NCBI GenBank assembly: GCA_001801025.1
Contig: MGWO01000013.1
Coordinates: 264,476-328,475 of the forward strand
DNA length: 64,000 bases
Direction of reading: 5' to 3'
DNA from: Gallionellales bacterium GWA2_54_124
GTDB lineage: Bacteria; Pseudomonadota; Gammaproteobacteria; Burkholderiales; Gallionellaceae
The position numbers were made by a program, and so were the translations under genes. This document shows positions 1 through 64,000 of the stretch, one piece after another. Every line of letters starts with the position of its first letter. Within the stretch, counting starts at the first letter, position 1. The notes under the pieces were generated by a model. The model did no database searches. It was given only the letters and a program-made list of their open reading frames with translations, and had not been told where the DNA came from.

Positions 1-517
1 TTTGCGCCACGTGAAAGAATTGCGCCCTGACCTGCCTGTCGTGGTGCGCGCCAACGACGACACCCATGTGGAATTATTTAAAAATGCGGGTGCTGCCGAA
101 GTGGTCGCCGAAGTGCTCGAAGGGAGTGTGATGCTGGCATCTCAGGCCTTGCTGCTGGCCGGCGTTCCGCTTAACCGCGTCATTCGTCACGTTCAGGAAA
201 ATCGCGCACGCCGCTATGCGATGTTCAATGGATACATGAATAACGCACAAAACAGCGGTATTGAAATCAGCGAGGACATGCAACCGCGTTTTCTGAATGT
301 AATGCTCAAACCCGACTCCTTCGCCGTTGGAAAAAGGTTGCGTGACAGCGAACTGGACACCCTGAACATCGAGGTCAAAGCCCTGCGCCGCTACAATGTT
401 CACGGGGCACAACCGAGCGAAGATATGGTGTTACGCAGCGGAGATGTGCTTGTACTGCTGGGACTTCCGGCAGCACTCTTAGATGCAGAAATCAGACTGC
501 ATAAAGGCGGACTGTAA
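1..517 (+). CDS. Kef-type cation:proton antiporter, C-terminal part
   Basis: This is the 3' end of a longer gene that begins before the window; no start is visible. The roughly 170 residues contain the last part of a TrkA-N (RCK) nucleotide-binding domain (DLPVVVRANDD, then GAAEVVAEVLEGSVMLASQ) and a following TrkA-C domain near the end (VGKRLRDSELDTLNIEVKAL). In KefB/KefC-type CPA2 antiporters these cytosolic domains gate potassium efflux in response to NAD(H) or glutathione adducts; that role is known for the family and inferred here. The membrane domain would lie upstream. No terminator is evident in the 89 bases before the convergent mutY. A stand-alone TrkA-like protein is a less likely alternative. 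Confidence 0.8.
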   Translation, partial: LRHVKELRPDLPVVVRANDDTHVELFKNAGAAEVVAEVLEGSVMLASQALLLAGVPLNRVIRHVQENRARRYAMFNGYMNNAQNSGIEISEDMQPRFLNVMLKPDSFAVGKRLRDSELDTLNIEVKALRRYNVHGAQPSEDMVLRSGDVLVLLGLPAALLDAEIRLHKGGL

Positions 518-606
518 CCCCCTCTGCGCATCTCACTGCCTGACAAAAACAACCTCACTTAACGATGCTCAACACCTGCCGACATCATCAACTATTTCAA
601 TTTAAA

Positions 607-1695
607 TCAAAACGTGTCATCCGGCACGCGACAGCCTTCCAGTATCGTTCTGACTGGCGCGGGAATGGCAGATGATAAAGCATCACTGACCCGCAACCAC
701 GCCCCGTTTGTTTGCACAGCGTGCAGAGGCTTCGCCGGCACTGACACCCGCAGCGGCGTAATGTGCAACTTAAAATGCGTGAAAGTATGGGTAAAGGGCG
801 CTAGCGCATCACGCTGATGCTCATCCGCCTCAACGCCATACTGAGCACACCAGAACAATGCGGCAGCTTCGTCATCGAATTGTGGCAAACACCAGAGTCC
901 GCCCCAAATTCCAGCAGGCTCGCGCCGCTCCATAAACACGTCACCACCGGCCATCAACAGCAAAAAACAGGCCGCCCTCTCCGGCACGAGGCGGCGCTGG
1001 CGCGGGGTCGGCAAATCTGCGACACACCCCGTTTGATGCGCGACGCAATCGGGTTGCACCGGACACAAAACGCATTTCGGCCGGCTTCGGGTACACAACG
1101 TTGCACCCATATCCATCAGCGCTTGCGTGTAGCGGTCGACATCGTTTAGCGGCAACAGTGCTTCAGCCTGTTGCCAGAGCTGCTCCTCTACAGACTTGAT
1201 CGCAGGGGAACCATAAATACCGCAGTAACGAGCCAGCACTCGCCTGACATTGCCATCTAAAATCGCGCGGTTTTGCTGATAGGCCAGCGCACAGATCGCG
1301 GCAGCCGTTGAGCGTCCGATACCGGGCAGCGCGAGTATCAATTCAAACTGACGAGGAAACTCTCCGCCATGCTGTGCCACGACTATTTGCGCAGCGCGGT
1401 GCAAATTGCGCCCGCGCGCGTAATAACCCAAGCCGCTCCAGTGAGCTAACACCTGTTCTTCTGTGGCAGAGGCTAACACGGCAATCGTCGGAAACGATGC
1501 AATAAAACGCTGATAGTATGGAATGACGGTGACAACCTGTGTCTGTTGCAACATGATCTCAGACAGCCAGACACAATAAGGATCGGCACACTGCCAGGGC
1601 AGATCGTGCCGCCCGTGGATACGCTGCCATGCGATGAGGGATGACGAAAAACTAGACAATTCCGTTCGCCCGCGAAATACAGAGCCGACCGTCAA
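607..1695 (-). CDS. mutY: A/G-specific adenine glycosylase MutY
   Basis: Base-excision repair enzyme that removes adenine mispaired with 8-oxoguanine. The protein has the full MutY layout: an N-terminal catalytic helix region with SEIMLQQTQV, the helix-hairpin-helix LPGIGRSTAAAI followed by LDGNVRRVLARY carrying the catalytic Asp, a [4Fe-4S] loop with Cys spacing C-x6-C-x2-C-x5-C, and a C-terminal NUDIX-like 8-oxoG recognition domain. Its 362 residues fit the family. The longest frame starts with TTG at 1695; another TTG at 1659 would give a length closer to the E. coli enzyme, so the start is uncertain. It lies 28 bases downstream of hemN on the same strand and is probably cotranscribed with it. 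Confidence 0.93.
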   Translation of the reverse strand: MTVGSVFRGRTELSSFSSSLIAWQRIHGRHDLPWQCADPYCVWLSEIMLQQTQVVTVIPYYQRFIASFPTIAVLASATEEQVLAHWSGLGYYARGRNLHRAAQIVVAQHGGEFPRQFELILALPGIGRSTAAAICALAYQQNRAILDGNVRRVLARYCGIYGSPAIKSVEEQLWQQAEALLPLNDVDRYTQALMDMGATLCTRSRPKCVLCPVQPDCVAHQTGCVADLPTPRQRRLVPERAACFLLLMAGGDVFMERREPAGIWGGLWCLPQFDDEAAALFWCAQYGVEADEHQRDALAPFTHTFTHFKLHITPLRVSVPAKPLHAVQTNGAWLRVSDALSSAIPAPVRTILEGCRVPDDTF

Positions 1696-1723
1696 TCAAA
1701 ACGCTTCGCACCGTGGTGCGTCA

Positions 1724-3115
1724 TTAAATAACCTTGGAATAGCGCGCGTGCTCAGTGCGAGTACGCAGATACTTATCAAACACCATGCAGATATTACGTA
1801 TCAGCATGCGTCCCTTGGGCGTAACGCTGATCCACTGAGGGGAAATCTCGAGCAAACCTTCTTTCTCATACTCTCGCAACTCTTCGAGCTCGGTTGCGAA
1901 GTAGCTGTCAAAATCGATCAGGTAGGCAATATTGAGCGACTCTTTTGAGAGCTCGAAATGACACATCAGATCCTGAATAATGGCGCGACGCACCAGGTCA
2001 TCTGCATTGAGTTCCATCCCGCGCATAATCGGCAACTGATCCCGGTCAAGCGCATCGTAATAGTCTTCCAGTTCACGATAGTTCTGGCTGTAGGTCGGGC
2101 CGATCTTGCCGATCGCGCTCACACCCAGCGCAACTAAATCGCAGTCGGAATGGGTGGAGTACCCCTGAAAGTTACGATGCAGGCGGCTTTGACGTTGCGC
2201 AACGGCCAGCTCGTCTTCAGGTTTTGCAAAGTGATCCATGCCGATATAGACATAACCTGCACCCGTCAGCTTACGCCCCGTCATACCGAGAATATCCAGT
2301 TTCATCTGCGGCGATGGCAGATCATCTTCATGAATCCGGCGCTGCGGCTTAAACAGCGTCGGCATATGCGCGTAGTTGTAGATCGAAAGCCGGTCGGGAT
2401 TCGCCGCAATAATACGATCCAGCGTGCGCTCAAAACCCGCCAGCGTTTGTTTGGGCAGGCCGTAGATCAGATCGATGCTCACCGATTTGAAGCCGTTCGC
2501 TCTGGCCGCCGCAATAATACCCAGCGTTTCTTCTTCACTCTGAATGCGGTTCACCGCGCGCTGCACGTCATCGTCAAAATCCTGCACACCGATACTGATG
2601 CGATTGAAGCCCGCCGCCCCCAGCAACGCAATCGTCTCATTGGTCACTTTACGCGGGTCGATTTCGATGGAGTATTCGCCATCCTCCACCAGTTTAAAGT
2701 TTTCGCGTATCGCCGCCATCACCTGACGGATTTCATCATCCGACAAAAAGGTCGGCGTACCGCCGCCGAAATGCAACTGTTCGACAACCTGCCCTTTGCC
2801 CAGCAAGCTCGCCTGCATACCCATCTCTTTGATCAGATAGCGCACGTATTCAGCAGACTTGCTGCGATCTTTGGTAATTACCTTGTTACAGGCGCAATAA
2901 AAACATAACGTATTGCAAAACGGAATATGAATATAGAGCGACAACGGGCGACTGACGCCACCAATTTCGCGCTTCAACAACCACTGGCTATAGGTCTCCG
3001 CATTGAAGGCTTCAACGAAACGATCTGCGGTCGGATACGAGGTATAGCGCGGGCCGTTTTTATCGAGTCTGCGTATCAGTTCCAGGTCTACAACCAATTC
3101 ATTGCTGTTCAACAT
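1724..3115 (-). CDS. hemN: Oxygen-independent coproporphyrinogen III oxidase HemN
   Basis: Radical-SAM enzyme of anaerobic haem synthesis that decarboxylates coproporphyrinogen III to protoporphyrinogen IX. The CxxxCxxC cluster motif is seen in IPFCNTLCFYC, and the N-terminus has the HemN signature GPRYTSYPTADRF. I chose the ATG at 3115 (463 residues). The open frame extends to 3196, but that start lies on the far side of an FNR box at 3171-3184. If the FNR-dependent start site is about 41 bases from the box centre (near 3136), the next ATG at 3145 is also excluded. mutY follows directly. The divergent neighbour fnr encodes the likely activator, which fits FNR induction of hemN in low oxygen. 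Confidence 0.93.
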   Translation of the reverse strand: MLNSNELVVDLELIRRLDKNGPRYTSYPTADRFVEAFNAETYSQWLLKREIGGVSRPLSLYIHIPFCNTLCFYCACNKVITKDRSKSAEYVRYLIKEMGMQASLLGKGQVVEQLHFGGGTPTFLSDDEIRQVMAAIRENFKLVEDGEYSIEIDPRKVTNETIALLGAAGFNRISIGVQDFDDDVQRAVNRIQSEEETLGIIAAARANGFKSVSIDLIYGLPKQTLAGFERTLDRIIAANPDRLSIYNYAHMPTLFKPQRRIHEDDLPSPQMKLDILGMTGRKLTGAGYVYIGMDHFAKPEDELAVAQRQSRLHRNFQGYSTHSDCDLVALGVSAIGKIGPTYSQNYRELEDYYDALDRDQLPIMRGMELNADDLVRRAIIQDLMCHFELSKESLNIAYLIDFDSYFATELEELREYEKEGLLEISPQWISVTPKGRMLIRNICMVFDKYLRTRTEHARYSKVI

Positions 3116-3170
3116 AATATCGCCGCTATTTATAAGGTTTGCCATAATGCCAGCTAGGCACAAATGCGGT

Positions 3171-3184
3171 TTGATATATGTCAA
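3171..3184. promoter_or_regulatory. FNR box between hemN and fnr
   Basis: TTGATATATGTCAA matches the FNR consensus TTGATnnnnATCAA at all but one position. On the minus strand a CATTAT -10-like hexamer at about 3149-3144 sits at the spacing expected of a class II FNR promoter for hemN. The same site is about 95 bases ahead of the fnr start and could also feed back on fnr. Confidence 0.75.
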
Positions 3185-3272
3185 AAATCGTGGCATATTT
3201 CGTATGCTGGTGAAACTAATGTCACTTCATGCCAACCGGCACGCTTGCCGCCACCTCAAAGGTAAAAATTAA

Positions 3273-3998
3273 GTGCCGTTACCCGCCCCGATTTACCATC
3301 TGCATTCACCCTGCTCCAGCTGCAATCTGGCAGAACTGTGCCTTCCTGCCGATCTTAGCGCAAATGAAATGCACAAACTGGATGAACTGAGCACCGTAAA
3401 ACGCAGTTTCGCCCGCAGCGATTATCTGTATCGCAGCGGCGACAAGTTTCGCTCGCTGTTCGCCATCCATAGCGGCTCCTTCAAAACCCAGATACTTCAT
3501 GAAGACGGACGTGAACAGGTAACCGGTTTTCAGATGGCTGGGGAAATTATCGGCCTGGATGCAATCAGCACCGACACTCACGCCTGCGACGCCGTAGCGC
3601 TAGAATCCAGCGTTGTCTGCGAACTGCCCTTCAACAAGCTAGAAGCACTCAGCCGCGAAATTCCGTTGCTGCAGCGCCATCTGCATAAGCTCATGAGCCG
3701 CGAAATTGTACGAGATCAAGGAATCATGCTGTTGCTAGGGTCCATGCGCGCAGAAGAGCGCCTAGCAGTATTTTTGCTAAACCTGTCTCAACGCTTTGCA
3801 ACACGGGGCCTCTCCGCCACGCAGTTTCAACTGCGCATGTCGAGACAGGAAATCGGCAGCTACCTCGGCTTAAAACTGGAAACCGTCAGCCGTGCATTCT
3901 CTCATTTTCAAAGCGAGCGACTGATTAACGTCAAAGTACGCACGGTTGAAATCCTCGATCTGGCTGGCCTGCAAGCCTGCCTGAACAATACCCGCTAA
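3273..3998 (+). CDS. fnr: FNR/CRP-family oxygen-responsive regulator
   Basis: Transcription factor whose [4Fe-4S] cluster is lost in oxygen. The 241-residue protein has the N-terminal cysteine pattern C-x2-C-x5-C (CSSCNLAELC) and a fourth cysteine in the cAMP-like beta-barrel domain (candidates in DTHACDAV and SSVVCEL). A C-terminal winged helix has the recognition helix MSRQEIGSYLGLKLETVSRAF, with the E-SR residues that read TTGAT half-sites. The start is GTG at 3273 with an AAAGGT Shine-Dalgarno about 10 bases ahead. It is divergent from hemN and near the cco operons, both of which carry matching boxes, so it very likely controls this whole low-oxygen region. Confidence 0.92.
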   Translation: MPLPAPIYHLHSPCSSCNLAELCLPADLSANEMHKLDELSTVKRSFARSDYLYRSGDKFRSLFAIHSGSFKTQILHEDGREQVTGFQMAGEIIGLDAISTDTHACDAVALESSVVCELPFNKLEALSREIPLLQRHLHKLMSREIVRDQGIMLLLGSMRAEERLAVFLLNLSQRFATRGLSATQFQLRMSRQEIGSYLGLKLETVSRAFSHFQSERLINVKVRTVEILDLAGLQACLNNTR

Positions 3999-4014
3999 TG
4001 CACTTCGCCGCCCT

Positions 4015-4044
4015 GCACGCCTTATCGTTTGACAGTCGGCGTGC
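4015..4044 (+). terminator. Weak hairpin after fnr
   Basis: GCACGCC (4015-4021) pairs with GGCGTGC (4038-4044) across a 16-base loop, 16 bases after the fnr stop. There is no real T-tract, so termination here is only a possibility. Confidence 0.3.
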
Positions 4045-4090
4045 TTGAGCGGATTATTCGCAACCTACTATTTTCCCGGAGACTAAAAAT

Positions 4091-4594
4091 ATGGAACACC
4101 AAGTCACAGAAGCCGAAGTATCACGCGCAAAAAGCCTGCACTCCATGCTGCTGTTTGACTTTATCGTCGTTCATGTTTTTGTGTTTGTCCTCGCGTTAAG
4201 TCTGCTTAAAACCAGCATGCTGCCCATTACGCTCATGCCGCTCCTCTCCATTGCGCTGCTGACCCACGTGATTTTTAAAGCTAAACGCGCCATCAGCAAA
4301 GAAGACTCAATTTTTGTACTTTGCCATAACTTGCTGGCGGCTAAACGTGCAAAACTGTTCCTGACCCTGTTTATTGTGACCGGCACACTGACCACTGCGC
4401 TCGTGCTCGGCGGGGCACAATTCGGCATGAGCAAAATAACCAGTTACGCATTAGCTGGCGGCATTGGACAGCTGCCCTTTATGGTGGCGCTGCTGGTTCT
4501 GGTGGTTCTGGAGTTTGACGCGGAGCATCAATGCAAGGACGGCAAAATTCCGGCCTCGGCACTGGCGTTACATTCAGCACTTAAGAAGGACTAG
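4091..4594 (+). CDS. Unrecognised four-helix membrane protein
   Basis: I do not recognise a family. The 167-residue protein has about four hydrophobic segments, at roughly 20-40, 43-62, 88-108 and 118-141, separated by short charged loops (KAKRAISKED, AAKRAKLF) and ending in a soluble tail. A purine-rich Shine-Dalgarno (CGGAG) precedes the ATG. The next gene starts two bases after its stop codon, so the two are almost certainly one transcript, and a shared terminator closes the pair at 5314. Its position between fnr and the cco genes may hint at a respiratory or low-oxygen role, but nothing in the sequence proves it. Confidence 0.75.
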   Translation: MEHQVTEAEVSRAKSLHSMLLFDFIVVHVFVFVLALSLLKTSMLPITLMPLLSIALLTHVIFKAKRAISKEDSIFVLCHNLLAAKRAKLFLTLFIVTGTLTTALVLGGAQFGMSKITSYALAGGIGQLPFMVALLVLVVLEFDAEHQCKDGKIPASALALHSALKKD

Positions 4595-4595
4595 T

Positions 4596-5303
4596 ATGGA
4601 CAAGAAAATTATACTTGGCGTCATCGCACTGGTGATCGCAACGATAGGCATCATCCTCATGATGCCAGATAACTCGGTCAGCACGCCGGACACACTCCCC
4701 TGGAAGATCACCCACCCGACACCTGATACCACCCGTGTTTTTGGTATCACACTGGGCAAAAGCACCCTAGATGAAGTCGCACATACTTACAAATATGAAA
4801 CGGAACTTGAAATCAGCCTGTTCAAGCCTACCGATGCGCCAATGGGCGTGGAAGCTTTTTTCGAAGAAGTGAATTTCAACGGCTTAAAAGCGAAGATCAT
4901 TATGACGATCGCAATTCCGACTGAAGAATTGCAGGGAATGTTTGAACGTGGTCTGCGCATGAACAGCACGCCCAGTGGCAAGCGCATTACACTCACTGCG
5001 GATGATCTGGCACGGGTTCGTTCATTGCCGGTCGCAAGCCTTACCTACATGCCCACCGCGCGCATCGAAGAATCCGTCATTTCCAAACGCTTCGGTGAAC
5101 CTGCGCAACGCATCCGTGAGAAGAAAACCAACCTGATTCATTGGCTGTACCCGCAACATGGTCTGGATGTCGTCTTGGGCGAAGGGCAAAAGCCGTTTTT
5201 CCAGTACCTCCCGCCTAAGGACTTTGAAATTTTACGAGCCCCGCTTCTTGCCAATGGCGACACAATGACAAGCGAGTCCGCCGCTAAACCCGCCGTTCAA
5301 TAG
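4596..5303 (+). CDS. Unrecognised membrane-anchored periplasmic protein
   Basis: No family recognised. The 235-residue protein begins with a single hydrophobic anchor (IILGVIALVIATIGIILMM, residues 4-22) followed by a soluble part that would face the periplasm. Notable stretches are RVFGITLGKSTLDEV near residue 50 and RFGEPAQRIR near residue 165. FGIxLGxS-type phrases are seen in SH3-like or lipoprotein-type envelope proteins, but I cannot assign one. A longer frame opens at 4464, but the ATG at 4596 has AAGGA at the right distance and follows the previous stop by two bases, so I chose it. It is cotranscribed with the upstream membrane gene. Confidence 0.72.
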   Translation: MDKKIILGVIALVIATIGIILMMPDNSVSTPDTLPWKITHPTPDTTRVFGITLGKSTLDEVAHTYKYETELEISLFKPTDAPMGVEAFFEEVNFNGLKAKIIMTIAIPTEELQGMFERGLRMNSTPSGKRITLTADDLARVRSLPVASLTYMPTARIEESVISKRFGEPAQRIREKKTNLIHWLYPQHGLDVVLGEGQKPFFQYLPPKDFEILRAPLLANGDTMTSESAAKPAVQ

Positions 5304-5313
5304 CACCTAACTT

Positions 5314-5348
5314 AAAGAGGCCGCAGCCAGAAAGGGTGCGGCCTCTTT
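5314..5348. terminator. Terminator between convergent transcripts
   Basis: AAAGAGGCCGCA (5314-5325) pairs perfectly with TGCGGCCTCTTT (5337-5348) over an 11-base loop. It lies just after the rightward gene ending at 5303 and before the end of ccoS, so it can serve both strands. Confidence 0.8.
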
Positions 5349-5366
5349 GTTTACTTCAGAACGGCT

Positions 5367-5561
5367 TTATTCCTTTTTAGCATCCAGCTGAGCGCTGGAT
5401 TGATTGTGCAACATCGCGTCCTCATCATCATCGAGCAGTATGCGGCTTGCGTTCCCTTCCATATCCTCATACTGCCCCTTCTTAACCGCCCAGATGAGAA
5501 TACCCACAAACACCAGACCGAAAACGGTCATACCGGGGATAAGACTGTAAATTACATCCAT
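5367..5561 (-). CDS. ccoS: cbb3 oxidase maturation protein CcoS
   Basis: Small membrane protein needed to insert haem and copper cofactors into cbb3 oxidase. The 64 residues contain one transmembrane helix (residues 8-26) followed by KKGQYEDMEGNASRIL and an acidic segment DDDED, the usual CcoS pattern. AAGGAG stands ahead of the ATG. It is the last gene of the ccoGHIS run, 43 bases downstream of ccoI, and ends just before a strong hairpin. Confidence 0.9.
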   Translation of the reverse strand: MDVIYSLIPGMTVFGLVFVGILIWAVKKGQYEDMEGNASRILLDDDEDAMLHNQSSAQLDAKKE

Positions 5562-5604
5562 TGCGGCTCCTTATCTTGGAATTAATGCGGCAACGCTCAC
5601 CGCA

Positions 5605-8058
5605 CTATTTGAACAAACTGCGTATTCTGGCTGCATTGCCTATCACCAGCAGAGAACTGACCGGCATCGTTATTGCCGCGAGCAAGGGCGTGACGTGCCC
5701 CATGATCGCCAGCGGCACCATGATGCTGTTATACACGAATGACAGTCCGATATTCTGTTTAATAGTGCGCAGCGTACGCCGGGACAGCAAGGTCGCCAGC
5801 CTCACCTTGTCGAGCTCGTTGTGCATCAGCACGATATCAGCACTTTCAACTGACACATCGGTCCCCGATCCCAAGGCAATTCCGACATCAGCACGTATCA
5901 GTGCGGGCGCATCGTTAACGCCGTCGCCCACCATCGCCACGCACTCACCGCGCTCTTGCAATGTCTGAATGACGCGATCCTTATCTTGCGGCAGTACTTC
6001 GGCGATCACTTCCATACCGCCTAACTGGCGCGCAATTTCTTCCGCCACCGCACGCCGGTCCCCCGACAGCAGCGTCATGCCGATACCCGCCTCACGCAAC
6101 GTATCGATCAGCACCTTTGCATCGGCACGCAACGTGTCAGCTATCACCAGCACAGCCACATGCTCACCGCCCACAGCCAGATGAACGCACGTTTTTGCCT
6201 GCGACTCTTGTGAGTTCTGCACTTGAATCAATTCTGCCGAATGTGTAACGCCACATTTAACAAGCCAACCGGCTGTTCCCAGTAAAATCTGCCGCCCCGC
6301 GACTTCCGCCTCAACACCCGCCCCTGCTGTTGCTAAAAATCCCTGCACAAGCAGATTCCGGAAGGGCAACTCGCGTGCCTCTGCCGCAATCACGATGGCA
6401 CGAGCGACACTGTGCTCAGAGTAACGTTCGACGCTCGCACAGAGGGCGAGTAAAGCTTCCTCATCCTGCCCCTGCGCTGCGACCACCTGCTCGACGCGCA
6501 TTTTTCCTTCGGTCAGCGTGCCCGTCTTATCAAATACGAAATGCGTGACACGAGACAAGGTTTCCAGCACCACGCCATTCTTCACCAGTATGCCGTGACG
6601 TGCGCCGAGCCCCGATGCGACCGCAATGGACATCGGCGTTGCCATTCCAAGTGCACAAGGGCAGGTGATAATCAATACCGAGGTCGCCGCCATCAGTGCG
6701 AACTCAAAATCTGCAGACCAGATGTAAAAGGTGACGCTGGCCAATATCAGCGTCGCCAGCACAAACCACGGCACGATACTGTCAGACAGACGCTGTATCG
6801 GCGCCTTGGAGGACTGCGCCTCTTCAACAAGCCGAATGATTTTAGATAAAGTCGAATCCTGCGACATTGCCTGAACCTCCACCAGCAAGGCACCGCTGCC
6901 GTTCAACGTACCTGCGGATACGCGATCATCCGTTTGCTTTTTAACATGGGCGGATTCACCGCTTAGCATAGACTCATCGACTGAACTGTTTCCCTCGAGC
7001 ACAATACCATCCATAGGAATATTGCTGCCCGGTTTTACCAGTACCGTTTCACCCACTTTCACGGCGCGCACCGACACAATTTTTTCCTCGCCGTCGCGCA
7101 ATACCGTGGCCACACGAGGTTGCAGATCCATCAGACGGTTGGTTGCCGATACCGCCTGATGACGGAACATCCCCTCCAGATAGCGACCGATTAAAATCAC
7201 GAAGGTCAGATTAGTGACGGTATCGAAATAAACCCTGTCTCCGCCCGTGATCGTTACATACAGCGAAAAGGCATAGGTCACCGTCAGACCGATTGCAATC
7301 GGCAGGTCCATGGTCAGACTCGCATTACGCAAACCGCTCAGTGCCCCCTTATAGAACGGATATCCGGAATACAGCAGGGCTGGCGTCGCCAGCGCAAACG
7401 CCATCCAGTGGAAAAAATTGACGAACTGCCCGCGATCCGCACCGCTGTATAACGCGATTGCGATCAAATTCAGATTCATCATCGCAAAAGCAGCAAAGAA
7501 CAATCTGAACAGCAGCGCGCGATTGATGCGCTTCATCGACCCTTCTGCCACTTCAGGATCGTAGGGCACACCGGAATACCCAATCTTTGCCAGCTGATGA
7601 ATCAGAGTCGACAATTTCACCTGACGCTCATTCCAGCGCAGGTGCAATCGTTTTCCGGCCAGATTGACGCCTGCTGACAGCACGCCGGGCGTGCGCATCA
7701 TACCGCGCTCAATCAGCCATACGCAGGCTGCACAATGTATGCCTTCGACCAGCAAATGTGCATCGCGCAGATCACCCTGACAATTGACAAAATCCTGCTG
7801 CACATCGTCAAGATCATACATCTCGATGTCACGCGGCGGCATAGGCGGAGGGGCGAGCAAAGTACCCTCTGGTGTGCGCTGATAATACCCCTGCAATCCG
7901 GCCTCATAAATTGCTTCGCAAACCGACTGACAGGCAAAACAGCAAAAATCGCGCTGAGCATCACCCAGCATCTGCTGATAATGTGCATCGGATGCGATAG
8001 GCAATCCGCAATGAAAACACCCCGCATGCGCGAGGTGTGCAGTTTCAGTGTGTGACAT
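5605..8058 (-). CDS. ccoI: Copper-exporting P1B-type ATPase CcoI
   Basis: Inner-membrane ATPase that supplies copper for the haem-copper centre of cbb3 oxidase. In order the 817-residue protein shows an N-terminal cysteine-rich region (CFHCGLPI, then CCFACQSVC), an HMA metal-binding domain with GIHCAACVWLIERG, the membrane metal site TCPCALGMATP, the phosphorylation motif DKTGTLTEG and the hinge GDGVNDAPAL. The long N-terminal cysteine segment before the HMA domain is typical of the CcoI/FixI branch rather than CopA. It starts eight bases after ccoH and belongs to the ccoGHIS operon. Confidence 0.95.
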   Translation of the reverse strand: MSHTETAHLAHAGCFHCGLPIASDAHYQQMLGDAQRDFCCFACQSVCEAIYEAGLQGYYQRTPEGTLLAPPPMPPRDIEMYDLDDVQQDFVNCQGDLRDAHLLVEGIHCAACVWLIERGMMRTPGVLSAGVNLAGKRLHLRWNERQVKLSTLIHQLAKIGYSGVPYDPEVAEGSMKRINRALLFRLFFAAFAMMNLNLIAIALYSGADRGQFVNFFHWMAFALATPALLYSGYPFYKGALSGLRNASLTMDLPIAIGLTVTYAFSLYVTITGGDRVYFDTVTNLTFVILIGRYLEGMFRHQAVSATNRLMDLQPRVATVLRDGEEKIVSVRAVKVGETVLVKPGSNIPMDGIVLEGNSSVDESMLSGESAHVKKQTDDRVSAGTLNGSGALLVEVQAMSQDSTLSKIIRLVEEAQSSKAPIQRLSDSIVPWFVLATLILASVTFYIWSADFEFALMAATSVLIITCPCALGMATPMSIAVASGLGARHGILVKNGVVLETLSRVTHFVFDKTGTLTEGKMRVEQVVAAQGQDEEALLALCASVERYSEHSVARAIVIAAEARELPFRNLLVQGFLATAGAGVEAEVAGRQILLGTAGWLVKCGVTHSAELIQVQNSQESQAKTCVHLAVGGEHVAVLVIADTLRADAKVLIDTLREAGIGMTLLSGDRRAVAEEIARQLGGMEVIAEVLPQDKDRVIQTLQERGECVAMVGDGVNDAPALIRADVGIALGSGTDVSVESADIVLMHNELDKVRLATLLSRRTLRTIKQNIGLSFVYNSIMVPLAIMGHVTPLLAAITMPVSSLLVIGNAARIRSLFK

Positions 8059-8066
8059 TAATCAAA

Positions 8067-8627
8067 TCACTCTGGCTGTTTTGAAATAGCAACAAAAACC
8101 TTTTGTTCCGTATCAAACTGGCTGCCATCGCGCTCGGCCCTGATCAACAGATCCCAGTTTCCCGCTCTGGAGAATTTAAGCTCACCTTGGTACTGACCCG
8201 GTGCAATTTCACGCAGCGTCTCTTTGAAATCGAAGTTCGGATCGCCAGGCCACTGCGCAACCACCACAACAGCGCCACTCTGCACTGGCTTGCCCTCGCG
8301 GTCCTGCAAATTAAACTGCAAGACAGCCGGGCTGGCGGTCAAAATAAAGCGCGCCTCATCAGGTTTAGCCTGGCTGTCATTTTCCAAACGTTGCGGGGAA
8401 TGCATACTTGCCTGCCAACCCAGCGTTGAACGTTCGGCCTGCTGCTGCACCCATTTTGCATCATACTTGTTGTGCGCCTTCACGCTGTAGTTATCGTCAA
8501 GCACGCGAACCGGGTTGTGGAGTACGTTCCACAAAAATCGGGCATTGATCAATACACCTGACAGTATGATGATCAGCAAACCGAACACCCACGGGTTACG
8601 CCAGCCCTTTTGCTTTTGTGAAATCAT
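8067..8627 (-). CDS. ccoH: cbb3 oxidase assembly protein CcoH (FixH)
   Basis: FixH-family protein needed for stable assembly of the cbb3 complex. The 186 residues have an N-terminal hydrophobic anchor (VFGLLIIILSGVLINARFLW, about 14-33), then a soluble beta-rich periplasmic domain with LQFNLQDREGKPVQSGAV and PGQYQGELKFSRAGNWDLLIRAE split over its length, as in other FixH proteins. AAGGGG precedes the ATG. It lies 15 bases after ccoG and eight before ccoI, so translation is tightly linked. Confidence 0.88.
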   Translation of the reverse strand: MISQKQKGWRNPWVFGLLIIILSGVLINARFLWNVLHNPVRVLDDNYSVKAHNKYDAKWVQQQAERSTLGWQASMHSPQRLENDSQAKPDEARFILTASPAVLQFNLQDREGKPVQSGAVVVVAQWPGDPNFDFKETLREIAPGQYQGELKFSRAGNWDLLIRAERDGSQFDTEQKVFVAISKQPE

Positions 8628-8642
8628 CTCAACCCCTTAAAA

Positions 8643-10064
8643 TCAACGCTTAGGACCGCGGAATACACTGTTGTATTCAGCAGCCATCGTCGGATTCTCC
8701 ACATTTTCAACTCTGAATTGCATCTTGGTCACCTCACCCATCACATTTTCAGCAGGCGCCTTCACAAACACCGTAAAACCGGCCGCTTTGCCGTGGTGGA
8801 CTAACTGCGTTTTATCCGCATCGACGATAAGCTGACCTTTTACACCACCTTCAGCACTGACTTTGACATACAGATCCTTATCGGTTTTATTCAAAACTTT
8901 AAAAGTGTATTTGTTCTGTATCGACCCGTCACTCATACGTACAAACAACGGCTGACGTTCCGGTTCCACGCTCAGCTTCATCGAGCCCAGGTGTGTCAGT
9001 CCGTATATGATTCCACCCAGCGACAGCAGAATGATAACGACATACACCCAGGTACGCGGATGCTGGTATAGTTTTTTCACAGGACGACCTTCCAGTTCGT
9101 CGAGCGAAGCGTAGCGAATCAATCCGCGGGGTTTTCCGATTTTATCCATTACGGAATCACAGGCATCAAGGCATAGGCCGCAGGTAATACAGCCGAGTTG
9201 TTGCCCATCCCTTATGTCGACACCCGTCGGGCAAACCTGCACACACTGAAAGCAATCGATGCAATCGCCCTGCTGTTCAACGACCTTCCCGCCGCTGCGC
9301 AACTTGCCGCGTGGCTCTCCGCGAGCCACGTCATAGGCTGGAAGTATCGTCTGTGAATCAGCCATAACTGCTTGAATTCGTGCATACGGACACAACCACA
9401 AGCACGCCTGCTCACGCATGAAACCCGCAAGAAAATAGGTACCCAGTGTAAACGCAGTTAGCGTTGTCATTTCCAGCATCGACAGCTTGAAATTCATCAG
9501 ATCATGCCAGTAAACAAAGGCATCTTCAAACCAGATCGTAAAACTGATTCCGGTAAATACGGCAATGGCGAGCCAGATTAAATGCTTGCTAACCTTGCGT
9601 AAAATCTTATCGGCATTCCACGGAGCGGCATCCAGTTTATGACGTTTGTTCGGGTTTCCCTCAATTTTTTCTTCTATCCAGGTAAACAGATCAACCCACG
9701 CTGTCTGAAAACAGAAAAAGCCGCAAAATACGCGAGATGCGACCGAGGTCACCGCAAACAGTGTCATCGCCAGGAGCAGCAGCAGCAATGAAACCATCCA
9801 GATATCTTGCGGAAGGATCGTCAAATTAAAGATGTGAAACTGGCGATTGTTAACGTCGAGTAGCAAGGCCTGTTTTCCATTCCAGCGCAGATAGGCACCA
9901 AAGAAGAAAATCAACCAGAAGGATTCTGTGATGTATTTAAGCGTTCGGAAGCGTCCCGGCATGCGTTTCGCATGTATCGTTTTGTCACCCAGATTTACCG
10001 ACCACTCTTCGTGCTCACTGTAAATACCCGTTACGCTGCCAACTTCTTTTACTGGTTCACTCAT
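8643..10064 (-). CDS. ccoG: cbb3 oxidase accessory ferredoxin-like protein CcoG
   Basis: Membrane-bound iron-sulfur protein of the RdxA/FixG family, reported to act as a copper(II) reductase feeding copper to the cbb3 pathway. Several membrane helices occupy the first half. A double [4Fe-4S] ferredoxin region follows (CIDCFQCVQVCPTGVD, then GCITCGLCLDACD), and the C-terminus is an Ig-like periplasmic domain (FRVENVENPTMA). The open frame starts at 10070, but the ATG at 10064 has GGGGAG six bases ahead and is the better start. It is the first gene of ccoGHIS; the terminator at 10204-10237 separates it from ccoNOQP, so it should have its own promoter in 10065-10203. Confidence 0.93.
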   Translation of the reverse strand: MSEPVKEVGSVTGIYSEHEEWSVNLGDKTIHAKRMPGRFRTLKYITESFWLIFFFGAYLRWNGKQALLLDVNNRQFHIFNLTILPQDIWMVSLLLLLLAMTLFAVTSVASRVFCGFFCFQTAWVDLFTWIEEKIEGNPNKRHKLDAAPWNADKILRKVSKHLIWLAIAVFTGISFTIWFEDAFVYWHDLMNFKLSMLEMTTLTAFTLGTYFLAGFMREQACLWLCPYARIQAVMADSQTILPAYDVARGEPRGKLRSGGKVVEQQGDCIDCFQCVQVCPTGVDIRDGQQLGCITCGLCLDACDSVMDKIGKPRGLIRYASLDELEGRPVKKLYQHPRTWVYVVIILLSLGGIIYGLTHLGSMKLSVEPERQPLFVRMSDGSIQNKYTFKVLNKTDKDLYVKVSAEGGVKGQLIVDADKTQLVHHGKAAGFTVFVKAPAENVMGEVTKMQFRVENVENPTMAAEYNSVFRGPKR

Positions 10065-10203
10065 CTTCAACTCCCCATTTCCTTCATTCGAAGCAACTTA
10101 ATGACAATTGCAAAGATCGCTCTGGATAACCACGATCATTATAAATTAGATTATTCTTATAGTTACGTGATTATTCTGAGACATCTTCAGTTTACAGACC
10201 GTA

Positions 10204-10237
10204 ATAAAAAAAGGAGGAGGCTAGCCTCCTCCTCCTT
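10204..10237 (-). terminator. Strong terminator of the ccoNOQP transcript
   Basis: On the minus strand AAGGAGGAGG and CCTCCTCCTT form a long GC-rich stem with CTAG at the centre, followed by a run of seven T. It lies 13 bases after the stop of the small membrane gene behind ccoP. Confidence 0.9.
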
Positions 10238-10249
10238 CAAACCGGCAAA

Positions 10250-10372
10250 TTACTTTTCGCCGGATTTTTTAGTCATTGCATTTTTGAACAAAAAGACCAG
10301 AGCAAAAATCAACGCCGCAAAAGCGCCGGCAGTGCCGATCATCAAACTCCAATATACAAAGTCGTGGCCCAT
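10250..10372 (-). CDS. 40-residue membrane protein behind ccoP
   Basis: A short reading frame absent from ordinary ORF lists. It begins MGHDFVYWSLMIGTAGA, has one hydrophobic helix (AFAALIFALVFLF) and ends in a positively charged tail (NAMTKKSGEK). AAAGGA precedes the ATG at 10372 at good spacing, and a strong terminator follows the stop, so it closes the ccoNOQP operon. Single-helix subunits of similar size, such as CcoM in Pseudomonas stutzeri cbb3, stabilise the oxidase, and this could be a functional counterpart. That is inference from position and shape; I see no diagnostic motif. Confidence 0.7.
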   Translation of the reverse strand: MGHDFVYWSLMIGTAGAFAALIFALVFLFKNAMTKKSGEK

Positions 10373-10393
10373 TTCTATTTTCCTTTCATAAAA

Positions 10394-10418
10394 CCTGCGC
10401 AGGGTTTAACTGCGCAGG
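10394..10418 (-). promoter_or_regulatory. Hairpin between ccoP and the small membrane gene
   Basis: CCTGCGCAG and CTGCGCAGG (arms at 10410-10418 and 10394-10402) form a perfect stem followed by TTTT on the minus strand. It may act as a partial terminator or an RNA-stabilising hairpin, giving different levels of ccoP and the downstream small gene. Confidence 0.5.
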
Positions 10419-10429
10419 AAAACGGAGAT

Positions 10430-11431
10430 TTACTTGGCTTCAGGTGCTGGAGCTGCTTCAGGTGCTGGAGCTGCTTCAACGGCTGCTACAGGTGCAGCGG
10501 CCTCATCCTTCTGACCGCCACCGAACTTGTAAACATAGACAGCCAGCTTCTTCATATCAACAGCAGACAATTTACCTGATGCGGTGAAGTTAGGCATGAT
10601 TGCTGCACGAGCATTGGCGTCACCAGAGTTCACACCATAAGTGATAGTCTGCTTGATGCCTTCGATAGAACCATCGAAGCGCCAAACACGATCAGTCAGG
10701 TTAGCTGAACCCATAGCTTGAATACCCTTGGCATCGGCGCCATGGCAAGCAGTACAGTCGCTCTCCATGAATACCTTCTTACCAGCCGCTTCAGAATCGC
10801 CACGACCTTCACTCAATGCGAGTACGTATTTGGATACGTCATCGATTTGCTGAGCAGACAGGGTATCCTTATGCGCAGTCATCATGCCCTGGCGACCGCC
10901 AGTGATGGTAGCGTGGATGTCGTCAATTTTGCCACCATACAACCAGTCATCGTCGTTCAGACGTGGCGCCATCAGACCTTGTTCGCGAACCGCAAACTTA
11001 GCACCTACCTGCTCTGTTCCAACGCCGTTTTGACCATGGCAACCACCGCAATTGTCCGAGAACAACACTTTTCCTGAACGCTCAACGTACTTGGACAGCT
11101 CTTCGTCTGCAAGAATCGCAGCCGGTGTCATTGTCTTCAGCTTGTCTTCAAACGGACGACGCACGTCATCCAGAACTTTCTGGTCTTCAGCCAACTCTTT
11201 GATAGCAGTCCACTGTCCCGTTCCAGGCAAACCAATACCCTTAAAGAACGTACCATTAGTTGCCAGAGGGATAGCCGGATACATAATAAAATATATCACT
11301 ACCCAAAGCGCACTTGCAGTCAGACCAAGCATCCACCATTTTGGCGGCTGATTGACAAAGTCCGCCAAATCATCATCCCATACATGCCCCGTGGTAGGCA
11401 CACCACCAGCGGAGTTGTGATTATCACTCAT
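10430..11431 (-). CDS. ccoP: cbb3 oxidase dihaem cytochrome c subunit CcoP
   Basis: Membrane-anchored electron-transfer subunit. The 333 residues have an N-terminal helix pair (WWMLGLTASALWVVIYFIMY), then two cytochrome c domains with CGGCH and CTACH haem-binding motifs. Methionine-bearing stretches (QGLMAPRLND, AIMPNF) are possible distal ligands. The C-terminus is an Ala/Pro/Glu repeat tail (APAPEAAPAPEAK), longer than usual. The ATG overlaps the ccoQ stop as ATGA with GGAG ahead, so translation is coupled. Confidence 0.95.
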   Translation of the reverse strand: MSDNHNSAGGVPTTGHVWDDDLADFVNQPPKWWMLGLTASALWVVIYFIMYPAIPLATNGTFFKGIGLPGTGQWTAIKELAEDQKVLDDVRRPFEDKLKTMTPAAILADEELSKYVERSGKVLFSDNCGGCHGQNGVGTEQVGAKFAVREQGLMAPRLNDDDWLYGGKIDDIHATITGGRQGMMTAHKDTLSAQQIDDVSKYVLALSEGRGDSEAAGKKVFMESDCTACHGADAKGIQAMGSANLTDRVWRFDGSIEGIKQTITYGVNSGDANARAAIMPNFTASGKLSAVDMKKLAVYVYKFGGGQKDEAAAPVAAVEAAPAPEAAPAPEAK

Positions 11432-11628
11432 TTTTTATCTCCTGAATTGTTGTACTCGCCGTCTTCCCGCAGAGCCATGTCGCTCTGCGAGTCGAATGCA
11501 TCCTTGTTCTTAGGATTGAACACCATCACATAGACCACAATCATCGCGATGAAGGCCGCCACGGTGAAAAAAACACCCTGCCAGTCATTACCGCTCATAG
11601 CTGCCCAGTCCGTGTGCAGGTAGTCCAT
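11428..11628 (-). CDS. ccoQ: cbb3 oxidase small subunit CcoQ
   Basis: Small single-helix subunit (FixQ family). The protein from the ATG at 11628 is 66 residues: MDYLHTDWAAM, a helix FFTVAAFIAMIVVYVMVF, then the family motif NPKNKDAFD, which usually reads P-x-(K/R)-(K/R)-x-x-F/Y. The frame remains open to a TTG at 11661, overlapping ccoO. A GTG at 11640 with GAGGAAGG ahead is another possible start. It sits between ccoO and ccoP with coding overlaps, as in most ccoNOQP operons. Confidence 0.85.
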   Translation of the reverse strand: MDYLHTDWAAMSGNDWQGVFFTVAAFIAMIVVYVMVFNPKNKDAFDSQSDMALREDGEYNNSGDKK

Positions 11629-11632
11629 CAGT

Positions 11633-12430
11633 TTAGTCACGGTAGTTGACACCTTCCTCAAACTTCACGTGATTACCCAAGGATTGCAGGTAAGCGATAA
11701 CTGCGTCCATTTCTGTCTTGCCTTCGAGTTCTGCTGCTGCGCCTGCGATGTAGGCATCAGTGTAGATCGTCTTAGGAACAGGATTGAACGGCATCTTGGT
11801 CATAACTTCCAGTGTCTTGATAGTCTTGGTCTTATCAACCATAGCCTTATCCAGGAAGAAGAAGTTAGGCATAACGGATTCAGGAACCACGTCACGCGGA
11901 TACTTCAGATGCTTGCGATGCCATTCATCGGAATACTTACCACCTAAACGGGCGATATCCGGACCGGTACGCTTGGAACCCCACTGATAAGTGTGATCGT
12001 ACATCGACTCTTCAGCGATTGAGTAGTGACCATAACGATCCTTCTCATCGCGGAACGGACGAATCATCTGCGAATGGCACAGGAAACAGCCTTCACGGAT
12101 GTAAACATGACGACCTGCTGTTTCCAGCGCGGTGTAAGGACGTACGCCATCGCCGGGCTGCCAGTCTGCGAGGGTCTTGTGGGCCGAGGTAGTTGGATTC
12201 CAGACAATTTTATCCATAGGGATCGCATTGCCTTGCAAGTCTTTATGTGAAGTACCGTTAAATGTACCGTCACCGCCATTCATACCCGTGTTTGGCAGGT
12301 AGAACAAAGGCACAATTTCCACGATACCGCCCACCGCGACAGCAATCGCGGTTAAGACGAACATCAGCAGCGTATTGCGTTCGATCTTGTCCTGAAACTT
12401 GGTTGAATAAATTTTATCGTGATCAGACAT
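11633..12430 (-). CDS. ccoO: cbb3 oxidase monohaem cytochrome c subunit CcoO
   Basis: Membrane-anchored cytochrome c (FixO) passing electrons from CcoP to CcoN. The 265 residues have one N-terminal helix (TLLMFVLTAIAVAVGGIVEI) and one haem motif in GCFLCHSQMIRPFRDE; the CxxCH followed by SQ and RPF is the CcoO signature. KRTGPDIARLGGKYSD is also conserved in the family. GGGGAG precedes the ATG. It is the second gene of the operon, 12 bases after ccoN. Confidence 0.96.
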   Translation of the reverse strand: MSDHDKIYSTKFQDKIERNTLLMFVLTAIAVAVGGIVEIVPLFYLPNTGMNGGDGTFNGTSHKDLQGNAIPMDKIVWNPTTSAHKTLADWQPGDGVRPYTALETAGRHVYIREGCFLCHSQMIRPFRDEKDRYGHYSIAEESMYDHTYQWGSKRTGPDIARLGGKYSDEWHRKHLKYPRDVVPESVMPNFFFLDKAMVDKTKTIKTLEVMTKMPFNPVPKTIYTDAYIAGAAAELEGKTEMDAVIAYLQSLGNHVKFEEGVNYRD

Positions 12431-12442
12431 ATTTTTCTCCCC

Positions 12443-13873
12443 TTATGCTTTAGCTGCGACAGCGTTTACGCCGCGAACAGCGCTAGCCTGACGAATAGTC
12501 ATCACAACGTTGAACAGCATGATCCATGCGCCCAGATTGAAGATTGCACCGCCAACCGCACGCATTACATAGTAAGGATGCATAGCAGATACAGATTCAA
12601 CGAAGGTGTAGGTCAACGTGCCGAACTCGTCGTAATCACGCCACATGAGACCCTGCATAATGCCGGATACCCACATTGCAACAACATAAGTAACTGCACC
12701 GATCAAGGCTACCCAGAAGTGAATGTTCACCAGACGATCAGAATACATTTCGGTATTCCACAATTTCTTGACCATATGGTACAGAGCACCGAAGGAGATC
12801 ATTGACATCCAGCCCAAAGCGCCGGCGTGTACGTGACCCACAGTCCAGTCAGTGTAATGGGACAATGCGTTTACAGACTTGATCGCCATAACAGGACCGT
12901 CGAATGTAGACATCGCATAGAACGCCATCGCTGTCACCAGGAAACGCAGGATGTAGTCAGTACGCAGCTTGTCCCATGCACCGGACAGCGTCATCATACC
13001 GTTCATCGCGCCACCCCATGATGGGATGATCATCGCCAGAGAAACAGCTGCACCGAGCGAACCGGTCCAGTCAGGCAATGCAGTGTATTGCAGATGGTGA
13101 GCACCCAGCCATACGTAACCGAAAGTCAGTGTCCAGAAGTGCAGAACAGACAAACGATACGAGAACACCGGACGACCGGATTGCTTAGGGATGAAGTAGT
13201 ACATGATACCGAGGAAACCGCCGGTCAGATAGAAACCAACCGCGTTATGACCCCACCACCATTGAATCATCGCATCCTGAACGCCAGAATAGATAGAGTA
13301 AGAAGTCGCCCAATCCACTGGAATTGCCAAGCTGTTAACCACGTGCAGGTAAGTGATCATGACGATCATACCCATGGTGAACCAGTTTGATACGTAGATG
13401 TGCGAAGTCTTACGGATACCGATCGTCATGATGTAGTTCAGACCATATGACAGCCAGACTACGGCGATCATGATGTCTACCCACCAAGGCAATTCTGCGT
13501 ATTCCTTACCTTCTGACAGACCCAGAGGCAAAGTAATAACAGCCAGAACGATGATCAGATTCCAACCCCAGAACGTAAACCACGCCATGGTGTTGCTCCA
13601 CAGCTTGGTAGCACCGGTGCGTTGTACGATGTAGAAACCAGTCGCCATCAGTACACAACCACCAAACGCAAAAATCACCGCATTGGTATGCAGTGGACGC
13701 AGACGCCCAAATGTAATTTGAGGAATGTCAAAGTTTAAAAACGGAAACGCTAATTCGAATGCGACATACACACCGATCAACGTACCTACTACCCCATAGA
13801 TAACCGCCGCGATGGTAAACCATCTGACGATATCCATATCATACTTTACTGGTGTCGCTTGCGTAGCTTCCAC
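12443..13873 (-). CDS. ccoN: cbb3 oxidase catalytic subunit CcoN
   Basis: Haem-copper oxidase subunit I, which reduces oxygen at the haem b3-CuB centre. About twelve helices are visible over 476 residues. Landmark histidines lie in LRPLHTNAVIFAFGG (low-spin haem), WWWGHNAVGFYLT (CuB), LHFWTLTFGYVWLGAHHLQYT and DWTVGHVHAGALGW. The open frame begins with a TTG at 13894, but GTG at 13873 has GGGAGGAG five bases ahead, so I take it as the start. It is the first gene of ccoNOQP. Expression should be activated by FNR through the box at 14104-14117. Confidence 0.96.
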   Translation of the reverse strand: MEATQATPVKYDMDIVRWFTIAAVIYGVVGTLIGVYVAFELAFPFLNFDIPQITFGRLRPLHTNAVIFAFGGCVLMATGFYIVQRTGATKLWSNTMAWFTFWGWNLIIVLAVITLPLGLSEGKEYAELPWWVDIMIAVVWLSYGLNYIMTIGIRKTSHIYVSNWFTMGMIVMITYLHVVNSLAIPVDWATSYSIYSGVQDAMIQWWWGHNAVGFYLTGGFLGIMYYFIPKQSGRPVFSYRLSVLHFWTLTFGYVWLGAHHLQYTALPDWTGSLGAAVSLAMIIPSWGGAMNGMMTLSGAWDKLRTDYILRFLVTAMAFYAMSTFDGPVMAIKSVNALSHYTDWTVGHVHAGALGWMSMISFGALYHMVKKLWNTEMYSDRLVNIHFWVALIGAVTYVVAMWVSGIMQGLMWRDYDEFGTLTYTFVESVSAMHPYYVMRAVGGAIFNLGAWIMLFNVVMTIRQASAVRGVNAVAAKA

Positions 13874-14103
13874 AGTATCTCCTCCCAAGAGCAAAGTTTA
13901 AAAATAATGAGTTATTTGCTTCGCAACTGCCAAGCAATTAACCCATCTCTTCTTACAGCTTAAATAAAGCTGCGCAATCATGGCACATCCACAAGGTTTT
14001 AGTAAAGCAAATTGCGACAATCCGCCGCGCATTCCCACCTAAAACACTCAAGCTTTACCATGAATTGCATGAGCGAATAGTAGACGATATATGCGGGTAT
14101 CGT

Positions 14104-14117
14104 TTGATGTAAATCAA
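14104..14117. promoter_or_regulatory. Perfect FNR box of the ccoNOQP promoter
   Basis: TTGATGTAAATCAA is an exact TTGATnnnnATCAA site. On the minus strand a TACTAT -10-like hexamer at 14082-14077 is placed for a class II FNR promoter with a start near 14070, leaving a leader of about 195 bases before ccoN. Confidence 0.85.
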
Positions 14118-14428
14118 TCTGCTGTTGCGATCACCGCAGAAGTTTTATACAACCACTCTTAAGATTCAAAGACAAGCAAACACTGCTCGCTGATCTTATA
14201 CGCCGTTCTCCAAAATTAAATACCCCCCCTTTCAGAGCAGCCACATCCCTGTAAGAGCGGGATTATTCGGTGGTCGCATTGCTTCTGCGACCACGCCATC
14301 GCTCGCTTTACTCGGGACCAGCCTGCGGCCGTCCTGCGTCGCCTCCTATTGGTCGGACTCCTGGTGCTCGGGAGCACGTTGCATCCTTGCCACCCTCGCT
14401 TCCCACCCCGCTCGGGATCGCACTTCGT

Positions 14429-14451
14429 GCGTCCTGCGCGAGCGATGCTCG
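14429..14451 (+). repeat. Repeat unit, copy 1
   Basis: A 23-base string containing CCTGCGCGAGCGATGCTCG is repeated exactly at 14589-14611, 160 bases later. Both copies are followed by TGGT-GAACC-like sequence (GTTGGTTGAACCC here). Confidence 0.7.
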
Positions 14452-14494
14452 TTGGTTGAACCCAGAACAGTATCTCTCACTCGCTACACCGAAA

Positions 14495-14522
14495 ATAAAA
14501 AAGGACACCCTGACGGGTGCCC
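14495..14522 (-). terminator. Leftward terminator in the repeat region
   Basis: On the minus strand GGGCACCC and GGGTGTCC pair around GTCA, followed by TTTTTTATTTT. No protein gene reads into it, so it may end a non-coding transcript or be a remnant. Confidence 0.6.
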
Positions 14523-14588
14523 TCACATTTCACGAGATCGGGATTGTTCGCGCTTCGCGTTGCATCCGCGATGCACTTCGCGCGTTGC

Positions 14589-14611
14589 GCGTCCTGCGCG
14601 AGCGATGCTCG
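14589..14611 (+). repeat. Repeat unit, copy 2
   Basis: Second exact copy of the 23-base string at 14429-14451. It continues into CTGGTCGAACCAA and then the tRNA-like end at 14628-14652. Confidence 0.7.
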
Positions 14612-14627
14612 CTGGTCGAACCAAAAT

Positions 14628-14652
14628 GGGTTCTCACCCACCCTATCCGCCA
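14628..14652 (+). other. tRNA-Ser-like 3' end fragment
   Basis: GGGTTCTCACCC followed by ACCCTATCCGCCA closely resembles the T-arm and acceptor end with CCA of bacterial tRNA-Ser. No anticodon or D arm is found upstream, so it is not a working tRNA. Such partial copies are what integrases that target tRNA genes leave at island edges. Confidence 0.4.
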
Positions 14653-14655
14653 ATG

Positions 14656-14679
14656 AAAAAGCCCCTAAATCGGGGCTTT
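14656..14679. terminator. Hairpin behind the tRNA-like fragment
   Basis: AAAGCCCC and GGGGCTTT (14658-14665, 14672-14679) form a perfect stem. The T-tract is better on the minus strand (GGGGCTTTTTC), but the position just after the CCA end also suits a tRNA terminator. Confidence 0.55.
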
Positions 14680-15013
14680 GTCAATTCGATGGCGGAGCAA
14701 TGAGTCATAGCCCCTTTCGTCTCTGCTGTTTACTCCTGCAAACAGGGTAATTTACAGCGAATTGGTCGAATTCTACTTCACCACCGTCGATCCTTACTAG
14801 CCAAAGGCCAGCAACGACGCCACTTTCAGGCACTTTCTTTAATTTGCCAAAACAATGAAACAGGGAATTATCAGGAGGGCGTCAATTGTCAGGCTCTCGC
14901 TGGCCTGACTCGGCCCGACAGCCATTCAGAGTAATGGCCAATCCCGCCAGATTCTTGCCGCCTTGTCCTTATACTGTGAGTTACGTTTCAGCTTTTCCGA
15001 CAGGAGGTTAGCT

Positions 15014-16183
15014 GTGAAATCCGTTTTTCATCGTTTTACCCGCCAACAACTATATGACTTGGTCTGGGAGTCGCCGATCACCTCGGTTGCCAAAGAACTG
15101 GGTGTTTCTGACGTGGCAGTCGCAAAGGCTTGCAGAAAGGCTGAAATTCCCATTCCTCCTCGCGGCTACTGGGCAAAACTACACGCCGGCAAGCAAGTTA
15201 TTCGGGGTCAGCTCGGCTATCGAGGACTCGGCAAATCGGATGAAATCTCCATCGGCAATTATTATTTCGCCTCTCCCCGAGATTGGGATGCCGATTTGCC
15301 TCCTCCTCCAAGCTATTCGGAATCTCCAGCGGAAGTGTTCGAGCGCGCGCGAGTAATGGTGAAAGGAGTTTCTTTCCCTAAGACGCTTTCTAATCCACAC
15401 CGCGAGATCGATGCCGTCCTAAAGGAAGATGAAGCACGAAGGGCTGAGTTGCTGAAAACTCCGTATTACTGGAAAAAGCCAGTCTTTGACACGCCGGAAG
15501 ATAAGCGCCGTTTGAAAATACTCAATGCCATTTTCACCGTCATGACTAAGGTTGGAGAAAAGCCGTTTCTAAACTGTCGTGACCAAATCTCTGCTGGCGT
15601 CATTGTGGGGGAAATGCGCATTGCCATCGAGTTTGAAACTCTCCACCAGAAAAAACGCCCGATCCCTCCAGAGAAACTACCAAAGACAAAACCTCAACTC
15701 AAGCTGACGATCACACACTATGGCTCTGATCCGGAATTCCAAACCTGCTGGGCCGATTCGAACGAGTCACAGCTGGAAGAACATATCGAGCAAATTTCAG
15801 CCAATCTACTGATCGCTGGAGAAATGAACTACCGAAGCCAAGTTCAACACTCATATGACTGGATGGTCGAGCGCAAAGCTGAGCATGAAAAGAAGAAGCG
15901 AGAGGAACAAGAGCGCAGAGAGCGTGAACGGCTGGAACAAATCCGGAAGCTGAAAAAGCAAAGGCGGCGCCAGCTGCTAGTTGATGTCATGAGTTGGCGC
16001 AGAGCGGATGAGATTCGGTCATTTGTTGCCGCCGTGAAAGCGCGCCCAGACCTGAAATCCTGCACTGAGGCCATAGAAAAACTTGATCACTGGGCTGCAT
16101 GGGCCTTAGCGGAGGCCGATCAGATGGATCCTATGAAACGAGAAATCTCAAAACTAACTGACTGGTGCTTCCCTGTCTTCTAA
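15014..16183 (+). CDS. Unrecognised protein with N-terminal HTH and charged coiled coil
   Basis: I do not recognise a family with certainty. The 389-residue protein starts with a helix-turn-helix-like segment (FTRQQLYDLVWESPITSVAKELGVSD in two parts, residues about 7-35, followed by VAVAKACRKAEIPIPPRGYW). A mixed middle domain follows, then a highly charged helix (HEKKKREEQERRERERLEQ, about 283-310) and a helical end. The open frame reaches back to 14963, but GTG at 15014 has a perfect AGGAGG six bases ahead. It is a single gene at the left edge of the island, convergent with the PLD-HEPN gene 25 bases away. A DNA-binding role is plausible from the HTH only. Confidence 0.7.
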   Translation: MKSVFHRFTRQQLYDLVWESPITSVAKELGVSDVAVAKACRKAEIPIPPRGYWAKLHAGKQVIRGQLGYRGLGKSDEISIGNYYFASPRDWDADLPPPPSYSESPAEVFERARVMVKGVSFPKTLSNPHREIDAVLKEDEARRAELLKTPYYWKKPVFDTPEDKRRLKILNAIFTVMTKVGEKPFLNCRDQISAGVIVGEMRIAIEFETLHQKKRPIPPEKLPKTKPQLKLTITHYGSDPEFQTCWADSNESQLEEHIEQISANLLIAGEMNYRSQVQHSYDWMVERKAEHEKKKREEQERRERERLEQIRKLKKQRRRQLLVDVMSWRRADEIRSFVAAVKARPDLKSCTEAIEKLDHWAAWALAEADQMDPMKREISKLTDWCFPVF

Positions 16184-16208
16184 CCTGACAAAGACAAGTA
16201 CAACGTAT

Positions 16209-18320
16209 TCAGCACGTGGGGCATGTTCGTCGAGCCTTTCCGTCCACCTGAGAGACAACAGAACCACAGTCCGGGCATTCCCACACCCATTGCTTGACCT
16301 CACAGTCCATGCACTTTCCGTAGTGCATATTGTTGGTCGTGTTCAGCGGATCGAAGAAGACGCCCTCCACGGAACCGCAAGCATCGCAAGCGGCGAACGC
16401 AATGGCATCGCTGACTACGCCGAAGCCACAGCAGTGGCAGAAGTAATTTTCCGAAGCCCTCAAGCAAAAACTTTCATTTCCACACATATAGCACTTCAAA
16501 ACTTTCTCGGCATCCAGACTTTCAAGTGCCGCATCAACGGCTTCCGCGCGGTAGGGGCCGAAATTGACCAACTTATTGAAGTTTTGTTCGCTCAAAAATC
16601 GGCGGTAGTTCTCCATCTCGCCAACATCGCGTGCTTCGCCGAGTGCAAATATTGACAAGACTCGCGCCAAAATGTGAACGCAGCTAAGCTTCACCGACTC
16701 AGGATCGACCTCTGATGCAAAATGAACGAGATCATTCCGAAGGTTTACGAGTTCATTGATGAGCCTTTTCTCATCATCCATCAATCCTTCGATCGCACCG
16801 ACTAAATCGAGAACTTTGCCGAATCCAAGCGTGCTGAAATTACCCTCTTTCACAGCTCGATCGAGGTTCTCCGACGGCAGCTTGCCTTGAACAATTGACT
16901 GGAGCCCTGCTTCTCGAACCATTCGATATTTCGCCAAGAGCTCGACGGATGTTTGGATAGAGATAACTGCAACTTTCGCTGTTTGATTCGAAAGGTTACC
17001 TTCGAATAGCAATTCAAGGCCTCCATTCAAGAAATCAACTGCGTTGTCGAGAATGCGCTCAGCCGCGTCGATGGAGGCGGAATGATCCGGATCCACATCC
17101 GGCGTATTCTCTGGCGGACGTTTGGGCTGAGGATTGTCGATGTACGGTGAGTCAAACATCGATCTGGCACGCCACCCCGTTTGTCCATTGTCGATCAGAA
17201 CCCAATGCCTTGGATCCGCCTTCGGCGTCGGAAGCGGCTTCTTCAAATTCATCCTATCAAGGTAACGCTCGGTAAACTTAACCTTGTCCATCACTCGAAA
17301 AACAATGTTTTCGACAGACGGGCCACGCACCAAATTCGCAGACCCGCTCATTACCTCACAACCCCGCTCAGACACCGCCGCGAAAAACTTTGCATGAAAG
17401 TCCTGCTTTCTCACGTCCATGGCTATAATTTTGTTCTCAAGCCCAAACTTTTCAAGCAGATCCACCGGAACTCCACTCGAATTCATGGCTTTCTTGTAGG
17501 CCGTGTAGGTTGCTCCGCGAGTTAGAAAAACGGATTTCTCGGCGTTGAGAATTCCAAGCAGCCAACTCCATATGGCCAACTGATCTTCATAAGACATGTA
17601 GGTCGTTCCTACAAACGGAGAGACAATCAGCACTTGCTCTGCTAGCAAGTTCCAACGTATAACAAGTTTCTCCAGAAAGTCCATGGCATCGTTCTTGGAT
17701 ACGATGCCATCTAACGTTTCTTCCATTACGGCACCAGAAACATCAGCAAGAAAGAAGTCATTTGTCGAGCTTGGGCTGTTTTTGGTTCCCATTGCAAGCC
17801 GTGTATAAAAGGTGGCCGTATGTTTTCCTCGGCATGGGCAAGTCACGGGAACGCGTACCAATGCAATGTCGTGCCTTGGCCCTCCCTTCAAGAGGTAATT
17901 CACCGCAGTGCCATAGGCTGCGAGAATTTCCGCGATATTTGTTTGTAAGTTATTCTTTGCAAGCATCTCCAAGTTGGATGCATTCTTAGCACATCGGTAG
18001 AGTGGAACTGCTGAGTAATTGAATGACCAAGAATTCTGGTTTAGATCAATATTGTGCTGCAGCACATCACATGCAATGATCGCTCGATCTCCGGCAAAGG
18101 GCTCCTCATGCCTTGACCTAATTTGCCTGCTAAGGGCACCGCTAGATTCCCGAGGATTGCTGAGTTCGATGACAAATTGCTTGTTGCACCGGGAGCATTC
18201 AACCTCCCAATAGCCTCGGTCATTTTCAACGGGGAATCTAATTTCGATGTAATGGTGAGGTTGATCGCAAAAAGGGCAATTTGCGACATGTGTGACTTGA
18301 TCCGTACTGATTGCGCTCAT
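16209..18320 (-). CDS. PLD-like / HEPN-like / zinc-ribbon protein
   Basis: A 703-residue multidomain protein, probably a nuclease or a nucleic-acid sensor. In order: an N-terminal zinc knuckle (CPFC at 15-18, CSRC at 42-45); a phospholipase-D-type region with HAK (309-311) and SGSANL (325-330), one HKD-like half that would need to dimerise; a helical segment with the HEPN RNase motif R-x4-H (LRNDLVH, R528 and H533); and C-terminal zinc ribbons (CYMCGNESFC, CHCCGFG, CDACG, CMDC, CPDCG, CPTC). Each part is seen directly; catalytic activity is inferred. AAGGAC precedes the ATG but lies inside an inverted repeat at 18328-18344. It follows the 1095-residue gene by 155 bases on the same strand and may be part of that system or a separate one. 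Confidence 0.7.
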   Translation of the reverse strand: MSAISTDQVTHVANCPFCDQPHHYIEIRFPVENDRGYWEVECSRCNKQFVIELSNPRESSGALSRQIRSRHEEPFAGDRAIIACDVLQHNIDLNQNSWSFNYSAVPLYRCAKNASNLEMLAKNNLQTNIAEILAAYGTAVNYLLKGGPRHDIALVRVPVTCPCRGKHTATFYTRLAMGTKNSPSSTNDFFLADVSGAVMEETLDGIVSKNDAMDFLEKLVIRWNLLAEQVLIVSPFVGTTYMSYEDQLAIWSWLLGILNAEKSVFLTRGATYTAYKKAMNSSGVPVDLLEKFGLENKIIAMDVRKQDFHAKFFAAVSERGCEVMSGSANLVRGPSVENIVFRVMDKVKFTERYLDRMNLKKPLPTPKADPRHWVLIDNGQTGWRARSMFDSPYIDNPQPKRPPENTPDVDPDHSASIDAAERILDNAVDFLNGGLELLFEGNLSNQTAKVAVISIQTSVELLAKYRMVREAGLQSIVQGKLPSENLDRAVKEGNFSTLGFGKVLDLVGAIEGLMDDEKRLINELVNLRNDLVHFASEVDPESVKLSCVHILARVLSIFALGEARDVGEMENYRRFLSEQNFNKLVNFGPYRAEAVDAALESLDAEKVLKCYMCGNESFCLRASENYFCHCCGFGVVSDAIAFAACDACGSVEGVFFDPLNTTNNMHYGKCMDCEVKQWVWECPDCGSVVSQVDGKARRTCPTC

Positions 18321-18327
18321 TTAGCGT

Positions 18328-18344
18328 CCTTATGGTTGATAAGG
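18328..18344. promoter_or_regulatory. 6-5-6 inverted repeat over the PLD-HEPN gene start
   Basis: CCTTAT-GGTTG-ATAAGG is a perfect dyad covering the Shine-Dalgarno of the gene starting at 18320. It could be a repressor operator or an RNA hairpin hiding the ribosome site. It has the same 6-5-6 geometry as the dyad at 26604-26620, though a different sequence. Confidence 0.45.
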
Positions 18345-18475
18345 ATCATATTTTCTATGGACAACTGTAAACCTCCCTAATCAGGGGGCACCAATTCCAG
18401 AAATTTTTGGGATGATGCAGACTCGATGAAAATACCATTGCTCTAAAAAACTGGTCATGCTTGCCCTCTGTTTAC

Positions 18476-21400
18476 CTAATTATCCAATTTAACTACAACA
18501 TTCGCCCCATCTGATTCAGAGCTCCCTGCCCAGATGACGTAAAGTTGGTGAACTGGGGTTTTTCCTCGCTCATAGGCATCGAAGGTTGCTTCTACCTCCA
18601 GAGGCCTTTCCCTCAGCGACAGCGCATCGTTGGTACCGAGATTAAATAAATGAGTGCCATAATGCCGTTGGGAGCGCTTTATGAAACGAGACTTGATGTC
18701 ATCTTCGACCTCTGGTTGGTTAGAAAGCAGGTGCATTCCGTTGTCTGACGGAAATGCCACACAGGCGAATCCGTTGTCCTTGGCAATTTCAATGGCTACG
18801 TCAAAATATGCATCCACGATGGATGCAACAGAATAATTGGTTACCATCTCCTGCATAGGATTAATGGCTCGAATGATGAGACTCGGTTGCGTGCGATGAA
18901 GGATAGGGAGAACTTCTATATAAAGCAAAGCCATACCAGCGATTCGTTGCACATTAGGCTCAAAAACCAACAAATGGGCTTGGCGTTCTTCAAGCCACAT
19001 TTCCGTGTTGTGCCGCGTACAAAGCTTGGCTGCTTCTTTTGCGAAGAAGGCCGCTGGGTGCTTTGAGACTATGGCGAATAGTGAAGCAGCGTTTTGTGAC
19101 GCACTGGTTGCTTCGGCGAACTTGGATAATTCGCGTCGCGCCCAAGTGGCCCCGACCTGCAAGACCTTGTCTTGTGTGTGGCTGAGAGCGCGCATAAGCC
19201 AATCGCTAGTAGACTCTTTCGATCCTTCGACAGCATGTTCTCCTAACTTGGAAGCCAGCATTGCAGCATCTTTCGTGCTGAATCGATGCGCAAATTGCTC
19301 AAGTTTGGTGGCGAGCGCATCAGGCAGCACGATTTCGAAGAGCGTGACCAACTCCGTCACGCTTTGTCGACCTATTAGGCTCTCCTCGTCAACCTGGAGG
19401 ATTGATTCGAATTTCCGGTATGTCCATTGATTTATCGTTGCATCACCACTTGCAGCGGCTAGGAGAACCCCCAAATGACAGGCCAGTGACTGGACATCTG
19501 CTGCCTTGTTCTTTAGGGCTTTCGGACTCAAATGCTTGCATGCTGTAAACATGTCTCGGAAATTGCTCTCTGAGAATCTTTCAGCGAAAACTGTGGCACG
19601 TTGCAGTGCATTCAGACTGGTGCGATCCAATGGTCTCTTAAGTCGCCAGCGCATCGAATGCCATGCCATTGGATAAGATGGTCGCAGGGTTAATCGCTCC
19701 AAGTCCTGAACTCTTCCTATAACGTGAGGCCAGAAGGACTGAACCGTTTCCACCGAGGAGCGATAGATAAGTGCAATGGCATCCTCCTCCAATGTTGTTA
19801 GCATTGCCCCGGTAGGACCGCCTCCCTTTTGAAGACCGACCAGTAGAGGAGTCAAGTTTTGGAGTGCATCCTTCAAATTTCCAGGCGAAATCCAAGCAGC
19901 TTCGATTAGGGTTGAGAGGAAAACTCCATCAGTCTGACTCAAGATAGTGGGAAGAATCGGCTCCATGTGATTCCGTTCTTCTTTGATGGCCGCCTTCCTT
20001 TTCGCATGATATGCATTTTGTGTGAGTTCGTCGGCGTTGTACGGCCATTGTCCTAAACTAGCTGTGACCCGTTGGTCAATGGATTGAGAGATGCGTAATT
20101 GGTTGCCTTCCAGCAGATTGAAACTTTTGCGCTCAAATGCATCGTCTAGCAACCTCTTGTCTAGGGCGTCGAACTTTTCCCTGCTGTGGTAGCCATCGAT
20201 TCCCATTGCATCGTGGTAAAACCAGTCGAGGAGGGATTTGAGCGTTTTTAGTTTGCGATCTTCAACCAAATAGGACAAGAGTGGAGTGCCTAAGGGCGCA
20301 AGCTTCAAGGATCGTTGTAGCGCATCAATACCAACAAGCTCAATTTCCGACATCAGGTAGTCGAAGGCCCCTTGGTGGCCGCCCTTTCCTGCAAGCTTTG
20401 CCCAATCGGCTGCACGCTGGCTTGTAGTTCCGGGGGCGCATTGCGTGAGGATGGAAAGCCAACCTGCAAGCGTTTTTGCCTCCATAATTGTGTAACAGTT
20501 CTGAAAGGCAAGGACGCCGTTGGCATCACCGTAACCGTACCGTGTCAGCTCGCCCAGAAACGCGGCCAAGTCATTCCCGCTTCTTAAGTAAGTGTTGCAT
20601 TGGCCGAGCTGCTCGATGGTCAGAAAATGAGGTGCACCTGCGAGGATACGCAATTCAAGTAGCTGAGTATCCGTTCCATAGTCAGGCTTGAGAGAAAGGA
20701 GCATCGTCTGACAAGTGGCGAGGTCTATGATATTGGCACCGAGTTGAGCGAGACATTGAACCGCTTCTTTTGATATCAACCTCCGCGCTTCCAACAGTGG
20801 TCTGAATAGACCTATCTCTTCGGTGGTTTGCGCGCCGATGACATTGAGCAAAAATTCCCAACATTCCGGTGGTGTTTGCCACAGACAATCATCGACTTTG
20901 TTAAGGACCTCTGAAATATCGATTACCTGAGCTGCCTTAAGTAGTTCAAGATTTTGACTAAGTTGTTCAGGATCAAGATGCAAGAACGATCGCAGGAATA
21001 GGTTAGCTATTTGACTATGATTTACCCTATGCTCTTGAAACAAACGAACAGTTTTGCGAGCCAGGAACGGCTGAGTTTCTTCGAAGTGAGATACTCTGAA
21101 GCAGTCGTTGTCACTCTTGATAGTCCAAGCAAGTTCGTCGGATGATTGAACTACACCCTCATCCACGAGGATCCATAACCCCCCCCGGGGTAGGCGTGTT
21201 TTGGAGATCGGTAGAGCGTTGCTGATTTTTGTCGGGTCGGAGAGTCCAATATGGATACAAGATTGAAGTTCGGATACGTCCAAGTGGCGAATTTGCTCAT
21301 ACTCATGAATGTTTTTTATTTGAGCATGCCGCAACAGGACGAAATCCAATAGTTCACAGTAATAATCTGCCCCAGATATTGAACGACTTATAAATTTGTC

Positions 21401-21763
21401 GAAGACATATTTCCTGCCCTCAAAGGTTCCGATGCAATTTAGTTTTGCGCGGGCGTAGCGAAAATTCTTTTCGTCAGGCAGTAACAAACGGAGATGTTGA
21501 AAAAAAATGTTCCAACGATCCGGAATTAGAGGTTGCGGCGAGGGGATTTGCAAAATCCGCCGGATGTGGTGTTCCCGCTCAGGATTTTGATACAGCAGAT
21601 CCGTGATATTCCAAGCTACGTGACTTTGGATTTTCTCAAGGCGTTCGCGAAGTAACTTGAGAGGATGTGGTGCTGGCTCCCCCCAGCTAGTTTTCCGCTC
21701 AGATTTTCCTGCTGAGGATTGCTCCCACATCTCTTCACGAAATTTGCGATAGCTTATAGTCAT
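18476..21763 (-). CDS. Unrecognised 1095-residue helical protein
   Basis: No family recognised and no P-loop, nuclease or membrane motif found. The sequence is rich in Leu, Ala and amphipathic helices throughout, such as AKLAGKGGHQGAFDYLMSEI, VTELVTLFEIVLPDALATKL and ASKLGEHAVEG. It looks like a large alpha-solenoid or scaffold. The last 150 residues are more mixed (SLIIRAINPMQEM, NGFACVAFPSDNGMHLL). The open frame extends to 21844 inside the patatin gene, but the ATG at 21763 is eight bases after that gene's stop with AAGG seven bases ahead, so translation is coupled. It is the fourth gene of the MBL / E2-E1-JAB / patatin operon. A recognition or effector scaffold role is a guess. Confidence 0.75.
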   Translation of the reverse strand: MTISYRKFREEMWEQSSAGKSERKTSWGEPAPHPLKLLRERLEKIQSHVAWNITDLLYQNPEREHHIRRILQIPSPQPLIPDRWNIFFQHLRLLLPDEKNFRYARAKLNCIGTFEGRKYVFDKFISRSISGADYYCELLDFVLLRHAQIKNIHEYEQIRHLDVSELQSCIHIGLSDPTKISNALPISKTRLPRGGLWILVDEGVVQSSDELAWTIKSDNDCFRVSHFEETQPFLARKTVRLFQEHRVNHSQIANLFLRSFLHLDPEQLSQNLELLKAAQVIDISEVLNKVDDCLWQTPPECWEFLLNVIGAQTTEEIGLFRPLLEARRLISKEAVQCLAQLGANIIDLATCQTMLLSLKPDYGTDTQLLELRILAGAPHFLTIEQLGQCNTYLRSGNDLAAFLGELTRYGYGDANGVLAFQNCYTIMEAKTLAGWLSILTQCAPGTTSQRAADWAKLAGKGGHQGAFDYLMSEIELVGIDALQRSLKLAPLGTPLLSYLVEDRKLKTLKSLLDWFYHDAMGIDGYHSREKFDALDKRLLDDAFERKSFNLLEGNQLRISQSIDQRVTASLGQWPYNADELTQNAYHAKRKAAIKEERNHMEPILPTILSQTDGVFLSTLIEAAWISPGNLKDALQNLTPLLVGLQKGGGPTGAMLTTLEEDAIALIYRSSVETVQSFWPHVIGRVQDLERLTLRPSYPMAWHSMRWRLKRPLDRTSLNALQRATVFAERFSESNFRDMFTACKHLSPKALKNKAADVQSLACHLGVLLAAASGDATINQWTYRKFESILQVDEESLIGRQSVTELVTLFEIVLPDALATKLEQFAHRFSTKDAAMLASKLGEHAVEGSKESTSDWLMRALSHTQDKVLQVGATWARRELSKFAEATSASQNAASLFAIVSKHPAAFFAKEAAKLCTRHNTEMWLEERQAHLLVFEPNVQRIAGMALLYIEVLPILHRTQPSLIIRAINPMQEMVTNYSVASIVDAYFDVAIEIAKDNGFACVAFPSDNGMHLLSNQPEVEDDIKSRFIKRSQRHYGTHLFNLGTNDALSLRERPLEVEATFDAYERGKTPVHQLYVIWAGSSESDGANVVVKLDN

Positions 21764-21771
21764 TGGAAGCC

Positions 21772-22977
21772 TTATTGCTGTAGCTCTCCCCGCAGATGAG
21801 ACGTGGCGGAGTTTGGCGTTTGGGACATCATTTCTATATTCCACTTGGCAGTCTCATACCCATTTCTTTCCAAGAGGTCAAAGGTGCCCTCACTCAATTT
21901 TCCCAGTGTAGTGCTGTAGGTCGCCGCTCGTCTTGCGTCATCGGCAGGCAACCAAGTGTAGGTTAAGAGCTTTGCTGCAAGAGCTTCTCGACCCTTTGCA
22001 AATCGTTTGATAGACGACTCCGCTGCCATGCCAATACCCACATACGCTCCAGAGGCATAGTTACTCTGCAAGAAATTTACGAAAGCTCGAACGCGCAATG
22101 CCCGACATTGATCAAGCGCGATATCAGCAATCCGCTTAAACCGGAATGGATTCAACGGATGGGGAATGGCCTGACGCGCTAGTGGTGCACCGCCGTCGGA
22201 CACGAGCAGGTAGGTTATGTCGGAGGGCAGTGTTTTATCCTTTTTCAGTGATTGCTGACCCACATCGAACATCGGCTCAATACCAAGGTTATCGTAGAGC
22301 CCACCGTCATACAAGTGCAGGTGGTTGTAGGGTGGTTGATATGACTCGGGTTCGGTAGCATTCCACTGCTTCCGCTTCTTCCAGTGAAATTTCATGGTTT
22401 TGAGGGTCAGAGGCCCAATACCACCCGGGAATGCGGCTGAAATAGCCATGGCTCTGGCAAGAGAAAAGTCGTCGACATTGGCATATCCCAGCTCGTAGTC
22501 ACCCATCGTTCCACTCTTGAAACGATAGCGTCGTCCCGTTTCTCCCGTCGTGCAATTGATGGACCAGACTGGGGCACCATCAAGAGCGCTGAGTGGTACT
22601 TTGACACCCCACAAGCCTCGAATGGCCTGGGCCAGCACGTTTGCGCGGGAAAGAATAAAACACCAGTTCAGAGGGTTCAATACCAACCGGAGGATTGCCG
22701 AGCATTGCAAAGACTGGGTAGTTAGTGTCTGCCGGATGTGCGGAAAAACTTCGCGCAGGTAGGTTTCTGACGCTGGCCAACGGTAATTTCCATGCTGAAA
22801 CACAAGGCCGACAAATAGGCTGCCACCTGACACGGACGAAACATGGACAACCTTTTCGAGAAGCCCTTGCTCAGCCAGATACCGCAGAACACCGGCATGA
22901 AAGGCGGCTGCGCGCACGCCGCCCCCCGAAAGTGCAAGACCAATAGCGCCGACTGGTTCTCTTAGAGACTCGTTCAT
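21772..22977 (-). CDS. Patatin-like phospholipase
   Basis: Predicted lipid acyl hydrolase. The 401-residue protein has the oxyanion loop SGGGVRAAAFHAG (residues 17-29), a nucleophile elbow VSSVSGGSL with Ser50 as the likely catalytic serine, AISAAFPGG (178-186) typical of the fold, and the catalytic Asp in YDGGLYDN (Asp224). A hydrophobic stretch at about 95-110 may help membrane contact. CBASS CapV effectors are phospholipases of this fold, activated by cyclic nucleotides; here no nucleotide cyclase is nearby, so the trigger must differ. The ATG overlaps the stop of the E2-E1-JAB gene as ATGA, which argues for stoichiometric coupling. Confidence 0.88.
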   Translation of the reverse strand: MNESLREPVGAIGLALSGGGVRAAAFHAGVLRYLAEQGLLEKVVHVSSVSGGSLFVGLVFQHGNYRWPASETYLREVFPHIRQTLTTQSLQCSAILRLVLNPLNWCFILSRANVLAQAIRGLWGVKVPLSALDGAPVWSINCTTGETGRRYRFKSGTMGDYELGYANVDDFSLARAMAISAAFPGGIGPLTLKTMKFHWKKRKQWNATEPESYQPPYNHLHLYDGGLYDNLGIEPMFDVGQQSLKKDKTLPSDITYLLVSDGGAPLARQAIPHPLNPFRFKRIADIALDQCRALRVRAFVNFLQSNYASGAYVGIGMAAESSIKRFAKGREALAAKLLTYTWLPADDARRAATYSTTLGKLSEGTFDLLERNGYETAKWNIEMMSQTPNSATSHLRGELQQ

Positions 22978-25286
22978 GCTGCACTTCCCTCCCCAAGAGA
23001 AATCGAAATATCAGTTTCGCCTACGATGATCATCAGTCCCGGCACTCCGTCCATAGCCAAAGTTTCAGCAAGATAGGCAAGTAACTCAGCATCTACGGCA
23101 CTGGGCACAGCAGATGAATGCCGTGGATGTGAGTGCCATTCACCTAAATAGCCAACGATGTTCGCGGTCAATGCCGCCGCTCGTTCTATTGTCTCCCGAA
23201 CGCCCGTCGCGCCACGGGTGAAGCCTGCCCTGCTGGCAAGACTATCTGTCGGAGCAGGCAGCACATCTACGATGTGAATGACTTTTCGCTTCTGATCCGC
23301 ATAGCCAAGGATTACTCCGCCGGTCTCATTCGGCAGTGACTCGGTGCGGATGCTCTTCAGTTTTTTGGTAAGTCCCTCGTCCCACGCAACCCGCCATGCT
23401 CCGAGAGATGCTACTTGGGACTCCTCTACAGGAACGATTTTGCCAGCCAGTGCTCCTGTTTTGTCGTCCATTAACCACACGCGAATCTGAGCTTCAGGCA
23501 TGGCCGACAGCAATCTTATTTGCCGCGCAAGCGTCGAAGCATGCAATTGAACAACCTCCTGAGATAGCACTCCTGAAAGATCTCGGCAGCCGCCTCCCAC
23601 CCAATAGGACCCGTGATGGCCGTTTAAATGAGAAGCACCCCAATCACTGTTCAGAATCGCTCGGTAATACTGGGCCTCCATGGAACTCAGGCGAACCTTG
23701 CGAGTGGCATCTTCAAGCATCAGAACTGAATCACGCCCCGACGGAGTGAAGAAAGAGGAAACCATACGCGGGCTATCGTTGCTGTCTGACAAATCGCGCG
23801 GCACCTCCAGTGTCGTGGTTGCATCGACTAGTAGAGTTGCCCCTGAAATAGCGGCCTTGACTTCATCGTTGCCGAAATCTGTGACTTTTGCAGAAATGGC
23901 TGTTGGTTTTGGTGCTGTTGGCCAAGTTAGGCCTGCCATATGAGCTACAACATCGACCTTTGCCCAGCCGATATGTAGATCCTTGGCGATATGACGAACG
24001 AGGTTGTGCGCATGCAATATATCGTCATCAATGAGCGTCCAATTCCCCCATCCGACGCGACACCATAGGTCAGCCATGCAACCACCTAGTGCGCCCACAC
24101 CTGCGAGAACTCCACGGAAGTCAGCGCCTTCATCCGGTATGCCGGAGGCTTTGCGAGCATCTTTCGGGGTGAATGCAACTCGAACATCAACCGGTTCAAC
24201 GGTTAGATTGCGCCACGTATCCGAAGCAGAGGAGGTAGTGCCTGTTGCGCCAATAAGCGAAAGGTTATTGGCATATGCTTTGCCGTTGGTGCCATCAAAT
24301 GCGGCGCTGCATGCGATGCCCAGACTTGCAATGTTAGTGTCATGAACAATGAATCCAGTGACATCTGTTCGTTCAGGGGCTACACCTTCCGTCCTAACTA
24401 TAGTTATCTGCAGCAACAAAAGAATGTGCTGCACATGTGGGTTTCGAATTGAAAGCCCTTCGCTTGGCACCTTCTGCTTCACTGTCTCGATGAGATTGGT
24501 GCTGAATTCGGAACCTCGGGTTGCCAGTTGGTCATGCAGCTGGCCTAACGTTGCTGGGTAGCGTTCAATGCCGGCTGAGACGGCTGGCGGGACTTGGATG
24601 ACCAAGACATCAAGCCTTGGATCATGGGCATCAGCCTTCGCCGTATTTTTTGGTTCTAATATCCCGCGCAGCACGGTCCCATTAGCTCGTGAAGATGCGC
24701 TTGCCAACCGCAAAACCTCGGACGGATTTGCTACACGCTCATTGAAGTCGGCCGGCAGAACGATCTGATAAGGAGGCACAAAATACAGCCGTTCAAGAGG
24801 CTGGTCGCTTCGGTGCAGCGTTCCCAGGGCGGTTTCACGTAGCCACCAAAGTATCCGCTGCAAATGCTTCGCAGGCGTCCAAGTTCGTTCTACTGCGCTC
24901 CAAGGCTCAAAGTACAAACACAAAGAGGCAGGCTCGCCCCGTAGAACGTGGTTCTGATGAAGAGTAGGGGGAAAGCCAACTCGGAGGGCTCGAACTTCGT
25001 GCAGCGTAATCAGTCCGGGACCATGCAAGAGCAATAGGCGCTCACGATTTTTGATTCCGACAGAATTGCGAGACGGCACGGTTCCATCGCAGCACTCGAC
25101 GACAATCCCATCGACGATTTTCGGACTTTGGTCTGTTTCTTGGTCATCTCCCAAGCGCCGCAACTCCACAACCTCAAAGGCGGGATGCCTTTGGCACGCA
25201 GCGAGAAGCTGTCGTGCCTCGTCGTAAGCCAATCTGTCCGGATCGAAGTCGGGCAGCACTTTTCCTATGGAGATGTACTCGGTCAT
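22974..25286 (-). CDS. E2-E1-JAB triple-fusion ubiquitin-like conjugation enzyme
   Basis: A single 770-residue chain carrying a whole conjugation/deconjugation set. The N-terminal E2-like domain has the catalytic cysteine in SLCLYFEPW (about Cys123) followed by LQRILWWLRETA. The E1/ThiF domain has the nucleotide loop LAGVGALGGC (about 395-404), LIDDDILHAHNLVR (about 418-431), and a candidate catalytic Cys in VGGGCRDLS (about 567). The C-terminal JAB/JAMM protease has NETGGVILG (Glu654) and EWHSHP with a downstream S-x2-D (His718, His720, Asp732). In CBASS, Cap2 (E1-E2) and Cap3 (JAB) prime the cyclase; here they are fused and no cyclase is present. I use the ATG at 25286; a GTG at 25289 is also possible. 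It is the middle gene of a coupled operon. Confidence 0.9.
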   Translation of the reverse strand: MTEYISIGKVLPDFDPDRLAYDEARQLLAACQRHPAFEVVELRRLGDDQETDQSPKIVDGIVVECCDGTVPSRNSVGIKNRERLLLLHGPGLITLHEVRALRVGFPPTLHQNHVLRGEPASLCLYFEPWSAVERTWTPAKHLQRILWWLRETALGTLHRSDQPLERLYFVPPYQIVLPADFNERVANPSEVLRLASASSRANGTVLRGILEPKNTAKADAHDPRLDVLVIQVPPAVSAGIERYPATLGQLHDQLATRGSEFSTNLIETVKQKVPSEGLSIRNPHVQHILLLLQITIVRTEGVAPERTDVTGFIVHDTNIASLGIACSAAFDGTNGKAYANNLSLIGATGTTSSASDTWRNLTVEPVDVRVAFTPKDARKASGIPDEGADFRGVLAGVGALGGCMADLWCRVGWGNWTLIDDDILHAHNLVRHIAKDLHIGWAKVDVVAHMAGLTWPTAPKPTAISAKVTDFGNDEVKAAISGATLLVDATTTLEVPRDLSDSNDSPRMVSSFFTPSGRDSVLMLEDATRKVRLSSMEAQYYRAILNSDWGASHLNGHHGSYWVGGGCRDLSGVLSQEVVQLHASTLARQIRLLSAMPEAQIRVWLMDDKTGALAGKIVPVEESQVASLGAWRVAWDEGLTKKLKSIRTESLPNETGGVILGYADQKRKVIHIVDVLPAPTDSLASRAGFTRGATGVRETIERAAALTANIVGYLGEWHSHPRHSSAVPSAVDAELLAYLAETLAMDGVPGLMIIVGETDISISLGEGSAA

Positions 25287-25289
25287 CAC

Positions 25290-26426
25290 TCAGCCAGCCC
25301 TTGGTGCTGGTTTGGAAATGAGGAGGCCTGCCGCTGAAATTGCCACACGAGCAAGCGACATCCCCAAGTTGTCGACCTTGAATTCCAGCGGTTCAGGTTT
25401 GGTGGCGTTTGGCTCCTCCATTGTCACGAGGAATTTAGCCCCACCAACTTTCTTCCGATAGCTCTCGTAGCACTTCTTCGCTTGGGTGTGCGGAGGCTGC
25501 GCCTGCTCCCTGCCTTCTTTCGTATCAAGAATGGGGGCGCTTGAGCTGACGAGGTAGGCACCTTCCTTTCCTGCAAGAAGAATTTCCTTGGCGCCGGCTT
25601 CGGGCTTTGTCTCGAACTCGCCCTTTTCATCACTCAAAGCTTTGTAGCTGCAGTGATGCGGAATGTTGTACAGGTCCCAGGCGAGGCGATCCATGTTTCC
25701 GTGAGCTTTGGTTGCCTCAACGATATCTCCCAGGACTGGCCATGTGGAGTCCCCAACTGCCAAGTAGTCGTAGTTGTTTCCATTTTTGCAGAAGCGCACG
25801 TTGAAAATCAGCGAAGCATCGTTGCGTAAGTCGTCGCCTTCATCGACATGCTTGATGAAGGGGGAATGGCAGAAGAACTCAACACCATCGGTAGCGATGC
25901 CGAAGTCTGGTGCAATCTGACCGGCGTCAGTGATGAGATGGCGACGCGATTCAAGCGTCAGGTCATTTTTTTCCAGCCAATCTTTGAGCTTCTCTGGCTT
26001 GGAAAAGACGCGAATACCTTTGCCTTCCTTGAATCGATGTCGTGCTTCTTGGCGCCAGATGACGAACTCTGAAGACTGCTCATCATTCGTGGCCGTCTCG
26101 AGAACCATCGCAGCGGGCACCCAGAGCGTTTTAATTTTGATGCGCCCCTCGCCCTGATACTTCTCAGCATGCAGGAGTTCGAAGAAGTCGGTGCTGTTCT
26201 CGATGTGATCCTTATCCCCGTGGGTAAATGCTACGACCTCAAAGCAATCGCACCCAGCATCCTTAAGCTCCTGTCCAAGATGAGCCTTCAGATTGATTTC
26301 TGGAACTGTGCCGTCCTCTGTTTTCTTTTGATGGCGATAATCCATCAGAATGCGTTTGCCGTTTTCAAGGATGATTTGGCTGGTATCACCATTTCCAACC
26401 GGGTAAAAAATGATTCGATGTGCCAT
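25290..26426 (-). CDS. ComEC-like metallo-beta-lactamase-fold protein
   Basis: A 378-residue MBL-fold hydrolase. The N-terminus IIFYPVGNGDTSQIIL and the metal motif FTHGDKDHIENS (H-x-D-x-D-H, as in ComEC/Rec2-type MBL domains, not the classic HxHxDH) are clear. Further ligands are likely in YLAVGDST and NIPHHCSYK. The substrate is unknown; DNA, cyclic nucleotides or phospholipids would all suit the fold. The chain ends in a hydrophobic then flexible tail, SKPAPRAG, so the last residue is glycine. It is the first gene of the leftward operon and its TGA lies directly next to the following start. Surveys of prokaryotic ubiquitin-like systems have noted MBL proteins beside E2-E1-JAB fusions. Confidence 0.85.
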   Translation of the reverse strand: MAHRIIFYPVGNGDTSQIILENGKRILMDYRHQKKTEDGTVPEINLKAHLGQELKDAGCDCFEVVAFTHGDKDHIENSTDFFELLHAEKYQGEGRIKIKTLWVPAAMVLETATNDEQSSEFVIWRQEARHRFKEGKGIRVFSKPEKLKDWLEKNDLTLESRRHLITDAGQIAPDFGIATDGVEFFCHSPFIKHVDEGDDLRNDASLIFNVRFCKNGNNYDYLAVGDSTWPVLGDIVEATKAHGNMDRLAWDLYNIPHHCSYKALSDEKGEFETKPEAGAKEILLAGKEGAYLVSSSAPILDTKEGREQAQPPHTQAKKCYESYRKKVGGAKFLVTMEEPNATKPEPLEFKVDNLGMSLARVAISAAGLLISKPAPRAG

Positions 26427-26603
26427 TTTGTTCTTTCAGATTGGTTTAATAAATTTGCCGCCTGAATTTGCGATCAAGTGACGCTGCTACCGCCGTTGCC
26501 ATCCATACCTGACTTTTTGAGAATGACTTGCCTTAAGCTGGTTTGAATGCAGTCAGGTATAAATTTTTTATTTCCATCGCGACTAAATCAGAGCTGTCGC
26601 TAA

Positions 26604-26620
26604 CGTATATTAATTATACG
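26604..26620. promoter_or_regulatory. 6-5-6 palindrome in the divergent control region
   Basis: CGTATA-TTAAT-TATACG is a perfect inverted repeat in the AT-rich 243-base gap between the MBL gene (leftward) and the WYL regulator (rightward). It is a good candidate binding site for the WYL protein. Confidence 0.6.
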
Positions 26621-26647
26621 CATAATTTATATGATGGTATAGTTTTT

Positions 26648-26663
26648 ATATTAGTGATAATAT
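26648..26663. promoter_or_regulatory. Second palindrome ahead of the WYL gene
   Basis: ATATTA-GTGA-TAATAT is a perfect dyad ending seven bases before the WYL start codon. No Shine-Dalgarno is seen, so the transcript may be leaderless or nearly so, and a protein bound here would block it. Confidence 0.5.
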
Positions 26664-26669
26664 TGCGTC

Positions 26670-27575
26670 ATGACTGACACTATTAAAGATATTTCCTCTG
26701 AGCTACCTGCAACCAAGACGAGCGTCCGATGGGGGCAAGATCGCCGCTTGGCCTTCATTGATTTTCGTTTGCGATGGGATGGCCGTATCAATCGGAGCGA
26801 TCTAACCGATTTCTTTTGTATTTCAACACCGCAGGCGTCACTTGATATAGCTCGCTACACGGCGCTGGCCCCACAAAATCTTGCTTATGATCGAAGTTCT
26901 CGGGCCTACCAAATTACGGATAATTTTTTTCCGCTAAGTGCGGAGAGCCAGTCACAGAGATACTTGAATGAGTTGCTAGCGTCTACGACTGGCATTCTTG
27001 AGCAGGGGGCAAGCTTCATTGGATGGCAACCATCAGTAGACAGCGTTCCCCAGCCTGGACGAGTGGTTGAGTCCAATACTTTGGCGGCTTTACTTAAAGC
27101 TATCAGAGAAGGTGTTGGTCTTAAGCTTGACTATCAGTCTATGTCGCGTCCAGAGCCAACTACGAGAACTATTTCGCCACACGCACTCGCCTACGATGGC
27201 TTTCGCTGGCACGTGAGGGCATTCTGTCATTCGCGCAACGAATTTCGTGATTTCGTCTTGGGCCGAATTCTTGCCGTTCGGGAAGTCGAGTCGGCTGGAA
27301 AACCAGCGACTGAAGATGTTGAATGGAACACAATACTGACTCTGGTCATAGCTCCTCATCCAGGTTTATCTGAAGGAAAGCGCCGGGCAATTGAGTTGGA
27401 CTATGGCATGCAAAATGGGGTAATTGAGTTGAAGTGCCGTCAGGCACTGCTGTTCTATACGCTTCGGAGGTTGGGGTTAAATACTCAGGAAACACAATCA
27501 CCTGAGGCGCAACAAATTGTCTTAAAGAATCAGGCCGAACTAGCCTTTTTATATAGCGGTATCAGTACGGTCTAA
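26670..27575 (+). CDS. WYL-domain transcriptional regulator (BrxR/CapW-like)
   Basis: A 301-residue regulator with a winged-helix DNA-binding N-terminus (RRLAFIDFRLRWDGRINRSD, about 26-45, then STPQASLDIARY), a WYL ligand domain (HALAYDGFRWHVRAFCHSR, about 171-189, with RDFVLGRI) and a C-terminal WCX-like part. This is the BrxR/CapW architecture, known to repress defence operons until infection signals arrive. It lies divergent to the E2-E1-JAB operon and 19 bases before jetA on the same strand. It could therefore repress both systems. Its base composition is more AT-rich than the Jet genes, so it probably travelled with the leftward operon. Confidence 0.85.
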   Translation: MTDTIKDISSELPATKTSVRWGQDRRLAFIDFRLRWDGRINRSDLTDFFCISTPQASLDIARYTALAPQNLAYDRSSRAYQITDNFFPLSAESQSQRYLNELLASTTGILEQGASFIGWQPSVDSVPQPGRVVESNTLAALLKAIREGVGLKLDYQSMSRPEPTTRTISPHALAYDGFRWHVRAFCHSRNEFRDFVLGRILAVREVESAGKPATEDVEWNTILTLVIAPHPGLSEGKRRAIELDYGMQNGVIELKCRQALLFYTLRRLGLNTQETQSPEAQQIVLKNQAELAFLYSGISTV

Positions 27576-27594
27576 CATCCGAATAATCTAGCCA

Positions 27595-29052
27595 ATGTCT
27601 CTCGATTTCACCACTCTCGACGCCCTGCGTACCCACCATCCCGCGTGGCGGCTGCTTCGCTCGGATCACGCGCCGCTGGTGGCAAGTTTTCTGCACCGCG
27701 TGTTCGTTGCTCCCAATGTGCGGGTGATGGCGGCGGCTGACTTGGCCGAGGCGCTGGAAGATGAGTTGTACGCCCTGCGTCAGCAACGGGGAGAGGACAA
27801 TGCCTTTCCAAAGTCTGGGATTGAATATCTGAACGATTGGGCTGCGCCCGACAAGGGGTGGCTACGCAAATTCTACAGGCCGGGTACGGACGAGGCGCAG
27901 TTTGACCTGACACCCGCCACCGAAAAAGCCATTGCCTGGCTGGCACAACTGGGTGAACGGCAGTTCGTTGGTACTGAATCCCGCTTGCTCACACTGTTTG
28001 ACCTGCTCAAACAGATGAGCGAGGGGAGTGAGTCGGACCCGGCCAAACGCATTGCAGAACTGCACAAAAAGCGCGATGAGATCGATGCCGAGATTGCGCG
28101 TGTATTGTCGGGCGATGTGCCGCTACTGGACGATACGGCATTAAAAGACCGCTTTCAGCAGTTCATGCTGGGCGCACGTGAGTTACTGGCCGACTTTCGC
28201 GAGGTGGAGCAAAACTTCCGTCAGCTGGACAGGCGTGTGCGTGAGCGCATTGCCTTGTGGGAAGGCAGCAAGGGTGCATTGCTGGAAGATATTATGGGCG
28301 AACGCGATGCGATTGCCGATTCTGACCAAGGCAAGAGCTTCCGGGCGTTCTGGGATTTTCTGCTCTCCAGCCGTCGGCAGGATGAGTTAACGGAATTGCT
28401 GGACCGGGTGCTTCAGCTTCCTGCTGTGGCCGACCTGAACCCTGATGCGCGCACGCGCCGCGTGCACTATGACTGGATGGAGGCTGGTGAACATACGCAG
28501 CGTACTGTGGCGCAACTGTCGCAGCAGATGCGGCGTTTCCTTGATGATCAGGCCTGGCTGGAAAACCGCCGTATCATGGATATCCTGCACGGCATCGAGA
28601 GTAAAGCTCTGGCCCTGCGCGATGCGCAACCTGCCGGTTGGGTGATGGATATGCCTGAGCCGACTGCCGATATTGAACTTGCGATGGAACGCCCGATGTT
28701 TTCCCCGTCCATAAAACCGGTTATCGCCAGTCTGTCCTTACAGGCGGGGGATGAGGACATCGATCCTTCCGTCTTGTTCGATCAGGTCGTGCTGGACAAG
28801 GCGCGCCTTACCCGTCATATCCGCCATGCTTTACAAGACAAAGCGCAAATTACGTTAAGTGAGCTGGTATCCACTCAACCGTTGCAACAGGGCTTGGCTG
28901 AGTTGGTAGCCTATCTGCAGTTGGGCAGCGAAACCTTCACCACGGTGGCAAATGAGGAAACGCAGGAGCTCATCCGGTGGCAAGCCGTGGCAGCCGATGG
29001 TTCTGATCTGACCAGAAGCGCACGGCTGCCCCGTGTAATTTTCATGCGCTGA
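27595..29052 (+). CDS. jetA: Wadjet subunit JetA
   Basis: DUF3375-type protein of type I Wadjet, the kleisin-like (MukF-like) subunit that links JetC heads and JetB. The 485 residues begin with a winged-helix-like region (FTTLDALRTHHPAWRLLRSD), followed by long helices (ELHKKRDEIDAEIARVLSG, REVEQNFRQLDRRVRERIALW) and a C-terminal segment (ITLSELVSTQPLQQGLAELV) that would contact the SMC. Together JetABC extrude DNA loops and detect small circular plasmids. It is followed by jetB after 14 bases. G+C is visibly higher than in the WYL gene before it. Confidence 0.93.
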   Translation: MSLDFTTLDALRTHHPAWRLLRSDHAPLVASFLHRVFVAPNVRVMAAADLAEALEDELYALRQQRGEDNAFPKSGIEYLNDWAAPDKGWLRKFYRPGTDEAQFDLTPATEKAIAWLAQLGERQFVGTESRLLTLFDLLKQMSEGSESDPAKRIAELHKKRDEIDAEIARVLSGDVPLLDDTALKDRFQQFMLGARELLADFREVEQNFRQLDRRVRERIALWEGSKGALLEDIMGERDAIADSDQGKSFRAFWDFLLSSRRQDELTELLDRVLQLPAVADLNPDARTRRVHYDWMEAGEHTQRTVAQLSQQMRRFLDDQAWLENRRIMDILHGIESKALALRDAQPAGWVMDMPEPTADIELAMERPMFSPSIKPVIASLSLQAGDEDIDPSVLFDQVVLDKARLTRHIRHALQDKAQITLSELVSTQPLQQGLAELVAYLQLGSETFTTVANEETQELIRWQAVAADGSDLTRSARLPRVIFMR

Positions 29053-29066
29053 ACAAGAGGCAAAAA

Positions 29067-29717
29067 ATGGAAGAAGAATTTGCTAATGCGCAGACGACAC
29101 CAGCCCCGGAGGCTGATTTGTCGGTACTGTTGATCAGTTTGCTTAAGAGCGTGCTCTACCGGGATGGCGATGAACGTCTGTGGGCGGCTTTGCTGAATCT
29201 GCAGGCCCGGGTGCGCGATTACGTGGCTGTGCTCAACCTTGAGCTTATGCTGGATGAAGCAGAAGGATACGCCTTTCTGAAGAGTCGCCCCGAACCGGTA
29301 GACGACGATGCGCCCCCGCGTCTGCCAAGACTGGTGGCGCGCCGCCCCCTGTCTTTTCCGGTCAGCCTGCTGCTGGCGCTGTTGCGCAGAAAATTGGCTG
29401 AGTTCGACGCCAGCGGTGGTGATACGCGGCTGGTGTTGAGCCGCGATGACATCGTGGAACTGGTGCGGCTCTTCCTGCCCGATGGCCCTAACGAGGCTAA
29501 ACTGATCGACCAGATTGAGACCACGATCAACAAGGTGGTTGAATTGGGATTCCTGCACAAACTCAAACCTGCCGCTGGTGCTGGTCCTGGCAATTATGAG
29601 GTGCGGCGCATCCTGAAGGCATTTGTGGATGCGCAATGGCTGTCTGAATTCGATGCAAGGCTGGCGATCTATCAGTCGCAATTGTCAGGCTCAAAATCGC
29701 TCAGGGAGAATCAGTGA
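29067..29717 (+). CDS. jetB: Wadjet subunit JetB
   Basis: DUF4194-type protein, the MukE-like KITE subunit. The 216 residues contain a helical start ([20 protein letters not shown]) and the winged-helix core ([55 protein letters not shown]) typical of JetB. An internal 92-base overlap with a longer open frame for jetC is not used, because jetC starts two bases after the jetB stop (TGAGATG). It acts with JetA as the bridge between SMC heads. Confidence 0.93.
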
Positions 29718-29718
29718 G

Positions 29719-32700
29719 ATGAATGATCCGAAATCACTTGGCCTGGATTTTGCAGCCGACGATGCGCTGTCGGGCTTTCGCCTGCAGCGACTGGAAGTGT
29801 TTAACTGGGGCACCTTTGACAAACGGGTGTGGACACTGCATCTCGATGGCCAGAACGGTCTGCTGACGGGCGACATCGGCTCGGGTAAATCCACCCTGGT
29901 GGATGCCATCACCACTTTACTGGTGCCGGCTCATCGCATTGCCTACAACAAGGCCGCTGGAGCTGACAGCAAGGAGCGCACATTGCGTTCCTATGTGCTT
30001 GGTAATTATAAGTCTGAGCGCAACGAGGTGACAGGGGCTTCCAAGCCGGTGTCTCTGCGCGATCAAAACAGCTATTCGGTCATCATGGGTGTATTTCATA
30101 ACGCTGGCTACGACCAGACGGTGAGTCTGGCACAGGTGTTCTGGCTGAAGGATACGCAGGGGCAGCCTGCGCGCTTGTTTTTGGGTGCGGAACGCGCGCT
30201 GTCGATTGCATCCGATTTCTCCAATTTTGGCTCGGACATTGTCCAGCTGCGCAAGAAACTACGGGCGACGGGAGCCGAACTGTTTGAGAGTTTTCCGCCT
30301 TATGCCGCTTGGTTCAGACGCCGTTTCGGCATCGAGAACGATCAGGCGCTGGAGTTGTTTCATCAAACCGTTTCGATGAAATCGGTGGGGAATCTCACCG
30401 ATTTCGTGCGCAGCCATATGCTTGAGCCATTCGAAGTGGCTACGCGCATTCAGGCACTTATTGGGCATTTCGATGACCTCAGTCGAGCTCATCAGGCAGT
30501 GCTGAAGGCGCAGCAACAAGTCGGGTTGCTCACGCCGCTGGTGGCCGATTGCAGCCGGTACGGTGTGCTTGTTGCGGAGGTCAATGGATTGCGAAGCTGT
30601 CGTGAGAGCCTGCGCCCCTATTTTGCAGACTTGAAGTTAGGCTTGTTGGACAAGCGCTTGGGGCTATTGGACGAAGAGTGGAATCGCGTGGACGGTCAAG
30701 TGCAGCGGCTCGATGGTGTTCGCGAGGAGCAAGGCCGCCAAGTCGATGAACTGAAGCAGGCCATCAGCGACAAAGGCGGCGATCGCCTGGAACGGCTGGC
30801 TGCCGATATTCGCAAGAAGGAACAATTGCGAGATGCTCGCAAGACCAAAGCTGGACGCTATGGTGAGCTGGCAGCCGTGCTGGGCGAACCGGTGGCGGCG
30901 GATACTTCAACGTTCACCGCCCAACGCGACCAGTTCAAAATCTGGCGTGAAGATGTTCGAGGTCGCGATGTCGATCTGCAGAACGCATTGACTGAGCACA
31001 GTGTGACACTGCGTCAGGGAAAGCAGGAACATGATCAGCAATCCGGCGAAATCGACAGTCTCAAGCGTCGTCGCAGCAATATTGATGATCAGCAGATACA
31101 GATCCGGACAGCGATATGTGCAGCACTGGGCCTGAACGTGGACGACATGCCCTTCGCGGGCGAGCTGATTCAGGTGCGCGACGACGAGCGCGATTGGGAA
31201 GGTGCCGCCGAACGATTGCTGCGGGGCTTTGGCCTGGCGTTACTGGTACCCGATGCGCATTACAAGGCTGTCGCGGAATGTGTAGACGGTAGCCATCTTC
31301 GTGGTCGCTTGGTGTACTTCCATGTGCGCCCGCGCAAGGCGACTGAACTGCCTGACCTGCACCGGGATTCCCTGGTGCGCAAACTGTCCATCAAACCAGA
31401 CTCTCCCCACTACGACTGGCTGGAACGCAAACTGGTACACCGTTTCGACGTCGCCTGCTGCGCCACGCAGGAGCAGTTCCGCCGTGAGACGCGTGCCATT
31501 ACGCGCGCGGGGCAGATCAAGGACCCGAGCGGGCGCCACGAGAAAGACGACCGGCACCGCATCGACGACCGCAGCCGATACGTGCTGGGTTGGAGCAATA
31601 GCGCCAAGATTGCTGTGCTGGAAGCTAAACGCCGCCAGCTTGAAACCCGCCTGGGCGATGTTGGCAGCCAGATCGGAGCCATTGAGGTGGAGCGCAAGGG
31701 CTTGGCCAGCCGGCTTGATGCGCTGACCCGCCTCGAAGAGTTCAGCGTATTTGACGAACTGGATTGGGCAACTGTTGCCACGGAGATTGCTGCGCTGGTG
31801 GATGAGCGAACCCGGCTCGAATCAGCCTCCGATGTACTCAAACAATTGAATGAGCGTTTGTGTGAGTTACAAATAGAACTTAAAGGTACGGAAACCGATT
31901 TGCACGGCGCGCGCGATAAGCGGGCTAAGCTTGAACAGCGCCGATCGGATGCACAGGAACTGCGTCAGCAAGCAGCATTACTGCTGGTTGAAATTGATGA
32001 AGCGCTGTTATTCAGGTTGGAAGCGATGCGTGCTGAAGCCTTGGGCGAGCTTCAATTGACCGTGGAGTCCTGTGACAACCGCGAACAGGACGTTCGCAAG
32101 TGGCTGCAGGACAAGATAGATGCAGAACAAAAGCGACTGGAACGCCTTGCCGAGAAAATCATCAAGGCGATGGCTTCCTTCAAGGAATCGTTCAAACTTG
32201 AAACGGCTGAAATCGATGCCAGTCTTGATGCTGCTTTTGAGTATGAAAATCTGCTGACGCAACTGAACAGGGATGATCTGCCACGCTTCGTCACCCGATT
32301 CAAAGATCTTCTCAATGTCAACACCATCAACGAGATAGCCAACTTCAATGCCCAGTTGAATCGCGAGCGAGAAACCATAAAGGAACGCATCGCCCATATC
32401 AATAAGTCCTTGGGAGAAATCGACTATAACCCCGGGCGCTATATTGTGCTGGAGTCGCAGGCCAGTCCGGATGCCGAGATTCGTGACTTTCAGCAGGAGT
32501 TGCGTGCCTGCACCGAGGGGGCGGTCACGGGCTCGGATGACGCGCAGTACTCCGAAGTCAAGTTTCTGCAGGTCAAGAATATCATCGACCGTTTCCGGGG
32601 GCGCGAAGGTTTGTCCGATCAGGATCGCCGCTGGACGGGGAAAGTGACGGATGTGCGTAACTGGTTCCTGTTCGCCGCCAGCGAGCGCTGGCATGAGGGC

Positions 32701-33105
32701 AACGGTGAGCACGAGCATTACTCGGATTCAGGCGGGAAATCCGGCGGGCAGAAGGAAAAACTGGCCTACACCATTCTGGCTGCCAGTCTGGCCTATCAGT
32801 TCGGTCTGGAGTGGGGTGCAGTGCGCTCTCGCTCGTTCCGCTTCGTGGTGATCGATGAGGCTTTCGGCCGAGGTTCGGATGAGTCTGCGCAGTACGGACT
32901 GAAGCTGTTCCGACAACTTAACTTGCAGTTACTGATCGTGACGCCGCTGCAGAAGATCCACATCATTGAGCCTTTTGTATCCAGCGTGGGCTTTGTGCAC
33001 AACGAGGGCGGGCGGGAATCCAAATTGCGTAATTTGTCCATCGAGGAATACCGGGCGCAAAAGGCATCCATGGCACCACAGTTGGCGCAGGAGGTCGCGC
33101 TGTAA
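29719..33105 (+). CDS. jetC: Wadjet SMC-like ATPase JetC
   Basis: MukB-like SMC motor of 1128 residues. Walker [10 protein letters not shown] lies at 51-59. Long coiled coils run from about 200 to 480 and 620 to 900 with a hinge region between. The ABC signature [11 protein letters not shown] is near residue 1004 and Walker [12 protein letters not shown] near 1045. ATP-driven loop extrusion by JetABC is established for the family. The ATG at 29719 follows the jetB stop directly and puts the P-loop where it belongs; the open frame extends further upstream inside jetB. It ends in a TAATG overlap with jetD. Confidence 0.95.
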
Positions 33106-34289
33106 TGTGGACCACGCCGAAGGACTTGAAGGCGCAGTTGGTTCGGCTGTGGGAGCGTGGCGAGTTGCTGAGGGATGCAGTGACGGGCAATGTTCGTTTT
33201 CCTTTGCGGTTGACCCTCAAGACCCCGGGTTCGGTCGATATCACGGGTCGTTTCAATGAGGTGCGCGCCTGGGCTGCTGAGCTAGCCGCTGACAGCCATT
33301 TTCGTCTGGAGTATCAGGAGGTTCGTCACCGGGTTCAGGGAGCACAACGCCTGCCAGCCTGTGTCTGGGTCGACACCATCGAGGATGCGTTGAATTGGCT
33401 CGGCAAGCGTCGTGAGAAAGAGCGCTTCCTGACGCTGATTTCTGTAACCAGACAGACCAACCCGGCTTTGCTGCCATGGATGGGAAAGCGTCCCTTGCAA
33501 GCACTTGAGCTGGCAGACGAATGGGTACGGCTACTGGCTGTGGTGGAATGGCTTTTGCAACATCCACGTCCTGGTATCTATCTGCGTCAGGTGGACTTAC
33601 CCGGTGTACACACCAAATTCATCGAAACTCACCGAGGCGTGCTAACGGAGTTGTTTGACCTTGCTTTACCCAATGATGCCGTTGATGGCACGAAAACAGG
33701 CGTCAGCCAGTTCGCAGCCCGTTACGGTTTTTTGGACAAGCCAACACACATACGATTCCGTTCTCTTGACCATGAGATTCAGCTGATAGATGGTTTGTCT
33801 TCTTCAGATATCTCGCTGGATGCTGATAGTTTCAGCCGCTTGAACCTACCTGTCCGGCGCGTGTTTATCACCGAAAACGAAATTAACTTTCTGACTTTCC
33901 CGCACGTCAAACAAGCCATTGTGATTTTTGGCAAAGGTTTTGGCTGGGATGCGTTAGCACGCAGCCAGTGGCTGAACGATTGCGCCATTTACTATTGGGG
34001 TGATCTCGATACACACGGTTTCGCGATTCTTGATCAGCTGCGCAGTCATTTTTCCCACGTCGAATCGATTCTCATGGACCGTGAAACTCTTGATGCGCAC
34101 TCCTTATCCTGGGGTATTGAAGCCACGCCTTCAATCGCAGATCTGCCAAGGTTGACCAGGGTTGAAAACGCCTTATATGACGATCTGCGCGATAATCGCG
34201 TCCGCTCTGGCCTGCGCCTGGAACAAGAGTATGTAGGATACAGCTGGCTGAACCTGCGCCTTCAACGCCTTCTCGACAATGCTGAATAA
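33105..34289 (+). CDS. jetD: Wadjet nuclease JetD
   Basis: The 394-residue DUF3322/DUF2220 protein resembles topoisomerase VI A and cuts plasmid DNA trapped by JetABC. The N-terminal half is the DUF3322 arm domain (WTTPKDLKAQLVRLWERGEL onward). The C-terminal half carries the winged helix and Toprim domain, with the catalytic Glu in ITENEINF (about residue 255) and the acidic pair in YYWGDLDTHGF (about 298). Both metal-binding motifs are intact, so the system looks functional. The start overlaps jetC by one base. No terminator lies right behind it; the first candidate is at 34571. Confidence 0.95.
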   Translation: MWTTPKDLKAQLVRLWERGELLRDAVTGNVRFPLRLTLKTPGSVDITGRFNEVRAWAAELAADSHFRLEYQEVRHRVQGAQRLPACVWVDTIEDALNWLGKRREKERFLTLISVTRQTNPALLPWMGKRPLQALELADEWVRLLAVVEWLLQHPRPGIYLRQVDLPGVHTKFIETHRGVLTELFDLALPNDAVDGTKTGVSQFAARYGFLDKPTHIRFRSLDHEIQLIDGLSSSDISLDADSFSRLNLPVRRVFITENEINFLTFPHVKQAIVIFGKGFGWDALARSQWLNDCAIYYWGDLDTHGFAILDQLRSHFSHVESILMDRETLDAHSLSWGIEATPSIADLPRLTRVENALYDDLRDNRVRSGLRLEQEYVGYSWLNLRLQRLLDNAE

Positions 34290-34400
34290 AACAAACAGCC
34301 AGATTGAATCAGCTTTATTCCTGTATTTTGCAGTCAGTCCGGCAAGCCAGTAACGCCCGTTTTCTGTGAAATATGGAATGTACCCGGGCTATTGAATATG

Positions 34401-34434
34401 TTGACAAAAGGGTGTGTGACTATTATTGTCCTGA
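34401..34434 (+). promoter_or_regulatory. Putative promoter of the aminotransferase operon
   Basis: TTGACA at 34401 is a perfect -35 hexamer. At 17 bases the -10 would be TATTGT; a better TATTAT is present at a shorter 14-base spacing. A start near 34436 would give a leader of about 190 bases. Confidence 0.45.
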
Positions 34435-34453
34435 CCCATGAAATCTTTTTGCC

Positions 34454-34546
34454 GAAATATGCGACGTATTGCCAGTGCCCGACACGAATCGGGTATGCCG
34501 TGCTGCGTTTGCGATATTTCAATTGAAAGACTGGTAAAAATTCCAG
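34454..34546 (+). ncRNA. Candidate structured leader RNA
   Basis: Downstream of the promoter the sequence folds in several tiers: GAAATAT (34454-34460) pairs with ATATTTC (34514-34520), enclosing a perfect hairpin CCCGA-cacgaa-TCGGG (34478-34493). A further CTGG/CCAG hairpin lies at 34531-34546. A terminator then sits just ahead of the start codon. This is the layout of a riboswitch or attenuator. I could not match it to TPP, cobalamin, FMN, glycine, SAM or guanidine-I consensus features. Function is unproven. Confidence 0.4.
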
Positions 34547-34570
34547 ACTGATACAGAATATTTCCCTGAC

Positions 34571-34606
34571 AAGGCCACGGCTAACCACCGTGGCCTTTTT
34601 GTTTTT
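34571..34606 (+). terminator. Terminator just ahead of the aminotransferase gene
   Basis: AAGGCCACGG (34571-34580) pairs with CCGTGGCCTT (34588-34597), followed by TTTGTTTTT. It lies 19 bases before the next start codon. It ends transcripts from the jet operon, the leader, or both. Confidence 0.85.
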
Positions 34607-34624
34607 ATTTCACAAAAGAATCCT

Positions 34625-35806
34625 ATGAATACTGAGCTTGCGCACACAAAAGATTGCCTGATGACTACAACTTCTCGTCCGGATATTGCATTCGTGCGTG
34701 GGGAAGGTTCATATCTGTTCGATCAGAACAATCACCGCTATCTGGACTGGGTGCAGGGATGGGCGGTGAATTGTCTGGGTCATTCGCCAGATGTTGTCGT
34801 GCAGGCGCTTTGCAAGCAGGCTTCAATACTGATCAATCCGGGGCCGGCTTTTTACAATGGGCCGGCGCTCGAGCTTGCAGGTCTTCTGACTTCGAACAGT
34901 TGCTTTGATCAGGTGTTCTTTGGCAGCTCCGGCGCAGAAGCCAACGAAGGCGCCATTAAGCTGGCGAGAAAGTGGGGGCGGAAATTCAAAAATGGCGCTT
35001 TCGAGATCATCACCTTCACCAACGGTTTTCATGGGCGGACCCTGGCGACCATGTCGGCAAGCGGTAAGGCCAGTTGGGATACGATCTTTGCACCTCAGGT
35101 GGATGGGTTTCCAAAGGCGGTACTGAATGATCTTGATTCTGTCCGGTCGCTCATCAGCACGAACACCGTAGCCATTATGCTGGAGCCAGTTCAGGGAGAG
35201 GCTGGTGTCATACCTGCGAGTCCAGACTTTCTTATGGGGCTTAGAGCACTTTGCGATGAGAACGACCTGCTGCTGATTGCAGATGAAGTTCAGACGGGTT
35301 GCGGTCGGACAGGGACACTGTTTGCTTATGAACAATATGGCGTTGAACCGGACATCATGACGCTCGGTAAAGGACTCGGCGGCGGTGTGCCAATCTCGGC
35401 GCTTCTGGCTAAACAGTCTTGTGCCTGCTTTGAGCACGGTGATCAGGGAGGAACATTTTCTGGTACCCCGCTCATCACTGCCGCAGGTGTCGCCGTAATA
35501 CAGGCTTTGCTATCTGATGGTTTTTTACATGCTGCCCGTCAGGCAGGCTTGCAACTGGCAGAGGGGCTGTCTGCTATTTCATCAGAATTCAGTCTGGGTG
35601 AGGTACGTGGAAGAGGTTTTCTGCTGGCATTGGAGCTTGCTAACAACACCGGGCCCGAGATCGTTTCTCTTGCGAGGGAGTACGGTTTGTTGCTGAATGC
35701 GCCACGGTCGCACTGTCTGCGTTTTATGCCAGCATTAAACAGCACTCCGGCAGAGATAGACGAAGGGTTGTCGTTGCTAAAGCGGGTGCTGAGGGAGGTG
35801 AAATAA
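34625..35806 (+). CDS. Class III PLP-dependent aminotransferase
   Basis: ArgD-like (acetylornithine/4-aminobutyrate family) enzyme of 393 residues. PLP-site features are FGSSGAEANEGAIKLAR, TNGFHGRTLATMSASG, LIADEVQTGCGRTG and the Schiff-base lysine in DIMTLGKGLGGG, then GTFSGTPL. The substrate cannot be read from the sequence; an omega-amino acid or N-acyl diamine is the family norm. It is the first gene of a four-gene operon, and its stop overlaps the next start as TAATG. A second ATG at 34664 is possible but loses little. It sits right behind a terminator-bearing leader, so expression is probably conditional. Confidence 0.88.
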   Translation: MNTELAHTKDCLMTTTSRPDIAFVRGEGSYLFDQNNHRYLDWVQGWAVNCLGHSPDVVVQALCKQASILINPGPAFYNGPALELAGLLTSNSCFDQVFFGSSGAEANEGAIKLARKWGRKFKNGAFEIITFTNGFHGRTLATMSASGKASWDTIFAPQVDGFPKAVLNDLDSVRSLISTNTVAIMLEPVQGEAGVIPASPDFLMGLRALCDENDLLLIADEVQTGCGRTGTLFAYEQYGVEPDIMTLGKGLGGGVPISALLAKQSCACFEHGDQGGTFSGTPLITAAGVAVIQALLSDGFLHAARQAGLQLAEGLSAISSEFSLGEVRGRGFLLALELANNTGPEIVSLAREYGLLLNAPRSHCLRFMPALNSTPAEIDEGLSLLKRVLREVK

Positions 35807-36429
35807 TGGTTGTTGAAACAACGAAATTGAGCGTCGGGTTATTTTTGTCGGATAGCGAGTACATTGACTGGAAACATTCCGCGATCCTGAATAAGGCAGC
35901 AGAACTGGCTGTTGGCAACTCTGGCGATGAAGCTATCGCCAGGCGTTGCTTTGAGTTTGTTCGCGATACTATCAAGCATAGCTGGGACTATCGGATGAAT
36001 CCGGTTACCTGTAAGGCTTCTGATGTCCTGATGTACGGCACCGGATATTGCTATGCGAAAAGTCATTTGCTGGCAGCACTGCTAAGAGCGAATGGTATTC
36101 CTGCCGGGCTTTGTTATCAGCGACTTGCTGTTGGCACAGAGGGGCCGCCATTTTGTCTGCACGGTCTGAATGCTGTATACCTCGAACAGCATGGCTGGTA
36201 CCGGATCGACGCGCGGGGTAATAAACCTGGCGTGTCGGCTGAGTTTATTCCACCGGTTGAGCAACTGGCATTTTCGCTCATATCCGCTTCGGAAATGGAT
36301 ATTCCCGGTATATGGCTTAATCCGTTACCCGAGGTCATTCATGCGCTGACTCAAAATCCAACCGTCGAGCAGGTTTATGTGAACCTGCCAGATATCAATA
36401 GAGTGCCGCAAGCTGGACTAACCGTGTAG
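35806..36429 (+). CDS. Transglutaminase-like cysteine protein
   Basis: The 207-residue protein has the Cys-His-Asp order of the transglutaminase/arylamine-transferase fold: Cys in MYGTGYCYAKSHLLAALLR, His in FCLHGLNAVYL and Asp in YRIDARGNK. Such bacterial domains act as peptidases, amidases or acyl transferases. It is translationally coupled to the aminotransferase (TAATG). The next gene starts 22 bases after its stop. A role in processing an amino-acid-like small molecule fits the neighbours but is inference. Confidence 0.82.
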   Translation: MVVETTKLSVGLFLSDSEYIDWKHSAILNKAAELAVGNSGDEAIARRCFEFVRDTIKHSWDYRMNPVTCKASDVLMYGTGYCYAKSHLLAALLRANGIPAGLCYQRLAVGTEGPPFCLHGLNAVYLEQHGWYRIDARGNKPGVSAEFIPPVEQLAFSLISASEMDIPGIWLNPLPEVIHALTQNPTVEQVYVNLPDINRVPQAGLTV

Positions 36430-36451
36430 CTCTGAAAGGATCAGAAAGATT

Positions 36452-37090
36452 ATGTACATCCCAAAACAATTCGAAGAAACAGACGTTGAGGTTTTACACG
36501 AGCTGATTCGGATAAAACCACTGGCAACACTCGTTACACTCAATGCTGGTGGTATCGAAGCCAACCATATTCCGCTGATATTGTCGGCGGAAACTAAGCC
36601 TTATGGAACGCTAAGCGGGCACGTGGCGAGATCCAATCCGCTCTGGCAGGATCATCCTGCTGATACCGACGTGCTGGTAATTTTCCACGGCGCTGAAAGC
36701 TATATCACGCCTTCGTGGTACGCCTCCAAGGCGGAATCCGGCAAAGTTGTGCCTACCTGGAACTATGTGAGTGTGCAGGCCAGGGGCAGATTGCGCGTCA
36801 TTCATGAGCCGGACTGGATGCTGTCCCAACTGCAGTCTCTCACGGCACATAATGAAGCCGGCTTTGAACATCCGTGGGCCGTAGCGGACGCGCCACACGA
36901 ATTCACCCGTAAACTGCTGGATGTGATTGTGGGGATTGAGATAGAGATCACCGACCTTAAAGGTAAGTGGAAAGTCAGCCAGAATCGTTCGGATCAGGAT
37001 CGCGCATCCGTTGTCAGCGGGCTGACCAACACAGGGCAACATGAAATGGCGGCGCTCGTTAAGGGTTGCTCGAAGGACTGTGCAATATGA
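36452..37090 (+). CDS. PaiB-like FMN-binding protein
   Basis: A 212-residue member of the PaiB / FMN-binding split-barrel family. MYIPKQFEE at the start, GTLSGHVARSNPLW, VIFHGAESYITPSWY and VVPTWNYVSVQARG are all characteristic. Bacillus PaiB is described as a negative regulator of sporulation genes together with the acetyltransferase PaiA; most relatives are probably flavin enzymes. AAAGGA precedes the ATG. The stop overlaps the next start as ATGA, so it works with the PhzF-like protein. Confidence 0.88.
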   Translation: MYIPKQFEETDVEVLHELIRIKPLATLVTLNAGGIEANHIPLILSAETKPYGTLSGHVARSNPLWQDHPADTDVLVIFHGAESYITPSWYASKAESGKVVPTWNYVSVQARGRLRVIHEPDWMLSQLQSLTAHNEAGFEHPWAVADAPHEFTRKLLDVIVGIEIEITDLKGKWKVSQNRSDQDRASVVSGLTNTGQHEMAALVKGCSKDCAI

Positions 37091-37866
37091 AGATCAGACA
37101 ATTTCAAGTGGATGCGTTCGCGGAGCGGGTTTTTGAGGGCAACCCGGCAGCGGTGTGTCCGCTCGATCACTGGCTTGAGGACAACTTGTTGCAATCCATC
37201 GCTGAGGAAAATAATCTGTCCGAAACGGCATTCTTCGTCCCCTCTGAAAAAGGCTACGAATTACGATGGTTTACACCCGTTACTGAAGTTGATCTGTGTG
37301 GTCATGCAACGCTTGCAGCAGCTCATGTCTTATTTGAGGAGCTTGGTTACACCAGACAGAGCATCACCTTTGAGACACGCAGCGGTGACCTGTTTGTAGA
37401 AAGGGTTGGCATTCGCCTGAAGATGGATTTTCCTGCGTGCCCAGCCGTTCCGTGCGAAATGTCGGAGTTACTAACCAAGGGGCTGGGGCGACGTCCTATT
37501 GAAGTACTGGCCGCAGACGACTACATGGCGGTATTCGAAAGTGAAGATATTGTGCGAGCCATCAGGCCGGATCAGGCTTTACTGGCTCAGCTTGATTTAC
37601 GCGGTGTCATCATTACGGCTCCAGGCGTTGAGGTGGATTTTGTCAGCAGGTTCTTTGCACCGAAGTTTGGCATACCGGAAGACCCTGTAACCGGGTCTGC
37701 TCACTGCGCACTGACGCCGTACTGGGCGATAAAACTTGGGAAAAACCGTTTGATAGCACGACAAATCTCTAAGCGTGGGGGGCGCCTCGCTTGTGAGTTC
37801 AATGGTGGCAGGGTGACTCTCTCCGGAAGTGCGATTACATTTATGGATGCGAAAATCTCGGTTTGA
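37087..37866 (+). CDS. PhzF-like isomerase
   Basis: Member of the PhzF/diaminopimelate-epimerase-like superfamily, 259 residues. Signatures are QVDAFAERVFEGNPAAVC at the N-terminus, the catalytic Glu in EENNLSETAFF, the anion-binding DLCGHATLAAAHV, and RFFAPKFGIPEDPVTGSAH in the second half. PhzF isomerises a dihydro-hydroxyanthranilate in phenazine synthesis, but most relatives act on other compounds and no other phz gene is here. The start overlaps the PaiB stop (ATGA). It is the last gene of the operon; no terminator is obvious after it. Confidence 0.88.
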   Translation: MKIRQFQVDAFAERVFEGNPAAVCPLDHWLEDNLLQSIAEENNLSETAFFVPSEKGYELRWFTPVTEVDLCGHATLAAAHVLFEELGYTRQSITFETRSGDLFVERVGIRLKMDFPACPAVPCEMSELLTKGLGRRPIEVLAADDYMAVFESEDIVRAIRPDQALLAQLDLRGVIITAPGVEVDFVSRFFAPKFGIPEDPVTGSAHCALTPYWAIKLGKNRLIARQISKRGGRLACEFNGGRVTLSGSAITFMDAKISV

Positions 37867-37964
37867 GGCTTTCCCGTATGCAGGTGATGTTTTATTGCTG
37901 ATCACGGATCACAGCATCAGGAGTTCTGGCAAAATTATGGTGAATTTTTATGATAGGTGCGCAG

Positions 37965-38705
37965 ATGAATACCAAAAACCAATGGCCTCCTATTTTTCTG
38001 AAGGAGTACGCAGCTAAGCAGCTTGCATCCACCACGCCACTGACGGATGTACAGAAGCTGGCGCTTCAACGGTTCATATCAGTCGATTTAATTAATCAAA
38101 GACTACTCTACTATTCACTGCGCGACCAACATCCACAGGCGGTTGTAGATAAATACTTCATTGAGGTATATGAATTTTATCTGGATGTTGAATTGTTCCA
38201 GCCATGCCGTCAGATTGACCATAAGGATTGGTTACGAAAACTAACCAAGGAGTCGGGAAAAGTTGCAGCTACAGTGAGCTCGCCCCCTTCACCTTCCATT
38301 AGCCTGCCTTCTGAACTAAACAACGTCAACGCACTTATTATTGCTGGCCTGACAAATCTCGGTGACGAAATTGCCATCGCACAGTTCGAGGAAATTGATC
38401 CCTATTTGAAACGGACACTGCAAAAAATACCTATATCACTGTTGCTGGATACGGTTGTCCAAATTGCACAAAGAGAACTCGGTTCACCACCAACGCATTA
38501 TTGGGAAAGTGAGTACGGAATTAAGTCGCCACGCAAACATGGAGATGGAGGGGAAATTGCGTACGAGCAAATTATGATCAAGGGAGTGAAAAAGATAACC
38601 CGAAAAGTCTTCAACGCACCCCACCACGAGGTGGTTGCGACTATAGTTAACACCCTTTTGGAAACCGACTTTACGGCTGATTCTATTAGCAAGACTCCGG
38701 TCTGA
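37965..38705 (+). CDS. Unrecognised 246-residue protein
   Basis: No family recognised. The protein is soluble and mostly helical, with LYYSLRDQHPQAVVDKYFIE early, a Ser/Pro-rich linker (TVSSPPSPSISLP) near residue 105, and a C-terminal domain with KKITRKVFNAPHHEVVATIV. I prefer the ATG at 37965 (AGGT ahead); one five codons earlier is possible. It follows the PhzF gene by 98 bases and is followed by a 12-base inverted repeat, then by the phage-like genes. It may be the first gene of the integrated element or the last of the older chromosome; the sequence does not decide. Confidence 0.65.
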   Translation: MNTKNQWPPIFLKEYAAKQLASTTPLTDVQKLALQRFISVDLINQRLLYYSLRDQHPQAVVDKYFIEVYEFYLDVELFQPCRQIDHKDWLRKLTKESGKVAATVSSPPSPSISLPSELNNVNALIIAGLTNLGDEIAIAQFEEIDPYLKRTLQKIPISLLLDTVVQIAQRELGSPPTHYWESEYGIKSPRKHGDGGEIAYEQIMIKGVKKITRKVFNAPHHEVVATIVNTLLETDFTADSISKTPV

Positions 38706-38710
38706 CCATT

Positions 38711-38750
38711 CAGGAAGATTCGACCTCTTTTTTTGTAACGAATCTTCCTG
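38711..38750. repeat. 12-base inverted repeat
   Basis: CAGGAAGATTCG (38711-38722) and CGAATCTTCCTG (38739-38750) are perfect inverted copies around a T-rich 16-base loop, six bases after a stop codon. It may be a terminator with its T-tract in the loop, or a recombinase site at the element edge. Confidence 0.55.
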
Positions 38751-38784
38751 GAGACTATTTCGCATGACTCGCAGAATACTCGTG

Positions 38785-38798
38785 CTGGCATATGCCAG
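38785..38798. promoter_or_regulatory. Palindrome ahead of the methyltransferase
   Basis: CTGGCATATGCCAG is a perfect 14-base palindrome ending eight bases before the GAGGAG ribosome site of the ParB-methyltransferase gene; a likely operator. Confidence 0.45.
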
Positions 38799-38818
38799 TG
38801 CATTCTGAGGAGTCAATT

Positions 38819-40207
38819 ATGAGCGAAGCTGTTGGTCCTTCCGCTACCTGCGGAAGCAAGCAAATTGAAGTCCACGGCATCACTGCCGGTGGAATCATAG
38901 AACGATCACCTGACGATCTGAAACCCTGGCCGGACAATCCCAGAACCCATTCGGACAAGCAACTAACCAAACTCAAGGCCAGCATTCGCAAGTTTGGATT
39001 TACTGCTCCCGTCCTTACGGATGAACATGGAACGATCCTCAGCGGTCACGGCCGGGTCGAGGCGGCCAAGTCACTGAGTCTGCCCAGTATTCCGGTACGG
39101 GTCATTCCCGGACTGACTGAAGCTCAGAAACGCGCCTACGTCATCGCTGACAATAAAATCGCCGAACAGTCGAAATGGGATAGCGGACTGCTCAAGTCCG
39201 AGCTTGAGCTCCTCATGCAGGAAGAGTTCGAAATCGAAACCACCGGCTTCAGCACCGCTGAAATCGACCTGATGTTCGATACACCAAACGAACAGGAAAA
39301 CGTCAATCCGGATGACCTCAAGCCAGAAGATATCACTCCGGAAGTCATTTCCTGCCTGGGTGATCTCTGGCAACTGGGGAACCATCGACTGCTCTGCGGC
39401 AATTCACTGGATGCCTCAAGCTACGAGATTATGCTTCAAGGCAGTTCAGTGCAAATGGTGATCACAGACTTCCCGTACAACGTGGCCATTAATGGACACG
39501 TCTGTGGGAGCGGGAAGGTCAAGCACAAAGAATTTCAAATGGCATCCGGCGAGATGTCGGCAGCGGAGTTCACAACATTCTTAAGTCATGCATTCACCCA
39601 TCTGCATACTTTTTCGCAGGACGGCGCCATCGTGTACGGATTTATGGACTGGCGTCACATACGGGAAATTCTGGATGCAGCACAATCAATGTTCGGGGTA
39701 CCACGTCAACTGTGCATCTGGGCAAAAGACAACGGTGGCATGGGGACATTCTACCGAAGTCAGCACGAATTAGTGTTCGTGTTCAAGAAGGGTGATGCTC
39801 CGCACATCAACAACTTCGAGTTAGGGCAACACGGACGCTACCGCACCAATGTATGGAATTACCCCGGAGTAAATACCTTCAAGGGTAAGGGCTACGAGTT
39901 GCTGGCACTACACCCTACTGTCAAACCTGTCAGTCTCATCGCCGATGCCATCCGCGACTGTAGTCATCGCAATGGCATTGTACTGGATCCTTTTGCGGGC
40001 AGTGGCACGATTTTAATCGCTGCCGAACGTACCGGCCGGCATGCACGTGCAATCGAACTCGATCCTCAGTATGTCGACGTAGCAATCATGCGCTGGCAAC
40101 GCGTCACGGGCAAGCAGGCGGTGCTTACAGCTACCGGCCAAACTTGGGAACAAGTTCGTGAAGAACGCTTATCGGTAAAGCATGAAGGGGCACAGCATGA
40201 ACTATGA
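38819..40207 (+). CDS. ParB-domain / DNA methyltransferase fusion
   Basis: Phage-type DNA modification protein of 462 residues. The N-terminal ParB/Srx-like domain has NPRTHSDKQL (40-49) and LSGHGRVEAAK (74-84). The C-terminal N6-adenine/N4-cytosine methyltransferase has the beta-class order, motif IV first (TDFPYN, 216-221) and the SAM-binding PFAGSGT (391-397) near the end. Motif IV reads DFPY rather than the usual DPPY, so activity is uncertain. I chose the ATG at 38819 (GAGGAG seven bases ahead) over the open frame start at 38792. Its end overlaps the DUF5681 gene by 11 bases. This gene order is common in terminase-bearing elements. Confidence 0.88.
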   Translation: MSEAVGPSATCGSKQIEVHGITAGGIIERSPDDLKPWPDNPRTHSDKQLTKLKASIRKFGFTAPVLTDEHGTILSGHGRVEAAKSLSLPSIPVRVIPGLTEAQKRAYVIADNKIAEQSKWDSGLLKSELELLMQEEFEIETTGFSTAEIDLMFDTPNEQENVNPDDLKPEDITPEVISCLGDLWQLGNHRLLCGNSLDASSYEIMLQGSSVQMVITDFPYNVAINGHVCGSGKVKHKEFQMASGEMSAAEFTTFLSHAFTHLHTFSQDGAIVYGFMDWRHIREILDAAQSMFGVPRQLCIWAKDNGGMGTFYRSQHELVFVFKKGDAPHINNFELGQHGRYRTNVWNYPGVNTFKGKGYELLALHPTVKPVSLIADAIRDCSHRNGIVLDPFAGSGTILIAAERTGRHARAIELDPQYVDVAIMRWQRVTGKQAVLTATGQTWEQVREERLSVKHEGAQHEL

Positions 40208-40592
40208 AATCGGATATCGCCGTCCGCCGAAAAGCGGACAGTTCAAGCAAGGCCAGTCAGGCAACCCTAAAGGGCGGCCAAAAGGTTCAGCAAACTTTCT
40301 GACACTGCTGGAACAGGAGTTGGCACAGGCAATCACCGTCAACGAAAACGGTAAGAAGAAAACGATCACGAGGTTACAGGCCATGGTGAAGCGGCTAGTC
40401 GCCGAAGCGCTTCAGGGAAACCATAAAACCATGATGACAATGGTCGAGATTCTGCGCCGGAATGGCAAATTCGAGGATACAGATATCGACAGTCTGCTGC
40501 CTGATGACTACGAGTCCATCCTGGATAGCTATGTCACTGACCGGGCTAAGAGTACAACCAAAAAATCAACCCGAACATCTACTAAGGAATAA
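40197..40592 (+). CDS. DUF5681-domain protein
   Basis: Small phage-associated protein of 131 residues. The N-terminal motif GYRRPPKSGQFKQGQSGNP followed by KGRPKGS defines DUF5681, which is regularly found directly upstream of terminase genes and may serve as a small-terminase or DNA-binding partner. The rest is helical and lysine-rich at the end (RAKSTTKKSTRTSTKE). I used the ATG at 40197, which has AAGGGG ahead; another at 40182 is possible. The terminase gene starts three bases after its stop. Confidence 0.85.
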   Translation: MNYEIGYRRPPKSGQFKQGQSGNPKGRPKGSANFLTLLEQELAQAITVNENGKKKTITRLQAMVKRLVAEALQGNHKTMMTMVEILRRNGKFEDTDIDSLLPDDYESILDSYVTDRAKSTTKKSTRTSTKE

Positions 40593-40595
40593 ATC

Positions 40596-42008
40596 ATGAA
40601 CATGACAACTAAAGAAGCATATCTGGCTGCGATTGCCGCCGACCTGAAAGTATTTACGAAGCACGCATTCAACACCATCTTTCCAGACAAAGAATTCCTG
40701 GACAACTGGCACGTTGATGCCATTATCCATCATCTGGAACTTTGCATGAAAGGCGAGATGCCAAGGCTGATTATCAACATGCCTCCGCGTCATCTGAAAT
40801 CCTTCATCGCCTCCGTCGTGTTACCGGCTTTCATTCTTAGCCGTGACCCATCAGCCAAAATCATCTGCATCAGCTATTCAGATGATTTAGCCAGAATGCT
40901 GGCACGTGACTTCCGGCGGATTGTCGAGAGTCACTGGTATCAGAAAATTTTTACGCAGGTACGCATTCTGAAAACTACCGAAAATGAGTTCGTGACGGAC
41001 AAAGGTGGCTTCAGATTTGCCACCTCCGTTGGGGGCACTTTGACTGGCAGAGGTGGAGATTTCATCATAGTCGACGACCCGATCAAGCCAGAGGATACGA
41101 TGTCGGAGAGAGTCCGTCAGACAACCAATGAATGGTACAAGAGCACATTGCTCAGCAGACTGGATGACAAAAAACGCAGTGTACTTATTCTGGTCATGCA
41201 ACGTCTGCACGTGAACGACCTTACTGGATTCGTTGAAAGCAGCGGTGGATTCCAGAAATTATCTTTGCCCGCTATTGCCCCCAGGGACGAGCACATCGCA
41301 ATCGGCACAGGGGAATTCCATTATCGTCTGGCTGGCACTGCTCTTCATGAAGAGCGTGAGGGTGTTGATACACTCAACAATATCCGTAATGAGGTTGGCA
41401 CTTTCAACTTTGCAGCGCAGTACCAGCAACGTCCTGAAACACCCGATGGCAGTTTATTCAAACGAAAATGGTTCAGAATCATCACAAAACCACCTGAAAT
41501 CAACATTAATGGCTACATGATCGTCAGCATTGATGCCGCATTATCAACGTCCGACACTGCAGACTATACGGCGATCAGCCTGATTTACTCAGACAACCAG
41601 CAGCATTATGTACTCTCTTCAGAGCGCGGACGCTGGGACTACGAAATGCTGAGGGAAAAAGCTCTGGCCTACGTTCGCCTATACGGGGACCAAGTCACAT
41701 TCCTCGTTGAAGCTGCCGGCGCCGGCATTTCCTTAATTCAGTCCCTGAGGAAATCCGGGGTGAGATGTTTTCACCATACACCTAGGAACGACAAAGTAAC
41801 TCGCGCGGCGTTGGTACTTCCAATCATTCAATCTGGTCGTGTGCACATTGTCAGCAGACAGGGACATAACAACTGGGTGGAACCTTATCTCAACGAATTG
41901 GTGAACTTCCCGAATGGCCGATTTGATGACCAAGTTGATAGTTTAGTTCAGGCTCTACGCTGGGCTGAGCCCAAAGTAAATTCAAAAATGAACGTATATT
42001 TTTACTAA
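40596..42008 (+). CDS. terL: Phage terminase large subunit
   Basis: DNA-packaging motor of 470 residues. The ATPase half has the Walker A variant MPPRHLKSF (about 62-70), SYSDDLARMLARDF, and Walker B FIIVDDP (156-162). The nuclease half has the first Asp in IVSIDAALSTSD (about 312), and later acidic residues in EAAGAG and FDDQVDSLVQALRWA. Both halves look intact. No portal, protease or capsid gene follows, which is unusual for a prophage; the element may package itself in another phage's particles or no longer package at all. A hairpin follows at 42023. Confidence 0.92.
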   Translation: MNMTTKEAYLAAIAADLKVFTKHAFNTIFPDKEFLDNWHVDAIIHHLELCMKGEMPRLIINMPPRHLKSFIASVVLPAFILSRDPSAKIICISYSDDLARMLARDFRRIVESHWYQKIFTQVRILKTTENEFVTDKGGFRFATSVGGTLTGRGGDFIIVDDPIKPEDTMSERVRQTTNEWYKSTLLSRLDDKKRSVLILVMQRLHVNDLTGFVESSGGFQKLSLPAIAPRDEHIAIGTGEFHYRLAGTALHEEREGVDTLNNIRNEVGTFNFAAQYQQRPETPDGSLFKRKWFRIITKPPEININGYMIVSIDAALSTSDTADYTAISLIYSDNQQHYVLSSERGRWDYEMLREKALAYVRLYGDQVTFLVEAAGAGISLIQSLRKSGVRCFHHTPRNDKVTRAALVLPIIQSGRVHIVSRQGHNNWVEPYLNELVNFPNGRFDDQVDSLVQALRWAEPKVNSKMNVYFY

Positions 42009-42022
42009 GGCTTTGGGAATGT

Positions 42023-42055
42023 CGGCCTTGCGGTTTCAAATTGCAAGGCCGACGC
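42023..42055 (+). terminator. Hairpin behind the terminase gene
   Basis: GTCGGCCTTGC (42023-42033) and GCAAGGCCGAC (42045-42055) form a perfect 11-base stem 15 bases after the stop. The T-tract is weak (GCTGTTTG). Confidence 0.65.
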
Positions 42056-42172
42056 TGTTTGCACGTCATTATGAGGTAAATAACACCGCGACTGTAGTCG
42101 TTACAGCCCGCTTGCAGAACATATTAAATAAAACCGCTACCTCACCTTTTTTACCGACAGCCTGCATAAACA

Positions 42173-42230
42173 ACTTGATATGTTCCGCCTTCAGAGCGTT
42201 ACTGGTGTACCGCCACACTGCCCGTGACGG
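42173..42230 (+). repeat. 58-base conserved element, copy 1
   Basis: Matches 56037-56094 at about 50 of 58 positions, with 32 bases identical (42185-42216). It can fold: CGTTAC (42197-42202) with GTGACG (42224-42229) around an inner TGGTG/CGCCA hairpin. A start codon follows 20 bases after it. It is likely a shared promoter, leader or binding site of the element. Confidence 0.8.
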
Positions 42231-42250
42231 AGCTTACTTAGGAGTACACC

Positions 42251-42367
42251 ATGTCAATTGATGAAACACCCGCACCAACAAATAATGAGCAAATGAACCT
42301 CGCCGACCTTCGCGCCACATCATCTGACCTGAGGCAAAATCTTAGGAGGTGCATGAATGGCCGCTGA
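42251..42367 (+). CDS. 38-residue leader protein
   Basis: Short frame beginning MSIDETPAPTNNEQMN, with AGGAG nine bases ahead of its ATG, directly downstream of the 58-base element. It overlaps the next gene by 11 bases, and that gene's AGGAGG lies inside it, so it may serve translational coupling. The sequence is hydrophilic and helical; no function can be named. Confidence 0.5.
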   Translation: MSIDETPAPTNNEQMNLADLRATSSDLRQNLRRCMNGR

Positions 42368-42791
42368 AAATTCAGACCGGAATATTTACACCCGGATATT
42401 CCAGAAGCTGCAAAAAGTCATACCTGCACTCTCAGACATTGAGGAACGCGGCAAATCAGTCATACCAAATTTCATGGCATTGAATCTGGATGTTATACAC
42501 AAACGCTCCAGCCGCATCATCATCGCACTGTCCCACTACTACAAGCACTCATCCGGCGACCTGATTCCTGACCCGGATATGGAGATTGCGGTGTATCCGG
42601 GTCAGGAATTAGCGGAAGCACTCACCTATCAGGACAGCGACTGCTATCGCCGCGTATATGCCGACAACAACACGACAGAGGATATCAAGGCAAAGAAAGA
42701 ATTGAATACTTTCCTCGAACAGTGGCTGTCCAATTTGATTGAGCAAGGCCACCACATCAAGATTGAACCGGAGGCTGACGATGGAGAGTGA
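42357..42791 (+). CDS. DUF6908-like protein of the element
   Basis: Soluble 144-residue protein. The stretch IIIALSHYYKHSSGDLIPDP followed by DMEIAVYPGQELAEALTYQD looks like the DUF6908 type found in plasmids and phage-like elements; this assignment is from memory and tentative. AGGAGG stands ahead of the ATG. It is the last rightward gene of the left half of the element; the cargo starts right after it. The function is unknown. Confidence 0.65.
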   Translation: MAAENSDRNIYTRIFQKLQKVIPALSDIEERGKSVIPNFMALNLDVIHKRSSRIIIALSHYYKHSSGDLIPDPDMEIAVYPGQELAEALTYQDSDCYRRVYADNNTTEDIKAKKELNTFLEQWLSNLIEQGHHIKIEPEADDGE

Positions 42792-42795
42792 TGCG

Positions 42796-43107
42796 TTAGC
42801 CGGGGCGAATGACTGTGACAGCTCGGCGCAATTCAGCTTCGTCCATGATGCTGATCGACTGCACCAACCTGTCGCGCAGCATGTCGGCGGTTTCGTCTTC
42901 GGGGAAGATGAAGAATTCTTTCAGCGGGACGTGCAAGTGTTTGGCAATCAGTTCCAGCGTATCAAGGCTCGGGTAATGGATGCCACGCTCCAAACGAGAC
43001 AAATGGCGCGGAGCAATTTGCACTCGCTCAGCCAACTTTTCTTGTGTCAGGTCAGCCTTATTGCGGAGCTCCTTGATCCTACGCCCCAGCTTTTGTCGTG
43101 TGTCCAT
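42796..43107 (-). CDS. Cro/CI-type HTH regulator
   Basis: A 103-residue single-domain repressor-like protein. The helix-turn-helix is LTQEKLAERVQIAPRHLSRL (about 20-39) followed by ERGIHYPSLDTLELIAKHL. The C-terminal tail is acidic (FPEDETADMLRDRLVQSIS). Size and type match restriction-modification control (C) proteins as well as phage regulators. A Dcm-like methylase lies 3.4 kb to the right and a restriction gene 12 kb to the right, so control of those genes is possible but not shown. A dyad at 43122-43141, 15 bases ahead of its start, suggests autoregulation. Confidence 0.88.
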   Translation of the reverse strand: MDTRQKLGRRIKELRNKADLTQEKLAERVQIAPRHLSRLERGIHYPSLDTLELIAKHLHVPLKEFFIFPEDETADMLRDRLVQSISIMDEAELRRAVTVIRPG

Positions 43108-43121
43108 CCAGCCCCCTGTAT

Positions 43122-43141
43122 TGTGGGGCTAATTTCCCACA
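43122..43141. promoter_or_regulatory. Candidate operator of the HTH regulator
   Basis: TGTGGG-gctaattt-CCCACA is a perfect dyad, overlapping a second one (AGCCCC/GGGGCT). It lies between the HTH gene and the divergent secreted-protein gene. Confidence 0.5.
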
Positions 43142-43338
43142 TGGGCGGAAGTAACAACAGTTTGCCCGACATTCACAAATTGCAATTAAATCACCGCCAA
43201 ACATTCCCTTTGCTCGTTTCTGCCGATACAATCCGCCGCCAGACATTTACTTTTATGCTTAACGGGGGCACAAAACACCTCAATAAAGTTTCGTCGCACA
43301 GCCTGAATGTCCAATTTAACTTATGAAAATACGGAAAA

Positions 43339-43818
43339 ATGATGAAAAAAATAGTGGCAATTGCAGTTGGTCTTATCGTACTGGCTCTGGGGGGCTTGCT
43401 GCTGAATAAGTATCTTGCGGATAAAAATGAAAAGGAGCAGAAAGCAGCTCTCCTGATGCAGTTAAAAAAACAAGTCACGCAGGATTTGAAAGACCCTACG
43501 TCGGCACAATTCCGTAACGTCCGTTATCGGGTTGCTGCCCCGGACAAAGCAGAAGCGAAGTTCACGCATTTTCTCTGTGGCGAAATCAACTCGAAAAACT
43601 CATACGGTGCATTCGTCGGATTTAAGAGTTTTGTGTCTGCCTTTAAAACTACTGGCTCTATCGGATCGAAAGATGTCTCTGCTGAGTTTCACATGATTGA
43701 CCCGGCTGGCAATTCTCACGGCGACTTTCAGGAAGGGCTTAAAAACCTAGAGCTGATGGTGCTATTCATAGAATCAAAAAAGTTATGCCCGGCTGAAACC
43801 GAACCGATTGTGGAATAG
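43339..43818 (+). CDS. Membrane-anchored member of a CGE-(I/V)-N family
   Basis: A 159-residue protein with an N-terminal signal anchor (IVAIAVGLIVLALGGLLL) and a periplasmic domain. The core shared with two further genes here is DPTSAQFRNVRY followed some 30 residues later by LCGEINSKNSYGAFVGF. Its two cysteines (in the CGEIN motif and near the end, KKLCP) could form a disulfide. The function is unknown; I have the impression that such domains recur in proteobacterial accessory regions. The start region has two adjacent ATGs and a weak ribosome site. Confidence 0.72.
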   Translation: MMKKIVAIAVGLIVLALGGLLLNKYLADKNEKEQKAALLMQLKKQVTQDLKDPTSAQFRNVRYRVAAPDKAEAKFTHFLCGEINSKNSYGAFVGFKSFVSAFKTTGSIGSKDVSAEFHMIDPAGNSHGDFQEGLKNLELMVLFIESKKLCPAETEPIVE

Positions 43819-43862
43819 CTACCGACTGTTAAGTCAAACCAGACATGGAGGCTGAAAAAATA

Positions 43863-44570
43863 ATGAAGCTGAAAGTAAATATCGTAGTTGCGGGTGCTCC
43901 ATCACTAATCATGCTGGCAATGTTGTTGGGGCTAACCGGATGCTCTTCAAAGCAGGAAGCGGCAGTTTTTGACAAAGAGGCAGCCATCGCTGAACTAAAA
44001 ACCAATCTCTCATCCCATTTGAATGACCCGGAGTCAGTCCAGTTCAGGAATATAAAATTTTATCCGGAAACACTGCAAAACAATCTCATCAAGAGTTTTC
44101 CTCAGCAAATTGCAATTTGCGGGGAGGTAAACCGGGACAATCACCGAAACAGCGCGGAGTTCACTCCTTTCATTTCTACAGATGCTTTGGTTGTTTCAGA
44201 TGGGATAGTCAAGCTCGAACATAAAAGCGTCTACCATGCCCTAATCAGGCCAGAAAGAGTAGATGCTGACTACTTCGATGGGGTAAGCACAGACGTGTGC
44301 CAGAACGAAACAAAGCCTCCCCGAGAGTTAGAGATGCATGCAACATTAAGTGAAAGTGAGTTGGATAGTTGTTTTATCGCAGGGGAGTCGGCTGCGACGG
44401 TCTACATTTCCGACATGGCGAAATATGCCAGCGGCGGACTCATGCCCTCCACAGTCATGGAAGAGGCCTGTATAAAAAAAGGCGCTACGACTGACAATCC
44501 AAGATCTTGTCTTGAGCAATGTGAGCTGGGCTTCAGAAAAGTTGCCAAAGATGTATTGAATGGGCGTTGA
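43863..44570 (+). CDS. Lipoprotein of the CGE-(I/V)-N family
   Basis: Second paralogue, 235 residues. A lipoprotein signal peptide ends in the lipobox LTGCSS. The shared core is DPESVQFRNIKFY and AICGEVNRDN. A C-terminal extension of about 85 residues with four or more cysteines (DSCFIAG, EEACIKKG, RSCLEQCELGF) is absent from the other two. I start at the ATG at 43863 (GGAGG ahead) rather than six codons earlier, because it places the signal peptide at the N-terminus. It is the second gene of a rightward run of five. Confidence 0.75.
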   Translation: MKLKVNIVVAGAPSLIMLAMLLGLTGCSSKQEAAVFDKEAAIAELKTNLSSHLNDPESVQFRNIKFYPETLQNNLIKSFPQQIAICGEVNRDNHRNSAEFTPFISTDALVVSDGIVKLEHKSVYHALIRPERVDADYFDGVSTDVCQNETKPPRELEMHATLSESELDSCFIAGESAATVYISDMAKYASGGLMPSTVMEEACIKKGATTDNPRSCLEQCELGFRKVAKDVLNGR

Positions 44571-44604
44571 TGCCATAACCATAATCAGGAAACACTAAAA
44601 AACC

Positions 44605-45150
44605 ATGGAAACACAATTAATTATCGGCGTAGCACTCGCAATCTTTGTACTTTATGACGCAAAGAAAATCGGCATCAGAAAAGGACTTGTAACCGGGTTC
44701 GGGAATTTGAGTGCATGGGGCTGGTTCTGGTTGACCTCGATTCTGGGGATTATCGGTTTCGGCATTTATTGGTATCGCCGTAGCGAACTCATTGAGGCTA
44801 TTGCTGCAACCTCTTCAGGTTCTACGCCCCAGGATGCCGTGCCAGCTATTGCTGCCTCAACCGGACAGTCACCCAAAATGAGCCCACTCAAGATTGTGGG
44901 CGCTGTGCTGGGCGTGGCTGTTATGTTTTCCCTGCTCCAAGAGAATGGAATGCAAGGCATCCATGGCAAAGTTGCCGAAGATGCGGTGAAGCAATATGAC
45001 ATGGCCTCAAGAAATGGCTCGTCAATTGATGCGTGCGTACATGCTGGTCTAGTTTCTGCCGCATATCTGCAAGCTCAAGATGAGTCAGGCTATAAAAAAT
45101 GGAAGAGTATTGAGCAGAGCGATTGCCGCGTAGCAGGAATTCACAAGTGA
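44605..45150 (+). CDS. Unrecognised membrane protein
   Basis: The 181-residue protein has an N-terminal helix (IIGVALAIFVLYDAKKIGI), a second hydrophobic stretch (WGWFWLTSILGIIGFGIYWY), a linker and a third helix (IVGAVLGVAVMFSLL). The periplasmic or cytosolic tail has two cysteines (SIDACVHAGLV, SDCRVAG). Nothing identifies a family. It stands between two paralogous lipoprotein genes and is probably cotranscribed with them. Confidence 0.68.
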   Translation: METQLIIGVALAIFVLYDAKKIGIRKGLVTGFGNLSAWGWFWLTSILGIIGFGIYWYRRSELIEAIAATSSGSTPQDAVPAIAASTGQSPKMSPLKIVGAVLGVAVMFSLLQENGMQGIHGKVAEDAVKQYDMASRNGSSIDACVHAGLVSAAYLQAQDESGYKKWKSIEQSDCRVAGIHK

Positions 45151-45184
45151 CATTTCAATTACAATTTTTAATAAAGGGAAAAAC

Positions 45185-45661
45185 ATGGAAAAAGTAAAGT
45201 TGAGGCATATCGGAATTAGTGTACTTTTTGCTGCCGTTGGCACGCTGCTGCTTGGTTGCAGCTCTAAAGCTAGTGATGAGCCAAGTAATAAGGACGCGAT
45301 AATTTCCGAGTTAAAGGCCAGACTCGCATCGAAAAACACATTCACAGACCCAAGTTCCATTCAGTACCGAAATGTTAAGTTCTACCAGAAGCTGACTGAA
45401 CTCAAGGATGGCAAGAAGGTTATTCTGCAAGCAACAATATGCGGTGAGGTTAATCGGAATTTAGACGGAGGGAGTTCTGATTTCGGTCGATTTCTATCGC
45501 TGATCGGGGCTTCACATGGCGGCGTTATCAACCTTGAGGATAAGAGTGGCTCCACAAGCATGGTTGAAAACGCCAATGTTGAAGACAAAGCAGGCTATCA
45601 CGCGTTCTTTGAGAAAAATTACGCAGAACACTGTCGGAACGTATCCGAGAAATTAAACTAA
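45185..45661 (+). CDS. Second lipoprotein of the CGE-(I/V)-N family
   Basis: Third paralogue, 158 residues. The signal peptide ends in LLLGCSSKASD, a clear lipobox. The core DPSSIQYRNVKFYQ and TICGEVNRNLDGG matches the genes at 43339 and 43863. The cysteine of the core and one near the end (AEHCRN) are again present. AAAGGG precedes the ATG. Its presence after an unrelated membrane gene shows that the family was duplicated and interspersed rather than simply repeated in tandem. Confidence 0.75.
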   Translation: MEKVKLRHIGISVLFAAVGTLLLGCSSKASDEPSNKDAIISELKARLASKNTFTDPSSIQYRNVKFYQKLTELKDGKKVILQATICGEVNRNLDGGSSDFGRFLSLIGASHGGVINLEDKSGSTSMVENANVEDKAGYHAFFEKNYAEHCRNVSEKLN

Positions 45662-45688
45662 CCAAATCAGACTGGACTGGACTGGAAG

Positions 45689-46228
45689 ATGAAAATCATA
45701 AACCACAAGACCGCAATCTTAATCGTGCTTGGATTGTCTTTAACTGCCTGTGCATCGGCACCTGTCCCACCTCCCGTATGGGACAATCATGCTTCTGAGA
45801 AAGAGGCGTCCGAATACGCGCCATACGCCACTACTGGTACTGGCATCGTGACAGGTCAAGCATTCTTAACCCAGAAAGGCGGCGGAGTTGTCGTTGCAGC
45901 AGGCCATGAAGTTATCCTTGATCCCGTCACACCAACGTCAATTGAGTGGTGGCAAAAGGCAGGCAAGCTCTATGCCCTCAAAGAAACTACCCACCCATCA
46001 ACGAACTTTCAGAAAGCCAGAAAAACCGTAATAGCGGATGGGAGCGGAAAGTTCACATTTAACAACCTTCCCGCTGGCAGATATTTTGTACGCACGATCC
46101 TGACATGGGAAGTCCCTTTCCATGGTATTCAGGGTGGCGTGCTGGGAGATATAGTCGAGGTGCAGAATGAGCAGACCTCAAATGTCATTCTGAATCACTA
46201 CGCACCAGACTATCACGAGCGGCATTAA
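45689..46228 (+). CDS. Lipoprotein with carboxypeptidase-regulatory-like fold
   Basis: The 179 residues begin with a lipoprotein signal peptide (GLSLTACASAP). The mature part includes GTGIVTGQAFLTQKGGG and DGSGKFTFNNLPAGRYFVRT, the latter typical of CarboxypepD-regulatory/SdrD-B-like beta-sandwiches that serve as structural modules in surface proteins. It ends the five-gene envelope run; a terminator follows 78 bases later. Confidence 0.72.
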   Translation: MKIINHKTAILIVLGLSLTACASAPVPPPVWDNHASEKEASEYAPYATTGTGIVTGQAFLTQKGGGVVVAAGHEVILDPVTPTSIEWWQKAGKLYALKETTHPSTNFQKARKTVIADGSGKFTFNNLPAGRYFVRTILTWEVPFHGIQGGVLGDIVEVQNEQTSNVILNHYAPDYHERH

Positions 46229-46306
46229 CAACTCACAGAGCAACGCACGTAGGAGCCCTGAAAGCACTCAGTAGCAAGGCCGCTATCTGTCCGGGTTCTC
46301 TATCAT

Positions 46307-46341
46307 GTTAAAGGCAAGTCCCAACTGGGCTTGCCTTTAAC
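46307..46341 (+). terminator. Terminator of the envelope-protein run
   Basis: GTTAAAGGCAAG (46307-46318) pairs with CTTGCCTTTAAC (46330-46341), with an inner CCC/GGG extension. It lies about 120 bases before the dcm-like gene. Confidence 0.8.
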
Positions 46342-46458
46342 ATTTCAGGAGCAGCTCAAAAACAGAACATACGGTCTGTCAGGTACAGTGAGGCGAAATT
46401 TGTTATAACAATTACTTACTGACAGAGCTGTATTCATTCGACACAAAGGGTAAAGTGA

Positions 46459-47931
46459 GTGATAATCCGTCACACAATTGACCCAGATAAAATCCACATG
46501 AACCCCCAGCAAGAAGATTTGGCACTGCTGAAATCCCTGTTAGAAATTTACGATCAGAAATACATCGGCAGCTATCTGAATGAGGTCTCACCGGGAGAAT
46601 GGTGCCGTGAAACCATTAACCGCTGGATGAACGGCAAAGCCTCTCCCCGCCTCAGCCATCATGAGCTTGAGGCACTGAAAAAGCTCCTCCCCGCCCCCCC
46701 GGCAAATCACCCTGAGTATGAGTTTGACTTCATCGATCTTTTTGCAGGAATCGGAGGTATCAGGCGCGGATTTGAAGCTGTCGGAGGACGCTGCGTGTTT
46801 ACCAGTGAATGGAACAGCTATGCGTTAAAAACCTATAAAGCAAATCATTATGCCGACCCAGACTTTCATTCGTTTAACGAGGATATCCGTGAAGTCACGC
46901 TGAGTCACAAAGAAGACGTCACACCGGACGAAGCTGCATTGAATATCGACCGGATGGTTCCGGATCATGATGTTCTGCTGGCAGGTTTCCCCTGTCAGCC
47001 ATTTTCTATTGCCGGCGTCTCAAAGAAAAACGCGCTGGGCCGTGCTCATGGTTTTGAATGCAAAACACAAGGCACGCTTTTCTTTGACGTGGCACGGATT
47101 ATTGAAGTCAAACGCCCTACTGCATTCCTGCTTGAAAACGTAAAAAACCTGAAAAGCCACGACAAAGGCAGAACATTTAAGGTCATCATGGAAACGCTGG
47201 ATGAGCTTGGTTACTGGGTTTCTGACGTTGATGTCACAGGAACCCCGGATCCGAAAGTCATTGATGGCCAGCATTTTGTTCCGCAGCACCGCGAACGGAT
47301 TGTCCTTGTAGGTTTCCGCCGCGATCTTGGGGTACACAAAGACTTCACACTCCGTAATATCGATCAGTTCATCCCGAAGAAAAAACTCAGACTGGGCGAC
47401 ATCCTCGAAAAGAAGGTCGATGATAAATACGTACTGACGCCAAAACTCTGGGAGTACTTGTTTAATTACTCCATCAAACACAAAGCCAAGGGAAATGGTT
47501 TCGGATACGGACTCGTTACGGGGAAAGATATAACCCGCACCCTGTCAGCCAGGTATTACAAAGACGGTTCCGAAATCCTGATTGATCGCGGGTTCAATTC
47601 AGCCAAGGAGCTCCATGATCCGGAAAATATGAAAAACCGACCACGGCGGCTGACACCGCGTGAGTGCGCAAGGTTGATGGGATACGATAAACCTGATGGA
47701 TCAGAATTTCATATCCCGGTTTCCGACACACAGGCATACAAGCAGTTTGGAAACTCTGTGGTAGTTCCTGTTTTCGAAGCTGTAGCCAAACTCATGAAAC
47801 CACGCATTCAGGCAGCAATTCAGGCAAAGAAAAACACCCAGAAGAAACGGAATTCAAATGGCAGACGTGCACAGCCCGGCAGTTCGCTCAAAGAACATGA
47901 GGGCGATCCGCTCAAAAAACACAAAGCCTGA
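46459..47931 (+). CDS. dcm: Dcm-like DNA (cytosine-5) methyltransferase
   Basis: Close in layout to E. coli Dcm, which methylates the inner C of CCWGG. Seen are [20 protein letters not shown] (SAM site, about 92-111), [17 protein letters not shown] with the catalytic Cys (about 178), FLLENVKNL, and [25 protein letters not shown] and RLMGYDKP lie further on. The N-terminal extension of about 85 residues also matches Dcm. The start is GTG at 46459 with AAGGG eight bases ahead; ATG at 46498 is an alternative. A perfect TTGTTATAACAA palindrome at 46400-46411 lies in its promoter region. The end overlaps vsr by 74 bases. Confidence 0.93.
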
Positions 47932-48319
47932 GCTGCTTGTCCGCAGGGCCCTTCATGCAGCAGGATATCGATTCCGGCTGCATGTGGCTAATCTCCCTGG
48001 TAAACCTGATATTGTTCTGCCCAAGTACCGTACTGTGATTTTTGTGCACGGCTGTTTCTGGCACGGACACAACTGTAAGTATTTCAGACTGCCACAGACT
48101 CGTCCTGAATTCTGGAAAACCAAGATTGAAGCGAACCAAGCCAGAGACACCAACAATATTGCAAAGCTTAATCAACTCGGCTGGCAGGTGATTTTGATAT
48201 GGGAATGTGCAATCAGAGCCGACAGCCAGGGATTACCGGAAATCATCAGCAAAGCTGCGGGCGCCTTAAACAAACACACAGATGGCACGCCGCCAGAAGT
48301 AAGGACAGTACCCCGCTAG
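47858..48319 (+). CDS. vsr: Very short patch repair endonuclease Vsr
   Basis: Nicks next to T:G mismatches that arise when 5-methylcytosine deaminates, protecting methylated sites. The 153 residues have the family start [19 protein letters not shown], the catalytic Asp in [13 protein letters not shown], the zinc and active-site stretch [18 protein letters not shown], and [14 protein letters not shown]. It overlaps the 3' end of the methylase gene by 74 bases in the +1 frame, longer than the overlap in E. coli. Function is therefore tied to the methylase. Confidence 0.93.
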
Positions 48320-48777
48320 TCAAACCTGATAATTTTTCTGCCCCCCCATAACGCTGACTTCGTAAAAATCAGAAGCTATTAATATTTGTCGCCCCCTCAA
48401 GCACTGATGAATCAAACAACAGAACTCCGCCACCTTACCGACCGTGACGATGCACCAAGTGCGGCGTATTTCACCTGAGCAATTAATTCAGCTCGCTCTG
48501 AAGCCCTCATCCGTCAACACCCGCAGTCGATACAAACCAGAAATATAATATTGATATTTTGCAGCCCAAAAGTGGAACCTCACTCAGGACAATGCCCGAC
48601 ACTTGGTCACCATCGCGACAACCGCAAAGCAAAAAATAGTCAGTTAGTGATCAGCGTGGTTATCAATAGTCAGAAATTTCACGCGATTGAAACACTTCTC
48701 AATCTCGCCAAGTGCGATGGAATGCGACGAAAAATGGAGGCGTCTCTATTTTTTTGAAATTTACGCTCCATTGCATG
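48320..48777. other. 458-base gap before the IS30 element
   Basis: No convincing gene. A 32-codon frame (MHQVRRISPEQLIQ...) starts at about 48449 and a 68-codon frame at 48551, but neither has a ribosome site or a recognisable product. It may contain debris of an older insertion. Confidence 0.5.
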
Positions 48778-49821
48778 GCGGATTCAAGGATGAAGTGCAA
48801 TTTTGAGTAACGCGGGTCAAGTGGGTGGGATGCGGTAGCATTCATGCCTTTTTGACCGGCCAGTCGAAATTGCAAAATGAACTACACACACCTCACCCGA
48901 GAAGAACGATACCAGATTTACGCCTTGAAGAAAGCTGGACATACCCAAAGCGAGATTGCCAACGTGCTGGAACGCAGTCCATCCACTATTAGTCGGGAGT
49001 TGAGCCGCAATCGTGGAGGGCGAGGCTATCGACCGAAACAGGCGCAACGCTTGGCCTGCGAACGACGCGCCATGAATGCCCGGCAGATTGACGATAACAC
49101 CTGGCAGTTTGCACAGGATCGGCTGCAAGAACAGTGGAGTCCTGAACAGATCAGCAATCATGCCGCCATCAGCGTTGAGACGGTATATCAACGAATCTAC
49201 GCCGACAAGCAGGCCGGCGGCGCGCTATGGAAACAACTACGCTGCCAGAAACAGCGCAAGAAACGTTACGGTAAGACGGACCGCCGGGGCATCATCCCCA
49301 ACCGCAAGTCTATTGAGCAACGCCCAGTTATCGTTAATGAGCGCAGTCGGATCGGCGATTGGGAGGCGGATACCGTCATCGGCAAGAATCACCGACAGGC
49401 CATTGTGAGCATCGTTGAGCGCAGGTCCGGATTCACGCTGATCCGCAAGGTCGAACGCAAAACTTCGCAGGCGGTGACTGAAGCGATGATCGCGCTTCTC
49501 AAGCCATATCGAAGCAAGGTGTACACCGTAACTTCGGACAACGGTCGTGAATTTGCCGGGCACGAAAAGATTGCAAAACAATTGAAGGCAGATTTTTACT
49601 TCGCTCATCCCTACGCATCCTGGGAGCGCGGCACCAACGAGAATACGAACGGACTGATCCGGCAATACTTCCCGAAGCACCGGGACTTCACTACGATCAC
49701 ACAACAGGAGATTGAAACGGCAATGGAGAGGTTAAACAACCGGCCAAGAAAGAGACTTGAATACCAGACTCCCAGTCAGGTATTCTTCACGTCAGGCGTT
49801 GCACTTCAAATTTGAATCCGC
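48778..49821 (+). mobile_element. IS30-family insertion sequence
   Basis: A 1044-base element bounded by 23-base imperfect inverted repeats at 48778-48800 and 49799-49821; 20 of 23 positions match (GCGGATTCAA, three differing bases, then TGAAGTGCAA). One transposase gene fills it. GCAT is found close to both outer edges (48773-48776, 49822-49825) and may be a target duplication, with one base unexplained on the left. It separates vsr from the following gene pair. Confidence 0.85.
48877..49815 (+). CDS. IS30-family transposase
   Basis: A 312-residue DDE transposase. The N-terminal helix-turn-helix reads REERYQIYALKKAGHTQSEI followed by ERSPSTISRELSRN. The catalytic core has GDWEADTVIG (first Asp), VTSDNGREFAGH (second Asp) and WERGTNENTNGLIRQYFP (Glu), then NNRPRKRLEYQTP. 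All catalytic residues and both element ends are present, so it is probably active. The stop lies inside the right terminal repeat, as often in this family. Confidence 0.95.
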   Translation: MNYTHLTREERYQIYALKKAGHTQSEIANVLERSPSTISRELSRNRGGRGYRPKQAQRLACERRAMNARQIDDNTWQFAQDRLQEQWSPEQISNHAAISVETVYQRIYADKQAGGALWKQLRCQKQRKKRYGKTDRRGIIPNRKSIEQRPVIVNERSRIGDWEADTVIGKNHRQAIVSIVERRSGFTLIRKVERKTSQAVTEAMIALLKPYRSKVYTVTSDNGREFAGHEKIAKQLKADFYFAHPYASWERGTNENTNGLIRQYFPKHRDFTTITQQEIETAMERLNNRPRKRLEYQTPSQVFFTSGVALQI

Positions 49822-49888
49822 GCATCTTAAATAAAACATTTTCCAATATACTGACATCCATACTAGCTTTTATGGAATTGTGGAATAA

Positions 49889-50839
49889 ATGAAAAAAGAT
49901 GAGCGGACCATTTACTGCTATGACTTAGCCATCGAAGCCAGCAGCCAAGTTTTCAAAGCCCCCAAGACCATTACTGTCCGCCGCGCATTTGAATTGATGG
50001 AGCTGATTTCAAAGGAGCAACGAAAAAAGCTATACCACAAGGGGCAGTTGCTTCTCTATGTCGCAGATTGGGAGTGGAAAGAGAACGTCATTAGTATCCT
50101 GGTGAATAAGTCAGACAAGTCCATATCCGACCCGGTATTTACTGTTCCAGAAGAAGGTAAACGTCGGACCGTAGCTAAAGAAGCAAAAGAAGGGCAGGAC
50201 TTTTCAGCACATATAGTTGTAAAACTGAACCAAAATGATGCCATTCCAGCTCTTGTGCTCATTGAATATTGCTCCGGCCTCGGGATAGCTGTGATTGAAA
50301 AACTATTCAACCAGATTCTCAAGGATTCAAAATTACTATCACCCGGCGATTTTGAACAAGCTCACCCTGACGGCTCTGTCGGTAATGATGGAAAGCCAAA
50401 GAAACTAAATATAATTTTTAAATGCGCTTTCCAAGGACATTTGTCGGACGAACTCCAAGACGATTTAAACAAAGGGAAGGTTCAGAGCATCGAACTAATT
50501 ACGGAAAAAAATCAGTTCACACCTTTTGACGAAGACGGATACATCAAGGAGAAGTGCAAATCCATTACACTGACTTTGAAAGATGAAGATCGGCCTATCA
50601 GTGACAAATTCAAGCGGATTGTTCAAGTCTTCAAAAAACACAATAATGACTATTCCAAGGCAAGAATTAAATTCAAAACAGCCGAAGGCATAGATCGCAC
50701 AGTTGATATGGATACAGCAGACGGACTGGCTCAAGCATATGTAAAAAAAGCTAGAATTGACGGATTTAATGGAGATTTAGAGTCATCATACGAGAGTTTC
50801 AACACCCAGATTTTGGGAAGAATGAAAGCATTAGTGTGA
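49889..50839 (+). CDS. Unrecognised cytosolic protein of a gene pair
   Basis: No family firmly recognised; a faint resemblance to DUF6731-type proteins is from memory only. The 316-residue protein is soluble. It begins ERTIYCYDLAIEASSQ and has HIVVKLNQNDAIPALVLIE with YCSGLGIAVIEKLFNQIL in the middle, and an RTVDMDTADGLAQAYVKKA segment near the end. It overlaps the following membrane gene (TGATG). A cytosolic sensor coupled to a small membrane protein is a common abortive-infection design, so an anti-phage role is a reasonable hypothesis in this cargo region. Confidence 0.7.
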   Translation: MKKDERTIYCYDLAIEASSQVFKAPKTITVRRAFELMELISKEQRKKLYHKGQLLLYVADWEWKENVISILVNKSDKSISDPVFTVPEEGKRRTVAKEAKEGQDFSAHIVVKLNQNDAIPALVLIEYCSGLGIAVIEKLFNQILKDSKLLSPGDFEQAHPDGSVGNDGKPKKLNIIFKCAFQGHLSDELQDDLNKGKVQSIELITEKNQFTPFDEDGYIKEKCKSITLTLKDEDRPISDKFKRIVQVFKKHNNDYSKARIKFKTAEGIDRTVDMDTADGLAQAYVKKARIDGFNGDLESSYESFNTQILGRMKALV

Positions 50840-51411
50840 TGATTGATCGAATCCTGCGTCCATTTTCTTATCTTTTTATTGGGCACCGACACAAATGGGC
50901 GGTGGATTGGATTTACCCATTTATTCTCACCGTTTTGGTGATGATACTGCTTCTGTGGATGAAGAAATATGGGCAAGTATCCCTATATGGCGACGGCGGG
51001 CTAATCGGGAGGATTTTAGGATTTATCCAGAACCTGCCGGGATTTTTTATAGCTGCCCTAGCTGCTATTGCCACGTTTAATCGTGTCGATATAGATAAAA
51101 CGATGCCATTTCCTGCACCCACATTGGATATAACCGTTCAAGGTAAAACAGTTGCAATTGAACTGACCAGACGACGGTTTTTGTGCTCCATGTTTGCCTT
51201 TCTCACTGCTGAAAACATTATTCTTGTGGTTTTTGCAATCTTTGCACAGTCATTCTATTTGCCAGCAAAGCTTTATTTCACGAGCTCATACCATGCGTTG
51301 GTGTCCGGCTCGTTCATGTTTATCTTCCTGTTCATGCTATCACAGATGATGGTAACGACTTTCTGGGGGCTATTTTATCTTGGGGACAAATTGCATCAAC
51401 CTGATGCCTAA
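50839..51411 (+). CDS. Membrane protein paired with the 316-residue protein
   Basis: A 190-residue membrane protein, not recognised. Three or four hydrophobic segments: WIYPFILTVLVMILLLW (about 23-39), FIQNLPGFFIAALAAIA (about 63-79), FLTAENIILVVFAIFAQ (about 120-136) and GSFMFIFLFMLSQMMVTTF (about 155-173). The ATG at 50839 overlaps the previous stop by one base; a GTG three bases earlier is also possible. Translational coupling with the cytosolic partner suggests a two-part system, perhaps with the membrane protein as effector. Confidence 0.7.
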   Translation: MIDRILRPFSYLFIGHRHKWAVDWIYPFILTVLVMILLLWMKKYGQVSLYGDGGLIGRILGFIQNLPGFFIAALAAIATFNRVDIDKTMPFPAPTLDITVQGKTVAIELTRRRFLCSMFAFLTAENIILVVFAIFAQSFYLPAKLYFTSSYHALVSGSFMFIFLFMLSQMMVTTFWGLFYLGDKLHQPDA

Positions 51412-51745
51412 GTGATCCATGAAGTCAATCCGCAAGATTCAACCCATCCGATGTACCCAATGATGATCCAAAAGATGTTCTGCCGCATATTTTAAACTGA
51501 GAGATAGATTTGTCGCTTAATAGGAACGGAGTTAAAGATTCAAAGACAGGGATATATAAGAACATGGGGTATGAAGTAGTTGAAGTTACCGAGCCGCAGC
51601 AAATCCAACGCTTTAACGACACTTGTGAATTTGTGATCGTGACAGCGTGACTACATTTTTTGCAACATACCTTAGAGAGCTGCAGAATTTCACCTTCAAG
51701 GTCAAGGCGCCGCATGGGCGACCAATTGATCTCCAGATTATGTAG
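51412..51745. other. 334-base gap with a possible gene remnant
   Basis: A rightward frame of 46 codons from TTG at 51510 (NRNGVKDSKTGIYKNMGY..., ending CEFVIVTA) looks more protein-like than chance but has no ribosome site. It may be the remnant of a lost gene. Nothing else is visible. Confidence 0.4.
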
Positions 51746-52771
51746 CTAAAAACTAGCATATGCCTTGAGTACACTTTGCCCAAGAATTCTTGCAGTGGAC
51801 AAGTACAGAAACTGTTTTGGCTGTGTATTTAAGAATTCGCTCATCAGCCACTGTTCTTTGTCCGAAAATATTTCATCAAACATATATGGATGATAACGGG
51901 TGATTGAACCCAAATAGAACATTGCCATGTAAATAATGGATTCTTGGCTGTATCTACCAGTCGCAGAATTTGACAGATACATGGTGTACCCGCCACTGCC
52001 AATAAAATACCAAATCCCCTTTCTTTGAATCGCTGCGCTGAGATTTGCAAAATCCTTTCGTGTTGGAATGTATTTTGGAATAGAGATTTTTTCCGTGTAG
52101 TAAATCTTATCTTCTTCTTGTGTAATTGTGTACCCACAAGCTGTAAGAGAAGAAATGTCAGCGGCAGCGCATTGCAACTCTGCCTTGAAAATTAATTCCT
52201 TTCCATTCTTGTATAGTTTTTGACCTTTTAACCGATAAAAAACTTCTGGTTGATTATAGATTTCCGAATATGCTCGATGAACGCCAACGCAATGATTCAG
52301 TAATTCCCGGACATTGATAACGAGGTCGCCGGTAGAAATATTGGGGTCAAACACTGAGACCAGTTCGTGTGCTACTTGGACAATGTTTGTTTTTTGTTTT
52401 TGTTTTGTTATCGTTGAATGAGCAAACTTGTGATTATGGTTTTCAGTCATCCCATGCATGTACATCTTGCGTGGACCATGATTGCCAGAAAGATTGATGA
52501 TAATCTTCGATAAGTTGAGAAATGAGTAATAGTAGAGTAGGGGCTGGCTTTTTACCGGGCTCACCTCGGCGGTAATGTAGAAATGCTTAGCCTGCTCGAG
52601 CAGCGACTTAAGAAAATCTTCTTCCTTTCGGTCTTTGCTGACCTTCTTGATAACGTAATCCCAAAATGCCCAAATATCTGAAATTATTAATTTTTCATTC
52701 TTTCCAAGACTGACTAAAGACACCGGTCTTGAAAAAAGTGGAAAACCGTATTTCATTTCAATTTCAATCAA
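51746..52771 (-). CDS. YaaC-like protein
   Basis: The 341-residue protein matches the YaaC-like type in LLEQAKHFYITAEVSPVKSQ and PLLYYYSFLNLSKIIINL, followed by GPRKMYMHGM. YaaC-like domains are helical, uncharacterised and often found in accessory or defence regions. The C-terminal part (YIMAMFYLGSITRYHPYMFD) is also typical. A TTG start at 52771 has GGGAGAG at good spacing; an ATG five codons later is possible. It lies 82 bases downstream of the 318-residue gene and is probably in the same transcript. Confidence 0.7.
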   Translation of the reverse strand: MIEIEMKYGFPLFSRPVSLVSLGKNEKLIISDIWAFWDYVIKKVSKDRKEEDFLKSLLEQAKHFYITAEVSPVKSQPLLYYYSFLNLSKIIINLSGNHGPRKMYMHGMTENHNHKFAHSTITKQKQKTNIVQVAHELVSVFDPNISTGDLVINVRELLNHCVGVHRAYSEIYNQPEVFYRLKGQKLYKNGKELIFKAELQCAAADISSLTACGYTITQEEDKIYYTEKISIPKYIPTRKDFANLSAAIQRKGIWYFIGSGGYTMYLSNSATGRYSQESIIYMAMFYLGSITRYHPYMFDEIFSDKEQWLMSEFLNTQPKQFLYLSTARILGQSVLKAYASF

Positions 52772-52853
52772 CGATACTCTCCCAAGCTTGCGAGCTAACG
52801 TGGAAAAATCACCGGTCGTCGCAGCTTTTTACGCAGATCCGGTGGGGGGGAGG

Positions 52854-53810
52854 TCACTCCTCAATCTCTAGCTCAAACCGGTGTTTTAGCTCTGGAGACA
52901 CCTCATTGGTGAATAGTAAGCCATAGTCTTGTGGCGAACGTAGTTCAATCCGAAGGGCATCAACTCCATGTTGGGCTAAATTCCATGTGGTGTGAGAACC
53001 ATCATTCGGAAAGTTGCAGCTCTGTATATTTTTTTCCGGTTTGAAGTGTCCAATTAACGATTTTTCAAACACGTCAACAATCTCGGAATAGGAAAGCACC
53101 GACAGTGGCTTGCCAAACACATCAGTTGGGTGACCAAGCTTAAACAGCACTGCGTACGCATCACGATTTGTCTTTTTATGCACGAACTCGTTGAGTATTT
53201 TTGCCTCTGTGCTGTGCCCGTTACCAAGGCGGTCTGCGACCTCGCGGGTACCATCTTTACCAATAGCCTTTCCTATATATTCGATCTGGAGGTTGAAAAG
53301 ACCACTATGCAACTGACGAACAGACGATGGTATATAAGGGATGAGATTGTTAGAGAACTTGAACTTTGGTTGTGCTGATGAGAAATGAAATCTAAGCGCA
53401 TCTGGAGCGCCGGGAGAAAACTGTTCTACCGATATGTCGTGAGGGTACATTGTGTGACCGCCAACGAACTCTTGAAGAGGCGCTTTGCATTCGTTGATAT
53501 GGACTATTTCTGTTTCTCCGTTATCTCTAATGACAGAGAGAGCTACGGAAAATAAGCCTTGCGTTTTATCGTAGTAATTGATCGAGTCCTTCACTATCTG
53601 CTTCTTGTACGTTGAAGTAATGAGGTAAAGGTGATAGCCAGCAAAGTCACCGTAAAAGTGGCATAGGTCTCCCAACGAGTCTGGAACCACCTTGTATGCC
53701 CCCTCGCGACGCGGCGCGTCCTTAAGCAATGGAATATGTATCAACGGGATGAGCGTAGCGGGACCAGACTCGAGCTGCAACACCGACAATCGCCTTAGTG
53801 AAAAATTCAT
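52854..53810 (-). CDS. Unrecognised 318-residue protein upstream of the YaaC-like gene
   Basis: No family recognised. The first half is beta-rich (LESGPATLIPLIHIPLL, GDFAGYHLYLITSTYKK). The second half has QIEYIGKAIGKDGTREVADR and LGNGHSTEAKILNEFVHKK, a pattern I have the impression recurs in uncharacterised accessory proteins, then AYAVLFKLGHPTDVFG. It is soluble with no signal peptide. The ribosome site is weak. An AT-rich stretch upstream is the likely promoter. With the YaaC-like gene it forms a two-gene unit of unknown purpose. Confidence 0.65.
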   Translation of the reverse strand: MNFSLRRLSVLQLESGPATLIPLIHIPLLKDAPRREGAYKVVPDSLGDLCHFYGDFAGYHLYLITSTYKKQIVKDSINYYDKTQGLFSVALSVIRDNGETEIVHINECKAPLQEFVGGHTMYPHDISVEQFSPGAPDALRFHFSSAQPKFKFSNNLIPYIPSSVRQLHSGLFNLQIEYIGKAIGKDGTREVADRLGNGHSTEAKILNEFVHKKTNRDAYAVLFKLGHPTDVFGKPLSVLSYSEIVDVFEKSLIGHFKPEKNIQSCNFPNDGSHTTWNLAQHGVDALRIELRSPQDYGLLFTNEVSPELKHRFELEIEE

Positions 53811-54472
53811 CGGAAAGTTAACGGTATGGGATATTGTCCACGCCGCAATGATGTACTAAAAAGCAACTAAATCTTTTAGCTGGACATGTGACTAAATGGT
53901 CTAAAACAAATAAAACTTTATTATTATCAATCATGAACGTAATTTCAGCACACCAATTTTGCAGAAAATGGAAAAGTAAAGCACATTTCTCAAACTAACA
54001 TTATCATGAAAAAAATTTCATTTTTCTTTAACAAATCGTGATGAAAGAAGTGTATGCGGACGACCGCATTGAACTAACCGAATTGTGATCATACAATATT
54101 CTGCGCCGCAAAGCAGTCCCGTCAATTGGTTTGCAGTGTATCAGTTATAGACAGCGCCCTTCGGTCGCAACGGGGGGGGGATAGCATTATGGGTTGTGTA
54201 TTGAGTTGGTATTGGTAGTCATGATTATCGCTAATTGGCTTTTCGCATCCAGTTGTCATGCCAACAGTCTTGCTTTACACGACCCTAAACAGGACGCTCG
54301 TGACCTACAGAAATGGCACACTCCCGAAAATCGCTCGTCATAATTCAATGCCAGAAAGCCGCCATTGATACTCAGTCGTCGATTCTCCTTGATACATTGC
54401 ATGACTGAGCTGGCTGTTACTAAACCCCGTGCACTTTATACAAAATTTCAACAGCTAACCAGTTTGCAGAAA
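53811..54472. other. 662-base intergenic region
   Basis: No open frame of note. 53.85-54.05 kb is AT-rich and probably holds the promoter of the 318-residue gene. There is a small perfect hairpin ATGCGG-ACGA-CCGCAT at 54054-54069 and a run of nine or more G near 54172. From 54.2 to 54.47 kb I see nothing I can name. Confidence 0.5.
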
Positions 54473-55924
54473 CTACGGCCCAGACAGATCCCGCACCTCG
54501 GTTAGCTCATACAGCACGGCAACTGCTTTGGTAATGTCATTTACACGCCATTGTGCCCGGCGTTTATTTTTTGACGGCTCGCCAGGCACAAACTTTGGAG
54601 CAGGATCAAGATAGATTACACCGCTATTGATCGCTTTCAGCAAATGCTCAGCCGAAGTTTCCCTGCACCATATAACTTCAGGCGAAAACATCACCTGATA
54701 CTCAAATCCAGCAGCGACTTCATCCGTGTTCGGATTAACAACTTTCTCGGCCGAAATATAGATAACTTCGTTGTGTTTAACGCCCCAGTTATTCATCAGA
54801 CGTTCAAGACTCCAGCCAGCGGCCACAAAACCGTCATCCGCCTCAAGAACAACCTCTACTGCACCCAGTTTTGCAGTGAGCGGGGTAGTCGGATTATAGG
54901 GGAATGGCTGTTTATCACCCTGCTCATTCCGGATCCAGTCAATGCTTGAATCCTCTAGGGCGGCCGTGTGATATTCGCGAATCCTTAGCGTCAGTCCTGA
55001 TTTGGCACAACGCACCCCAGCCCGGTGAATACCTGTCACTCGCAGAGCGCCGTCCGACTCATAACCATATTTGCGCATGAATCCTTCGAAGCTCTGAGTG
55101 TAAAGTCCAAAGTCAGGCTCAGGAGTAAACAGTGTAGCTTTTACTTGCGTATGGGTTTTCAGCTCAATTCCATAGATATCACCATCCTTACCCGCATTGG
55201 GAATAATTCCAAGCGCATGCTCAAGCGTATAGCCACAAACCTGAGTGCCCGTAAAAGGAAGTGTATTTCCAGAAGTATCCAGACGACAGCCCTTCAGCGG
55301 GCGCGACACAACCCTTGCTAACTGGCCAAACAGTTTCTCCCCGCCCCCCTGATCAATCTGCAATACCTTGCAGACTTTTGATTTTTCAAGGCCAGGCAAT
55401 CCGGCAATTTCTTTAAGAAGACATGCCGGCATATCTAGATACACTAGGCCCAGACAGGCCCCGCCTGGCAGACGTCCAAGCACCAGCAGCCGTTTACTTT
55501 CTGAGTTAGCCTTGGTGTAGGCAACCGAAAGCGATTGCGGCATGGTGTTTTCTACAGAGAGAAAGCCTGAGAGTCTTGCCTCCGGATATTGGGTATAAAC
55601 GATTACCTTAACGTTTTTCGCTTTAACACGCGTTCCGTCGCGCTTTACCCATGCAAACTGATTAAATACCGCCTCTGGGATATTGCTTCCGGGGACTGAG
55701 TGATCTTTGGTCTGGCTGGTACTGCCTCCACGCTCAGCAAGGGAAAGATCAAAGTTGTTATAGAGGGGGCTGAAACTACTGGCAAAGTAAATCTGATTCT
55801 TGTCGTTTGCGTTTTTTGGCAAAACCTTCAGGATCGCCCTGTTGGCGCCCAATGCACGCAATTGCGTCGTAATCTCCGCAAGTGACTCCGCATAATGTTC
55901 AAAATCTGAAGGAGGAAAAAACAC
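54473..55924 (-). CDS. MvaI/BcnI-family restriction endonuclease
   Basis: A 483-residue nuclease. The C-terminal half has the family signature GYTLEHALGIIPN (about 231-243) and DIYGIELKTHTQ (Asp249, Glu254, Lys256), then TLFTPEPDFGLY, as in enzymes cutting CCWGG (MvaI) or CCSGG (BcnI). The N-terminal 220 residues are an extra domain absent from MvaI and BcnI, perhaps for DNA or effector binding. The start is GTG at 55924 with AAGGGTG ahead. The natural partner would be the Dcm-like methylase 6.5 kb away, but MvaI-type cleavage is known to tolerate Dcm methylation, so the exact site or sensitivity must differ if the pair is to be safe. Confidence 0.85.
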   Translation of the reverse strand: MFFPPSDFEHYAESLAEITTQLRALGANRAILKVLPKNANDKNQIYFASSFSPLYNNFDLSLAERGGSTSQTKDHSVPGSNIPEAVFNQFAWVKRDGTRVKAKNVKVIVYTQYPEARLSGFLSVENTMPQSLSVAYTKANSESKRLLVLGRLPGGACLGLVYLDMPACLLKEIAGLPGLEKSKVCKVLQIDQGGGEKLFGQLARVVSRPLKGCRLDTSGNTLPFTGTQVCGYTLEHALGIIPNAGKDGDIYGIELKTHTQVKATLFTPEPDFGLYTQSFEGFMRKYGYESDGALRVTGIHRAGVRCAKSGLTLRIREYHTAALEDSSIDWIRNEQGDKQPFPYNPTTPLTAKLGAVEVVLEADDGFVAAGWSLERLMNNWGVKHNEVIYISAEKVVNPNTDEVAAGFEYQVMFSPEVIWCRETSAEHLLKAINSGVIYLDPAPKFVPGEPSKNKRRAQWRVNDITKAVAVLYELTEVRDLSGP

Positions 55925-56036
55925 GCTTGCTTCACCCTTATTTTGGTCATGTAGAAGCGCAGCCTATCAATCACACACTTAAAACACAAGGCTGACAGTG
56001 AAATAGCCTTAACATCTGCCAGGATTCTGACAAATG

Positions 56037-56094
56037 ACTTGATGTATGCCGCCTTCAGAGCGTTACTGGTGTACCGCCACGGTAGTCGTGACGG
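56037..56094 (+). repeat. 58-base conserved element, copy 2
   Basis: Second copy of the element at 42173-42230, same orientation, with the 32-base identical core at 56049-56080. The outer stem CGTTAC/GTGACG is preserved. The DUF3489 start codon lies 19 bases after it. Confidence 0.8.
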
Positions 56095-56113
56095 GCTAAA
56101 CCAGGAGCATAAA

Positions 56114-56491
56114 ATGAGCACAAAAACCTCCCGCAACACCGAAAAAATCCTACGCAAATCAGCTTCCCCTTCTGACAACAAGGCAATGCCAGTTCTTCCC
56201 ACTCCCACAATCTCATCCGCGAAAAAAGCGACTCCTCCATCCAGAACACCTGCTCCGCTATCCGCTCAATCGGCAACGGTGACAAACAAGCAGACCCAGA
56301 TTATCGCTATGCTCCGTCTGCCTGAGGGCGCAACGCTCACTGACCTGATGGAGGCCACCGGCTGGCAGGCTCACTCGGTACGGGGTGTAATAAGCGGTGC
56401 ACTCCGAAAACGATTGGGACTAACCGTCACATCAGAAAAAACCGAGGATGGTACACGCTGTTACCGGATTGCCACGAGCATGCCAGCATGA
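56114..56491 (+). CDS. DUF3489-domain protein
   Basis: A 125-residue protein. The N-terminal half is a disordered Ser/Pro/Thr/Lys-rich stretch. The C-terminal half is the DUF3489 winged-helix-like domain: KQTQIIAMLRLPEGATLTDL followed by MEATGWQAHSVRGVISGALR and KRLGLTVTSEKTEDG. These proteins accompany DUF2924 and a serine recombinase in many integrative elements and probably bind DNA. I start at 56114 (AGGAG ahead), not at the open frame limit 56039. Its end overlaps the next start as ATGA. Confidence 0.9.
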   Translation: MSTKTSRNTEKILRKSASPSDNKAMPVLPTPTISSAKKATPPSRTPAPLSAQSATVTNKQTQIIAMLRLPEGATLTDLMEATGWQAHSVRGVISGALRKRLGLTVTSEKTEDGTRCYRIATSMPA

Positions 56492-56865
56492 GCATAGAGA
56501 TGACGAAACTGCTAAACATGAACCGGACTGATCTGGCAAAAAAGTGGGCTGAAGTTTTTGGACATCCTGCTCCAAACAAAAGCAGAGAGGATTTGCTGCG
56601 CCAGACCCTGGGGTGGCACCTGCAGGCTTACAATCAAGGAGGGATTTCCCGTGTTGATCAGAAACGCATGCGTGGGGCTGATACAAAGACACTGGCGGCG
56701 GGGTCTCGCCTGATCAGAGTCTGGCAAGGCGAAACCCATCAGGTGATGGTGCTGGACAGCGGTTTTTCCTACGCAGGACGGCACTGGAAAAGTTTAAGCG
56801 CCATCGCACGAACCATTACCGGCACGGCATGGTCTGGCCCTGTGTTCTTCGGAATCAAGAAATGA
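56488..56865 (+). CDS. DUF2924-domain protein
   Basis: A 125-residue protein of DUF2924: MNRTDLAKKWAEVFGHPAP at the start, RMRGADTKTLAAGSRLIRVW and GETHQVMVLDSGFSYAGRHW followed by SLSAIARTITGTAWSGPVFF. It is typically found directly upstream of element recombinases, as here, and may be a recombination directionality or DNA-binding accessory factor; that role is inferred. Both ends overlap neighbours by ATGA, so the three genes are translated together. Confidence 0.92.
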   Translation: MSIEMTKLLNMNRTDLAKKWAEVFGHPAPNKSREDLLRQTLGWHLQAYNQGGISRVDQKRMRGADTKTLAAGSRLIRVWQGETHQVMVLDSGFSYAGRHWKSLSAIARTITGTAWSGPVFFGIKK

Positions 56866-58550
56866 GCACAAACCATCCAAGCCTCAACTGTGCAATTTAT
56901 ACCCGAAAGTCGTCTGATGAAGGGCTCGAGCAAAGCTTTAATTCACTCGATGCCCAGCGGGAAGCATGTGAAGCTTTTGTATTGAGTCAGCGTCAGGAAG
57001 GCTGGCGTGCGCTGGACACACACTATGATGATGGCGGCTACTCCGGTGGAACAATGGAACGCCCCGGCCTTAAGCGCATGCTGGAGGATATTGAGAAAAA
57101 GCGCATCAGGGTGGTAGTCGTCTACAAGGTAGACCGCCTAACACGCTCGCTGGCCGATTTTGCCAAGATCGTCGAACGTTTCGATTCAATGGGTGTTTCC
57201 TTCGTTTCGGTGACACAACAATTTAACACCACATCATCGATGGGCCGGCTCACACTGAATGTCCTCCTCTCCTTTGCACAGTTTGAGCGGGAGGTGACGG
57301 GAGAAAGAATACGCGACAAAATCGCGGCCTCAAAACAGAAGGGCATGTGGATGGGTGGAGTTCCTCCCATTGGCTATCAGGGACATGAGCGCACGCTGGT
57401 AGTCGATGAGTCCGGTGCGAACCTGATCCGGAACATTTTTAACCTCTATCTGACACTGGGATGTGTCCGACAACTGAAGCATGAGCTTGATACGACAGGA
57501 ATTGCCACCCCGCATCGAACCTCCAAGAGCGGACGTCCTCACGGTGGCCAGATTTTTAGCCGGGGACATCTTTATCGGATCCTGTCCAACCCAGTCTATC
57601 TGGGACAGATCAGCCATCGTGAAAAAGTATATCCGGGACAGCATCCGTCCATCATTGACAAGGCACTTTGGGACGCTGTTCAGGCTAAACTTGCTTCGAA
57701 CATGCAGGGATTTAAACAACGTCAGTCAGTGCCTTCAGAAAGTCTGCTGGCGGGACTACTGTTTGATGCTCAGGGACTGCGGCTTATTCCCTCGCACAGC
57801 CAAAAGAAAAGCAGACGTTATCGCTACTACGTTTCAGAATCGCTGATTACCTCCGTCCGCGCCAAAGCAACAGACGGTATCCGGTTGCCGGCGCAGGAAC
57901 TGGAAACGCTTGTCGTTAACTCCCTGCGTGACTGGTTGTTCAATTCAGATGCCGTATTGGATGGTTTAAACCATCCTGATCCCTCAGCCATACAAAGCAT
58001 CCTCGCCCAGGCACAACGTACCGCAGTCACGATGCAAGAGCAAACCGAGGAACGCCACCATGCCGTGCACAGCCTGATCCACAAGGTGATTGTTGATCAG
58101 GAGGCAGTTCGAATCCACATTTACCCGCAAGCACTTCTCAATCGAGGTACACAAAATAAAACCAGCAACGCGCTATCAGTGGAGCTATCGGTTCCCGTTC
58201 AGGTACGCCGCTGTGGTCTGGCGATGCGTCTGATCATCCAAAGTTCCAATCAGCAGCAATGCCAAAATCCCGATACCCGATTGATCCATCTCATTAGCAA
58301 GGCACGTGACTGGCTTGAACGGCTTACATCAGGCAAAGCAAAAAGTGTGATGGAGATAGCTGAGGCTGAGGGGGTTACTAACTCTTACGTCACCCGGGTA
58401 ATCTATCGTGCCTTTCTGGCTCCCAATATTGTTCGGGCAATCTTAGCCGGAACACAACCTCCCAGCCTGACGCTTGATAAGCTTAAACAAAATCTGCCGC
58501 TACCCATAAACTGGGACGAGCAGAAGAAACTTTTTGGTTTTACTGACTGA
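56862..58550 (+). CDS. Large serine recombinase
   Basis: Site-specific integrase of 562 residues. The resolvase domain has the catalytic serine in IYTRKSSDEG (about Ser17), SLDAQREACEAFV, VVVYKVDRLTRSLADF and RLTLNVLLSFAQFEREVTGERI. A recombinase domain follows (PPIGYQGHERTL, LYRILSNPVYLGQI). The C-terminal part has EIAEAEGVTNSYVTRVIYRAFL, an HTH. It lacks an obvious zinc ribbon, as in several element-borne relatives. The start overlaps the DUF2924 stop (ATGA). It is the rightmost gene of the integrated element and is expected to lie near one attachment site. Confidence 0.92.
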   Translation: MSTNHPSLNCAIYTRKSSDEGLEQSFNSLDAQREACEAFVLSQRQEGWRALDTHYDDGGYSGGTMERPGLKRMLEDIEKKRIRVVVVYKVDRLTRSLADFAKIVERFDSMGVSFVSVTQQFNTTSSMGRLTLNVLLSFAQFEREVTGERIRDKIAASKQKGMWMGGVPPIGYQGHERTLVVDESGANLIRNIFNLYLTLGCVRQLKHELDTTGIATPHRTSKSGRPHGGQIFSRGHLYRILSNPVYLGQISHREKVYPGQHPSIIDKALWDAVQAKLASNMQGFKQRQSVPSESLLAGLLFDAQGLRLIPSHSQKKSRRYRYYVSESLITSVRAKATDGIRLPAQELETLVVNSLRDWLFNSDAVLDGLNHPDPSAIQSILAQAQRTAVTMQEQTEERHHAVHSLIHKVIVDQEAVRIHIYPQALLNRGTQNKTSNALSVELSVPVQVRRCGLAMRLIIQSSNQQQCQNPDTRLIHLISKARDWLERLTSGKAKSVMEIAEAEGVTNSYVTRVIYRAFLAPNIVRAILAGTQPPSLTLDKLKQNLPLPINWDEQKKLFGFTD

Positions 58551-59058
58551 CTACTGACCGGCAATCGCCACGAGTTACAACAATAAAAATCTTTTAATCT
58601 TACGCTGCTCTCGCAGCACAATAATAAAATTGGCCACTCATCTGACCACGAACCAGCCACCTGTTTCAACATCAAAGCTGCCACTCATTACGGTGTCGTG
58701 TTGCCACCAAAGCTGATCTCACAGAAGGCCTGCTCTTCGGCCTCGGTCACAGGCTCAGTTTGGTCGAACTTCCTCTCTGGGCCCTAAAGCGGACACAGAC
58801 TATTAGCACTCAGAAGTGCTGACCTGCACGTTGCAACGAGCGCAGAACAGCACCGGATACTCAAATTTGAAATCACAACTCGTTGCGCGACTGAGCGATA
58901 ATACCAACAACAATGCGAGTGACGCGGTCAGAACGGGCATCGGGGATAGCAACGCGCCAGCGAATACTCTAGTGTAATGCCCGAGTACAGGGGCGGCTGT
59001 CGGGGCCCCTTGCTCAAGCTCGATCAGCTCAATACAAGAAGAGAAAGCAGAAGCCAAC
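58551..59058. other. 508-base gap between the recombinase and the STAND gene
   Basis: The right end of the element probably lies here. A GCTGC/GCAGC hairpin is at about 58604-58617. On the minus strand about 24 codons ending at 58688 (DQTEPVTEAEEQAFCEISFG...) look like the tail of a truncated gene. A minus-strand frame at 58803-59060 is discussed under rejected items. The promoter of the STAND gene must also be here. Confidence 0.45.
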
Positions 59059-62000
59059 ATGATTGTAGAGGCCAACTGGGGGAATTTCAGGGCGAAATTC
59101 AACGGACGAGAGCCGCAGGCTTTCGAATGGTTGTGCTCGTTGCTCTTCTACAAAGAGCACGGCCATCCGACCGGCGCTCTGAGGTACTTCAATCAACCAG
59201 GTATCGAAGCGGAGCCCGTAATCGTCGGAGCCGACGTGATCGGATTTCAAGCGAAGTTCATCGATACCGGACTCTCAAGTTATACGGCGAAACTCACCGG
59301 AGCCATAGACACTGCAAAGGCTCAACATCCGAAGCTCACGCAGCTTTATTTTTATGTGAATGTCGACTTCGGAATGAGCAAGAAGCCCGAGGTCAAAGAT
59401 CCGCCGTACAAAACTGAGATCGAAGAGCATGCCAACTCGAAAGGAGTGGCGATTACGTGGAAGACAGCGAGCTTTTTCGAGACGCCATTCGTCTGCGAGA
59501 CGAACGCCAACATCGCGAGCCACTTCTTTACGCTCAGCACTGGTGTCATCGACTTTGTTCAAGAGATTTCGCACCACACAGCGGTAGTCCTCGAGTCCAT
59601 CCGCTCGGCGATTGTAGTCGAAGGGAAGTCCATCAAGATGGATAGACGGGCGCTCGTTGCGCGCCTGAAAGACACACTGTCGAAATCATCGCTGGTGATC
59701 ATCAGCGGGGAAGCAGGCGTCGGAAAAACAGCAGTCATCAAAGACCTCTACGAGGAGGTAAAGGAGAAGACTCCGTTCTTCGTGTTCAAAGCGACAGAGT
59801 TCAACGTCCCGCACGTCAACCAGCTCTTCAAGGGCTACGGTGCGTTCACCTTCTCAGACTTCATTCGTGAACATGGAGAGTTCGCCGAGAAATACGTCGT
59901 CATCGATTCGGCCGAGAAACTAACCGATCTCGTTCAACCGGAAGTGTTTCAAGAGTTCTTATCGATGCTCCTCAGCGGCGGATGGAAGATTCTCTTCACG
60001 ACTCGCTTGAGCTATCTTGACGATCTCAAGTACGCATTTATTGAGCTCTACAACGCCCCGTTCGAACCGCTCAACATCCCGGGGCTAACTCAGGATGAGC
60101 TAGTCGAACTCTCTGTAGAGAACGAATTTTCGTTGCCTGAGAACGAGCGGCTACGTAGGTTCCTCCAGAATCCGTTCTACCTAAACGAATATCTGCGCAT
60201 CGACGCGAAGGGTAACAAAAATACAAGTTACGCGGAATTTCGAGAGTCCATTTGGAACCGTCAGATCGCGCACTCTTCGTACCAGAAAGACAATATTCAC
60301 CGAAAACGTGAAGAATGCTTTCTTGAAATCGCCTGCAAGCGAGCTGCGTCGGGTCACTTCTTTGTAACGGTCGAGGGACAAAGCGAGGCACTTCGACAGC
60401 TTGAAACTGACGAGATCATCAAGTTTGATTCAAGAGCAGGAGGCTACTTCATCACCCATGACATCTATGAGGAGTGGGCGCTTGAGCGGACGATCGAGCG
60501 GTCGTTCCGTGGAATGACGGACTACGGACACTTTTACCAAGAGATCGGCGACGCTTTGGCAATCCGCCGATCATTTCGAGGCTGGCTCTCTGAGAAGCTC
60601 GGTGCCAACGACGGCGATGCAGCGAGACTGATTGAAGCCACGGTAAGTAATGACGCGATATCGGGCCACTGGAGAGACGAGGCCGTCGTTGCCGCCCTGC
60701 TTTCTAACTATTCTGGTACGTTCATCCAGTATTTCGAGAAGAAACTACTGGAACTACCGCCAAGGGTTGTAGAACAAGGTCAGTCCTCCTCCGCCGTCTC
60801 CACCTTTTCGGATCGTTTCGCATACGAAAACAGCCTGCTCCGCCGAATTCTTTTCCTGATCCGCATTGCGTGCAAAGACGTGGACCAAGCGCTATTGAGC
60901 GCATTGGAGAAACTACAAGACGCGCAGATTGGCTTTTCGTCCATCATGACGAAACCCAAGGGCTCCGGCTGGGTCAGCGTTATCGATTTCCTGAATCGCA
61001 ACAAGGCGAAGGTTGCTCTACACTATATGCACGCCATCCTACCTTTGCTCGACGACTGGAATCGTTACTCCAAAAGGGGCGAGACCACGAAGGCTGCGAC
61101 CAAAATCGCGTTGTACTACCTCGACGCTCTCACGAAGGATGAAGAGTTCCCGTATAGCTCGAGGAGCGAGGTGGGAGGACAGCTCATCCGTGTCATTCTT
61201 GCCGGTTCCGGAGAAGTGAAAGAGCAGCTCGGGGAAATATTCAGAGGCGTGATCGCGCGCAAGGAAGTCTCACACCTCAGTCGCTACCACGAACTTGTTA
61301 CGGCTGCACTATCGTCGATCGATAAGTGCGCGATTGTCGCCGAGAGTCTCCCGAAGGAAATTATCGGCCTCGCGAGTGTTACTTGGCCCTATACGCCGCC
61401 AGAGAGAGACGGCTGGGGTTCCGACTACCGGAACGACATCGAGCAATACTTCAATCTACCTCCCGACCACCAAGACTATTACCCCGCAAGCGCCTTTCAA
61501 ACGCCGATACTGCGATTATTACAGGTAGCGCCGAAGGAGACGGTGGACTTCATTGTCGAATTCACCAATAGGTCGATCGAGTATTTTGCGAAGACTGATT
61601 TGGGACAACGCGAAATCGAGGAAGTCTACGTTTACCTGACGCCTTCCGAACGACCACTGAAGCAATACATATCTCATAGACTTTGGATGATGTATCGCGG
61701 CGGGCAGGCGGCACCGACGCTCCTCGAGTCGATCCACATGGCACTTGAAAGGTGGCTCCTTGCAGCTGCCAAGCAGGCGTCAGCGGAAGTAATCGAGAAC
61801 TGGTGCCTGTATCTCATAAAACACTCGCGCTCCGCTTCGATCACGGCGGTCGTTGCGAGTGTCGCGCTCGCTGAGTCCTCAAAACTGTTCAACGTCGCGC
61901 TGGTGCTTTTTCGAACCAAAGATTTCCTTTCCTTTGACCTCGCGCGGATGCAGTTCGACATGACCTCACGGAGCCTATATTCGATCGCTCATGATCCTAC

Positions 62001-63894
62001 CGGGCTCTTCATGAACGAGCGGCTTCGAACCTGCGACGACACGCACCGCCGTTGGTCGCTCGAAAACATCGCCTTGCGGTATCAGCTGTTCCGAAGCGGG
62101 GCCGAAGACGAAGAGTTGACCAAACGGCGGCAAGAGGCTGTATGGGCGATGCTTGATGAACATTATTCGCGGCTGCCCGACCAGGCTGCCGAGACGGAGG
62201 GCGACAAGTCTTGGCGGCTATGCCTCGCGCGCATGGATCGTCGAAGGATGAAAATCTTGGCCGAGACGAAGGATGACGGCGTATTCCTGACCTTTAATCC
62301 CGAAATCGATCCTGATCTCCAGAAGCACAGCGAGGAAATCCAAGCGAGAATCACAGAGGAGAGTCAATACATCCCTCTCAATCTATGGGCGAACAAAAGA
62401 TGGCAAGGAAACGAGGGCGAGTATTCGAAATATGCGCTGTACGAAAGCGATTACAAACGGGTCGTGACCGACACGAAAGCTGTCTGCGAGGGACTACAGA
62501 CCGATCAGGCAGCAGATCAGCACTTTAGATTGTTCTATCGCTCAATACCGCCAGTTGCGTGTGCGGTCCTCATGCGCGACTTTGCAGTCAAACTCGACCC
62601 AGACGAGCGGGAGTTTTGCAGGGACGTCCTGCTTGACTATGCGTCGCTGCCGCTTAAAGGCCCCTACGATTATCAGATCGGAAATGGCCTCGACGCTGCC
62701 ATCAACGCACTGCCGCTGCTAATTCAGCCTTTCCCAGAGTGTCGAGACGACGTAAAGGGCATGCTGTTACTCACGCTCTTGGACCGCAACCCCGTGGGAA
62801 TGAATCAACGCTTTGCCGATCATGCCGTATCGGCAATCCTCAACACACTTTGGAAGACAAATCCGCAAGACGCAAACGCCCTATTCCTTGGTTACCTACG
62901 CCTCCAGTCCGCATACGAGAAGCTCTGCGAGACGGTCATGCGCGAGAACAGAAAGAAGGGAGTCTATGAGTTCCATCATTTCACGGTGATTCAGCGCTTC
63001 GCGGCGGAATACGAGCAAGAAATCGAGCAAGTCCTCCGCAACGAGCTCACGCCAGACAAGTTGCCGCCGCTCGTGGACACGAAAATCGACGCACTAGTCA
63101 CCGCATTTGTACTGCTCCCATTGGGAACCAAGGAGCCGCACCATAAGGCATTTGTGATCGAATTAACCGCGATGATGGCGAAGCGCGTGAAACGTAGAAG
63201 CCAGAACGGTGAAGAGCAAGTTGACTTCAACGCTCGACACAGTTTCCTTCAGAAGTTCGCGCACTTCGTGCTTAGTGCCGACAGTGCCGATATCCAGGCG
63301 TACATTCAGCCGCTCGTCGACAACTTCAAGACTATTGATTACACCGAGTACATCTTTCAGGAGTTCGTGAGCGCAGAAGATTCGCTCAACAAGTACGATG
63401 TGTTCTGGGAGGTTTGGGAGCTGTTTTATCCGTGCATCCACGCACTTTGTCAGCGAAGCGCATATTTTCATTCGTCGAGCACCGTGCACAATTACCTGCT
63501 CGCATGGCCGTATTGGAGGAAGGGCGCTAAGGAATGGCATTCGCTCAAGGATCGTGAAAAGAGATTCTTCCAACGAGTCGCTCGCGATATTGGCAGTCAT
63601 CCCGCAGCTCTGTACTCATTGGCAAAACTGCTCAACGAAATTGGCTCAGGGTTTGCTTCGGACGGAATATTCTGGGTGAGCGAAATTCTCGAACGTGGTG
63701 TCAATCTTGCAAACGAAAAGCTGGAGACGAACACGATCTACTACGTAGAAAACCTCGTGCGCGGATTCGTTCTACGTAATCGTCACAAGGTGCGGACGAC
63801 GCCGCAGATTAAAGCAGCAATTCTGATCATTCTCAACTTCCTAATCGAGAAAGGTTCAGTCACCGCCTATCTCGTTCGTGAAGACGTACTTTAG
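59059..63894 (+). CDS. avs4: Avs4-like STAND NTPase with Mrr-type nuclease domain
   Basis: A 1611-residue antiviral STAND protein. Residues 1-150 form an Mrr-like PD-(D/E)xK nuclease: FEWLCSLLFYKEHG, then GIEAEP (Glu50) and GFQAKF (Gln64, Lys66). The NTPase has Walker A GEAGVGKT (217-224), Walker B YVVIDSAEKL (about 279-288) and the arginine finger region LFTTRLSYL. The remaining 1200 residues are helical repeats, the sensor half. Size and nuclease type best match Avs4, which recognises phage portal protein, oligomerises and degrades DNA; Avs2 is the alternative. It is a single gene and complete, and ends 106 bases before the window end, where nothing further is visible. Confidence 0.85.
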   Translation: MIVEANWGNFRAKFNGREPQAFEWLCSLLFYKEHGHPTGALRYFNQPGIEAEPVIVGADVIGFQAKFIDTGLSSYTAKLTGAIDTAKAQHPKLTQLYFYVNVDFGMSKKPEVKDPPYKTEIEEHANSKGVAITWKTASFFETPFVCETNANIASHFFTLSTGVIDFVQEISHHTAVVLESIRSAIVVEGKSIKMDRRALVARLKDTLSKSSLVIISGEAGVGKTAVIKDLYEEVKEKTPFFVFKATEFNVPHVNQLFKGYGAFTFSDFIREHGEFAEKYVVIDSAEKLTDLVQPEVFQEFLSMLLSGGWKILFTTRLSYLDDLKYAFIELYNAPFEPLNIPGLTQDELVELSVENEFSLPENERLRRFLQNPFYLNEYLRIDAKGNKNTSYAEFRESIWNRQIAHSSYQKDNIHRKREECFLEIACKRAASGHFFVTVEGQSEALRQLETDEIIKFDSRAGGYFITHDIYEEWALERTIERSFRGMTDYGHFYQEIGDALAIRRSFRGWLSEKLGANDGDAARLIEATVSNDAISGHWRDEAVVAALLSNYSGTFIQYFEKKLLELPPRVVEQGQSSSAVSTFSDRFAYENSLLRRILFLIRIACKDVDQALLSALEKLQDAQIGFSSIMTKPKGSGWVSVIDFLNRNKAKVALHYMHAILPLLDDWNRYSKRGETTKAATKIALYYLDALTKDEEFPYSSRSEVGGQLIRVILAGSGEVKEQLGEIFRGVIARKEVSHLSRYHELVTAALSSIDKCAIVAESLPKEIIGLASVTWPYTPPERDGWGSDYRNDIEQYFNLPPDHQDYYPASAFQTPILRLLQVAPKETVDFIVEFTNRSIEYFAKTDLGQREIEEVYVYLTPSERPLKQYISHRLWMMYRGGQAAPTLLESIHMALERWLLAAAKQASAEVIENWCLYLIKHSRSASITAVVASVALAESSKLFNVALVLFRTKDFLSFDLARMQFDMTSRSLYSIAHDPTGLFMNERLRTCDDTHRRWSLENIALRYQLFRSGAEDEELTKRRQEAVWAMLDEHYSRLPDQAAETEGDKSWRLCLARMDRRRMKILAETKDDGVFLTFNPEIDPDLQKHSEEIQARITEESQYIPLNLWANKRWQGNEGEYSKYALYESDYKRVVTDTKAVCEGLQTDQAADQHFRLFYRSIPPVACAVLMRDFAVKLDPDEREFCRDVLLDYASLPLKGPYDYQIGNGLDAAINALPLLIQPFPECRDDVKGMLLLTLLDRNPVGMNQRFADHAVSAILNTLWKTNPQDANALFLGYLRLQSAYEKLCETVMRENRKKGVYEFHHFTVIQRFAAEYEQEIEQVLRNELTPDKLPPLVDTKIDALVTAFVLLPLGTKEPHHKAFVIELTAMMAKRVKRRSQNGEEQVDFNARHSFLQKFAHFVLSADSADIQAYIQPLVDNFKTIDYTEYIFQEFVSAEDSLNKYDVFWEVWELFYPCIHALCQRSAYFHSSSTVHNYLLAWPYWRKGAKEWHSLKDREKRFFQRVARDIGSHPAALYSLAKLLNEIGSGFASDGIFWVSEILERGVNLANEKLETNTIYYVENLVRGFVLRNRHKVRTTPQIKAAILIILNFLIEKGSVTAYLVREDVL

Positions 63895-64000
63895 CTTCGG
63901 CTCACCTAAATTCTCATCTCACTGAAAGAATGCAGCCGAGCCCCAAATTTCGATATTGCCGAAGTCCTGTTCGCGTGCCCTCAGACTCTTGGTAAGTTCA

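Follow-up and report, generated by a model that had tools for sequence, protein, structure and literature searches.

The four leftward genes at positions 18476–26426 of the window (the whole stretch of 64,000 nucleotides analysed here) encode several of the parts of a type II CBASS operon, and raise the question of what an E1–E2 enzyme conjugates when no nucleotide cyclase accompanies it. All four open reading frames described in the initial annotation are present: an MBL-fold hydrolase, an E2-E1-JAB fusion, a patatin and a protein of 1095 residues (Table 1). The stop codon of the MBL gene adjoins the start codon of the E2-E1-JAB gene at 25290/25289 and an ATGA overlap at 22974–22977 joins the latter to the patatin gene, both as had been stated, whereas the 8-base overlap given at 21763 is in fact a gap of 8 bases between the patatin and 1095-residue genes. 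The spacing within the operon is 0–8 bases and leaves no room for a further gene. The claim that CBASS-type parts occur here without the cyclase also holds. Prok-E2_A, ThiF, Prok-JAB and Patatin domains are found, whilst none of the four genes matches a CD-NTase sequence family at E 0.1 and two CD-NTase models, SMODS and AGS_C, have no match in the whole genome.

Table 1. Features of the operon and its upstream region (positions in the window)
Feature	Position	Strand	Basis or remark
1095-aa protein, candidate co-transcribed neighbour	18476..21763	-	8 bases downstream of patatin
Patatin-like phospholipase, 401 aa, proposed membrane-attacking effector	21772..22977	-	Pfam PF01734 E 3.4e-15
E2-E1-JAB triple fusion (6A-MBL_cap2_3), 771 aa from GTG	22974..25289	-	NCBIfam NF058523
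JAB isopeptidase domain (Prok-JAB), aa 648-758	23016..23348	-	Pfam PF14464 E 3.6e-12
E1 adenylation domain (ThiF), aa 392-500	23790..24116	-	Pfam PF00899 E 4.6e-11
E2 domain (Prok-E2_A), aa 49-180	24750..25145	-	Pfam PF14457 E 1.8e-22
MBL-fold metallo-hydrolase (6A-MBL_enzyme), 378 aa	25290..26426	-	NCBIfam NF058524, first gene of operon
MBL C-terminal tail, aa 361-378, proposed E1-activated conjugation tail	25293..25346	-	Gly conserved in homologues
Perfect 10-bp inverted repeat, 36 nt between arms, possible operator	26505..26560	.	Between WYL and MBL
WYL-domain regulator, divergent from MBL, probable transcriptional controller (CapW-like)	26670..27575	+	Pfam WYL 2e-16

The combination had been thought undescribed, but its core is known: the adjacent pair of an E2-E1-JAB triple protein and an MBL protein was already listed by Iyer et al. 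2006 (PMC1779556) as row 6a, and NCBIfam names the pair the anti-phage 6A-MBL system. Both proteins of the window score far above the equivalog cut-offs, with 659.3 bits (E 7e-198) against 320 for NF058523 and 389.9 bits (E 1e-116) against 220 for NF058524. Phage protection is NCBI's label, and we infer it for this operon. The family is seen in Pseudomonadota, Cyanobacteriota, Bacteroidota, Deinococcota and Actinomycetota. What the window adds to the known pair is the patatin and a divergent WYL regulator; the main text of the 2006 paper contains neither the word patatin nor the word phospholipase. The operon is best explained as one of the 6A-MBL kind equipped with these two further genes. 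MBL proteins of other defence systems in PADLOC (Avs1a, Lamassu LmuA and those associated with DRT) also match the MBL protein, at 2e-4 to 2e-11, far more weakly than the 6A-MBL model does.

The catalytic residues are intact. The E2-E1-JAB chain starts at a GTG directly followed by an ATG, and its residues are numbered here from the GTG (C124, C568 and H719 would be one lower from the ATG). H111 and C124 of the E2, the GxGxxG motif and C568 of the E1, and E655, H719, H721 and D733 of the JAB are invariant in 15 of 15 chains, so that the E2 and E1 cysteines and JAB histidine named in advance are borne out, as is the patatin nucleophile S50, invariant together with the catalytic D224 in 10/10 sequences. 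In the MBL protein H69-D71-D73-H74, D226 and H257-H258 are invariant in the 10 sequences aligned, and the nearest solved relative is the MBL domain of ComEC. PADLOC models recognise the JAB part (9e-22) and the E1–E2 part (1.5e-18) of the fusion, and the E1 part is 24% identical to one Cap2 (E 5e-7). The likeness to type II CBASS extends to E1–E2 and JAB modules, patatin or TM effectors, a Gly-ended tail on the putative client and a CapW-like regulator. The differences are that the equivalents of Cap2 and Cap3 form one chain here, that no CD-NTase was found, and that the tail is carried by the MBL hydrolase.

The MBL protein of the window ends in PAPRAG, and a Gly lies within the last seven residues of 38/38 distinct MBL proteins encoded beside an E2-E1-JAB gene (the window and 37 others), compared with 17/38 of their partner enzymes. 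Gly is the very last residue in 19 and 1 of the 38, respectively. Fisher tests, in which the relatedness of the proteins is ignored, give p = 2e-8 for the last seven residues and 3e-6 for the terminal one. The tails carry RAG (22), HG (9), G[FY]G (4) or TYG (3), followed by 0–6 residues, as in the Gluconobacter protein (L042), where further residues come after PRAG; these classes were named after inspection of the tails, and the proteins are related. An earlier alignment (A1), built after the first tails had been seen, omitted three operons with other endings (L004, L049 and L050), all of which are among the 38 (as L065, L068 and L069).

The 38-operon scan was made outside loci L001–L032, L047–L050, L054–L064 and L092, most of which are repeats or plain E1 matches. 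Left out were L070 (truncated MBL), L080 (no partner), L066 (no MBL found), L086 (a GFG tail and a patatin downstream, but the partner divided between two frames) and the repeats L093 and L095. Imperfect cases were kept, namely L094 (MBL in two frames, the larger piece being used), L046 and L094 (partner truncated by the contig end), L072 and L082 (short partner) and L068 (fused partner). Dropping these five to leave partners that are one intact chain gives 33 against 16 (Gly in the last seven) and 18 against 1 (terminal Gly) for n = 33. Among nine second MBL-like proteins in the loci, a poor negative control, three carry a Gly among their final seven residues, which in two of them is the terminal one; the MBL protein of L080, which has no partner, ends differently. 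The structure model, which was built from a shallow alignment, gives residues 361–378 a pLDDT of less than 50 and scores other loops low as well. In the literature searched, which excluded most subscription papers, no description of the tail was found; an earlier one is possible, and as far as our searches show the conserved Gly motif of 6A-MBL enzymes is new.

The conservation of the C-terminal Gly suggests what the E1–E2 conjugates: judged by sequence, the MBL hydrolase itself may be the protein tag. The model is the action of Cap2 in type II CBASS, where the final position is kept as Gly or Ala across 1,583 cyclases and this residue forms a thioester with Cap2 (PMC10097602; PMC11153139). 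In our own data, the cyclase of one CBASS operon (L105) has the C terminus GRSQAG, and that of one stretch having no annotated Cap2 or Cap3 (L044) ends without Gly. By analogy, the E2–E1 would activate the terminal Gly of the MBL protein and move the protein onto a target lysine, and the JAB part would cut the extra residues that follow the Gly in precursors and also take the MBL protein off its targets. The MBL protein would then stand in the place of the CD-NTase, as modifier and regulated enzyme at once. We consider it quite probable that an MBL-fold hydrolase is, after the CBASS CD-NTase, the second modifier without a beta-grasp fold, conjugated by E1–E2 through its C-terminal Gly, processed by a JAB in the same chain as the enzyme and served by exchangeable membrane effectors (patatin or multi-TM proteins). 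The tails of 6A-MBL enzymes offer a concrete candidate for conjugation, testable at one residue.

The tail could instead serve in docking or degradation. The E2–E1 might also work on an unlinked ubiquitin-like modifier encoded elsewhere in the genome, the MBL tail being unrelated to conjugation. Bil and Bub pathways likewise place E1, E2 and JAB-type enzymes in defence-type operons, and Bil systems employ ubiquitin-like modifiers (PMC11354881); in the four genes here, however, Pfam recognises no beta-grasp modifier. With no gap in the operon for another gene, and the Gly tail of the adjacent MBL protein a sufficient candidate, we regard an unlinked modifier as improbable.

The patatin belongs to the system. 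Of the 37 other distinct operons, 12 have one that adjoins the 6A-MBL core, lies near it or is fused with it, a count that is biased upward by four loci (L040–L043) found through their patatin. Its placement varies, being downstream, upstream (L067) or convergent (L041), and in L068 it shares an open reading frame with E1-JAB, the patatin profile matching residues 796–1180 of 1183. In 11 of the 38 distinct operons a downstream protein with 2–4 predicted TM segments occupies the slot that the patatin fills in the window, and four operons (L038, L053, L077 and L099) have no adjacent effector, so that the effector is optional. The description of the patatin as CapV-like was not sustained: no PADLOC CapV model matched it, one annotated CapV aligned solely at the Gly-rich motif (E 0.03), and no NCBIfam model matched at all. 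Since the protein is not CapV by sequence, gating by a cyclic nucleotide cannot be assumed.

These exchangeable slots, with the E1-JAB-patatin fusion, suggest a CBASS-like logic without a cyclase. The whole is, in our judgement, fairly probably explained by conjugation of the MBL protein by E2–E1, trimming and reversal by JAB, WYL control and killing by a membrane effector; the patatin, or elsewhere a multi-TM protein, would wreck the membrane and so abort the infection. The proposal in the initial annotation of a phospholipase defence controlled by ubiquitin-like modification was a fair guess, although an incomplete one that overlooked the WYL regulator and the MBL C-terminal Gly. The invariant metal-binding residues and the ComEC relationship would also suit an MBL protein that is itself the toxic arm, a nuclease or phosphodiesterase restrained or targeted by conjugation, with the patatin an accessory, and the four operons lacking an adjacent effector fit such an arrangement. 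Likeness to ComEC is no proof of nuclease activity, however, and a single slot is repeatedly filled by patatin or TM proteins, in the manner of CBASS effectors, one patatin even being fused to the enzyme; we find this arrangement possible, if unlikely. Rather unlikely, too, is that the conjugated MBL protein releases or makes a small nucleotide ligand to open the effector, whether patatin or TM protein, as in a CBASS without cyclase. The tail, the gene order and the type of E1–E2 put the MBL protein in the cyclase position and the effectors are exchangeable, but MBL folds usually hydrolyse and some operons have no adjacent receiver.

Conjugation and effector function as preferred above involve three of the four genes. 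The initial annotation held that all four form one machine, a view to be refuted if the genes did not co-occur in other genomes. The MBL, E2-E1-JAB and patatin genes do recur together elsewhere; the 1095-residue gene does not recur with them. Among the 38 distinct operons its profile had no match outside the window (two of the 37 others end before that place), and the protein is missing from the closest operon, L078, and from every other one of the 399 genomes searched within the order. Eight relatives were found, all on Burkholderia-type plasmids, and the four examined carry none of the MBL, E2-E1-JAB and patatin genes within some 8 kb. Despite its 8-base spacing and shared strand in this genome, a role as sensor or E3-like partner is therefore most improbable, and the protein is probably a neighbour outside the conserved system that is co-transcribed. 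It has no Pfam or PHROGs family, and PADLOC and NCBIfam gave matches solely at E 0.03–0.04; as repeated sequence searches yielded no family, we set it aside as a candidate partner or hidden cyclase. A 50-residue match in Chlamydiae (L032), the sole one in genome contigs, looks like chance, and the single-sequence structure model (mean pLDDT 35.7) is too poor to serve as evidence, so that the protein may hide a fold that its sequence does not reveal. An alternative GTG start at 21844 would lengthen the protein to 1122 residues.

The WYL regulator, by contrast with the 1095-residue protein, is part of the system. Homologues lie divergent beside an MBL gene in 12 of 40 other loci, nearly all of which were picked for MBL, E2-E1-JAB or patatin, the best being that of L078 (E 4e-143). 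No NCBIfam model matches the protein, and its family, with 690 plasmid records, is wider than 6A-MBL. These 12 homologues facing an MBL gene disfavour membership of Wadjet, and in the one case compared, that of the nearest plasmid JetA (L104), the 317-residue protein preceding it is dissimilar. The WYL protein, acting as a repressor, would free the operon when the cell is infected or its DNA damaged, and primed MBL protein would act. The inverted repeat between the two genes is a possible operator whose role is unproven: it is absent from L078, L077 and L038 and replaced by different repeats in L037, L081 and L091, so that a conserved operator is unsupported. Like CapW regulators, the WYL protein is divergent from an immune-type operon, and its best plasmid match (L105), 60% identical, is itself divergent from a CBASS operon.

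The four leftward open reading frames proposed in the initial annotation, and their positions, were confirmed in the window sequence. Pfam recognises E2, E1 and JAB domains in the 771-aa protein and likewise recognises the patatin. In NCBIfam the E2-E1-JAB chain scores 659 bits with 6A-MBL_cap2_3 (cut-off 320) and the 378-aa protein scores 390 bits with 6A-MBL_enzyme (cut-off 220); both families carry the label anti-phage 6A-MBL system. The term "6A-MBL" was not found in the literature searched. The combination had been annotated as undescribed, but its core pair, an E2-E1-JAB triple module with a metallo-beta-lactamase (MBL) domain in a usually two-gene operon, is already present in the excerpted text of a 2006 paper (PMC1779556) and is named by NCBIfam. 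The core is ordinary, a known defence pair accompanied by an exchangeable membrane effector; what is newer is the reading that the MBL hydrolase itself looks like the conjugated protein. E2 H111 and C124, E1 G397/G399/G402 and C568, and JAB E655, H719, H721 and D733 (numbered from the GTG start) are invariant in 15 of 15 chains, as are MBL H69, D71, D73, H74, D226, H257 and H258 and patatin S50 and D224, each set in 10 of 10. The closest solved structure to the MBL is the ComEC beta-lactamase-like domain (sequence E 2e-7; fold E 3e-10, TM 0.49/0.66).

Comparison loci from other genomes and plasmids (prefixed L) were found through MBL, E2-E1-JAB or patatin, and profile scanning of 56 yielded 38 distinct MBLs, that of the window among them, each with a neighbouring E2-E1-JAB gene on its own strand. 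All 38 have Gly within the last seven residues and 19 end in it, as against 17 and 1 of the 38 adjacent E2-E1-JAB proteins (Fisher p 2e-8 and 3e-6, both ignoring the kinship of the proteins). Among the 33 pairs in which the partner is a single uninterrupted chain 700-900 residues long, the counts are 33 and 18 for the MBL and 16 and 1 for the partner (p 9e-7 and 4e-6). The tail motifs, classed post hoc with the tails already inspected, are RAG (22), HG (9), G[FY]G (4) and TYG (3), followed by 0-6 residues. When ten MBLs chosen after inspection of the first tails are aligned, the other nine being 26-64% identical to that of the window, R376, A377 and G378 are invariant, following a stretch of varying sequence with many Ala and Ser. 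In the model predicted for the window MBL (mean pLDDT 70, built from only seven sequences), residues 361-378 form the longest stretch below 50 pLDDT; seven shorter ones also fall below 50, and the model is a weak indication that the tail may be free. Counting against the argument from the Gly tail are nine second MBL-like proteins, an imperfect control, three of which have Gly among their final seven residues (L071, L077, L079) and two of which end in it (L077, L079). These proteins, annotated, weakly matched or seen by eye, lie near several 6A-MBL operons, in L079 and L052 immediately 3' of E2-E1-JAB.

The 6A-MBL tail has the same pattern as that of the Cap2 client, the cyclase, in type II CBASS. 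Excerpts of one study report that 1,583 cyclases whose operons include Cap2 and Cap3 end in Gly or Ala after varying penultimate residues, and that the last residue forms a thioester with Cap2, its deletion abolishing conjugation and phenocopying Cap2 loss (PMC10097602); an excerpt of another has the last Ala of the Bacillus cereus CBASS cyclase joined to PspA lysines and the linkage reversed by Cap3 (PMC11153139). The two cyclases at hand agree with this pattern, that of the Paraburkholderia plasmid L105 (operon with Cap2 and Cap3) ending GRSQAG and that of L044 (a stretch in which neither Cap2 nor Cap3 is annotated) ending FPTK. The L105 ending is close to the MBL ending PRAG, and the gene divergent from the L105 operon encodes the nearest plasmid relative of the window's WYL protein. 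Two CD-NTase models, SMODS and AGS_C, have no match in the host genome. From the genes, their conserved residues, their recurrence and the tail, we infer the biochemistry and the defence role of the operon: the E1 part would adenylate the MBL C-terminal tail, the E2 part would transfer it to a lysine, and JAB would cleave the MBL off again and would trim those MBLs with 1-6 residues beyond the motif Gly (19 of 38). Conjugation would place or prime the hydrolase, like the CD-NTase in CBASS, and on infection the MBL would act and the patatin attack the membrane.

A patatin is associated with the pair in 13 of the 38 operons, or in 9 of 34 if L040-L043, recovered through patatin itself, are set aside. 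It lies immediately 3' in the window and in L040, L042, L043, L078, L081, L083, L088 and L090 (split), upstream of MBL in L067, convergent in L041, and, in L072, ~3 kb further downstream next to a stand-alone JAB gene. In L068 a single 1183-aa frame matches E1-JAB at 372-756, patatin at 796-1180 and E2 weakly (i-E 1.3), by its sequence a natural fusion linking phospholipase to conjugation enzyme. The description of the window patatin as CapV-like was not supported: it matches no PADLOC model at E 0.1 and only its Gly-rich motif aligns with L105 CapV (E 0.03), and it looks like a branch distinct from CapV. A similar ~320-aa protein adjoins patatin in L078 and L042, whose 6A-MBL operons are distant from each other; its orientation is opposite in the two, and both copies have a TRFRAYQL stretch near the start (by eye). 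In place of patatin, 11 of 38 operons have, within 150 bases downstream, a gene whose product is predicted to have 2-4 transmembrane segments; PADLOC, run on 10 of these, found no model match at E 0.001 for nine and, for that of L089, a CBASS 2TM effector match barely within that threshold, and the L037 protein is DUF6338. The remaining operons have no neighbour or a different one, e.g. E. coli pSE11-2. Because some operons have no effector next to the pair, the MBL may be toxic on its own.

The 1095-aa protein had been taken for part of the machine. In the gene-order check with its profile the other operons kept MBL and E2-E1-JAB, and patatin to the extent given, but the window was the sole match for the 1095-aa protein among the 38, the contig ending before its place in 2 of the other 37 (L046, L094); it is likewise absent from every other genome of the 399 searched in the order. 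Its plasmid relatives are eight records, all Burkholderia or Paraburkholderia, and the stretches of the four examined, one truncated next to an insertion element, have no match to MBL, E2-E1-JAB or patatin. We therefore treat it as a neighbour. In the Burkholderia plasmids L033 and L034 its relatives lie near type VI secretion VgrG, hydrolase and Tli4-type immunity genes, annotated in L034 and seen as similar frames in L033.

A single WYL gene sits between two defence operons, divergent to 6A-MBL and upstream of the Wadjet gene JetA, the two genes together spanning 26670-29052. Its end lies only 19 bases before JetA, so that it could be taken for a regulator of Wadjet, but WYL homologues are divergent beside MBL in 12 of 40 other loci scanned and a JetA homologue in none, and upstream of the nearest plasmid JetA (76%, L104) lies the gene of a 317-aa protein that shows no similarity to the window's WYL protein. 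As the 40 loci were selected via MBL, E2-E1-JAB or patatin, a plasmid search was added for that bias; the WYL family is wide (690 plasmid records), and the two best distinct matches examined are divergent from the type II CBASS operon of L105 (60% identical) and from a nuclease-helicase pair of Variovorax (L106, 55%). Foremost of the 12 loci is L078, the one most closely related to the operon as a whole (WYL E 4e-143, MBL E 7e-228, patatin E 3e-196); Ruegeria L083 has an HTH and ImmA/IrrE pair upstream instead of WYL. CapW (WYL) and CapH with CapP give DNA-damage-responsive control of adjacent immune operons, according to excerpted text (PMC13373217). Because of this precedent, the divergent homologues beside MBL and the CBASS neighbour in L105, we regard the window gene as a CapW-like controller, most likely of 6A-MBL, which may drive the Jet genes as well. 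Three frames after JetA have sizes that would match JetB, JetC and JetD; NCBIfam found none.

Positions of features in the window and in comparison loci
Feature	Position or loci	Detail
703-aa protein	16209-18320 (-)	
WYL gene	26670-27575	
JetA (Wadjet)	27595-29052	PADLOC JetA 1e-223
DNA methylase	38792-40207	
Protein with transposase-type HTH and integrase-core domains	48877-49815	
Serine recombinase	56829-58550	
1183-aa frame	L068:10453-14004	
CBASS operon	L105:1609-6861	phospholipase, DncV-like cyclase, Cap2, Cap3
~320-aa protein	L078:14105-15079; L042:8121-9092	
Multi-TM downstream protein	L037, L051, L069, L073-L076, L084, L087, L089, L091	simple hydropathy
Second MBL-like protein	L051, L052, L053, L071, L077, L079, L084, L088, L089	L079 by eye

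At E 1e-10 or better the MBL is matched in 5 of 369 genomes of the class, 8 of 398 of the phylum and 6 of 399 of the order (overlapping samples, the host counted in each), with 5, 7 and 4 above the family cut-off; two matches below it are a truncated gene and one without a partner. Hosts include Nostoc, Hymenobacter, Deinococcus, Streptomyces and Rhodococcus. There are matches in 242 plasmid records, and the pSE11-2 form is matched in 31 of 5426 E. coli genomes, in 29 over at least 80% of its length. The window MBL has no match in 50,697 phage records; a few IMG/VR contigs match. Downstream of the operon, the 703-aa protein may be another defence gene product; it matches ZacB and HEPN/DUF3644 models weakly and, at its N-terminus, a Lar-family model below that model's cut-off. 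The right half of the window carries the methylase, HTH/integrase-core protein and serine recombinase, suggestive of a mobile or island region.
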